The translations under genes were made by a program, and so were the position numbers. From Bacteroidota bacterium (GTDB taxonomy: Bacteria; Bacteroidota; Bacteroidia; Chitinophagales; Chitinophagaceae), in assembly GCA_025352905.1 (NCBI GenBank), contig JANXRX010000028.1, positions 1 to 37,119 on the forward strand: a stretch of DNA of 37,119 bases, read 5' to 3'. The notes under the pieces were generated by a model. The model worked only from the letters and a program-made list of their open reading frames with translations. It did no database searches and was not told the DNA's origin. Below are positions 1 to 37,119 of the stretch, in pieces; position 1 is the stretch's first letter, and each line of letters begins with the position of its first letter.

Positions 1-65
1 TCCCTTCACCCAGCATGCTCCACTTGAATCCCTTATAGCGGGGGCTCGAAAGGGTGGTCTTCACA
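1..65 (-). CDS. possible 5' end of a gene running off the left edge
   Basis: Downstream of the sugar transporter stop, a GTG overlapping that stop (GTGTGA) opens a frame that stays open to the window edge and reads roughly MKTTLSSPRYKGFKWSML. Overlapping stop/start pairs are common in operons, so this may be the next gene of a sugar-use operon. Only 21 codons are visible and no family can be recognised. It could equally be untranslated sequence. Confidence 0.25.
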
Positions 66-1317
66 CTGCCCAGCTTGGATGGGGTTTGTAGCCTTTCAGC
101 CCGAAAAAAAGTACGACCACGAAACAAATAAGCGGGATCACATAACCGTATTGGATATTATGGGTCAGATCCGTAATATAACCCAACAAAGGAGGCAATA
201 AAGCGCCACCCACGATCGACATAACAATCAGGCTGCTGCCCATTTCGGTATCTGTGCCAAGGTTCCGTATCCCCAGAGAAAATATAGTAGGGAACATGAT
301 CGACATAAAGAAAGCGATACCGATCACTGCATATACCGTTATCATCCCCGTGAGGGTAATGGCCGCTATGCATAACAATATATTCATGAATGCATACAAG
401 GCCAGTAATTTTGGAGGAGAGATGAACCGCATAAAGAACGTGCCTGCAAAACGGCCCACCATAAAAGCCATTCCACAACCCCAGCCTAAATAATCGGCGG
501 CTTTGATTTTATCAATACCTGCCGATTTTATCGCGAACAGGATAAAAAAACTAAACACACAAACCTGTGCCCCTACATAAAAAAATTGTGCGGTTACGGC
601 CCAAACCAGGTGTTTATGCCGTAGTGCATGCATGATACCCCGCCCACTATCGGCCGCAGTATCCTCCTTTATATCCGGCAGGTGAATAAATGCAAAAATC
701 AGGGCGATCAATACGATCACACATCCCAGGATAAAATAAGGCGTTTTTACAGATGCTGCCTCCGAGGCAAGCGCCATTTGCCGTGCACCCGCATCCATCG
801 CATTCAATGCTTCATCAGAAAACCCTTTGGTAAGGATCATCCTTGCACCAATGATCGGGGCCAATGTTGCCGCGAGCCCGTTAAAGGACTGAGCAAAATT
901 AAGACGTTGCGTGGAAGTAGCCGGATCACCCAATAAAGAAGCATACGGGTTGGCGGCGGTTTCGAGTATGGTTAATCCACAGGCGATGATGAACAGCGCC
1001 ATCAGGAAATAGGTATATTGTTGCGTATTGGCAGCGGGTATAAATAAAAAAGAACCGATCGCAAATAAGATAAGTCCCGAAATGATCCCACGCCGGTAAC
1101 CATATCGTTTCATAATATATCCCGCGGGCAGGGCCATCAAAAAATAAGCAATAAAAACGGATGAATCAACCAGCGATGATTGTAAAGTGGAAAGACTAAA
1201 AGATTTTTTGAGATGCGGTATCAGTATCGGGTCGAGATTATGCACAAACCCCCACATAAAGAAAAGAGAGGTAACCATGATAAAAGCAAACCGGGTATTA
1301 TTCTTAGCAGCAGCCAT
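61..1317 (-). CDS. FucP/GluP-family sugar:H+ symporter (MFS)
   Basis: This is an inner-membrane major facilitator transporter of the fucose/glucose/galactose permease family, which imports a monosaccharide together with a proton. The 418 residues carry about 12 hydrophobic segments, the usual length. Family hallmarks include an N-terminal FMWGFVHNLDPILIP helix, LETAANPYASLLG near residue 118, and FSLGIRNLGTDTEMGSSLIV in the C-terminal half. By remembered alignment, the essential Asp46 of E. coli FucP falls on a Pro here, with an Asp one residue earlier. The sugar is therefore not predictable and need not be L-fucose. The start ATG follows an A/T-rich leader. A possible downstream gene starts at its stop codon. 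Confidence 0.93.
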   Translation of the reverse strand: MAAAKNNTRFAFIMVTSLFFMWGFVHNLDPILIPHLKKSFSLSTLQSSLVDSSVFIAYFLMALPAGYIMKRYGYRRGIISGLILFAIGSFLFIPAANTQQYTYFLMALFIIACGLTILETAANPYASLLGDPATSTQRLNFAQSFNGLAATLAPIIGARMILTKGFSDEALNAMDAGARQMALASEAASVKTPYFILGCVIVLIALIFAFIHLPDIKEDTAADSGRGIMHALRHKHLVWAVTAQFFYVGAQVCVFSFFILFAIKSAGIDKIKAADYLGWGCGMAFMVGRFAGTFFMRFISPPKLLALYAFMNILLCIAAITLTGMITVYAVIGIAFFMSIMFPTIFSLGIRNLGTDTEMGSSLIVMSIVGGALLPPLLGYITDLTHNIQYGYVIPLICFVVVLFFGLKGYKPHPSWAV

Positions 1318-1370
1318 CGCATGTATTTGAGGGCATTAAGATAATTGAAGTTTTTTACTTTCTGAGATTT

Positions 1371-1471
1371 ACTCACCCCCCGGCCCCCTCTCTACAAGTA
1401 GAGAGGGGGAGGTTTAATTCACTTCTCTACTTGTAGAGAGGGGTGGCAAACGAAGTGAAGCCGGGGTGAGT
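1371..1471. repeat. 101-bp nested inverted-repeat element (MITE/REP-like)
   Basis: The outer arms ACTCACCCC(CC)GGC and GCCGGGGTGAGT enclose a second pair of perfectly complementary 20-bp arms at 1385-1404 and 1424-1443. Each inner arm is itself a palindrome (CTCTAC-AA-GTAGAG and CTCTAC-TT-GTAGAG), so a cruciform or one long hairpin is possible. It fills the gap between the methyltransferase and transporter genes and ends on the methyltransferase stop codon. It has no coding capacity. From memory, similar CTCTAC/GTAGAG elements are dispersed in other Bacteroidota genomes; this was not searched. Confidence 0.85.
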
Positions 1472-2646
1472 TACTTTCTTTTGGTTCCCGCATACAACTC
1501 ATATTCCAGCAGCCGGCAATCGATCGTTGCATTAAAAAATTCAATTCTCCGGGAAGGTTTTAATCGTATTTTTTTTGCAAGATCCAGGTTTCCTGTAAAA
1601 ATATACCCTGTATAACCCTTACAGCTATTCTTTAAAAAATCGCCGATCCTTGCATAGGTAACATTCAGTTCGATCTCATCCCCCAGCCTTTCCCCGTATT
1701 CAGGGTTGAACATAATGATACCGCCGGCTTCTTCAGGTACAGTTGTCTTTTCAAAATCGCCCGTCTCAAAACGGATCAGTTTGTCAACACCTGCGGCAGC
1801 AGCATTTATTTTAGCGATGTTGATAGCCTGTTCACTGATATCAGATGCAATGATCTGTATGCCCGCTACCTCCTGTACCTGCTCATCTATCCGTTGTTTT
1901 TCTGTTGTGTACATGGCTTCCGCATACCCTTTTATACTCATAAAAGCATAACGGGTACGTAACAGTCCCGGCACCCGGCGGGTAGCGATCAGTGCTGCTT
2001 CAATAGCAAGGGTACCCGAACCGCACATGGGGTTGATAAAAGGCGCTTGCCTGTTCCATTTAGTAGATAAAATAGTAGCGGCAGCAAGCGCTTCGAGCAT
2101 CGGCGCCTTTCCTGGCAGTTTGCGATAACCATGTTTGGCAAGCGTTTCGCCTGAAGTATCTATGAATATCTCGGCCTCTTCGTGTTTCCAGTACAGGTAG
2201 ATCACTGCGCCTGTTTGTTCAGAGCCGGTAGATGGACGCTTACCCGTTTCATTACGCATATGGTCAACGATCGCGTCTTTTACCCGCAGGTTGGCAAACA
2301 GGTTGGTTTGTATGGTTGGATGAAAAACATTACTGGTAACCGAAAAATAACCATCGGGTTCAATGATCGTTTCCCAGGGAAGTGTAACCAACTGTTGGTA
2401 CAATTCATCCGGGTGATCGCAGGCAAACGCTTTGAGTGAATACATGACCTGGCTGGCACACCGCAAATTAAGGTTCAGCCGTATGCAATCCGTAACCGTT
2501 CCATATAGCTCCACTCCTGTCTGAAAAGAACGCACGACTGTAAAACCCAGCTCCGTAACTTCTGATTGTAATGCGGGCGCCAGCCATTTATGACAGGTGA
2601 TGATGATCCGGCCGGGATTGGTGAAGACTTGCATAGCTGCAAACAT
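1471..2646 (-). CDS. THUMP-domain class I RNA methyltransferase (RlmL/UPF0020 type)
   Basis: Predicted SAM-dependent methyltransferase acting on structured RNA, probably 23S rRNA, and similar to the N-terminal half of E. coli RlmKL. An N-terminal THUMP-like RNA-binding region is followed by INPMCGSGTLAIEAALIA (SAM-binding region), SDISEQAINIA (acidic loop) and the catalytic loop NPEYGERLG. The family normally has NPPY, so the second Pro is replaced by Glu; this codon is GAA in the sequence. The ORF-track start at 2703 is unlikely because its first about 15 codons fall in a heptamer repeat array. MFAAMQ (2646) or MQVFTN (2634) is preferred, giving about 390 residues. No clear promoter was found. 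Confidence 0.88.
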   Translation of the reverse strand: MFAAMQVFTNPGRIIITCHKWLAPALQSEVTELGFTVVRSFQTGVELYGTVTDCIRLNLNLRCASQVMYSLKAFACDHPDELYQQLVTLPWETIIEPDGYFSVTSNVFHPTIQTNLFANLRVKDAIVDHMRNETGKRPSTGSEQTGAVIYLYWKHEEAEIFIDTSGETLAKHGYRKLPGKAPMLEALAAATILSTKWNRQAPFINPMCGSGTLAIEAALIATRRVPGLLRTRYAFMSIKGYAEAMYTTEKQRIDEQVQEVAGIQIIASDISEQAINIAKINAAAAGVDKLIRFETGDFEKTTVPEEAGGIIMFNPEYGERLGDEIELNVTYARIGDFLKNSCKGYTGYIFTGNLDLAKKIRLKPSRRIEFFNATIDCRLLEYELYAGTKRK

Positions 2647-2660
2647 AAGCAATAAGGGAT

Positions 2661-2730
2661 CGTGAGGCGTCAGTCGTGAGGCGTGAGTATTTTTTAGCCT
2701 CACAACTCATGTCTCACACCTCACGGACTC
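2661..2730. repeat. heptamer array, CGTGAGG/CCTCACG type, inverted
   Basis: The left arm reads in 7-bp steps CGTGAGG CGTCAGT CGTGAGG CGTGAGT. After a T-rich loop the right arm reads CTCACAA CTCATGT CTCACAC CTCACGG. The arms are imperfect reverse complements. The array lies between divergent genes and overlaps the over-extended start of the methyltransferase ORF. Confidence 0.8.
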
Positions 2731-2787
2731 TATTATTCGTATTTTCAATTTTTATTCGCAAAACCCGATCTCTTTAATCGTATTAAT

Positions 2788-3228
2788 ATGGACAGTTACA
2801 GTAAACAAATGCAGATCCGATGGAGTGATATGGACCCGAATTTTCATTTACGGCATTCCGTATATTATGACCTCGGGGCCACACTGCGCACTTTTTTTCT
2901 TACAGAACATGGGATCACGCCTGCGGTGATGATGGAAAAACAGATTGGGCCGATATTGTTCAGGGAAGAATGTGTGTTTAAAAGAGAGATCCATTTCGGC
3001 GATCCGGTTGAGATCAATGTAAAACTGGTGAAATGTACAGAAGATATGGGTCGCTGGACGATGCGGCACGAGGTATGGAAAAACAGTGACACCCTCAGCG
3101 CTATTATCACCATTGATGGCGCATGGATGCATACGGGCCTGCGAAAACTGATTTTACCACCGCCGGAGTTCCACAAACTATTTGAAGAATTTCCGCGCGC
3201 AGATGATTTCGAATGGACCCGGCGTTAA
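2788..3228 (+). CDS. hot-dog fold acyl-CoA thioesterase (4HBT family)
   Basis: A small cytoplasmic thioesterase of the 4-hydroxybenzoyl-CoA thioesterase superfamily, hydrolysing an acyl-CoA or acyl-ACP thioester; the substrate is not predictable. The 146 residues have the usual single-domain length. The N-terminal motif IRWSDMDPNFHLRHSVYYD matches the family pattern of an Asp (D16 here) at the start of the central helix. A GDPVEINVKL strand follows, as is typical. The gene is divergent from the methyltransferase across a heptamer array. It is convergent with the 69-aa gene, with a strong hairpin terminator between them. Confidence 0.85.
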   Translation: MDSYSKQMQIRWSDMDPNFHLRHSVYYDLGATLRTFFLTEHGITPAVMMEKQIGPILFREECVFKREIHFGDPVEINVKLVKCTEDMGRWTMRHEVWKNSDTLSAIITIDGAWMHTGLRKLILPPPEFHKLFEEFPRADDFEWTRR

Positions 3229-3246
3229 GGAAACTACTTACAGCAT

Positions 3247-3284
3247 AAAAAAAATCCCCCGTGGATAACGGGGGATGGGTTTTT
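3247..3284. terminator. bidirectional rho-independent terminator
   Basis: Perfect 9-bp stem ATCCCCCGT/ACGGGGGAT (3254-3262 and 3268-3276) with a 5-nt loop. An A-tract lies to the left and a T-tract to the right, so it can terminate both the thioesterase (+) and the 69-aa gene (-). Confidence 0.88.
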
Positions 3285-3303
3285 CATGGATAAATAAAAT
3301 AAG

Positions 3304-3513
3304 TTACAGTACACTCTGCCATCCCAGGTGGGCACTCTTGCTTTTCCGGTGGATGTTCCACAGATCTATTACACCAAAACTGGGTGCTTTTTTGCTTTTT
3401 GAGTTGTTTACTTTGATGACACCAGTTGCAACAGTTTCTTTTACTTCATTTACCAGTTGTTTCAGTTGATTCGCTTCTATTTGGACAATAGAAGGCATGA
3501 CATTACTTTTCAT
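3304..3513 (-). CDS. small basic protein, 69 aa, unknown function
   Basis: I do not recognise a named family. The N-terminal half (SIVQIEANQLKQLVNEVKE) can form an amphipathic helix. The C-terminal part is rich in Lys, Arg and Ser with two tryptophans (DLWNIHRKSKSAHLGW). There is no signal peptide, membrane segment or cysteine. The gene is credible despite its size because it has a near-consensus promoter upstream (TTTG-N20-TACTTTTG) and a perfect hairpin terminator just downstream. It has no long competing frame. MPSIVQ, five codons in, is an alternative start. The predicted leader of about 125 nt is unusually long for this window. Confidence 0.7.
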   Translation of the reverse strand: MKSNVMPSIVQIEANQLKQLVNEVKETVATGVIKVNNSKSKKAPSFGVIDLWNIHRKSKSAHLGWQSVL

Positions 3514-3645
3514 AATATTCTAATTTTATTATTTCGTTTTTACTGAGCGGAACGGGAGAAAAAACCAATTCAATCGTTAGAAGAATTCCTTCAAAATATC
3601 ACCCCAGGGAAACTTGATATATAGGTATCGCTCAGTTTCTGGGTG

Positions 3646-3677
3646 CAAAAGTACTACTTAGTAAATTACTAAACAAA
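3646..3677 (-). promoter_or_regulatory. Bacteroidota promoter for the 69-aa gene
   Basis: Read on the minus strand, -33 TTTG (3677-3674), a 20-nt spacer and -7 TACTTTTG (3653-3646) match the Bacteroidota consensus. The predicted transcript start is near 3639. The leader to the ATG at 3513 is closed by an 8-bp inverted repeat, ACTGAGCG/CGCTCAGT (3542-3549 and 3629-3636). Confidence 0.75.
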
Positions 3678-3722
3678 TAAAAGTGTAAATACAATGTTAA
3701 TGTGGGATTTAGTTCCTTACAA

Positions 3723-3774
3723 ATAGATCATGGTTCATAGTATTTATTTCTTACCATGATCTATAGGCTATGAA
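3723..3774. repeat. heptamer array, GATCATG/CTATGAA type, inverted
   Basis: Seven-bp steps GATCATG GTTCATA ... CCATGAT CTATAGG CTATGAA. The arms ATAGATCATGG (3723-3733) and CCATGATCTAT (3754-3764) are perfectly complementary. The array contains the stop codon of the desaturase gene and may act as its terminator hairpin. The words are nearly identical to those of the array at 35478. Confidence 0.8.
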
Positions 3775-4786
3775 CGCTGTTGTTCGAGATTACTTCCACG
3801 TCGGGCTTTGATTCATCTGTAAGCGGAACCTTTCCCCTGTTGCTTCTGATGACGCGGGAGAACAAAGAGATTTCCTTATCAAAAAGAAACCGGAAAAAAA
3901 GTTTTGTCCAGGAAGTATGGTAAGAAAGTGTATCGTAAAATTCGGGTGCATCTTTCCGGATCTGTGGCAATTTATTCCAGGGTATAGATGGAAAATCGTG
4001 GTGCTCATTGTGGTAACCCACATTAAAAGATATTTTATTCAGCGGACCATAATAACTATAGGTTTCCTGTTCGCCATGTGTTAAATAATGTTCCTGTATC
4101 CATCTGGCACCAAGCGGGTGCAAACCTACTGAAAAGAAAAAACTGGCTACCAGGAATACGGTTGCTTTAGGACCAAAGAAAAAGGCAATGGCAGAAATAG
4201 CAATAATCTGTACCGCCCAGTTCAACGCGATCCATTTGTCAAAAGGTTTGATCTCTTTTAAACGGGAAATCCTGAACAACTGGAAGAATGGGTAGAATAA
4301 GAGCCAGATCATCTTACCGATAAAATAATTATCGATCAGTTTCGCTTCCCAGTAATTGGGCAGGTCGCCATCCAGTTCATGGATCCCCTGGAAAGAATGG
4401 TGCTTGATATGGTATTTCTCAAAAGAAACGGAACTCGGAAAGATCAAAGGTATATTGGCAAGGATACCGGACAGCCGGTTTGCGGCCGGGTTTTTAAAAA
4501 GCAAGCGGTGCGCACATTCATGGATCATCACAAACAGGGAATGGTCGGCAAATGCCCCCAGTAAATAAGCCGCGCCAAACACGATCCACCAGGATTGATC
4601 GGTCACCAGCATAGATACAACAAATTGAAAAGCAACCAACCCCAGAATGGCCCAGAAAGTATATGGGTTCTTACCGATCAGTTTCCGCATATCCGGGAAC
4701 TGCTTTAGTATTTCTTTTGTTCTCCCACGATGCGGCTCCGCTACGTTACTGTACACAAAATCTTTCTTTACACTCTTTACTTCCAT
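3761..4786 (-). CDS. membrane fatty-acyl desaturase, sphingolipid delta-4 desaturase (DEGS) type
   Basis: Predicted di-iron membrane desaturase introducing a double bond into a lipid chain, most likely the long-chain base of a (dihydro)ceramide. Three histidine boxes are present: HECAH (89-93), HIKHH (126-130) and HNEHH (259-263). Beyond these, an N-terminal region like the DES domain (FVYSNVAEPHRGRTKEIL) and the segments ETYSYYGPLN and FNVGYHNEHHDFP correspond closely, from memory, to human DEGS1. The 341 residues compare with about 323 in DEGS1, and four or more hydrophobic segments are visible. The start at 4786 is preferred because the longer ORF start at 4843 lies inside a promoter -7 element. 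The heptamer inverted repeat at its 3' end may terminate transcription. A generic fatty acid desaturase is the alternative. Confidence 0.85.
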   Translation of the reverse strand: MEVKSVKKDFVYSNVAEPHRGRTKEILKQFPDMRKLIGKNPYTFWAILGLVAFQFVVSMLVTDQSWWIVFGAAYLLGAFADHSLFVMIHECAHRLLFKNPAANRLSGILANIPLIFPSSVSFEKYHIKHHSFQGIHELDGDLPNYWEAKLIDNYFIGKMIWLLFYPFFQLFRISRLKEIKPFDKWIALNWAVQIIAISAIAFFFGPKATVFLVASFFFSVGLHPLGARWIQEHYLTHGEQETYSYYGPLNKISFNVGYHNEHHDFPSIPWNKLPQIRKDAPEFYDTLSYHTSWTKLFFRFLFDKEISLFSRVIRSNRGKVPLTDESKPDVEVISNNSVHSL

Positions 4787-4840
4787 AAATGATCGTTTAA
4801 GGCTTCCCGGGATATACAGGAAGACTGCTTTTAATGACGG

Positions 4841-4848
4841 CAAAAATA
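4841..4848 (-). promoter_or_regulatory. -7 element upstream of the desaturase
   Basis: TATTTTTG on the minus strand fits TAnnTTTG. The predicted transcript start near 4834 leaves a leader of about 48 nt to the ATG at 4786 and excludes the ORF-track start at 4843. No -33 element is seen at the ideal distance. Confidence 0.45.
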
Positions 4849-4948
4849 CTCATTATCCCCCGAACATCCATAAACAACCGGTTTTGCCGTACCTGTCCCA
4901 TAAAATCCCCAAATAAATACAAAAAAATAATATATCCACAATTTAAAC

Positions 4949-4969
4949 GACCAATGACCAATGACCCTC
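4949..4969. repeat. short heptamer array (GACCAAT)
   Basis: Three direct 7-bp units, GACCAAT GACCAAT GACCCTC, immediately upstream of the S9 peptidase. No inverted arm is seen here. Confidence 0.6.
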
Positions 4970-5008
4970 ATTTATACATTTTTCCTATCTTGTCGCAAAC
5001 TACTGTTT

Positions 5009-7807
5009 ATGAAACAACGGATACTTTTTTCCCTGTTACTGGTGATGGCATGCACCTGTCTGACCCATGCACAGCAAAAGAAAAACCTGGGCACCGAGGA
5101 TTATGGTAAATGGCAAACCCTGGCCGCAACAGAACTCTCACCGGATGGCGCATGGGTGGCTTACCTGGTAACGGTACTGGAAGACAATGATACCCTGTAC
5201 GTGGTGAACCGGGCCACACACAAGACCTATAAAGTTGAATTTGCGGCCACCCCCGAATTTTCAAAAGACAATAAATGGATCGCCTACCGCATCGGTGTCC
5301 CTTTTAAAGAAGCGGAAAAACTGCGCGACCAAAGCAAACCCATTGAATATAAAATGGGACTGCTTAATTTAGAAACCGGTAAAAAAGAAGTGATCCAGAA
5401 TATTTCCCGTTTCAGTTTCTCCCGTAATGGTAAATTTCTCGCTGCCTACCTCGCCCCGCCAAAAGAGAACAAGGACAAGGGCAGTGTATTGTTATTAAAG
5501 AACCTTACCGACAATACAACACATACCATCGGAAATGTGACGGAGTTTTCTTTTAATAAAAAAAGCGACTACCTATCTTATATTGTAGAATCTGCCAATA
5601 CTGCAGGTAATTCTGTTGAGTTATTGAACCTGGGCAATTATTCTCTGAAAATTATTGCGAGCGATACGCTTAAATTCTCAAAACTTACCTGGCAGAAAGA
5701 AGGAGAAGGCTTTTCATTCTATAAGACCTTCAAAAAAGACACGTATGAAGAAGAGAATGCCGTTGTATATACCTACACCAGCCTGTATCAAACACCTTCT
5801 TTAAAAGTATTCGACCCGGTAGAAAACGCTTCTTTTCCTAAGAATATGCGTGTGTATAATAGCTCCGGCCTGCAGGTAAGCGATGATATGAGTTCCGTTT
5901 TCTTTGGCCTGAAACCATGGACCCCAAAACCTAAAAAAGAAGATAAAAAAACTACTGATTCTTCCAAAATGAAAATGGCAGACAGTACGAAAACAAAAAC
6001 AGATTCGAGTAAGACACAACTGGCAAAAAAAGACCCTGCTGAAAAATCCGCCGCAGTGGATATCTGGCACTGGAAAGATGTGGAAGTACAACCCAGCCAG
6101 AAAGTGACCTATGCACGTGATAAAGAAGCCAGTTTTCTTTCTGTGTGGAATCTTGATAATAACAGTTTTTTCCAGCTTGCCAAAGAAGCCACGCCGGATG
6201 CGTTGGTAACCGGTAACCAGAAATACGTGATCACCTCAACCGATAAAAAATACAAACCTGCCTTCAAGGAAGATTTTGCAGATTACCATCTCCTGAATGT
6301 GAAAACAGGGGAAGACAAAGTATTGTTTGAGAAAATGCTGGATGGTTTTTATACGGGCCCACGCTCCTCGCCTGATGGCAGGTACCTGTACTATTTTAAG
6401 GACAAAAACTGGTGGACATACACGATCGCCACACAGCAAAGCACCAACATCACGCAATCCATCAAAACAGATTTCTGGAACACGCGCGATGATCATCCGG
6501 CTACCAAACCACCTGTTGGGTTAGGCGGATGGCTGAAGGATGATAAAGCGGTACTGGTATATGATGAATACAATGTATGGTCGGTAAAACCCGATGGCAG
6601 CGGCGCCACAAAGATCACCAATGGTGAAAAGGAAGAGATCGTATCGCGTGTAACCAGACTTGATTTTGAAGATCCTTTTTTAGACGACAGCAAACCTATT
6701 TACTTCGCTAACTATGGCGATAAGACCAAAAAATATGGGTATTCAAAATTAGAGAACGGTAAATTGGATAACCTGATCTTCGAGGACCTTTCTGTTAGCC
6801 GTCTTGCCAAAGCAAAAGATGCAAACACTTACACATTTGTAAAACAGGATTACCACCTCTCTCCCGAATTGTATGTAACCGATAATTTTACCAACAATAC
6901 CAAAGTAGCCGGTACCAACCTGCAGCAGGCGAATTATTACTGGGGTAAGAGCCAGTTGATCAGCTTTACCAATAAGAATGGTAAAAAAATGCAGGGTGCG
7001 CTCTATTACCCTGCCAATTACGAACCGGGCAAACAGTACCCGATGATCGTTTATATTTATGAGATCCTCACCAATGGCGTACATAACTATATCAGGCCCG
7101 GTGTCCGCAGCCCTTATAACACCACCAACTTTACCACCAATGGATATTTTATCTTTCAACCGGATATTGTGTATGAGACCAACGACCCGGGTATGAGCGC
7201 CGTTAACTGCGTGGTACCTGCCGTAAAAGAAGTGTTGAAGACCGGGATGATCGATAAAGACAAGGTAGGCATCATGGGTCATAGCTGGGGCGCTTACCAG
7301 ACATCTTTCCTGATAACACAAACAGATATATTTAAAGCCGCAAGCGCCGGTGCACCCCTGACCGACCTCGTGAGTATGTCGCTCTCCATTTACTGGAACA
7401 GCGGTACCCCGGATCAGAAAATATTTGAAACCAGCCAGGGAAGATTTGACGGTCCCTGGTATGAAAGAACCGAGGCGCATATCCGTAACTCGCCAATGTT
7501 CAATGCTTCCAAAATCAAAGCGCCTTTACTGGTGGCTTTTGGCGATAAGGATGGTGCGGTTGACTGGCACCAGGGTATAGAAATGTATGGCACGATGCGC
7601 AGGATGGAAAAACCGCATGTGATGCTGGTCTACGCAGATGAGAACCATAGCCTGGCTAAAAAAGAGAACCAGATAGATTACCAGAAACGCCAGAAAGAGT
7701 GGTTCGACCATTACCTCCTGGGCAAGCCAGCTGAAAAATGGATCACAGAGGGTATCAGCTACCTCGATAAAATGAAAGAAAAAGACAAACAGGCGGAACT
7801 AAAGTAA
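5009..7807 (+). CDS. secreted S9-family serine peptidase (prolyl oligopeptidase family)
   Basis: Predicted periplasmic or secreted peptidase that cleaves peptides, often after proline or another residue by exopeptidase action. The preferred start MKQRILFSLLLVMACTCLTHAQ gives a clean signal peptide; the track start 16 codons earlier does not. Residues of about 30-640 form WD/beta-propeller-like repeats. The C-terminal alpha/beta hydrolase has the nucleophile GHSWG (Ser759), a probable Asp in FGDKDGAV (about 848) and His in ENHSLA (880), so the triad is complete. A 40-residue Lys/Thr/Asp/Ser-rich insert with no hydrophobic content interrupts the propeller (about residues 310-350). The mature enzyme of about 910 residues is longer than a typical DPP-IV-type S9 core. 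A heptamer array follows the stop. Confidence 0.92.
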   Translation: MKQRILFSLLLVMACTCLTHAQQKKNLGTEDYGKWQTLAATELSPDGAWVAYLVTVLEDNDTLYVVNRATHKTYKVEFAATPEFSKDNKWIAYRIGVPFKEAEKLRDQSKPIEYKMGLLNLETGKKEVIQNISRFSFSRNGKFLAAYLAPPKENKDKGSVLLLKNLTDNTTHTIGNVTEFSFNKKSDYLSYIVESANTAGNSVELLNLGNYSLKIIASDTLKFSKLTWQKEGEGFSFYKTFKKDTYEEENAVVYTYTSLYQTPSLKVFDPVENASFPKNMRVYNSSGLQVSDDMSSVFFGLKPWTPKPKKEDKKTTDSSKMKMADSTKTKTDSSKTQLAKKDPAEKSAAVDIWHWKDVEVQPSQKVTYARDKEASFLSVWNLDNNSFFQLAKEATPDALVTGNQKYVITSTDKKYKPAFKEDFADYHLLNVKTGEDKVLFEKMLDGFYTGPRSSPDGRYLYYFKDKNWWTYTIATQQSTNITQSIKTDFWNTRDDHPATKPPVGLGGWLKDDKAVLVYDEYNVWSVKPDGSGATKITNGEKEEIVSRVTRLDFEDPFLDDSKPIYFANYGDKTKKYGYSKLENGKLDNLIFEDLSVSRLAKAKDANTYTFVKQDYHLSPELYVTDNFTNNTKVAGTNLQQANYYWGKSQLISFTNKNGKKMQGALYYPANYEPGKQYPMIVYIYEILTNGVHNYIRPGVRSPYNTTNFTTNGYFIFQPDIVYETNDPGMSAVNCVVPAVKEVLKTGMIDKDKVGIMGHSWGAYQTSFLITQTDIFKAASAGAPLTDLVSMSLSIYWNSGTPDQKIFETSQGRFDGPWYERTEAHIRNSPMFNASKIKAPLLVAFGDKDGAVDWHQGIEMYGTMRRMEKPHVMLVYADENHSLAKKENQIDYQKRQKEWFDHYLLGKPAEKWITEGISYLDKMKEKDKQAELK

Positions 7808-7811
7808 AAAC

Positions 7812-7893
7812 AAGGGATAAGGGATAAGAGGTAAGTTTTTTTATTAAAAGAAACTATGCAATCTTTGTTCCTTATCCCTTACCACCTACCCCT
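7812..7893. repeat. heptamer array, AAGGGAT/TTATCCC type, inverted
   Basis: The left arm is AAGGGAT AAGGGAT AAGAGGT (7812-7832). The right arm is TTGTTCC TTATCCC TTACCAC CTACCCC. AAGGGATAAGG (7812-7822) and CCTTATCCCTT (7870-7880) are perfectly complementary. The array sits just after the S9 peptidase and runs almost to the start of the oxidoreductase. A weak -7-like AATCTTTG (7860-7867) lies at its right arm. Confidence 0.8.
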
Positions 7894-7898
7894 ACGCT

Positions 7899-8951
7899 AT
7901 GCCTATTAAAACAGCCATCCTCTCCTTCGGTATGTCGGGAAGAGTTTTTCATGCGCCTTTTATTCACCTGCACCCGGGTTTTGAACTGGTGGGTATCTGG
8001 GAAAGAACAAAGTCGGAATCGACGGCGTTTTATCCGGGTATAAAGATCTACCGCTCGCTCGAAGAGATCCTGGCAGATGAGTCGGTTGAACTGGTGATCG
8101 TAAATACGCCAACGGCTACCCATTTTGAATACACGAAAAAAGTACTGGAGGCGGGCAAGCACGCGGTTGTGGAAAAAGCATTTACCACAACGGTGGCAGA
8201 AGCCATTGAACTGAAAGAACTGGCGGAGAAAAAACATAAACAATTGTCGGTTTTCCAGAACAGGCGCTGGGACAGCGATTTTAAAACCGTACGGAAAATA
8301 GTGGAAGAGGGCTGGCTGGGAGAAGTAGTGGAAGCCGAGATCCATTTTGATCGCTTTAAAGAAGAGCTAAGCCCAAAACCGCATAAAGAAGTACCTGGGC
8401 CGGGGGCCGGTATTTTAAATGATCTGAGTCCGCACCTGATAGACCAGGCGCTGGTATTATTTGGGGCGCCACAGATGGTGTTTGCCGATCTGCGTATTAC
8501 CCGGCCGGGTTCTAAAGTGGACGATTATTTCGAGATCTTATTATACTATCCCGGTTTGCGTGTACGGCTTAAGGCGGGGTACCAGGTAAGGGAACCCTTT
8601 CCCGCTTATGTGATACATGGCCGGAAGGGATCTTTCCTGAAAAGCCGGGGAGATGTACAGGAAGCACTGTTACTGAAGGATACCCAACCCAATACTACCG
8701 ACTGGGCCATGGAGCCGGAATCAGAACAGGGTCTGCTGCATACAGAAAAAGACGGAGAAATAATCCGTAAAAGGATCCCTACCCTGCCGGGTAATTATTA
8801 TGATTATTACGATGGGATATATAAAGCCATTACTAACCATACAGCTATGCCCGTAACCGCCGCAGATGGCATCAGGGTCATGCAGATCATCAATGCCGCT
8901 TTACAAAGCAGCGAAGAAAAAAAAGTGATCGATTTATATTCCCTAATTTGA
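7899..8951 (+). CDS. Gfo/Idh/MocA-family NAD(P)-dependent oxidoreductase
   Basis: Predicted cytoplasmic dehydrogenase for a sugar, inositol or related polyol. The N-terminal Rossmann domain starts with TAILSFGMSGRVFHAPF, matching the glycine-rich nucleotide-binding loop of the family. VVEKAFTTT replaces the usual EKP motif, with the Lys retained and Pro changed to Ala. A C-terminal alpha/beta substrate domain follows (PGAGILNDLSPHLIDQAL carries the conserved catalytic-region Asp and His). At 350 residues it has the normal length. It resembles the YdgJ/IolW-type branch, but the substrate cannot be named. The following peptidase gene begins 18 bp downstream, so the two are probably co-transcribed. 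Confidence 0.9.
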   Translation: MPIKTAILSFGMSGRVFHAPFIHLHPGFELVGIWERTKSESTAFYPGIKIYRSLEEILADESVELVIVNTPTATHFEYTKKVLEAGKHAVVEKAFTTTVAEAIELKELAEKKHKQLSVFQNRRWDSDFKTVRKIVEEGWLGEVVEAEIHFDRFKEELSPKPHKEVPGPGAGILNDLSPHLIDQALVLFGAPQMVFADLRITRPGSKVDDYFEILLYYPGLRVRLKAGYQVREPFPAYVIHGRKGSFLKSRGDVQEALLLKDTQPNTTDWAMEPESEQGLLHTEKDGEIIRKRIPTLPGNYYDYYDGIYKAITNHTAMPVTAADGIRVMQIINAALQSSEEKKVIDLYSLI

Positions 8952-8969
8952 ACTGCCAAATTAACTGCT

Positions 8970-11105
8970 ATGAAATATACATTCTTGCTAATTGTTACAG
9001 TATCTGCATTTGCTTCCTGCAAACCGGGTGCGGAAAAAATTGACTTTAAACCCATCTCAGTGAAATACCCGGTAGCGCAAAAAGACACGACTGTTAAAGA
9101 TGTTTATTTCGGAACCACGGTTGCCGATCCTTACCGCTGGATGGAAAATGATACGGCTGCGAATACAAAAGCCTGGGTAAAAGCGGAAAATGCGGTAACA
9201 CAGGATTACCTGGCACAAATACCGTTTCGTGATAAGATCCGGAAAAGACTGGAAGAACTGTGGAACTACGATTCGTACTCGGCTCCTTTTAAAGAAGGCG
9301 CTTATGTTTATTTTTATAAGAAGGCGGGGTTACAGAACCAGGCAATCGTGTATCGCCAGAAAGACGGCGATAAAGAGCCAGAGGTTTTTCTCGATCCGAA
9401 TACCTTCTCCGAAAAAGGCACTACTTCATTAGCTGGCCTTCACTTTACAAAAGACGGTTCATTAGCGGCTTACCAGGTGTCGGAAGGCGGCAGCGACTGG
9501 CACAAACTGATCATTCTTGATGCGGTTACTAAAAAACAAATGGGTGATACCCTGCAGGATGTAAAATTCAGCGGCATCGCCTGGAAACTGAACGAGGGTT
9601 TTTATTACAGTAGTTATGATAAACCGAAAGAAGGCAGTCAGTTAGCAGGCAAAACAGATCAGCATAAATTATTCTACCACAAACTTGGCCAGCCGCAGAG
9701 CCAGGATAAACTGGTATTTGGCGGCAGTACTACCCCGCGCAGGTATCTTGGCGGCGAGGTAACAGAGAATGGAAAATGGTTATTGATCTATGCGGCCAAC
9801 AGCACGTATGGCGGCGAGATCTACGCACAGGATCTTACCAAACCCGATGCGCCCATTATAACCATCGTGGATAATATGAATAACCAGTCCAATGTAATGG
9901 ATGTTGATGACCAGTACTTTTATATTCAAACGGATAAGGATGCACCCAAAGGCAAAGTAGTGATCGCCCCGGTTAGTAACCCAAACCCGGCCAACTGGAA
10001 GACACTGATTCCTGAGCAGCCCGAAGTACTTTCTGCAAGTATGGCGGGTGAATATCTCTTTTGCAGTTATTTAAAAGATGCCATCACTCAGGTGGTGCAA
10101 TATGATATGAAAGGCAAAAAGATCAGGGATGTAGCGCTGCCCGGTCTGGGCAGCGCCAATGGTTTCTCGGCTAAAAAAGAAGAAAAGGAAACCTATTACC
10201 AATTCGCCTCTTATACCACACCGTACACCATCTATAAAATGGATATTGCTTCCGGAAAAGCAGAAGTATACAAAAAACCGGAAGTAAAATTTATAAGTGA
10301 CAACTACGAATCCAAACAGGTTTTTTATCCGTCAAAAGACGGTACCAAAATTCCGATGATCATTACCTATAAGAAAGGCATCAAATTAGACGGCAGCAAC
10401 CCTACCCTTTTATATGCTTATGGCGGTTTCAGCATCAGTATTACCCCTTATTTCAGTACCAGCAATATCCTGTTGCTTGAAAATGGCGGTGTCTTTGCCG
10501 TGGCTAATTTGCGCGGTGGCGGTGAATATGGAGAAGACTGGCACCTGGCCGGTGTAAAAACAAAAAAACAGAATGTATTTGATGATTTTAGTTCAGCGGC
10601 AAAATACCTGGTCGACAATCAATATACCTCAACCGCTAAACTGGCCATACAGGGAGAATCGAATGGTGGGTTACTGATCGGCGCAACCATTACGCAGCAC
10701 CCGGGTATCTGTAAGGTAGCGTTCCCTTTTGTGGGTGTGATGGATATGTTGCGCTACCATAAATTTACCGCCGGCGCTGGCTGGGCCTATGATTACGGCA
10801 CTTCAGAAGAATCCAAAGAAATGTTTGACTACCTGAAAAGCTATTCGCCGGTACATAATATCAAAGACACGGCTTATCCTGCTACACTGATCATGACCGC
10901 AGATCATGATGACCGCGTAGTACCTGCCCACTCTTTTAAATTCGCCGCAACCATGCAGGAAAAAGACAAAGGCCATAACCCTGTATTGATACGCATTGAA
11001 ACAAAAGCAGGTCATGGTTCCGGTCGCTCCACCCAGCAGGTGATCGGTGCGGAAACCGATAAGTGGTCGTTCATGTTTTACAATATGCAGATTCAGCCTC
11101 AATAA
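8970..11105 (+). CDS. prolyl oligopeptidase (S9A), lipoprotein
   Basis: Predicted endopeptidase cleaving short peptides on the carboxyl side of proline (EC 3.4.21.26 type). The N-terminus MKYTFLLIVTVSAFASCKPG is a lipoprotein signal with the lipobox Cys after FAS, so it is anchored in the envelope rather than cytosolic. The N-terminal part carries the classic DPYRWMEND motif and a seven-bladed propeller. The hydrolase domain has GESNGG (Ser564), DHDDRV (Asp647/648) and AGHGSG (His682), a complete triad. The 711 residues match the family length. It follows the oxidoreductase by 18 bp and converges on the transaldolase gene across a hairpin. Confidence 0.94.
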   Translation: MKYTFLLIVTVSAFASCKPGAEKIDFKPISVKYPVAQKDTTVKDVYFGTTVADPYRWMENDTAANTKAWVKAENAVTQDYLAQIPFRDKIRKRLEELWNYDSYSAPFKEGAYVYFYKKAGLQNQAIVYRQKDGDKEPEVFLDPNTFSEKGTTSLAGLHFTKDGSLAAYQVSEGGSDWHKLIILDAVTKKQMGDTLQDVKFSGIAWKLNEGFYYSSYDKPKEGSQLAGKTDQHKLFYHKLGQPQSQDKLVFGGSTTPRRYLGGEVTENGKWLLIYAANSTYGGEIYAQDLTKPDAPIITIVDNMNNQSNVMDVDDQYFYIQTDKDAPKGKVVIAPVSNPNPANWKTLIPEQPEVLSASMAGEYLFCSYLKDAITQVVQYDMKGKKIRDVALPGLGSANGFSAKKEEKETYYQFASYTTPYTIYKMDIASGKAEVYKKPEVKFISDNYESKQVFYPSKDGTKIPMIITYKKGIKLDGSNPTLLYAYGGFSISITPYFSTSNILLLENGGVFAVANLRGGGEYGEDWHLAGVKTKKQNVFDDFSSAAKYLVDNQYTSTAKLAIQGESNGGLLIGATITQHPGICKVAFPFVGVMDMLRYHKFTAGAGWAYDYGTSEESKEMFDYLKSYSPVHNIKDTAYPATLIMTADHDDRVVPAHSFKFAATMQEKDKGHNPVLIRIETKAGHGSGRSTQQVIGAETDKWSFMFYNMQIQPQ

Positions 11106-11132
11106 AAGATTGTATCATTCGCCCAAACAACA

Positions 11133-11156
11133 ATGCCACACTTCTCAGTGTGGCAT
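11133..11156. terminator. hairpin between convergent genes
   Basis: Perfect 9-bp stem ATGCCACAC/GTGTGGCAT with a 6-nt loop, between the prolyl oligopeptidase and transaldolase 3' ends. There is no tight U-tract, so termination may be inefficient on one strand. Confidence 0.65.
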
Positions 11157-11181
11157 CATCTATATCATCAAATATTTTTGC

Positions 11182-11832
11182 TTACATTTTTTTTGCGTCT
11201 TCCAGGAATTTAGCCAGGCCGATATCGGTTAACGGATGTTTTAACAATCCCAGGATCGAATCCAGCGGGCAGGTACACACATCGGCGCCGAGCTCGGCCG
11301 CTTTAATAATATGCAATGCGTTACGGATAGAAGCGGCAAGGATCTCTGTTTTGTATCCCTGTATATCATAGATATGACGCATCTGTCCTATCAGTTCCAT
11401 TCCATCCCATCCACTATCGTCGATGCGGCCGATAAAAGGCGAAACATAACTGGCGCCTGCCTTAGCTGCAAGGATGGCCTGGCCGGCTGAGAATACAAGC
11501 GTACAATTGGTACGTATGCCATTATCTGTAAACCATTTGATCGCTTTTACACCATCTTTGATCATTGGCACCTTCACAACAATATTCGGGTGAATGGCGG
11601 CTAATTTCTTTCCCTCCTCCACCATCGTGGCAAAATCGGTAGACAATACTTCCGCACTAATATCGCCATCTACCAGTTCACAAATCGCTTTATAATGCTG
11701 CGCAATGGCGGCTTCTCCCTTGACTCCCTCTTTGGCCATCAGGGATGGATTGGTCGTAACACCATCCAAAATACCCAGTTCGTTTGCTTCCCTAATTTGA
11801 GCGAGATTGCCCGTGTCAATAAAAAATTTCAT
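11182..11832 (-). CDS. tal: transaldolase, TalC/FSA-type short family
   Basis: Cytoplasmic class I aldolase-fold enzyme of the non-oxidative pentose phosphate pathway, transferring a dihydroxyacetone unit between sugar phosphates. Landmarks are FFIDTGNL at the N-terminus, GVTTNPSL, and the Schiff-base lysine K87 in IVVKVPM (K85 in E. coli FsaA). The two positions that separate fructose-6-phosphate aldolase from transaldolase are transaldolase-like here. Glu61 replaces FSA Gln59, and Phe133 in [10 protein letters not shown] replaces FSA Tyr131. EC 2.2.1.2 is therefore preferred over F6P aldolase, although homologues are often annotated fsa. The length of 216 residues is typical. The upstream gap holds a C/G-rich repeat and the SRP RNA. 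Confidence 0.92.
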
Positions 11833-11860
11833 ACTAAGAGTTTAGTCCCCCGACCATAAC

Positions 11861-11887
11861 ACCCCCCTTCTAAGGGGGCAGGGGGGT
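11861..11887. repeat. C/G-rich inverted repeat
   Basis: ACCCCCCTTCTAAGGGGGCAGGGGGGT can pair CCCCC with GGGGG in two registers. It lies between the SRP RNA 3' end and the transaldolase start, and so in the 5' region of the transaldolase transcript. It is unlike the heptamer arrays and similar in base content to the 1371-1471 element. Confidence 0.6.
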
Positions 11888-11889
11888 AA

Positions 11890-11990
11890 AAAGTGGCAGG
11901 CTACTCACATCGCACCGCTACAACCGCCTATCCTTGCTGTATTCCTACCCTGGGGAGGTTCAGCAGGAGCTGGCCGTGTAAGACCTGCCG
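11890..11990 (-). ncRNA. ffs: small signal recognition particle RNA (4.5S type)
   Basis: This is the RNA scaffold that binds Ffh and targets nascent membrane and secreted proteins. On the minus strand the apical helix 8 reads CAGG-GUA-GGAA-UAC-AGCA (11952 to 11935). That is the universal SRP arrangement of a GGAA tetraloop closed by a short stem and a CAGG/AGCA symmetric loop. Flanking pieces pair as expected: CCUCCCC with GGAUAGG, GCUGAACC with GGUUGUAGC, and the terminal GGCAGG (11989-11984) with CCUGCC (11900-11895). The transcript of about 100 nt ends at a U5 tract (11892-11888) and starts just after a -7 TACTTTTG. It is the small type without an Alu domain. It was not in the ORF track. 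Confidence 0.92.
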
Positions 11991-11993
11991 GGG

Positions 11994-12001
11994 CAAAAGT
12001 A
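11994..12001 (-). promoter_or_regulatory. -7 element of the SRP RNA promoter
   Basis: TACTTTTG on the minus strand places transcription start at about 11988-11990, exactly at the first base of the terminal SRP helix. The expected -33 position falls in a heptamer array and shows no TTTG. Confidence 0.65.
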
Positions 12002-12034
12002 ATTAATAATTGCTAATTAGTCATTAATAATTGC
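12000..12034. repeat. heptamer array (TAATTAA/TAATTGC)
   Basis: Five contiguous 7-bp units: TAATTAA TAATTGC TAATTAG TCATTAA TAATTGC. The array touches the SRP RNA -7 element on one side. On the other it encodes the last residues and stop of the T9SS plug protein. Confidence 0.82.
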
Positions 12035-13304
12035 TCCCGAGGTTCCGCGAGTTAATAGTAGTTATCCCAATGAGCTCATCATGCCGGCCGCTGAAAGAGT
12101 GATAATAAAACAGGATCGTATATTCATTCTCTGTTTCCCAGTAGCTGCCTTCAGTTGTGACAGGATCTGCTTTTGCAGTTTCATTTTTGTCATCCTTAGT
12201 TACATAGATATAACTATAGTAACCTTGTTTTAAAAGCAGGCTCCTGGTATAAACCCCTTTTTGTGCATCGTATACCATTTTTGAGGTTTCACCAACCTGG
12301 TTACCCGTCAATTCACCTAAAAGATATATGCTTTTACCCGCGTAAGGCTGGTTATTGGCTGGCGTAAACGTAAACTGCACATTGGCATAATCACTTTGCC
12401 ACCAGGGATTGATGTACTCTGTGGTACCTATCTCCTCCCAGCCATTACGGTCTTTGTAATAGGCATAACGCAGCCGGCCTCTTTCAGGATCTGGTTTAAT
12501 ATATATGTTGATCGGTTGCGTGGTTCTTTCTATCCTTTCAATACGGTCCGATTCGAAGCGGAAACTCTGCAGGTCGGCCCAGCGGTATTCTTTTCCTGCA
12601 GGAAACAAACAATCCTGCTCCCCGTTATATTCCATGACACTTCCTCTTATAAAGGAAGGCTGGATACCTGTAGTTGCATTATCCCAGCGGTTATTCTGTA
12701 GTATCACAACTGTTACCTGCTGCGGGCTGAGTATATTCAGCTGTTGCGTATTTACTGAGAACTGGATCTTCTGATGCGAGTATAAAAGTTCAGGATCGAA
12801 GGGTTGCTGCACACGCGCAGCGATACTCACTTTGTTTTCAATCACCATCATCCGTTTGGTGAACGCCAGTTTAGAGGTATCCGCATCCAGGAAAACCTTT
12901 AACAGATAATTACCGCTTTTGGCGGGCATACAGTTCCTTTCAGGCAGCAGGGCCTGGTAATGCACATACTTGGTGGCCGCAATAGTTGATACCCGGTATT
13001 GATTCAACCGGTTCTGTATAAAGCCTTTGATATAGTCAAACACGTTTACATCAGCCGGCGTCCAGTCGGCATTACATAACTGAATGGTATAATAATAATT
13101 CTTCGGTGAACCGCCCAGGTCATCAAAATGAAGTTCCAGCTGGTCAGAAGAACCAAGAATCAGCAATGCCGGACTTTGCTGGTTGTTTTCACGGAACAGT
13201 TTTACCGAGTGTATATCCGGAATATAAATATGATCCGGCAGCCGCTGCGCAAAACAAGTACCCGATACAATAAAAAACAATAGCAATAGCAATGATCTTG
13301 ACAT
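12024..13304 (-). CDS. type IX secretion system plug protein (DUF5103 family)
   Basis: Secreted protein of the family formerly DUF5103, now called the T9SS plug. It associates with the SprA outer-membrane translocon and closes it when no substrate or PorV is engaged. A signal peptide (MSRSLLLLLFFIVSGTCFAQ) is present. Family features seen are the N-terminal DHIYIPDIHSVKLFRE segment, the YYTIQLCNADWTPADV motif, a central YIKGFIQNRL helix, and a C-terminal beta-sandwich with YINPWWQSDYANVQF and GYYSYIYV. The 426 residues are typical. Its last codons (SNY-stop) are made from a heptamer repeat. This indicates that the organism exports cargo by T9SS. Confidence 0.88.
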   Translation of the reverse strand: MSRSLLLLLFFIVSGTCFAQRLPDHIYIPDIHSVKLFRENNQQSPALLILGSSDQLELHFDDLGGSPKNYYYTIQLCNADWTPADVNVFDYIKGFIQNRLNQYRVSTIAATKYVHYQALLPERNCMPAKSGNYLLKVFLDADTSKLAFTKRMMVIENKVSIAARVQQPFDPELLYSHQKIQFSVNTQQLNILSPQQVTVVILQNNRWDNATTGIQPSFIRGSVMEYNGEQDCLFPAGKEYRWADLQSFRFESDRIERIERTTQPINIYIKPDPERGRLRYAYYKDRNGWEEIGTTEYINPWWQSDYANVQFTFTPANNQPYAGKSIYLLGELTGNQVGETSKMVYDAQKGVYTRSLLLKQGYYSYIYVTKDDKNETAKADPVTTEGSYWETENEYTILFYYHSFSGRHDELIGITTINSRNLGSNY

Positions 13305-13427
13305 AAGTTTCTTTATGCTTTAAACATACAACATTCTTCCATATCGAAAATGGTTTTACCCTATGCACAATACCCGTATCTTAAAATAGTAATAAAGCCA
13401 CGCACTGTAGTAACTCTTCCAATCCTA

Positions 13428-13459
13428 TTTGTTGCATTGGCATGGGCTATGTAGTTTTG
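13428..13459 (+). promoter_or_regulatory. consensus promoter of the LolC/E-like gene
   Basis: TTTG (13428-13431), a 20-nt spacer and TAGTTTTG (13452-13459) are a perfect Bacteroidota match. The predicted start near 13466 leaves only about 7 nt before the TTG start codon. Confidence 0.8.
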
Positions 13460-13472
13460 ACCCACTAAACCT

Positions 13473-14711
13473 TTGTTTTTGAATCTTGCGTTTACCATCG
13501 CCAAACGTGTTGCCTTTAACCGGCAGAGATCCTTTTCGGGTTTTATCATCCGTTTATCCATTGCCGCCACGGCATTAAGCGTGATGGCCATGATCATTAC
13601 ACTGGCCTTTGTAAACGGGTTCCAGCAAAAAGTATCGCAAAAGGTTTTTAGTTTCTGGGGACATGTACGGGTACAGAAATATGAAGCCAACCGTTCACTG
13701 GTGGCCGAAGAAAGCCCCGTTTCAAAAAACGATACCATCGAATTGCTGATCAGGCAGGATCCGGGTATAAAGCAGGTACAAAGCTTTGCCACTAAATCGG
13801 CAGTGATCGAAAAGAACAAGGAAATAGAAGGTGTATTGCTGAAAGGGATCGAAAAAGCATACGACAGCAGCATGCTGAAACCTTATCTCCTTGAGGGCCG
13901 CTGGCTGCAGTTTGATGATTCATTGTATAGCCGGGAGATCCTTGTATCGGCACAACTGGCAGCACAATTGAGGATCAGGCTCAATGATACCGTCACTGTC
14001 TATTTTATTTCCGTACTGGATGGAACCCGTACTTACCGCAAACTGAAAGTGGCAGGCATTTATAAAACAGGGATCGAGGAATACGATAAACTTTTTATCC
14101 TTGGCGACTTGCGGCTTGTGAGAAGAGTGAACAACTGGAATACTGACAAGGTTGGCGGGTATGAACTCTTCCTCAAAAACTACCATGATATTGATACGGT
14201 TACAGCCCGGCTGGCAGATAAACTTCCACCAGAATGGGCAAGCAGGAGTATCCGTGAAGTATATCCCAATATTTTTGACTGGCTCAATATCCAGGATGTG
14301 AACCGCAACGTGGTCTTTACAGTAATGGCGATAGTGGCCATCATCAACCTGGTTACCTGCCTGCTGGTACTGATACTGGAAAGAACACGAATGATAGGCA
14401 TCCTCAAAGCCCTGGGTGCAACCGACGGACTCATACGGCGTGTGTTCCTGTACCATGCTTCGCTGATTACACTGGCAGGCATTGGCATCGGCTTTATCGG
14501 CGGTATCGGTATTTGCTTACTGCAACAATTTAGCGGGTTCATCCGCATGGATGAATCTGCTTATTATGTATCCACAGCGCCGGTAGATATTATCTGGTGG
14601 CAGGTGATCCTGGTGTGTGTTGCAACGGCCTGTGTATGCTATCTTTCACTTTTGATACCCACCTGGCTCATTAAAAAGATCAACCCGGTAAAAGCTATAC
14701 AGTTCAGGTGA
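13473..14711 (+). CDS. ABC transporter permease, LolC/LolE-like (FtsX/MacB fold)
   Basis: Predicted inner-membrane subunit of an ABC system that moves lipoproteins, or a related lipid-anchored substrate, out of the membrane. The layout is one N-terminal TM helix (about residues 25-49), a large periplasmic domain to about residue 270, then three C-terminal TM helices. The FtsX-domain signature ERTRMIGILKALGATDGLIRRVF is clear. It ends in INPVKAIQFR, the usual cytoplasmic tail of the family. The start is a TTG: an in-frame stop lies at 13458 and the promoter -7 ends at 13459, so no upstream ATG is possible. Its ATPase partner is not in the window. Confidence 0.9.
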   Translation: MFLNLAFTIAKRVAFNRQRSFSGFIIRLSIAATALSVMAMIITLAFVNGFQQKVSQKVFSFWGHVRVQKYEANRSLVAEESPVSKNDTIELLIRQDPGIKQVQSFATKSAVIEKNKEIEGVLLKGIEKAYDSSMLKPYLLEGRWLQFDDSLYSREILVSAQLAAQLRIRLNDTVTVYFISVLDGTRTYRKLKVAGIYKTGIEEYDKLFILGDLRLVRRVNNWNTDKVGGYELFLKNYHDIDTVTARLADKLPPEWASRSIREVYPNIFDWLNIQDVNRNVVFTVMAIVAIINLVTCLLVLILERTRMIGILKALGATDGLIRRVFLYHASLITLAGIGIGFIGGIGICLLQQFSGFIRMDESAYYVSTAPVDIIWWQVILVCVATACVCYLSLLIPTWLIKKINPVKAIQFR

Positions 14712-14712
14712 T

Positions 14713-14767
14713 GTTGTTGGTCATAAGACTAACAACGGCGTGTTGGTCATAAGACTAATAACGGCGC
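14713..14767. repeat. tandem 26-bp duplication with hairpins
   Basis: TTGGTCATAAGACTAACAACGGCG is repeated with period 26 (copies at 14717 and 14743), one substitution apart. Each copy contains GGTC-ATAA-GAC, and the first extends to GTTGTTGGTC/GACTAACAAC. The duplication lies between convergent genes and may act as a double terminator hairpin. Confidence 0.75.
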
Positions 14768-14773
14768 ACGGCA

Positions 14774-15502
14774 CTATATCGTTTTCAAATGTGAAACGAT
14801 GATCCCTGCCGCCACTGCAGCATTTAATGATTCAGCACCGCCGATACGGGGGATGGTAACAGGATGTGTGATCATGGATAAAAGAGGTTCACGTATACCT
14901 TTGGCTTCATTGCCTATCACCAGTACGGCTTCCTGCACAGCTTCCTGCTGATACAGGCTTTTGCCATCCAATACAGCGCCGAAAATGGGTAATCCGCAGT
15001 TTTGCAGGTACCCTGTAAGCGGGCCATAATACATATTCACGCGGAGAAAACTGCCCATCGTGGCCTGTATCACTTTCGGATTATAACGTTCTACCGTATC
15101 CTCACTGGCTACAATCTGCCGGATACCGAACCAATCAGCAATACGGATAATCGTGCCCAGGTTACCGGGATCCTGCACACCATCCAGCGCCAGCGTAAAA
15201 TTATGGTGGGTAAGAGCTAACGCCTCGGGCGGTTGCTGCTCCGCAATGATCAATACACGGTTAGGTGTTTGCAGCAGGCTTATCTTTTTCAATTCCGCTT
15301 CCGTAACAGTGTGCAGGTCTTCTGTTAACCCCGGATGTGCTGCCACCCATTCTGCCAGGGCATATATCTTTTTAACCCGGTAATTGCTTTGTAACAACTC
15401 TTCCGCTAATTTGGCGCCTTCGGCGATAAACAGGCCCTCTGCCTCTCTTTGTTTTTTGTGGCATAAACTTTGAATATATTTGAGCTCATTCTTGCTTAAC
15501 AT
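14774..15502 (-). CDS. TrmH/SpoU-family RNA 2'-O-methyltransferase
   Basis: Predicted SAM-dependent 2'-O-ribose methyltransferase of the SPOUT superfamily acting on tRNA or rRNA; the target nucleotide is not predictable. An N-terminal substrate-binding domain (residues 1-95, KKQREAEGLFIAEGAKL) is followed by the knotted catalytic domain. Its three motifs are DGVQDPGNLGTIIR (107-120), LVIGNEAKGI (194-203) and IPRIGGAESLNAAVAAGI (217-234), all intact. The 242 residues are typical. The start codon is only 5 bp from that of the divergent TamL-like gene. No promoter for this strand could be identified. Confidence 0.92.
   Translation of the reverse strand: MLSKNELKYIQSLCHKKQREAEGLFIAEGAKLAEELLQSNYRVKKIYALAEWVAAHPGLTEDLHTVTEAELKKISLLQTPNRVLIIAEQQPPEALALTHHNFTLALDGVQDPGNLGTIIRIADWFGIRQIVASEDTVERYNPKVIQATMGSFLRVNMYYGPLTGYLQNCGLPIFGAVLDGKSLYQQEAVQEAVLVIGNEAKGIREPLLSMITHPVTIPRIGGAESLNAAVAAGIIVSHLKTI
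15475..15482 (+). promoter_or_regulatory. -7 element of the TamL-like gene, inside the opposite gene
   Basis: TATATTTG fits TAnnTTTG and predicts a start near 15489, about 19 nt before the ATG at 15508. It lies within codons 7-10 of the divergent methyltransferase. TTTG sequences occur 16 and 23 nt upstream, neither at the ideal spacing. Confidence 0.5.
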
Positions 15503-15507
15503 TCTCT

Positions 15508-17865
15508 ATGCGTTTACCGGTTAAAAAAGCAACTGCTGTTTATTTCTTCCTGTTCCTGCTGGTGATATGTAGCTCCTGTGGTACCGTTGTGAAAGACTTT
15601 TCCACCACCAAACCTTTTGTTTACGACAATAAAATAACACTAAACGGCAATATCACCAAAGATGAAAAAAACCGGTTACAGTCTGATCTTGATAATTACT
15701 GGGACGCCAGTTTAAAAGTACGTAAAGTAGAGAAGTTCTTCGGGATCAAATATGTGATCACCAACCCGCCGGTATTTGATTCCAACAATATCAGCCGCAC
15801 CATTACTTTTATGAATGCGTATCTCAACTCACAGGGATATTATTATGGGGTGTTTACAGATTCGGTAAAAATTGATACGGTAAATAACCAGATGAGAACC
15901 CGGGTGGCCGTTGTGATCAATGTTGGTAAGAATATTACCATTGATTCTGTTTCTTTTGATCTTTCAGACAGCAGCCTGCAAAAATTAACGGTAGAGGGAG
16001 AAAAGAATACCCTGTTAAAAAAAGGGATTCCCTATACCAAACAGGTGATCAGCTCAGAGTTGGACCGGCTCGTGACCCTATACAGGCAGAATGGTTATTA
16101 CAATTTTACGCGCGAGAATATTCTTGCGTATGTAGACAGTACCGACAAACGTTTACTGGAGCTTACGCTGGATCCTTTTAAACAGGCGCAGCTGATTGCA
16201 GAAGCTTCAAAAAGCAGGAAAGAAAATCCTGCCTGGGATATTGCTGTAGAAAGAAAACCCAGCTTTGATTCATCTATTCTTTACCAGTATCATATCGGCA
16301 AACTCTATTATTACCCGGAAACAAAGATTTATGATCTGACCGACAGTCTTATTGAGCAGAAAGGATTTCTTGAATACCAGAGACGCGAACTGGTGATGCG
16401 GTACCGGAAGGGCCTTTTCAACTACCGGCCGCTTCGTGAACATACTTACCTGCGGAGGGGGCAATTGTATAATGAAGACAACTATTATAAATCGCTCAAT
16501 ACCCTTGGCCGGATCGGCGCCTGGCAACAGGTAGACGGTAAGCCGGTGATCAGGGGTAAGGACAGCCTGGATATTTATTTCTTCCTGGTGCCTGCTGTCA
16601 AACAGAGCTATGATGTGAACCTGGAAGGGAGCCTGAATACATCGGATATCGGCACCGGAAATCTTTGGGGGATCTCAACCAGCCTTTCGTATACCAACCG
16701 GAATGTATGGAAAAGCGCCATTCAGTCCATTGCCACTTTCCGTACGGGTGTGGAACTGAATATCCTTAGCGATAACCAGGACCGGTTACTGCAAACCTTC
16801 CTGATCAGCCTTGGACATACCTATGTATTTCCCGGGCTTGTGCAACCTTTCCGTAACTGGAAGATTTTAAATAGGGCCGATAATAAACGGACACTGTTCA
16901 ATGTAACGGGTTCATATGTTGACAGGAGGGACTATTACCGTTTGCGTTCATTGGTAACGAGTTGGGGGTATGAATGGAAAAAAGGAAATAATGTATGGTT
17001 ATATAAACCCCTGAATATTGAATTGTACTCGATCGATAAATTATACAAGCTGGATAGCCTGATCCTGAAAAATCCTTTTTTAAAAGCATCGTTTAATGAA
17101 GGAAAGATCGTGAGCCAGAGTTTATCCTTCATAAAAACTTTCAATGCTTTACACAATCCGAACAAAAGTCATTATATCCGTCTTGGGATTGAAGAAGCCG
17201 GGGGAATCTGGGGATTTTTTGATGCTTTCAAGAACCAGATTTACCGCTATGTAAAACTGGAAGCGGAATACAGGCAGAGTATCAAGATGCGTAAATCAGA
17301 ACTCGCTTACCGTGCTTTTGCAGGTGTAGGTTATAATTACGGTACCGATCCTGTTATCGGTACAACCCTTCCTTTTTTCAAACAATTCTCAGCCGGGGGG
17401 CCCTACAGTATGCGGGCATGGGGGTTACGGCAACTGGGTATGGGCAGTTCTATCCAGAGTGATACGATCTCCACTTCCAATTACCGCGACCGTTTTGGAG
17501 ATATGCAGTTAGAGGCCAATGTAGAATACCGTTTCCCGCTTACTACTATTGCCGGTATCAAAATAGCGAGTGCACTCTTTGCAGATATGGGGAATGTGTG
17601 GAACGTAAAAAAGATCGCTTCCGACCCCGAGGCACAATTTGCGTTTAAAAATCTGATCCATGACCTCGCTATAGGCGTAGGTACGGGCGTAAGGATCGAT
17701 TTTAATTACTTCCTCATCCGGCTCGATCTTGCCTATAAAGTAAAAGACCCCGCACGCAGGTATAATGACGGATGGATGAAAGGATTTTCGTTTACGGAAA
17801 CAAGACAGAACGGGCTTGAAGTAAATAACCTCGCCTTGCAATTGGGGATCGGCTTACCGTTTTAA
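15508..17865 (+). CDS. BamA/TamA-family outer membrane lipoprotein (TamL-like)
   Basis: Predicted 16-stranded outer-membrane barrel of the Omp85 superfamily that assists outer-membrane protein or lipid assembly. The N-terminus (FLFLLVICSSCGTVVKD) is a lipoprotein signal with Cys in the lipobox. This is the feature of the Bacteroidota TamA variant TamL rather than BamA. POTRA-like repeats occupy about residues 40-360. The barrel then carries the Omp85 signature region GGPYSMRAWGLRQLG (loop 6 VRGF/Y-like) and ends in LGIGLPF with a terminal Phe. The 785 residues fit. The gene overlaps the convergent truB by 12 bp. No tamB is in view. Confidence 0.88.
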   Translation: MRLPVKKATAVYFFLFLLVICSSCGTVVKDFSTTKPFVYDNKITLNGNITKDEKNRLQSDLDNYWDASLKVRKVEKFFGIKYVITNPPVFDSNNISRTITFMNAYLNSQGYYYGVFTDSVKIDTVNNQMRTRVAVVINVGKNITIDSVSFDLSDSSLQKLTVEGEKNTLLKKGIPYTKQVISSELDRLVTLYRQNGYYNFTRENILAYVDSTDKRLLELTLDPFKQAQLIAEASKSRKENPAWDIAVERKPSFDSSILYQYHIGKLYYYPETKIYDLTDSLIEQKGFLEYQRRELVMRYRKGLFNYRPLREHTYLRRGQLYNEDNYYKSLNTLGRIGAWQQVDGKPVIRGKDSLDIYFFLVPAVKQSYDVNLEGSLNTSDIGTGNLWGISTSLSYTNRNVWKSAIQSIATFRTGVELNILSDNQDRLLQTFLISLGHTYVFPGLVQPFRNWKILNRADNKRTLFNVTGSYVDRRDYYRLRSLVTSWGYEWKKGNNVWLYKPLNIELYSIDKLYKLDSLILKNPFLKASFNEGKIVSQSLSFIKTFNALHNPNKSHYIRLGIEEAGGIWGFFDAFKNQIYRYVKLEAEYRQSIKMRKSELAYRAFAGVGYNYGTDPVIGTTLPFFKQFSAGGPYSMRAWGLRQLGMGSSIQSDTISTSNYRDRFGDMQLEANVEYRFPLTTIAGIKIASALFADMGNVWNVKKIASDPEAQFAFKNLIHDLAIGVGTGVRIDFNYFLIRLDLAYKVKDPARRYNDGWMKGFSFTETRQNGLEVNNLALQLGIGLPF

Positions 17866-18555
17866 AAAGGTTATCTCTTTTTCGAGTTCATCCATTTCCT
17901 GTGCATCAGATAGTTTGAATTCGCCGATCCTTGTTCTGCATAAGCTGCTCATATACCCGCCTACACCTAATGCGGCGCCAAAATCGTTGGCAAGGCTCCT
18001 GATATAAGTGCCGGTAGAACAGATCACCCGGAAATGAACAAGGGGTAACTCAATCTTTTCGATCTCGAATGCGTAAATGGTTACGGGTCTTGGTTCCAGC
18101 TTTACTTCAATCCCTTTCCTGGCCGACAAATAAACAGGCTTACCGTCTTTTTTGATAGCCGAATGTTGGGGAGGTGTCTGCATGATCGGGCCTGTAAATT
18201 CTTTGGTGGCTGCATATACCGCATCACTGGTGAGTTGCGAAAGATCGGTCTGTTCTCCCGGTTCGCTCTCAAGATCATAGGTAGCTGTGGTGGCGCCGAG
18301 GGTGAATGTGCCGGTATATTCTTTTTCCATCCCCATATACTCATTGATCTTCTTGGTGAATTTACCGGTACAAACGATTAGTAATCCTGTTGCCAGCGGA
18401 TCAAGCGTACCTGCGTGACCCACTTTGTTTACCCTTGTGAGGTTACGCACTTTTCTTACCACATCGAATGAGGTCCAACGCATGGGTTTATCTAACAGCA
18501 AAACCTTACCGTCTAAGTAAGGGAGCATTGCAGGATGAAGTTCTTTTTGCTTCAT
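17854..18555 (-). CDS. truB: tRNA pseudouridine-55 synthase
   Basis: Isomerises U55 in the T-arm of most tRNAs. The core motifs are LLLDKPMRWTSFDVV (residues 19-33) and HAGTLDPLATGLL with the catalytic Asp52. IRSLANDFGAALG lies in the C-terminal part. The start at 18555 (MKQKELHP) is chosen instead of 18624 because the longer ORF begins inside proS. This start is 4 bp after the proS stop and gives a normal 233 residues. TruB appears to be the second gene of a proS-truB operon. Its 3' end overlaps the TamL-like gene by 12 bp on the other strand, with no room for a separate terminator. Confidence 0.94.
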   Translation of the reverse strand: MKQKELHPAMLPYLDGKVLLLDKPMRWTSFDVVRKVRNLTRVNKVGHAGTLDPLATGLLIVCTGKFTKKINEYMGMEKEYTGTFTLGATTATYDLESEPGEQTDLSQLTSDAVYAATKEFTGPIMQTPPQHSAIKKDGKPVYLSARKGIEVKLEPRPVTIYAFEIEKIELPLVHFRVICSTGTYIRSLANDFGAALGVGGYMSSLCRTRIGEFKLSDAQEMDELEKEITFLKR

Positions 18556-18559
18556 GAAT

Positions 18560-20038
18560 TTAATACGCTCTTGCAAATAAAACGCGTTGCGTGGAGGGTT
18601 TGCCGCTAAGGATGCATTTGCCATCTTCCAGGGGGTTATCCAAAGGAATACAGCGTATGGTTGCTTTACTCAGTTCCTTGATCTTATCTTCTGTTTCGGC
18701 GGTACCATCCCAATGGGCAGAAACAAAACCGCCTTTTGTGTCGAGCAACTGTAAGAACTCATCCCAGCTATCTGTTTGTGATATATGTGTTTCGCGGAAT
18801 TGTTTTGCCTTGTTGTACATGGCCAGCTGAATATCTTCCAGCAATGTTTTGATATACTCCGCAATGCCTTCGATAGGCACACTGGTTTTTTCTTTTGTAT
18901 CTCTCCGCGCGATCTCCACCACTTTATTTTCAAGGTCCCTTGCACCCACGGCCATCCTTACCGGTACGCCTTTTAATTCGTATTCTGCAAATTTCCATCC
19001 GGGTCTTGCATTGTCTGAGTCGTCGTACTTAACAGAGATGCCCAGGGCTTTTAGTTGGGTAACGATACCCGAAACCGTTGCATCAAGCAATGCTTTTTGT
19101 TCCTCTCCTTTATAAATCGGAACGATCACCACCTGTACCGGGGCGATCCTTGGCGGCAAGATCAATCCATCATCATCACTATGCGCCATTACCAGCGCCC
19201 CAATCAGCCGGGTACTTACACCCCAGCTGGTGGCCCATACATAGTCTAACTTATTTTCTTTATCACTGAACTTTACATCAAATGCTTTGGCAAAATTCTG
19301 GCCGAGAAAATGCGAGGTCCCCGCCTGTAATGCTTTTCCATCTTGCATCATGGCCTCGATACAATAGGTGTCTTCTGCGCCGGCAAACCGTTCGTTCGGG
19401 CTCTTTACTCCTTTGATCACTGGCAGCGCCATCCAGTTCTCTGCGAAATCTGCATACACATCCAGCATCTGCCTGGTTTCTGCTATTGCCTCCACCGCTG
19501 TTGCATGTGCCGTGTGTCCCTCCTGCCATAAAAATTCAGCGGTACGCAGAAACAAGCGGGTTCTCATCTCCCATCTTACCACGTTGGCCCATTGGTTAAC
19601 GAGTATGGGCAGGTCGCGGTAAGACTGGATCCATCCTTTATAGGTACTCCAGATAATGGCTTCGCTGGTGGGCCTCACAACGAGTTCCTCTTCCAGTTTT
19701 GCTTCCGGGTCAACGATCAGTTTTCCTTTATTGTCGGGATCTGCTTTCAAACGGTAATGGGTAACCACTGCACATTCTTTGGCAAAGCCCTCGGCATTCT
19801 TTTCTTCGGCCTCAAACAGGCTCTTGGGAACGAAGAGGGGAAAGTAAGCATTCTGATGACCAGTGTCTTTGAACATCTTGTCCAGCACATCACGCATATT
19901 CTCCCATAAAGCGAATCCGTATGGTTTGATCACCATACAACCCCGTACCGCACTATAATCTGCTAAATTACCTTTGATAACCAAGTCGTTATACCACTGG
20001 TTGTAATCCTGTTCCCTGGAAGTGATCTCCTTACCCAT
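18560..20038 (-). CDS. proS: prolyl-tRNA synthetase, archaeal/eukaryotic type
   Basis: Class II aminoacyl-tRNA synthetase charging tRNA-Pro in the cytoplasm. The class II motif 2 region ([20 protein letters not shown]) and motif 3 region ([21 protein letters not shown]) are both present. They are followed by the anticodon-binding domain ([16 protein letters not shown]). There is no editing insertion between motifs 2 and 3. The protein ends in FARAY with a C-terminal tyrosine, the mark of the archaeal/eukaryotic type common in Bacteroidota. The 492 residues are as expected. It heads a proS-truB pair and diverges from a lipoprotein gene across a 139-bp gap with facing promoter elements. Confidence 0.96.
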
Positions 20039-20119
20039 ATTTTTTTATGATTCTGTTAACATATTAACATGAATACTAACAACTGTTGGCAAAATTTTTG
20101 CTCTTAGAATCATGATCGC

Positions 20120-20150
20120 TTTTACAGCATCGCAAATGTATGTAACTTAG
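20120..20150 (+). promoter_or_regulatory. probable promoter of the Tyr/Gly-rich lipoprotein gene
   Basis: TTTT (20120-20123), a 19-nt spacer and TAACTTAG (20143-20150) are a partial match to TTTG/TAnnTTTG. The predicted leader is about 20 nt. Confidence 0.35.
20133..20140 (-). promoter_or_regulatory. -7 element upstream of proS
   Basis: TACATTTG on the minus strand fits TAnnTTTG and implies a proS leader of about 88 nt. It overlaps the facing promoter of the lipoprotein gene, so the two could interfere. No clear -33 was seen. Confidence 0.45.
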
Positions 20151-20177
20151 CCATACCTAACCTCTAATACTGCCGCT

Positions 20178-21023
20178 ATGAACCGTTTACTTCTCTTATC
20201 AGTACTGGCAACCGGTCTTTTATCTTCCTGTTCTACGGCCTTCAGATCGGGCCAGACACCGGACGATCTTTATTATTCGCCAGGCGGTGAACAGATCGCT
20301 GCCAAAGAAGAAGTAAAAAAACAAAAAGCCGATAAAGAGGACCAGGATAAGTATGACGAATATATCAGCAGCCAGGACGATCGTTACCTCCACATGAAAG
20401 TAGCTAACCGTGAACGCTGGAACACTTTGGATAATAATGATTACTGGTATGACAGCCGCTACGATTTTGCGGCTTACAACAGTTACAGTTATTCGGCTTA
20501 CTCGGGCTATTCAGGCTTCATGAATCCATACTATAATTATTACTCCGCCCTTAACCCGTATTATTTAGGGCCCGGATGGCAGTTTGGCCTTGGCTTGGGT
20601 TATACGAGCATGATCCCCGGATACTATGGTATGGGCGGTTATTACGGCGGCGGGCTTGGCTGGAGCAGCCCTTTATATACTGTTGTTGCTTACAGCACGC
20701 CAAAAGCGATCAGCGGTAGTGCTTCTACCAGTAATGTCAGCGCTTATTATAACAGAAGCTATAGTAATGCGAATGGCGCCTATACCCCCTACAAACCGGC
20801 CGGGTATGCAGGCCAGAACAGTTTTGGCGACTTGGTAAAAAGAGTGTTTAACGGGTCCTCATCCAACAATACTTCGTCCAGTTACGACAGGCCTGTGAGG
20901 TCATATTCTCCATCAAGCGGTTCCAACAGTTCCTCCACGCCCAGCAGTTCAGCGGGTGGAAGCAGCGGCGGTTTCAGAAGTACAGGTACTACCACCAGCA
21001 CCGGTCGTGGCGGTAAAAATTAA
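20178..21023 (+). CDS. Tyr/Gly/Ser-rich lipoprotein, unknown function
   Basis: No family is recognised. The N-terminus MNRLLLLSVLATGLLSSCST is a clear lipoprotein signal (Cys18). A charged Lys/Glu/Asp segment (about 40-70) is followed by a Tyr/Gly-rich centre with many aromatic repeats (SYSAYSGYSGF, GYYGMGGYYGGGLG). A Ser/Thr/Gly-rich tail ends the protein (from about 225). Such composition suggests an extended, surface-exposed or cell-envelope-associated protein, but this is inference. It precedes the FadL-like barrel by 86 bp, with an imperfect hairpin between. Codon use does not look foreign. Confidence 0.85.
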   Translation: MNRLLLLSVLATGLLSSCSTAFRSGQTPDDLYYSPGGEQIAAKEEVKKQKADKEDQDKYDEYISSQDDRYLHMKVANRERWNTLDNNDYWYDSRYDFAAYNSYSYSAYSGYSGFMNPYYNYYSALNPYYLGPGWQFGLGLGYTSMIPGYYGMGGYYGGGLGWSSPLYTVVAYSTPKAISGSASTSNVSAYYNRSYSNANGAYTPYKPAGYAGQNSFGDLVKRVFNGSSSNNTSSSYDRPVRSYSPSSGSNSSSTPSSSAGGSSGGFRSTGTTTSTGRGGKN

Positions 21024-21053
21024 ACTGATCATTATTTGAATTCGAAGGTTACT

Positions 21054-21077
21054 GTAAGGCAGTGTATCACTGCTTAC
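21054..21077 (+). terminator. imperfect hairpin after the lipoprotein gene
   Basis: GTAAGGCAGTG and CACTGCTTAC pair with one bulged base and a 3-nt loop. There is no U-tract, so it may be only an attenuating or mRNA-stabilising hairpin between two co-directional genes. Confidence 0.45.
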
Positions 21078-21109
21078 CTATAATCGTGTACCCCAACTAA
21101 CTGTTTTGT

Positions 21110-22642
21110 ATGAAATCATTCCTTCCCTATATTCTTATTTTCATTTCAGCATCCCTCGCTGCACAAAGTCCGGAAGATGCTTTGCGCACAGCCTGGTTTA
21201 CACAGAACGGTACAGCGCGGTTTATGGGAACCGGTGGTGTCATGGGTTCATTAGGCGGTGATATTACGGCTAACCATATCAACCCGGCCGGTATTGGTTT
21301 ATATAAGACCAATGAATTTGTACTTACGCCCGGATTTGGTTTTAACCATAACAAATTCAATTACCGGGGAACGGATACGCTCAGTAACAAAAGCAATTTC
21401 AATTACGGTACCACCGGTCTTATTATGGGTTCTGTAAACAAAGGCGGGAACCGGAACTGGAACAGCAGCGCATTTGCCATTTCGGTAAACCAGGTAGCTA
21501 ATTACAATAACCATATACAATTCAAAGGCTTTAATAACTTCAGTTCTTTTACAGAACAGTACCTGGAAGAATTGACCAAAGACAGGGCGGATACCAATGC
21601 AGCGCTGAGTAACTATATTTTTGGATCCTCGCTTGCCTTCAGAACTTTTTTGATAGATACCACCAGCGGCCCGGGAAATACAGTTACCGGTTACCAGAGC
21701 CTGGTACCCATATCAACCGGTGTTAACCAGTTATATGATGCCAATACACGCGGGGGGTTTCATGAGATAGCCATCGGGTTTGCCGGAAATATGGAAGACA
21801 GGTTATATCTCGGCGGCAGTCTTACCATTCCCATCATACACTATGAACGGGATCTTACCTATAGTGAAACCGATGCAACCGCCAGTACTACCAATCAATT
21901 CAAATCGTTTGAGTATAAAGAAAGCTTTACTTCCAATGCAGTGGGTGTAGGACTTAAATTAGGCATGATCTTTAAACCGGTGGGGTCTTTGCGACTGGGC
22001 CTGGCTATCCATACACCGCAATGGCTCAGTTACACAGACCGTATCAGTTCATCGCTTACTGCAAACACCGAAACCTATGCAGGTATTAAGAATGCCAGCA
22101 GCAATGCCCTCAATGGCGGAAGTGCAGGCGAGCGGAAATATGGGATGATCACTCCCTGGAAAGCGATCGCCAGCGCCAGTTATGTGCTCAGGGAAGTAAA
22201 TGATATACGCCAGCAAAAAGGCTTTATCAGCGCCGATCTTGAATTCGTAGATTATCGCGGTGCCAGGTATTTTGCATCCGACAACAGCACCCAGGCTTTG
22301 CAGGATTACTATAGCGTGCTTAACACAACTATAAAGAATACGTATAAAGGCAATATCAACCTGCGGGTAGGTGGTGAACTGAAATTCCATACGTTCATGT
22401 TCCGTTTGGGCGGCGCCTTTTATGGAAGCCCTTATGAAGACGATGCGCTCAAAGCCAGCCGGGTACTCGCAACAGGCGGCATCGGCTACCGCGATCATGG
22501 TATGTTCATCGACCTGGCTTACGTACACGCATTCAATAAAGATGTACAGTTCGCCTACCGCCTCAATGATAAACCCAACACCTTTGCCGAACAAAGCGGC
22601 AACCGGGGGAACCTGGTGTTGAGTGTGGGTTTTAAATTCTGA
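21110..22642 (+). CDS. outer-membrane beta-barrel protein, FadL/OmpP1-like
   Basis: Predicted outer-membrane channel resembling the OmpP1/FadL/TodX transporters for hydrophobic compounds. Evidence: a signal peptide (MKSFLPYILIFISASLAAQ), and an N-terminal plug-like segment with AWFTQNGTARFMGTGGVMGS and HINPAGIGLYKTNEF. The latter is the conserved NPA(G) motif seen near the start of FadL proteins. Repeated amphipathic beta strands follow, with a final strand LVLSVGFKF ending in Phe. The 510 residues are in the normal range. Bacteroidota have many such proteins of unknown cargo. It may be co-transcribed with the preceding lipoprotein. No consensus promoter was seen. Confidence 0.82.
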   Translation: MKSFLPYILIFISASLAAQSPEDALRTAWFTQNGTARFMGTGGVMGSLGGDITANHINPAGIGLYKTNEFVLTPGFGFNHNKFNYRGTDTLSNKSNFNYGTTGLIMGSVNKGGNRNWNSSAFAISVNQVANYNNHIQFKGFNNFSSFTEQYLEELTKDRADTNAALSNYIFGSSLAFRTFLIDTTSGPGNTVTGYQSLVPISTGVNQLYDANTRGGFHEIAIGFAGNMEDRLYLGGSLTIPIIHYERDLTYSETDATASTTNQFKSFEYKESFTSNAVGVGLKLGMIFKPVGSLRLGLAIHTPQWLSYTDRISSSLTANTETYAGIKNASSNALNGGSAGERKYGMITPWKAIASASYVLREVNDIRQQKGFISADLEFVDYRGARYFASDNSTQALQDYYSVLNTTIKNTYKGNINLRVGGELKFHTFMFRLGGAFYGSPYEDDALKASRVLATGGIGYRDHGMFIDLAYVHAFNKDVQFAYRLNDKPNTFAEQSGNRGNLVLSVGFKF

Positions 22643-22654
22643 AGTCTTTTTTCC

Positions 22655-22662
22655 TAACTTTA
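22655..22662 (+). promoter_or_regulatory. -7-like element upstream of the beta-lactamase fusion gene
   Basis: TAACTTTA differs from TAnnTTTG at one position and would give a leader of about 10 nt before the ATG at 22679. No Bla-type operator palindrome was seen. Confidence 0.4.
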
Positions 22663-22678
22663 GTTACCAAAACTAACC

Positions 22679-24583
22679 ATGTACAAAAATAATCTCCCCG
22701 CAGGCATTCTTATGCTACTGCTGCTTGGCACGACAAGCGTTTACGCCCAAATCACTAACCCGTTACGGGGAAGGATCGAAGATTTTATACGCTCGAAAAA
22801 TGCAACGATCGGTGTGGCTATCGGCGGCCCGGATGACCGGGATACACTTACGGTGAACGGAGCCGGCCACTATCCTATGCATAGCGTTTATAAGTTTCAC
22901 CTGGCAGTAGCCATACTTGACCAGGTGGATAAAGGCAAATTCAAGCTGGATCAGAAAATACTGGTCAAAAAAACAGACCTGCTACCCGGTAACTGGAGCC
23001 CCTTAAGAGATGCTTACCCTGAAGCTGAGATAACAATGACGATAAAGGACCTCTTAAGCTATGCTGTTTCGCAAAGTGATAACAATGCCTGTGATATACT
23101 GTTCAGGCTGATAGGCGGGCCCAAAGAAGTAAATAAATATATTCATTCAATAGCTGTCAGGGACGTGAACATAGTAGCTACAGAAGAGGAAACGGCCAAA
23201 AGCTGGGATGTTCAGTATACCGACTGGAGCACACCTTTTGCAGCCGTGCTGTTGCTCAAAAAATTTAATGAAAAAGGAATACTCTCCCCAAAAAACCATG
23301 ATCTGTTGTGGGATCTGATGGTGAATTCTCTTAACAACAACCGCATCAAAGGATCATTACCTGCAGGTACTATCGTTGCGCACAAGACCGGCACATCCGG
23401 AACAAATGCACAAAACATAATGGCCGCCACCAATGACATTGGTATTGTGAATCTGCCGGATGGCAAACATTTTTCCATCGCGGTATTTGTTTCCGATTCA
23501 AAAGATAATGACAGCCTGAATTCAAGAACGATCGCGGGCATTACCCAACTGGCCTGGGAATATTATGCCGAAAAATCGCTGGCTTTAGCGAGACAAAAAT
23601 TTGATGTATCTGCCGGCGTTGACTCGCTCATAAATGCGGGTATCAAAGCAAAAAAACCGTTTAACGGAACCATTCTTATCTCGCAAAATGGCAAAAAGAT
23701 ATATTCAAAGGTGTTCGGGTTCTCGGATATTGATAAAAAAATTGCTTTATTACCCAATGATCAATATGTGATCGGTTCGATCAGCAAGCAGGTAACGGCG
23801 GTGCTGGTGCTGCAGGAAGTTGAAAAGGGACATATCGTACTTCAATTGCCGATACACACTTACCTGCCCGATTTGCCCGCTAAATGGGCCGATACGGTAA
23901 CGGTGCACCAGTTGCTCACGCATACACATGGCATAACTGCACTTGACCAACCGCTTGCTTTCAGACCGGGAATGGATTTTCAATATTCACAGATAGGATA
24001 CGACCTGTTAGCGAAAATCGTTGAAAAGACAAGCAAGAAAAGCTTTGCCGCTCTTTCTGCCGAACTGTTTGAGAAATGCAATATGCGGAGTACGTTCCAT
24101 CCCGACCTGCACAAAAGCAAGGGATTGGTAAAGGGATATACAGAACAACCTGATGGCAAACCCGAACTGGCCACAGGAAGCGGCGTGAATTATGTTGCTG
24201 CGGGCGGTTTTATTTCAACACCTAACGACCTGCTTACCTGGAACACCTGCCTGCACGGCGGAAAATTTTTTGCAGACAGTAACAACTATAAACTGATGAC
24301 CACCGGTTATGCCACAAGCAACCATCCTGTTTTTGGGCCGGTAGACTATGGCTATGGCATCACTACTTCGAACCAGGATAATATTCTTCAATTGGGACAG
24401 AGCGGTTATACACCAGGCTATGTTTCGCTTGATTTTTATTTTCCCGCTTCCAAAACAAGTGTGATCATCCTGTCGAACCTTGCGCGTGAACCCGACAATC
24501 TAACCAATACGTTTTTAACGGAGACACAGATACTAGCTATGATCAAACAACAAAGCAACCTTATCACAAAGACCTACAAATAA
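22679..24583 (+). CDS. two-domain protein: class A beta-lactamase fused to a class C-like serine hydrolase
   Basis: Predicted periplasmic enzyme with two serine-hydrolase modules. After a signal peptide (cleavage after YAQ, residue 24), residues of about 25-300 form a class A beta-lactamase of the CfxA/PER-like branch. Its motifs are SVYK (S69/K72), SDN (133-135), the omega-loop Glu in ATEEE (169-171) and KTGTSG (236-241), so it looks catalytically complete. Residues of about 310-634 form a PF00144-type beta-lactamase/penicillin-binding domain with SISK (S367/K370). YSQ (436-438) stands where YSN is usual, and [10 protein letters not shown] stands in place of the HxG motif. The two halves are in one uninterrupted frame. 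NudK begins 5 bp later. Whether the second domain hydrolyses beta-lactams or acts as an esterase/peptidase is open. Confidence 0.9.
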
Positions 24584-24588
24584 TATCT

Positions 24589-25170
24589 ATGCTAATGAAT
24601 GATATCAATATCCTGGAAACAAAGATCCTATCCGATAACTGGTACATACTGAAAAAGGTAACCTACGAATATGTAAAGAATAATGGTGTTCGTGAAACAC
24701 AGACCAGGGAAGCCTATGACCGCGGAAACGGTGCAACCATCCTGCTGTATAATAAAGCACAGCGAACCGTTATCCTTACCAAACAGTTTCGGCTGCCCAC
24801 CTATATCAATGGCAATACTTCCGGTATGCTGATAGAGGCATGCGCCGGTTTGCTCGATAAAGACAATCCCGAGGATTGTATCCGCCGGGAAACAGAAGAA
24901 GAAACGGGTTACCAGGTAAAAGATGTGCGCAAGATATTTGAAGCGTATATGTCGCCCGGCTCTGTAACAGAGATCCTGTATTTTTTCGTTGCTGAGTATT
25001 CAAAAGAAATGAAAGTTAACGCCGGTGGCGGGCTGGAAGACGAAGAAGAAAATATAGAAGTGCTGGAACCCGGTTTTGACAAAGCCATTGAGATGATGCA
25101 TAACGGAGAGATCAAAGATGCCAAAACCATTATGCTGTTGCAGTATGCGATGATCCATCAGCTATTATGA
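24589..25170 (+). CDS. nudK: GDP-mannose pyrophosphatase, Nudix family
   Basis: Hydrolyses GDP-mannose to GMP and mannose 1-phosphate in the cytoplasm. The protein matches E. coli NudK, from memory, nearly end to end ([61 protein letters not shown]). The Nudix box core [10 protein letters not shown] is intact, while the usual Glu five residues after the leading Gly is Asn. The 193 residues match the family. ATG at 24589 or the second ATG at 24595 could be the start. It lies 5 bp after the beta-lactamase fusion and overlaps the next gene by 4 bp (ATGA), so the three form an operon. Confidence 0.93.
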
Positions 25171-25991
25171 TACCCGTAACCCATCTTTTTGCCATTCTTG
25201 ACCAAAAACTGGTAGAACTGCTTCGTTCTTTAGAGCCGGATGACTGGAACAAACGGACACTGGCCAAACAATGGAGCGTGAAGGATGTGGCTGCTCATTT
25301 ACTGGATGGAAATTTACGTGCCCTGTCCTTTTCGAGAGATCAGCATACCATGCCACCAGTCGGTGGTGATATCCATTCGTATGATAGCCTGGTAGGCTTC
25401 CTCAACCGCTTAAATGCAGAATGGGTACTGGCTGCCAAAAGACTTAGCCCGCAGGTACTCACAGACTTGTTGGAAACCAGCGGTAAAGAATATACGTCCC
25501 ATATGCAAACGCAGGATCTTACTGCACAGGCTGTATTCGCAGTTGGCTGGGCCGGTGAAACCGTTTCTCAAAACTGGTTTCATATAGCGCGTGAATACAC
25601 GGAAAAATGGCACCACCAGCAACAGATAAGGGAAGCGGTTGATAAACCAGGTATTATTACCAAAGAATTGTTCTACCCTGTTATGGATACTTTTATGTGC
25701 GGCCTGCCGCATACTTACCGGAACACGCTTGCAGAAGATGGGACCGTGTTGCAGATCACTATAGATACAGAGAATGGCGGCAACTGGTATTTGGTTCGTA
25801 AGCAAACTGCCTGGCAATTATCCAAACAACCGGAAGCCGGTATCCACGCTTCGCTGCTGATGCAACCAGGTACCGCATGGAAATTATTTACCAAGGGTAT
25901 TTCTCCCGCAGAAGCGCGTAAAGAGGTTGTTATCCATGGAGATGAATCCTTAGCAAGTGTGGCGCTTTCACTGGTTGCGGTGATGGCGTGA
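25167..25991 (+). CDS. DinB-like / maleylpyruvate isomerase N-terminal domain protein
   Basis: Predicted metal-binding four-helix protein of the DinB/MDMPI superfamily, whose members include thiol-dependent transferases and isomerases. The N-terminal helix pair with [14 protein letters not shown] carries a typical metal-ligand His. A later [14 protein letters not shown] helix carries the other candidate His residues. A C-terminal sterol-carrier-like domain (about residues 175-274, ending [20 protein letters not shown]) fits the usual two-part layout. The substrate is unknown. The start overlaps the nudK stop (ATGA). The stop codon lies in a heptamer array, and the gene converges on the M16 operon 39 bp later. 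Confidence 0.82.
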
Positions 25992-26029
25992 AACGTGAGC
26001 CGTGAGAATATAACTGACGACTCTCGACA
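25988..26029. repeat. heptamer array (GTGAGCC) at a convergent junction
   Basis: Seven-bp units GTGAAAC GTGAGCC GTGAGAA TATAACT GACGACT CTCGACA. The first unit includes the stop codon of the DinB-like gene. The words resemble the 2661 array (CGTGAGG). Only the first three units are clearly related to each other. Confidence 0.6.
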
Positions 26030-26030
26030 A

Positions 26031-28106
26031 TCATTTCAGATCATCCACCTTCAATCCCTGGTTCACTTTCACATCTGTTATCTCAATATTTAACTTGTAC
26101 TGTCCGGCATCAAATATTTGTTTAACGGGTATTTGCACGCCATTATATTCTTTCATGACAAGATTGGTGATCGTTACAGTCGTTTTTCCGGCGGGAGTTT
26201 CCTCGCTGCGTGCCTCTTTTACACGCTGACCTGAAACAAGATCGTAATAGTAGTTAAAGGTTCTTCCTTTGGGCGAATGGATCTCAACATTGTAAGCGTC
26301 TTTTCCTTCCACCGCTTCGATACCTTTTACGGTATAGTTATAACCGCCTTTAGCCAGTATGTACCATTCGGGGAAAAGCGAAGCAAATTCATCGATCTCT
26401 TCTTTGTCATCATCTTTTAAAGGCTGAGCCATACCCTGCTGAACTACCGAGTAACTGCCATTCTTTAAAAGAAACTTAGAAATAGACATGCTATTCATAC
26501 TCATCTCCTGCATATAACCGCCCGGAAATATATATTTAAGGGTATACCCCAGATTCTGTCCCATTACACTTGCTGTACCGGTCATAGTCACATCCTGCAG
26601 CGCCTTAATAGCAGTTTCGCCACCCTGCGCCTGGATACTTTTTTTGAGGATACTTTCAGCAGATACAGAAGGATCCAGTTTTTTGTCTGACGGGGCCGCA
26701 ATTTCATTTCCGTATATATCAAAGTATTTTACTTCTCCATATTTTTCGAGGCCCTTGGAAATCTGTTTGGCATTTCCAACGATCACAATATGCATATTGC
26801 CGGGGAGCACATATTTATCAGCCATCGCTTTTACGGTAGCATTGTCTACCGCGGCAAGGTTTTGCAGGTAATTCTGGTAGTAATCCCTGGGCAGGTTATA
26901 CCTCGCTACATTCAGTGCAAAATTGGCGATGGTCTGCGGGTTTTCCAGCGAGCGGGCAAAACTGCCATTGAGTTCGTTCTTTGTCTGGCTTAATTCCGGC
27001 AGCTCCACTACCTGTGAGCGGATCCGGTTAAATTCAACCAGGAACTGGCCGATAGCACTGTCGGTTTTTTCATTCCTGACAGAAGCGCTGGCGGTAAAAT
27101 TACCCACCAGTTTATCAGTATTGATCCGGGAATAAGCGCCATAGGTAAACCCATGATTTTCGCGAAGATTTTTGTACAGTCTTCCCGAAGAACCGTTACC
27201 TAAAAGATTATTCATAACGGATGCGGGTATCACATCAGCTGTTCCGGGTTTTAACTGGAAAGGGGTTATGATATTGATCACGCTTTGTACAGAGCTTGGC
27301 CTGTCAACTATCGCGATATAGGTTTTGGCAGGCAGCGGTTTAATGGCATAAACCGGTGATGGTACCGTGGCCCTGGCCCAGCCGGCAAAATTTGCTTCGG
27401 CCAGTTTCCGCGCCTCTTCTATGGTAATATCTCCTACAAAGATCAGGTAGGCAATATTTGGTTTCCAATAAGTGTTATAATAATCCCTGATATCATCTAC
27501 GGTAACTCTTTTTACCGTTTCTTCCGTTTCCACTTCTCCATAGGGATGGTCTTTGCCGTATACCAATTTGCTAACTACATTCTGTGCGATCGCATTTGCA
27601 TCTTCTTTGTTCTGGGCCAGTCCCGACAATTCCTGTTTACGGATCTTCTCCAGCTCATCAGCAGGAAAAGAGGGGCGCAGAGCGATATCGGCCATTAAGC
27701 CAAACACTTTGGTAAAATTATTCTTTAACGATGATCCGCTCACACTTCTTGCAGATGCGGTGATGGTTGCGCCGAGATAATCGATCTCTTCATCCAGTAC
27801 GGCCTTAGACATTTTAACCGTGCCTCTCCTGAACAGTTCACCAGCCATACTTAGCATACCAACCTTATCGCCTTCTAATAAGGCCTCCCTGTCAATCGTT
27901 AAGGTAGCCGATACACGCGGCAGTTTTGTATTTTGTACCACGAATACTTTTAAGCCATTAGGCAAAGTGAAAGTGGCGGGCTCTCCTACCTTGATTACCG
28001 GAGCGGGGCCCGGTTTAGGAGCATGGATCCTGTCTACCTGGCCCTGTGCCATCGTAGCAAAAGACAGTGATATCAATAATGAAAGAATTATTTTTTTCAT
28101 GTTCAT
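26031..28106 (-). CDS. M16B peptidase, non-catalytic subunit with C-terminal extension
   Basis: Predicted periplasmic partner of an M16B zinc peptidase. A signal peptide (to MAQGQ) and two M16 domains are visible, but the HxxEH zinc motif is absent. The equivalent position reads MAGELFRRGT. The substrate-binding Arg/Tyr pair characteristic of the non-catalytic partner is present in SSGRLYKNLRENHGFTYGAYS. A C-terminal region of about 200 residues (from about 490, after SVSAESILKKS) is unlike M16 and resembles lipoprotein-sorting (LolA-like) beta folds. MKKIIL, two codons in, is an equally good start. The gene follows the catalytic subunit by 40 bp, supporting a heterodimer. Confidence 0.9.
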   Translation of the reverse strand: MNMKKIILSLLISLSFATMAQGQVDRIHAPKPGPAPVIKVGEPATFTLPNGLKVFVVQNTKLPRVSATLTIDREALLEGDKVGMLSMAGELFRRGTVKMSKAVLDEEIDYLGATITASARSVSGSSLKNNFTKVFGLMADIALRPSFPADELEKIRKQELSGLAQNKEDANAIAQNVVSKLVYGKDHPYGEVETEETVKRVTVDDIRDYYNTYWKPNIAYLIFVGDITIEEARKLAEANFAGWARATVPSPVYAIKPLPAKTYIAIVDRPSSVQSVINIITPFQLKPGTADVIPASVMNNLLGNGSSGRLYKNLRENHGFTYGAYSRINTDKLVGNFTASASVRNEKTDSAIGQFLVEFNRIRSQVVELPELSQTKNELNGSFARSLENPQTIANFALNVARYNLPRDYYQNYLQNLAAVDNATVKAMADKYVLPGNMHIVIVGNAKQISKGLEKYGEVKYFDIYGNEIAAPSDKKLDPSVSAESILKKSIQAQGGETAIKALQDVTMTGTASVMGQNLGYTLKYIFPGGYMQEMSMNSMSISKFLLKNGSYSVVQQGMAQPLKDDDKEEIDEFASLFPEWYILAKGGYNYTVKGIEAVEGKDAYNVEIHSPKGRTFNYYYDLVSGQRVKEARSEETPAGKTTVTITNLVMKEYNGVQIPVKQIFDAGQYKLNIEITDVKVNQGLKVDDLK

Positions 28107-28146
28107 TGTGTTTGAAATAAATTAGATGATCATTTACCAGCTACTG

Positions 28147-29475
28147 TTATGGTTTCTTTGTGCCCTTGGGTACATAATACAATACCACACGGTTATCTCT
28201 ATTCAGGTATTTTGCCGCAGCATGTAACAGATCCTCCCGGGTAACTTTATTATACCGGTTGATCTCTGTATTGATCAGGTTGGCATCTCCAAAATATACC
28301 TGGTAATTGGCTAATGTTTCTGCAATACCCGCCATTGTTGAATTTCGGGTAACAAATTCTGTGGTGATCTGGTTCTTTACTTTCACAAATTCTCTTTCAT
28401 CCACCAGTTTATTCTTAACCCCATCTATCACAACCTGTATCTCTTTTTCAAGGTCTTCCGGTTTTATATTCATATTGGCAATACCGTAGGTGATAAACAG
28501 GCCCGCATCTTCCAGTGCATAATTGAATGCCCCTGCCGCAACAGCGAGTTGTTTTTCGTCTACGATGGCTTTGTTCAGGCGCGACGAATTGCCGCCCGAT
28601 AAAAGGGTCGACAATACATTGAACGCATAATACTCATCACTACCCTGTTTAGGCGAACGGTAAGCCATTACAACAGCGGGTAATTGTATATTGTCTTCTA
28701 TCACATCCCTCACTTCGCCGCCCAGTGCGGGCTCGGTAACTGTGGGGCGCGGTATGGGTTTCACTCCCCGGGGTATCCCTGAAAAATAGGCATCGATCTG
28801 TTTTTTTACTTCGGGGATATCAATATCACCCGCCAGGCTCAGTACACAATTGTTGGGTACATAAAAGGTTTTGTAAAAATCTTTGAAATCCTGCAGTTTG
28901 GCGCGGCTCAGATGCTCGAGGCTGCCGATGGGCTGCCAGCGGTAAGGATGTACTTTAAATGCCCTTTTAAAGATCTCCCCTATCAAACTGCCATATGGCT
29001 GGTTGTCTATGCGCTGGCGCTTTTCTTCTTTCACTACTTCTTTTTGTGTATTCACCCCCACATCCTCGATCTTGGCGTGGAGCATACGCTCGCTCTCCAG
29101 CCACAATCCCAGTGCGAACTGGTTGCTCGGGAAAAGTTCAAAATAATAGGTCCTGTCCTGCGTGGTATTGGCATTATTATACCCACCTGCGTTAGACGTA
29201 TATTTATCAAAATCACCGCGCTTTACATTATCACTTCCTTCGAACATCAGGTGCTCAAAAAAGTGCGCAAAGCCTGTGTGGGCAGTATCTTCATTCTTCG
29301 AGCCCACATGGTACAGCGCTGATACGGCTACAACCGGCGCCGACCTGTCCTGGTGCAGGATCACCGTAAGCCCATTGGGCAGGGTATATTTTTCAAACAC
29401 GATCTTCGGCGCCTGTGCGCTTAAACCGCCACTGATCAATAAAGCGGCAGGCGCTGCCAATAACCATTTTCTCAT
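28147..29475 (-). CDS. M16B zinc metallopeptidase, catalytic subunit
   Basis: Predicted periplasmic or secreted zinc endopeptidase degrading peptides or misfolded proteins. A signal peptide ends near GLSAQ (residue 21). The inverted zinc motif HFFEH is at 71-75, with the third ligand Glu about 76 residues on, in VVKEEKRQR (about 151). The R/Y pair of the second domain is missing here but is present in the adjacent partner, the usual division of labour for M16B heterodimers. The 442 residues are typical. The start is 17 bp after the miaA stop, so it is part of a long minus-strand run. Confidence 0.94.
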   Translation of the reverse strand: MRKWLLAAPAALLISGGLSAQAPKIVFEKYTLPNGLTVILHQDRSAPVVAVSALYHVGSKNEDTAHTGFAHFFEHLMFEGSDNVKRGDFDKYTSNAGGYNNANTTQDRTYYFELFPSNQFALGLWLESERMLHAKIEDVGVNTQKEVVKEEKRQRIDNQPYGSLIGEIFKRAFKVHPYRWQPIGSLEHLSRAKLQDFKDFYKTFYVPNNCVLSLAGDIDIPEVKKQIDAYFSGIPRGVKPIPRPTVTEPALGGEVRDVIEDNIQLPAVVMAYRSPKQGSDEYYAFNVLSTLLSGGNSSRLNKAIVDEKQLAVAAGAFNYALEDAGLFITYGIANMNIKPEDLEKEIQVVIDGVKNKLVDEREFVKVKNQITTEFVTRNSTMAGIAETLANYQVYFGDANLINTEINRYNKVTREDLLHAAAKYLNRDNRVVLYYVPKGTKKP

Positions 29476-29492
29476 ACTATCATTTTTTAAGT

Positions 29493-30401
29493 TCAGGAAT
29501 GCAATATCGGAAAGAAAAATGAAGGTGGCAATTTCTCAAACGGCTTAATCCATACTGTTTCTGTGTCTTTGGTGAACCAGGTCATTTGCCGTTTTGCGTA
29601 GTGCCGCGTATTTGCTTTTATATTGGCGATAGCCTGTGCCAGGTCGTTTTTACCATCGAGATGATCAAACAACTCTTTATACCCCACGGTTTGCAATGCA
29701 TTGTGTGACCGGTACGGTAAAAGGCTTCTTACCTCGTTGAGCAGCCCGGAATCCATCATCTGATCCACCCGCTGGTGAATGCGGTCGTGCAAGACTTCTT
29801 TGGGTAGCTGTAGCCCTATTTTGATGATCCGGAAAGGTCTTTGTACTTTTTTTTCTGTCCGGAAATCCATGATAGACTGACCCGTTGCGTATAACACCTC
29901 CAATGCCCGCATAAGGCGCTGCGGGTTCTGCTGTTCGGCAACTTTCCAGAATGCAGGGTCTTTTTCCTGCAATTCTTTCTGTAGCCAGATCAGTCCTTTC
30001 TGTTCATAGCCTGCGATTACACGGCTACGCACTTCAGCAGGCACCACCGGCATGGGGTCTATCCCTTCGCAGAAGGCTTTACTATACAAACCGGTGCCGC
30101 CCACCATAACGGCGACTTTGTTTTTTTGAAAGATCTCATCAGCCGCAGCCAATGCATATTTTTCAAAACTGCCGGCATTCAGATCCTCCGTTACAGCATG
30201 TGTGGCAATAAAATAATGTTTAACAGAAGCCAGCTCTTCTTCCGTTGGCCTGGCCACACCGATACACATTTCCCGGTAACACTGACGCGAGTCCGCTGAA
30301 ATGATCTGCGTATCAAATTGCTTCGCCAACGCTATCGCAAAAGCAGTTTTACCAACAGCAGTGGGACCTGAAATGAGGATGATAGTATTTTTTTCTTCCA
30401 T
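29493..30401 (-). CDS. miaA: tRNA dimethylallyltransferase
   Basis: Transfers the dimethylallyl group to N6 of A37 in tRNAs that read codons beginning with U. The P-loop GPTAVGKT (12-19), DSRQCYREMCIG and the later GGTGLYSKAF and TVGYKELFDHLDG motifs are all present. The start at 30401 (MEEKNTII) is used because the ORF-track extension to 30494 reads a basic, non-homologous sequence overlapping the end of the upstream gene. This gives 302 residues, normal for the family. It lies 13 bp after the pRiA4b ORF-3-like gene and 17 bp before the M16 subunit. Confidence 0.95.
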   Translation of the reverse strand: MEEKNTIILISGPTAVGKTAFAIALAKQFDTQIISADSRQCYREMCIGVARPTEEELASVKHYFIATHAVTEDLNAGSFEKYALAAADEIFQKNKVAVMVGGTGLYSKAFCEGIDPMPVVPAEVRSRVIAGYEQKGLIWLQKELQEKDPAFWKVAEQQNPQRLMRALEVLYATGQSIMDFRTEKKVQRPFRIIKIGLQLPKEVLHDRIHQRVDQMMDSGLLNEVRSLLPYRSHNALQTVGYKELFDHLDGKNDLAQAIANIKANTRHYAKRQMTWFTKDTETVWIKPFEKLPPSFFFPILHS

Positions 30402-30414
30402 GGAAATCTCCTTC

Positions 30415-30981
30415 CTAAAATTCTTCCTGTGCCTCCTCTCCCGCTCCCGATACTTCATCGGGATCGGTTTCGGTTTCTTCGCCTTCTGTTCCAAAACCTT
30501 CTGCTGCTTCAGCGAGATCGTATTTTTCTTCGATGTCTGCGAATTTATCGCCTAATAAACTCTTAGTGCCATATTGCTGCGGCCCAATGCCTTCTGTGCG
30601 GGAAGTAGATGGATATACTGTTTTGCTGCTTTCTTCCTTACTTACGTTGATCAGTTCAACAAGGAACAACCAGTGCTTTTCAAAATCGTATTCGTAAATG
30701 AATTTCTGGTTGGTATCTTTTATTTCCGTTCCAATGCCCACTTCAGACATAATCAGTGGTTCTACCACATAAGGTTTATCATATCGCTCAAAACTGATCT
30801 CCCTTCCGCGTTGCCAGTGGTCATTGCTCCTGTAAAAAGTTGCCTTGTGTTTAGAATCGAACTCATATGATTTTAAGATCGCGAAATGCAGCTCGTCGAA
30901 ATTCTGCGTATGCCTGATCACTATGTCCCGGTAAACAGCGTCGTCTTCTTCGAGATATATCCTGAATTTTAATATCGCCAT
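30415..30981 (-). CDS. plasmid pRiA4b ORF-3-like / IS1096 passenger-like protein
   Basis: Member of the PF07929 family, named after a plasmid ORF and an IS1096 passenger gene; the biochemical role is unknown. The N-terminal half (residues 1-110) has the family pattern KFRIYLEEDDAVYRDIVI, FDELHFAILKSYEFDSKHKATFY and WLFLVELI. The C-terminal 60 residues are very acidic (ETETDPDEVSGAGEEAQEEF) and probably disordered. Despite the name, no transposase or inverted repeats are nearby. The gene is embedded with miaA and cca and has its own promoter in the cca 3' end. Confidence 0.82.
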   Translation of the reverse strand: MAILKFRIYLEEDDAVYRDIVIRHTQNFDELHFAILKSYEFDSKHKATFYRSNDHWQRGREISFERYDKPYVVEPLIMSEVGIGTEIKDTNQKFIYEYDFEKHWLFLVELINVSKEESSKTVYPSTSRTEGIGPQQYGTKSLLGDKFADIEEKYDLAEAAEGFGTEGEETETDPDEVSGAGEEAQEEF

Positions 30982-31009
30982 TCTTTTTGGTTTACTGTTG
31001 TGTTAGCTG

Positions 31010-31039
31010 CAAAAATACAAATTATTCAATCGCCTGCAA
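31010..31039 (-). promoter_or_regulatory. promoter for the pRiA4b-like/miaA/M16 run
   Basis: Minus-strand -33 TTG (31039-31037), a 19-nt spacer and -7 TATTTTTG (31017-31010). The -33 lies inside the 3' end of cca. The predicted leader is about 23 nt. Confidence 0.6.
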
Positions 31040-32440
31040 GTTCAGTTCTGCGGCTTTTTGCAACATAAAATCATAGGCGGCTTGATACTCATTGGGTATC
31101 AGGCCGTCTAAAATGGCTTCGCGGATGGCATCCTTGATCAGACCTACCGGCCGGCCGGGTGTGAGCCCGAATTTTTCCATGATCAGTTCCCCTGATATAG
31201 GCGGTTGCCAGTTGCGGATCTTATCGCTTTCTTCCACTTCCAGTAAACGCCTGCGTACAAGTTCAAAGTTCTGCAGGTAACGCTTTACTTTCAAAGGGTT
31301 CTTGCTGGTAATATCTGCCTCGCAAAGCATCATGAGGCTCTCAATATCTTCGCCGGCATCAAATAACAAGCGCCGGATAGCGCTGTCGGTAATATTTTCT
31401 TTGGTAAGACCGATGGGCCGCAGGTGAAGCATGACCAATTTCTGCACCCATCTCATTTTTTCGTTCAGCGGCAGTTTTAACCTGGCAAATAATTTGGGCA
31501 CCATCTTCGCCCCCACCATCTCATGGCCATGAAAGGTCCAGCCATGCCCTTCCTCAAATCTTTTCGTGGCGGGTTTGCCGATATCATGCAGTAAAGCGGC
31601 CCAGCGCAGCCAGATATCGCTTGTATGCACAGAAATATTATCCAGCACCTGTAGGGTATGGTAAAAATTATCTTTATGCCCCTTCCCATCAATATATTCT
31701 GCGCCATAGAGGTCGGCCAGCTGCGGAAATATTTCATGCAACAACTTACTCCTGAATAAAAGATCCCAGCCAACTGAAGGTTTATCACACAGCATGATCT
31801 TGTTCAATTCATCTGTGATCCTTTCCTGCGATACGATCCGGATCCGGTGTACATTATCAATAATGGCCTGGAAGGTTTCCGGCGAAATGGTAAAACCCAG
31901 TTGGGTCGCAAAGCGAATGGCACGCATCATCCGCAAAGGGTCATCACTAAAGGTTTGCAAAGGTGCCAGCGGTGTGCGGATGATCTTTGCTTCGATATCC
32001 TTTACCCCATCAAAAGGATCTATCAGGGCGCCCCTGTCTTCCTTATTCAGGCTGATCGCCAGCGCATTGATAGTAAAATCCCTGCGGTCCTGGTCGTTTT
32101 CGATCGTGCCGGGTTCTACATCGGGTTTGCGGCTGCTAAGCTGGTAACTTTCTTTACGGGCACCCACAAATTCCACTTCCATTTCCGGTAATTTGATCTG
32201 TGCCGTACCGAAATTTTTAAAATACGCAACAACCGGTTTTGGCCGGAAGAATGAGGCCGCTTCCTGTGCAAGGGCTATCCCGTCTCCCATACAAACAATA
32301 TCCGCGTCTTTGGTGGGCCGGCCTATGATCTTATCACGTACAAAGCCGCCTATCAGGTAACAGGGCAGGCCAAGATTACCGGCAGCCGTTGCTATCTTAT
32401 CAAAAATAAAGGACTCCTTATCTGTAAAGGGGATCTGCAT
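31022..32440 (-). CDS. cca: CCA-adding tRNA nucleotidyltransferase with HD domain
   Basis: Adds or repairs the 3'-CCA end of tRNAs. The head domain has GGFVRD (31-36), the metal-binding DAD (45-47) and [10 protein letters not shown]. The neck motifs [18 protein letters not shown] follow. An HD phosphohydrolase-type domain carries LLHDIGKP and the downstream H/D residues. The start at 32440 (MQIPFTDKE) is used. The track start is a TTG three codons upstream, inside the promoter -7 element. The protein then has 472 residues, normal for the HD-containing type. Confidence 0.95.
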
Positions 32441-32446
32441 ACTTAG

Positions 32447-32477
32447 CAAATGTAGGTTGTTTGATTTTGAGTGTCAA
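32447..32477 (-). promoter_or_regulatory. consensus promoter of cca, nearly leaderless
   Basis: Minus-strand -33 TTG (32477-32475) overlaps the glycosyltransferase stop codon. A 20-nt spacer follows, then -7 TACATTTG (32454-32447). The predicted start at about 32440-32442 coincides with the cca ATG at 32440. Confidence 0.72.
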
Positions 32478-33472
32478 CGGGGCAGCACTTCCAGCAGCTG
32501 TTCATTTTTTATGAGCCGGGCGCAATGGAAATGTGTGAGCGGACATTTGGGCCGTCCATGCAGCCCGCAGGGCCTGCACAATAGTGGTTGGCCGATTTCA
32601 ACGATATGGCTATTATCGGATAAAGGACCAAATCCAAATGCCGGGATGGTGGAGCAGTAAACAGCGGTAACCGGCGCATTTACACTCGAAGCAAAATGCA
32701 TGGGCGCGGAATCATTAACATAATTCATCACGGCATCTTTCAGTAAAGCGGCGGATTGTAAAAAAGTTAATTGTCCGGCCAGGTTGTTTACATTGGCACG
32801 TCCCGACCGCATTTGTATATCGCTGCACAATGCCTGGTCGCCGGGCGCACCCAACAGGTGTATGGTAAAATGATGCGGTAAGGATTGTACCAGGTTCACC
32901 CACTTATCTGCGGGGAACTGTTTGGTGAACCATACGGAAGCAGGTGCGATACAGAGATAAGGCTGCTGTTTCAACCGCGCAACACTGGTAAGATCTGCGG
33001 CCGATGGATACAATTTGGGTTTCTCCGCCTTAGTATCCGTAAACGGGATGATCAACTGGTGATTCCGTTCAAATTCATGAAGCGCCTGATCCTTTTCTGC
33101 AACCGCGTGGGGAATTACATCCGAAAATAAAAAACTAAAGGGGTTCTTATCAAATCCAACGGTTTGTTTGCCACGTGAAAACGCAGTAAGCAACCCGGTT
33201 GCTGCAAAACGCTGCACATTCACTACCAGGTCATAACGGGTTTGCCTGATCTGTTTAAGCAGGGTAAACAGGTTGCGGTACTTATCCTGTTTTTTGTTCC
33301 AAACCAGTACGGTATGCAGAAAAGGATGTTGCGTGAAGAGGGTTTCATTGCCTTTGCGCACCAGGATATCAATAGAAGCACCCGGAAACTGCCCGTGCAA
33401 TTTTTCAAGCAGTCCTGTTGCCAGCACTACATCGCCTATAAAGGCGGTTTGAATGACGAGTATCCGTTGCAT
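32474..33472 (-). CDS. glycosyltransferase family 9 (heptosyltransferase-like)
   Basis: Predicted cytoplasmic-face glycosyltransferase of the ADP-heptose:LPS heptosyltransferase family, probably adding a sugar to the lipopolysaccharide core. The N-terminal Rossmann fold begins RILVIQTAFIGDVVLATGLLEKL, the family signature. The C-terminal domain has VNDSAPMHFASSVNAPVTAVY, the equivalent of the nucleotide-sugar-binding DSGPMHxA motif. A Cys/His-rich end (CRPCGLHGRPKCPLTHFHC) is common in this branch. At 332 residues it is the expected size. The donor and acceptor are not predictable. It heads a minus-strand run, but cca downstream has its own promoter. Confidence 0.9.
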   Translation of the reverse strand: MQRILVIQTAFIGDVVLATGLLEKLHGQFPGASIDILVRKGNETLFTQHPFLHTVLVWNKKQDKYRNLFTLLKQIRQTRYDLVVNVQRFAATGLLTAFSRGKQTVGFDKNPFSFLFSDVIPHAVAEKDQALHEFERNHQLIIPFTDTKAEKPKLYPSAADLTSVARLKQQPYLCIAPASVWFTKQFPADKWVNLVQSLPHHFTIHLLGAPGDQALCSDIQMRSGRANVNNLAGQLTFLQSAALLKDAVMNYVNDSAPMHFASSVNAPVTAVYCSTIPAFGFGPLSDNSHIVEIGQPLLCRPCGLHGRPKCPLTHFHCARLIKNEQLLEVLPR

Positions 33473-33480
33473 GGCGCAAA

Positions 33481-33615
33481 ATAATTATTAATTAATAATT
33501 AGTAATTAATAATTAGCAATCGCAGGTAATAAAGAATGGTGGGAGTAAGAGAGTACCTGAATATTTTCCAGCAGGAACAGGTAGCAGCAGAAAAATCGAC
33601 AATTATTAATTATTC
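33481..33615. repeat. heptamer arrays (ATAATTA) flanking a 76-nt non-coding core
   Basis: Left array: ATAATTA TTAATTA ATAATTA GTAATTA ATAATTA GCAATCG (33481-33522). Right array: CAATTAT TAATTAT TCATACT (about 33599-33619), which overlaps the stop of the 71-aa gene. The core between them contains CAGGTA/TACCTG and CAGCAG words that could fold. No ORF or known RNA was recognised in it. Confidence 0.75.
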
Positions 33616-33825
33616 ATACTCCAGTTGATTACTGAAAAATTCCCAGTCGAAAAGAATAAAACTGGACGAGATCTTTTTCAAAGAGGCAGAAAGTGATTTT
33701 TCTCCTGAAAAAGTTTTCCGGCTGTGTTCCCCGGTAACGATGCGGGTATTGATACCCATTGGTACCAATACATCGAGCAGTGTCTGGAGCTTGCTCTTGG
33801 GAATATCTAAAATAACTCTTGCCAT
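33610..33825 (-). CDS. small protein, 71 aa, unknown function
   Basis: No family is recognised. The N-terminus reads as a beta strand then an amphipathic helix (VILDIPKSKLQTLLDVLVPMGI), and the C-terminal part is Lys/Ser-rich then aromatic (FILFDWEFFSNQLEYE). There is no signal peptide or membrane segment. It looks like a real small cytoplasmic protein because composition and start context are similar to its neighbours and nothing else covers this stretch. However, no consensus promoter was found. Its stop codon falls in a heptamer array. Confidence 0.6.
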   Translation of the reverse strand: MARVILDIPKSKLQTLLDVLVPMGINTRIVTGEHSRKTFSGEKSLSASLKKISSSFILFDWEFFSNQLEYE

Positions 33826-33991
33826 AGGTGTTTTAGCTAACTTAAGTTACAAAAAGAATACCGAAAAGCGAATTAATAAGAATCAGTAGAAACGGGTTTC
33901 ACAGAACCCTATTTATAAATCATTCTTTTACAATGAATTAACAAAAACTGGCATTTTTACACAGGTTTATGCACAATTTGGATGGGGAATA

Positions 33992-34564
33992 TTATGGACG
34001 GATGATACTTAATGTCCCGTCTTTTTCCCATTTAATTATGGAGGAGGGTTTCCGGTATTCGGTATCGTCCTGGCGGTAATTAACCACATAATCAACCCCG
34101 TTTACAATAACGGGTTCTATGTCTTTAAAACATTGTGGCGCCGGGTACCCGCTGATATTGGCGGAGGTACTGATCAGGGGTTTGCGGAAACGTTTGAGCA
34201 GGTGTTTACAAAATTCATCTTCGCAAATGCGGATGGCTACCGAACCGTCTTCGGCCATCAGGTTATCGGCGAGACCTATGGCGCCTTCATAAATAACGGT
34301 GGTGGGCCGGTTAATGCCTTTGATATAATCGAAGATCTGTAATTCGGCCTGGGTAACATAATGGAGGATTTCGCGTTCATCAGCCACCAGCACGATCATG
34401 GCGTGGTTATCCGACCGCTTTTTTAACTGGTATATTTTGGCTACGGCTTCTTTGTTGGTGGCATCGCAGCCAATACCCCAGACCGTATCCGTAGGATATA
34501 AGATCAGGCCCCCTTGCTGAAGCTTTTCCAAACAGGATTCAATATCGTTATTGAAGGGCAACAT
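33992..34564 (-). CDS. Sua5/YciO/YrdC-family protein, L-threonylcarbamoyladenylate synthase
   Basis: Predicted to make threonylcarbamoyl-AMP from threonine, bicarbonate and ATP, the first step of tRNA t6A37 synthesis. Hallmarks are GGLILYPTDTVWGIGCDA, the KKR motif (48-50) and ISTSANISG for nucleotide binding. The 190 residues are the short TsaC type without the Sua5 extension. The start at 34564 (MLPFNND) is preferred over 34660: the longer ORF would put its start against the dapD start and has an unrelated N-terminus. It diverges from dapD with a 96-bp gap. A YciO-type protein of other function cannot be excluded. Confidence 0.88.
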   Translation of the reverse strand: MLPFNNDIESCLEKLQQGGLILYPTDTVWGIGCDATNKEAVAKIYQLKKRSDNHAMIVLVADEREILHYVTQAELQIFDYIKGINRPTTVIYEGAIGLADNLMAEDGSVAIRICEDEFCKHLLKRFRKPLISTSANISGYPAPQCFKDIEPVIVNGVDYVVNYRQDDTEYRKPSSIIKWEKDGTLSIIRP

Positions 34565-34640
34565 AAGCCTGCATGTGAATGAGTTACAGAAGCAAATTAC
34601 AGAATGTACCAGAACTATTTCTGATAATCTTTTGATACTG

Positions 34641-34648
34641 TATGTTTG
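34641..34648 (+). promoter_or_regulatory. -7 element of dapD
   Basis: TATGTTTG is a perfect TAnnTTTG match. The predicted start near 34654 leaves about 7 nt before the ATG at 34661. The -33 is weak (TTTC about 20 nt upstream). It rules out the track's TTG start at 34646. Confidence 0.55.
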
Positions 34649-34660
34649 CAAAAAAAACAC

Positions 34661-35473
34661 ATGTCCTTACAGAAACAGATACAGGAAGCCTGGCAGAACA
34701 GGGAACTATTAAAAGAACCTGGGTATACCGATGCGGTAAGATCCGTGATAGAACAGGTTGATAAGGGGCATTTGCGTGTGGCCTCACCCGGAGAGAAGGG
34801 CTGGGTTGTGAATGAATGGGTAAAACAGGCCATCCTGCTTTATTTTGGTATTCAGCAGATGCAGACCTGGGATACGCCCCCATTTGAGTTCTATGATAAG
34901 ATGCTGCTGAAATCTGATTATAAAGAACTGGGCGTACGCGCGGTACCTCCCGCAACCGCCCGTTATGGCGCGTATATAGCCCGTAATGTGGTACTGATGC
35001 CCAGTTACGTAAATATCGGGGCGTATGTAGATGAGGGTTCGATGGTGGATACCTGGGCCACCGTAGGCAGTTGCGCACAGATTGGCAAACACGTTCATTT
35101 GAGTGGCGGAGTAGGTATCGGCGGGGTGCTGGAACCACTGCAGGCCAGCCCGGTGATCATTGAAGACGGTTGTTTTATCGGTAGCCGCTGTATTGTAGTG
35201 GAAGGGGTGATCATTGAAAAAGAAGCCGTACTCGGGGCCAATGTAGTACTTACCCAGTCTACCAAGATCATTGATGTAAGCGGCGCCGAACCCATTGAAT
35301 ATAAGGGACGCGTTCCCGCCCGCAGCGTGGTAATACCCGGCAGTTATACCAAGAAGTTCCCTGCCGGCGATTACCAGGTCAGTTGCGCCCTGATCATCGG
35401 CCAGCGTAAGGCCAGTACCGACCTGAAGACGAGCTTGAATGATGCACTGCGGGATTTCAATGTTAGCGCTTAG
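34661..35473 (+). CDS. dapD: tetrahydrodipicolinate N-succinyltransferase
   Basis: Catalyses succinylation of 2,3,4,5-tetrahydrodipicolinate in the succinylase branch of lysine and diaminopimelate synthesis, using succinyl-CoA. After an N-terminal helical domain (residues 1-95), the left-handed beta-helix of hexapeptide repeats is obvious: MPSYVNIGAYVDEGSMVDTWATVG, VHLSGGVGIGGVL and IIEDGCFIGSRC. The 270 residues are typical. The start ATG (MSLQKQ) at 34661 is preferred because the longer track ORF starts at a TTG inside the -7 element. It is followed by a 27-bp-arm heptamer hairpin and then the EamA transporter. Confidence 0.95.
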   Translation: MSLQKQIQEAWQNRELLKEPGYTDAVRSVIEQVDKGHLRVASPGEKGWVVNEWVKQAILLYFGIQQMQTWDTPPFEFYDKMLLKSDYKELGVRAVPPATARYGAYIARNVVLMPSYVNIGAYVDEGSMVDTWATVGSCAQIGKHVHLSGGVGIGGVLEPLQASPVIIEDGCFIGSRCIVVEGVIIEKEAVLGANVVLTQSTKIIDVSGAEPIEYKGRVPARSVVIPGSYTKKFPAGDYQVSCALIIGQRKASTDLKTSLNDALRDFNVSA

Positions 35474-35477
35474 CAAA

Positions 35478-35547
35478 GATCATGGATCATAGTTCATAGG
35501 TCATAGCAAGCCCGTCCGACTATGATCTATGAACTATGATCCATGAA
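35478..35547. repeat. heptamer array, GATCATG/CTATGAA type, 27-bp inverted arms
   Basis: Ten consecutive 7-bp units in register: GATCATG GATCATA GTTCATA GGTCATA GCAAGCC CGTCCGA CTATGAT CTATGAA CTATGAT CCATGAA. The arms (35480-35506 and 35520-35546) are complementary over 27 bp with one mismatch and a 13-nt loop. It lies between dapD and the EamA gene and could block or trim transcripts. The words are shared with the array at 3723. Confidence 0.88.
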
Positions 35548-35555
35548 CTTCTTCT

Positions 35556-36485
35556 ATGAATAAGAATCATACAATTACTTTTGCCGGTTTCCTCATCTCC
35601 CTCACCGGTGCGATCTTGTTTTCTACCAAGGCAATTTTTGTAAAACTTGCTTTCCGGTCAACACAGGTAGATGCGGTTACTTTGCTGAGCCTGCGGATGC
35701 TGTTCTCATTACCATTTTACCTGGTGGCGGCCTGGATGGTGTCGAAAAAGGAAAATAAAAAGGTGATGAGCCTCCGCGATTGGATCCTGATTATCATGCT
35801 GGGGATCCTCGGGTATTACCTGAGCAGTTTGTTTGATTTTATCGGGTTGCAATATGTATCTGCAGGGCTGGAACGGTTGATATTATTCCTGTATCCAACA
35901 TTTGCCGTTCTGATCAATACTTTTTTCTTTAAAGCAAAACTCAGCCGGGTACAGTTGATAGCGCTGGCACTTACCTATCTCGGTATCGGGATCGCTTATT
36001 TTGGCGAGTTGCAGGTGGATACATCCAATCCCAAATTTTTTTTTGGTTCCTTCATGATCTTTCTTTGTGCGGTTACCTATTCATTTTACCTGGTGGGAAC
36101 CGGCAGGATGGTAGAAAAAGTTGGGGTAACCCGCTATACAGCCTATGCCATGCTGGCCGCTACGGTGGGTATCTTCCTCAATTTCCTGTTTACGCACCGG
36201 GTCCAAAACATTCCTTTTACGCCCGCGCTTACCGGCTATGCCATCGCCCTGGCCATTATCGCCACTGTTTTACCTTCTTTTATGATGAGCAATGGAATGA
36301 AACGAATCGGCAGCAATAACGTGTCCATCATCACCAGTATCGGCCCTGTTTCCACTATTATACAGGCGCATTTTTTCCTGGGTGAGCAGATCATTGCCGC
36401 CCAGGTATTTGGAACCACGCTGGTCATCGCAGGCGTGATACTGATAGGCTGGCAATCAAAATACGGAACGGCGGAAAGCAATTGA
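35556..36485 (+). CDS. EamA-family (DMT) transporter
   Basis: Predicted inner-membrane drug/metabolite exporter of the EamA family. Ten hydrophobic helices are visible in two repeats of about 140 residues (GFLISLTGAILFSTKAIFVKLAF and later GSFMIFLCAVTYSFYLVGTGRM). The GxxLIxxGVxLI-type end (FGTTLVIAGVILIGWQ) is the usual C-terminal helix. The 309 residues fit the family. The exported compound is unknown. There is no consensus promoter, and the start ATG follows the heptamer array after only 8 bp. It could be read from dapD transcripts that pass the hairpin. Confidence 0.9.
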   Translation: MNKNHTITFAGFLISLTGAILFSTKAIFVKLAFRSTQVDAVTLLSLRMLFSLPFYLVAAWMVSKKENKKVMSLRDWILIIMLGILGYYLSSLFDFIGLQYVSAGLERLILFLYPTFAVLINTFFFKAKLSRVQLIALALTYLGIGIAYFGELQVDTSNPKFFFGSFMIFLCAVTYSFYLVGTGRMVEKVGVTRYTAYAMLAATVGIFLNFLFTHRVQNIPFTPALTGYAIALAIIATVLPSFMMSNGMKRIGSNNVSIITSIGPVSTIIQAHFFLGEQIIAAQVFGTTLVIAGVILIGWQSKYGTAESN

Positions 36486-36535
36486 ATATCGAATGTCGAG
36501 GTATAACGCAGTTGCTCATTTCGACATTCGGTGTT
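36484..36535. repeat. heptamer array, GAATATC/TTTCGAC type, inverted
   Basis: Units GAATATC GAATGTC GAGGTAT AACGCAG TTGCTCA TTTCGAC ATTCGGT. CGAATGTCGA (36490-36499) and TCGACATTCG (36521-36530) are perfectly complementary. It begins at the EamA stop codon. Confidence 0.75.
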
Positions 36536-36608
36536 ACACATGGCATATGTGTACCCAAGACACAAAATGCTATGTGGATAAATAATTCAACCCTTAAAAG
36601 CTAATTTA

Positions 36609-36616
36609 TATCTTTA
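36609..36616 (+). promoter_or_regulatory. -7-like element of the 115-aa gene
   Basis: TATCTTTA differs from TAnnTTTG at the last base and predicts a start near 36623, about 14 nt before the GTG start. No -33 element is evident. Confidence 0.4.
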
Positions 36617-36636
36617 GGACAATCAAAACTAAAGCT

Positions 36637-36984
36637 GTGAGTAAAGCGAACAAACGGTGGTTAATTGTGGGGCTTGTTATCCTGCTTTTTATATTAACTA
36701 ATCCTACACCGAAGGATTTTCAAGAGTCACATGGTAAATCAGAATGGCTGAGAAGGCAAAATAACTTCTTAGTTTTTTCGATTTATCAAAACGAGGCAGA
36801 TAAATATTTAGGAATACTCAAAAACTTCATTGATATTTCAAAACAACCATCCTATCAAGAAGCTGATAGCAAAAGAGTTGCCGATAGCGTACGAGCAGAT
36901 ATGATGGACACAATACGAGTACCGGCGGGGTTTAAATTAGATACTCCAAAGAATGGGTTACCAATTTTTAAAAAGAAAAATTAA
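36637..36984 (+). CDS. small single-pass membrane protein, unknown function
   Basis: Starts at GTG (no ATG fits upstream). The N-terminal segment RWLIVGLVILLFILTNPTPKDF is a membrane anchor followed directly by a TNPxxxDF-like motif. This sometimes occurs in small Bacteroidota envelope proteins with a DUF4359-like N-terminus, but I cannot assign a family. The remaining about 90 residues are hydrophilic and probably periplasmic (DKYLGILKNFIDIS, DSVRADMMDTIRV). The coding sequence is visibly richer in A/T than genes to its left. A hairpin lies downstream. Confidence 0.65.
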   Translation: MSKANKRWLIVGLVILLFILTNPTPKDFQESHGKSEWLRRQNNFLVFSIYQNEADKYLGILKNFIDISKQPSYQEADSKRVADSVRADMMDTIRVPAGFKLDTPKNGLPIFKKKN

Positions 36985-37026
36985 GCAGTATAAAGCAAGT
37001 GGAATAATTCAGTACCTTTAGGGCAT

Positions 37027-37056
37027 AAAAAAAGAGTAGTTCTCAGCTACCCTTTT
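37027..37056. terminator. bidirectional terminator-like hairpin near the right edge
   Basis: AAAAGAGTAG and CTACCCTTTT (37030-37039 and 37047-37056) pair at 9 of 10 positions with a 7-nt loop. There is a T4 tract on the plus strand and a T7 tract on the minus strand. It could end the 115-aa gene and also a gene entering from the right on the minus strand. Confidence 0.7.
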
Positions 37057-37119
37057 AATCATATCGTGATAAAAAGCTATTTCCCACAAGCTTTGTTTGC
37101 TTAAATCTACTAAGCGAAG
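37055..37119 (-). CDS. possible 3' end of a gene entering from the right edge
   Basis: On the minus strand one frame ends ...NSFLSRYD-stop at 37055, directly before a hairpin with a U7 tract, which is the usual order for a gene end. A second frame stays open to 37018. About 20 codons are visible and no family can be named. Confidence 0.25.
   Translation of the reverse strand, partial: SLSRFKQTKLVGNSFLSRYD

Follow-up and report, generated by a model that had tools for sequence, protein, structure and literature searches.

The stretch of DNA analysed here (termed the window) is 37,119 nt long and constitutes one complete contig (C266) within a 3.40-Mb draft genome of 330 contigs, the relatives of which are Chitinophagaceae. 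Between dapD and a gene for an EamA-family transporter lies a hairpin (termed here the main hairpin) whose 5' arm begins 2-4 nt past the dapD stop codon, whose 3' arm stops 5 nt short of the EamA start codon, and whose arms, when compared unit by unit, agree at 27 of the 29 positions of the heptad part. Table 1 lists this hairpin, the other heptad arrays of the window and the genes that adjoin them. An Rfam scan found no family over the hairpins, its sole match being the small SRP RNA beside the array at 12000. A direct repeat outside of the heptad set (26 bp, two copies, 96% matches) occupies positions 14715-14766 of the window.

Table 1. Heptad arrays of the window, with the genes and the RNA mentioned in the text
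Feature	Positions	Strand	Family
heptad hairpin, GTGAGNC class, in a divergent gap	2661..2725		
short ATRG-class hairpin, 3' of the minus-strand ORF 3761-4843	3723..3775		
GACCAAT array, 3 units; complementary arm looked for, none found	4946..4966		
TAAG-class (AAGGGAT) hairpin, 4 nt past a stop codon	7812..7880		
small SRP RNA, 5' end adjoins the TAATTAN array at 12000	11890-11997	-	Rfam RF04183
TAATTAN array, flanked by the stop of the minus-strand ORF 12024-13304 and by the 5' end of the small SRP RNA	12000..12032		
GTGAGCC units across a stop codon, convergent gap; weak	25986..26022		
TAATTAN array, self-complementary, 41 bp	33480..33520		
dapD (tetrahydrodipicolinate N-succinyltransferase), 5' neighbour of the main hairpin	34646..35473	+	PF14805
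main hairpin, 5' arm, AA-GATCATG GATCATA GTTCATA GGTCATA G	35476..35506		
main hairpin, loop, CAAGCCCGTCCGA	35507..35519		
main hairpin, 3' arm, reverse complement of the 5' arm	35520..35550		
EamA-family transporter gene, 3' neighbour of the main hairpin	35556..36485	+	PF00892
GAATATC/GAATGTC heptads across the EamA stop codon, complementary 3' arm present	36484..36534		

The initial annotation of this DNA had claimed a 7-nt period at about nine intergenic loci, and this is borne out: at all nine, identity at lag 7 is far above that at lags 6 and 8 (e.g., 19/22 at 35478, 27/33 at 33481 and 16/20 at 2661), the loci at 3726, 25988 and 36484, with just two or three units each, being too weak to stand alone. 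When a single threshold is applied to the window's intergenic DNA, six period-7 and four period-14 arrays are obtained, as against 0.08 arrays each for periods 7 and 14 in dinucleotide shuffles of the same DNA (maximum 2 in 200 shuffles), and periods 5, 6, 8, 9 and 10 yield none or one (one at period 6, none at period 8). If the window is combined with unbiased contigs--that is, with contigs of the same genome picked without regard to repeats--and if a score of at least 13 is required, then there are 19 intergenic arrays of period 7, seven of period 14 and none of the remaining periods from 4 to 15. Within the intergenic DNA of the unbiased contigs, runs of at least nine matches number nine at lag 7 and ten at lag 14, with none at lag 6 and two at lag 8; coding DNA shows no excess at lag 7. 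For two further genomes of the genus (400 kb each), there are 22 and 56 lag-7 runs, 1 and 0 lag-6 runs, and a lesser peak at lag 8 (13 and 11 runs); lags 14 and 21 likewise are elevated. The intergenic excess of lag 7 over lags 6 and 8, on which the initial annotation had staked its claim, is therefore present both in the window's genome and in two relatives. The further statement that the period stays constant from locus to locus is accurate only in part: period 7 dominates, yet hairpins of period 8 form a second, less numerous set, so that the period varies to some degree.

The proposal that each locus has a different word, free in sequence, is not borne out. The arrays at 3726 and 35478 have one common word, a degenerate form of which (allowing up to two mismatches) matches 53 times per strand genome-wide; the reversed pattern, used as a control, matches nowhere in the genome. 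More generally, about ten main classes of word account for the 87 intergenic arrays identified within 0.98 Mb; these classes recur across the genome--ATRG+NNN, TAAG+NNN, GTTTGGN and GTGAGNN among others--and have some positions fixed and others variable. The unit of the largest class (the class frequencies being biased, because some contigs were picked for carrying one word) consists of ATRG plus three variable bases, and that of another class of TAAG plus three; many of the same words occur within the unbiased contigs, too. An array in another genome (G043, contig C1, from position 21449) contains ten consecutive ATRG tetramers at a spacing of 7, the spacers between which are mostly different.

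Several arrays were also said to carry a reverse-complement arm in the same register, and folding confirms this at 2661, 3726, 7812, 35478 and 36484. Many arrays form one arm of a hairpin close to a stop codon. A stem score of at least 14 is reached by 60, 30 and 60 intergenic hairpins in three genomes, respectively, and by none in base-shuffled sequence. The left arms of these hairpins have a lag-7 identity of 0.49-0.52, versus about 0.25, and a simple period test assigns period 7 to 71 of these 150 hairpins and period 8 to 24. Because hairpins identified by stem score have already been selected for complementarity, a separate test was run on 42 pairs of ATRG arrays, which were selected by the tetramer alone without looking at the variable bases, and for which the register was that of best agreement, for real and swapped pairs alike. 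Within these pairs, identity between the variable bases of one arm and those of the opposite arm is 78.5%, as compared with 59.4% between arms of different elements from the same genome (maximum 70.1% in 200 shuffles) and with 53.7% between neighbouring units of one arm. The variable bases thus mirror the opposite arm rather than the next unit, which is not predicted by whole-unit slippage alone, since this predicts the reverse order.

Both the words and the hairpins are oriented. Neighbouring arrays of one word class are convergent in 51 cases and divergent in 3 (with the control pattern left out), and G outnumbers C on the 5' arm of 63 of the 68 decided period-7 hairpins. These 68 cases are not independent, because words are common to several elements; counted by word class, there are roughly ten classes with few exceptions. 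The corresponding counts are 21 of 42 for non-periodic hairpins and 11 of 20 for period-8 hairpins, which have no fixed polarity. Of 126 arrays located at most 40 nt past a stop, 94 have the word on the coding strand, and the coding-strand bias of the hairpins, being a consequence of their polarity, is not separate evidence. As regards placement, convergent gaps are over-represented (44 of 142 hairpins versus 112 of 706 gaps) and divergent gaps under-represented (16 of 142 hairpins versus 176 of 706 gaps; p = 5e-6 for orientation overall). Within tandem gaps a hairpin lies a median of 17 nt from the stop and 66 nt from the start (p = 0.005), start positions being rough, because genes were called from long ORFs without a trained caller. 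The idea of a universal stop-codon cassette--a heptad array places any stop that it contains in all three frames--was dropped, because words such as GTTTGGR contain no stop.

Orthologous gaps were expected to gain, lose or swap arrays, and they do so, including by indels of one 7-nt or four 8-nt units. The dapD gap occurs in relatives in three states: (i) no hairpin, in a gap of only about 16-40 nt; (ii) a hairpin without heptads; and (iii) a heptad hairpin with the same or a different word. Words found there include GTCCATR (L124 and L155) and ATRG with variable spacers (L172 and L173), and Sediminibacterium ginsengisoli (L142) has the very same gap sequence as G040 (L169), a genome classified in the same genus. 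Hence, at the single orthologous site examined, namely the dapD gap, it is the hairpin rather than the word that recurs. Between G077 and G090, whose dapD genes are 92.1% identical, there is an exact 7-nt indel together with one compensated pair change; between G072 and G076 (94.6%) one base differs within the hairpin. The hairpin of G126 and G124 (dapD 95.9% identical) is not built of heptads; five of its stem pairs are altered on both sides with pairing retained, and three are broken. The two-sided changes speak for correction between arms; the three broken pairs and the lack of heptads speak against it, and the difference could reflect replacement of a segment. Within the same two genomes, the gap 3' of the EamA gene contains a period-8 array with a 32-nt difference--that is, four units. 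At another site, where some relatives have about four units, about 15 and 20 near-identical AGTGAAR units, a different word, occur elsewhere (L137:487-592 and L138:554-691), directly 5' of a terminator-like hairpin.

The breadth of the phenomenon was explored using a search pattern of ATRG plus three bases, four consecutive times. Of 147 genomes in the genus, 29 contain it, with a maximum of 555 matches; of the 248 genomes sampled across the order, 110 contain it, as do 67 of the 121 genera. Some genomes (G023, G151, G112 and G013) instead have many matches to the reversed control pattern (GRTA plus three), which suggests that a different tetramer word is used there. The period-8 version is scarcer and peaks in genomes that are poor in period-7 matches. 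Period-8 intergenic hairpins with the words CTTTGCGC, CACAGAGG and GCCACTGA were noted at L045:3765-3819, L084:11787-11838, L039:12784-12844 and L087:3389-3445, and a literature search on period-8 words returned nothing pertinent. A 21-kb stretch from Niastella sp. OAS944 (L146, positions 390-5578 and 16227-16316) carries ten period-7 and seven period-8 arrays with the words GAACTNA and AAAGCYN. Identical AACTTTTGGAAAGTT palindromes are present in several copies within about 5 kb of G043 (L201-L220, contig C1, 196101-200490).

The whole-unit indels, when taken together with the mirrored variable bases, point to growth by slippage plus correction of arm against arm. The account tentatively preferred here, which is a real possibility though short of a probable one, is that these elements are gene-end palindromes that would have grown by unit slippage and whose arms would be kept complementary by arm-to-arm correction. 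The elements are intergenic palindromes that reside mostly at the 3' ends of genes and have arms composed of 7-nt units (8 nt in the second set). On this account, a short unit array would change length in whole units through replication slippage; the arrays would occur as inverted pairs; and template switching between the arms during replication (quasi-palindrome correction) would maintain complementarity by copying variable-base changes of one arm into the other. Template switching during replication acts at the DNA level and is familiar from general studies of imperfect palindromes. The insert would be tolerated at gene ends, where some copies may end or protect transcripts; presumably template switching is the correcting process, and tolerance rather than function presumably lies behind the placement at gene ends. 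Template switching alone does not predict the 63:5 polarity, the 7-nt unit, or the occurrence of one tetramer in many genera. The palindrome nuclease SbcD (TIGR00619) may be largely absent from the genus, and palindromes may survive on that account; as a permissive factor its absence was rejected, the cut-off being reached in only 4 of the 147 genus genomes with no separation of array-rich from array-poor ones.

The correction of arms could reflect either replication template switching or selection for an RNA stem. The latter would make the elements functional RNA hairpins--an unlikely reading, but one deserving of serious consideration--in which selection maintains the stem because it terminates the upstream transcript or protects its 3' end, heptads being just one route to a long stem. 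Their proximity to stops within tandem gaps, their avoidance of divergent gaps and the retention by several relatives of a sequence-unrelated hairpin directly past the dapD stop all speak for this, and hairpin termination without poly-U trails is on record (PMC8355165); further relatives, however, have a dapD gap of 16-40 nt with no hairpin, and the stem followed by a U-tract that defines an intrinsic terminator is seen in just 10 of 73 heptad hairpins. Moreover, sense-strand mismatches within tandem gaps comprise 35 G.U and 32 A.C, a near-equality that favours neither strand and that is expected from DNA-level correction, not from RNA-level selection. There is thus no sign that the sense transcript is under strong constraint at the RNA level, with the 67 mismatches excluding only a strong G.U excess; RNA-level selection by way of G.U wobble was rejected on this basis, and therefore DNA-level correction is ranked first and functional RNA hairpins second. 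Neither of these explains the 7-nt unit or the polarity.

Slippage acting on length, as the initial annotation suggested, is upheld as a contributor by the unit-sized indels of two close pairs. Plain 7-bp replication slippage, aided by the footprint of DNA polymerase (an idea cited in PMC4692102) and followed by point mutation, would in addition fit the site with about 15-20 near-identical units in two relatives and about four elsewhere, as well as the elevation of lags 14 and 21. As a sufficient cause it is not supported, and as the sole cause it is improbable, because the variable bases are closer to the opposite arm than to the next unit and the word keeps to one strand (51:3); the mostly different spacers between ten consecutive ATRG tetramers, the fixed polarity and the use of period 8 likewise tell against it. 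Less probable still are protein-binding sites, on either DNA or RNA, at which a G-containing tetramer is recognised once per 7 nt: the conserved tetramer with its variable spacer, the fixed strand and the presence of ATRG in more than half of the sampled genera of the order are what such sites would produce, but different words and period 8 are in use both in other lineages and at further loci within the same genome, and no candidate protein was identified. The least probable of these explanations invokes mobile REP- or MITE-like elements spread by a transposase such as RAYT (Y1_Tnp). Identical words do occur at dozens of loci, and Y1_Tnp is found in 17 of 20 array-bearing versus 11 of 35 other genomes of at least 3 Mb (p = 2e-4, a value that ignores phylogeny). 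The loops, however, differ between copies, no heptad element was seen to have a recent, intact duplicate at an unrelated position of its own genome, and Y1_Tnp as the driver was rejected: G109 (a single contig, 99% complete) yields no Y1_Tnp hit despite its 366 ATRG matches, and at four of the five Y1_Tnp loci examined (the window genome's two loci left out) there is no hairpin within about 1.5 kb.

Polarity, mirroring, unit indels, word replacement and a period of either 7 or 8 thus constitute testable constraints on any mechanism, which must account both for the G-rich 5' arm and for variable bases that track the opposite arm. Should these hairpins serve to terminate or protect transcripts, they would form a large, unannotated class of gene-end signals within the Chitinophagaceae and related families. 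A bolder and distinctly unlikely reading is that one unrecognised process, acting on one strand, builds or recognises a word containing G at 7-nt intervals along the 5' arm of intergenic palindromes and keeps the arms complementary. With changing words, it would have operated across no fewer than 67 genera of a single order as well as in Xanthomonas and Nostoc, whether or not it arose there independently. Were this true, then these would be structured DNA or RNA elements defined by period and polarity, not by sequence.

Elements of this kind are already known, because PMC4692102 and PMC4679880 describe such heptamers. The initial annotation named the cyanobacterial STRR sequences as the nearest precedent, an apt comparison, but a closer one is found in Xanthomonas and Nostoc, whose heptameric repeats are GGGAATC or (GGGANTN)n and GGGGA(C/T)T, respectively (PMC4692102). 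Those of Xanthomonas have fixed and free positions, are about 90% intergenic and nearer to the upstream ORF, form 70-75 convergent inverted pairs per genome, avoid divergent gaps, and vary in length and sequence among related species (PMC4692102). That paper (from 2015), which cites a 2007 report of heptameric repeats being over-represented in bacteria, describes such repeats as having no detailed literature or established function. The arrays examined here likewise favour a 7-nt period over neighbouring periods, are mainly intergenic, form convergent inverted pairs (51 versus 3), lie nearer to the upstream ORF stop and avoid divergent gaps. Unlike the Xanthomonas and Nostoc repeats, they lack a G-tract word with G-quadruplex potential, most words here having GG at most; because the G-tract word defines the published subset, kinship of kind is claimed here rather than membership of that subset. 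Whereas one G-rich word per genome was studied there, about ten words occur here within one genome, along with mirrored variable bases and a swap of words at an orthologous site.

The STRR of Calothrix, for which three words are given in the citation within PMC4692102, are likewise tandem arrays of heptanucleotides, of which one genome has several words; neither hairpin arms nor mirrored variants, both present here, are mentioned in that citation. TAACTGA direct repeats, which occur in Beggiatoaceae, Cyanobacteria and some Bacteroidetes, also are intergenic heptamers that undergo 7-nt indels (between close Cyanothece strains), but they consist of one direct word located, in Beggiatoaceae, mostly just 5' of starts, whereas here several words occur, inverted and near stops (PMC4679880). 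REPs and REPINs, as far as PMC3733652 and PMC8266576 describe them, are similar in being short intergenic palindromes with many copies; REPs have a common sequence with GTAG/CGTC tags, whereas the elements here have in common the unit and the period alone, their loops and arms differing between copies and a cognate Y1_Tnp flanked by the repeats being absent from G109 and from four of the five loci. As far as found in the literature searched, four features are new: the many words per genome, the mirroring of variable bases, a measured polarity that holds from one word class to the next, and the exchange of both word and hairpin at one orthologous site. Fast turnover of words between species, with hairpin and orientation retained, extends the pattern seen in Xanthomonas and cyanobacteria and suggests that simple slippage is not its whole cause.
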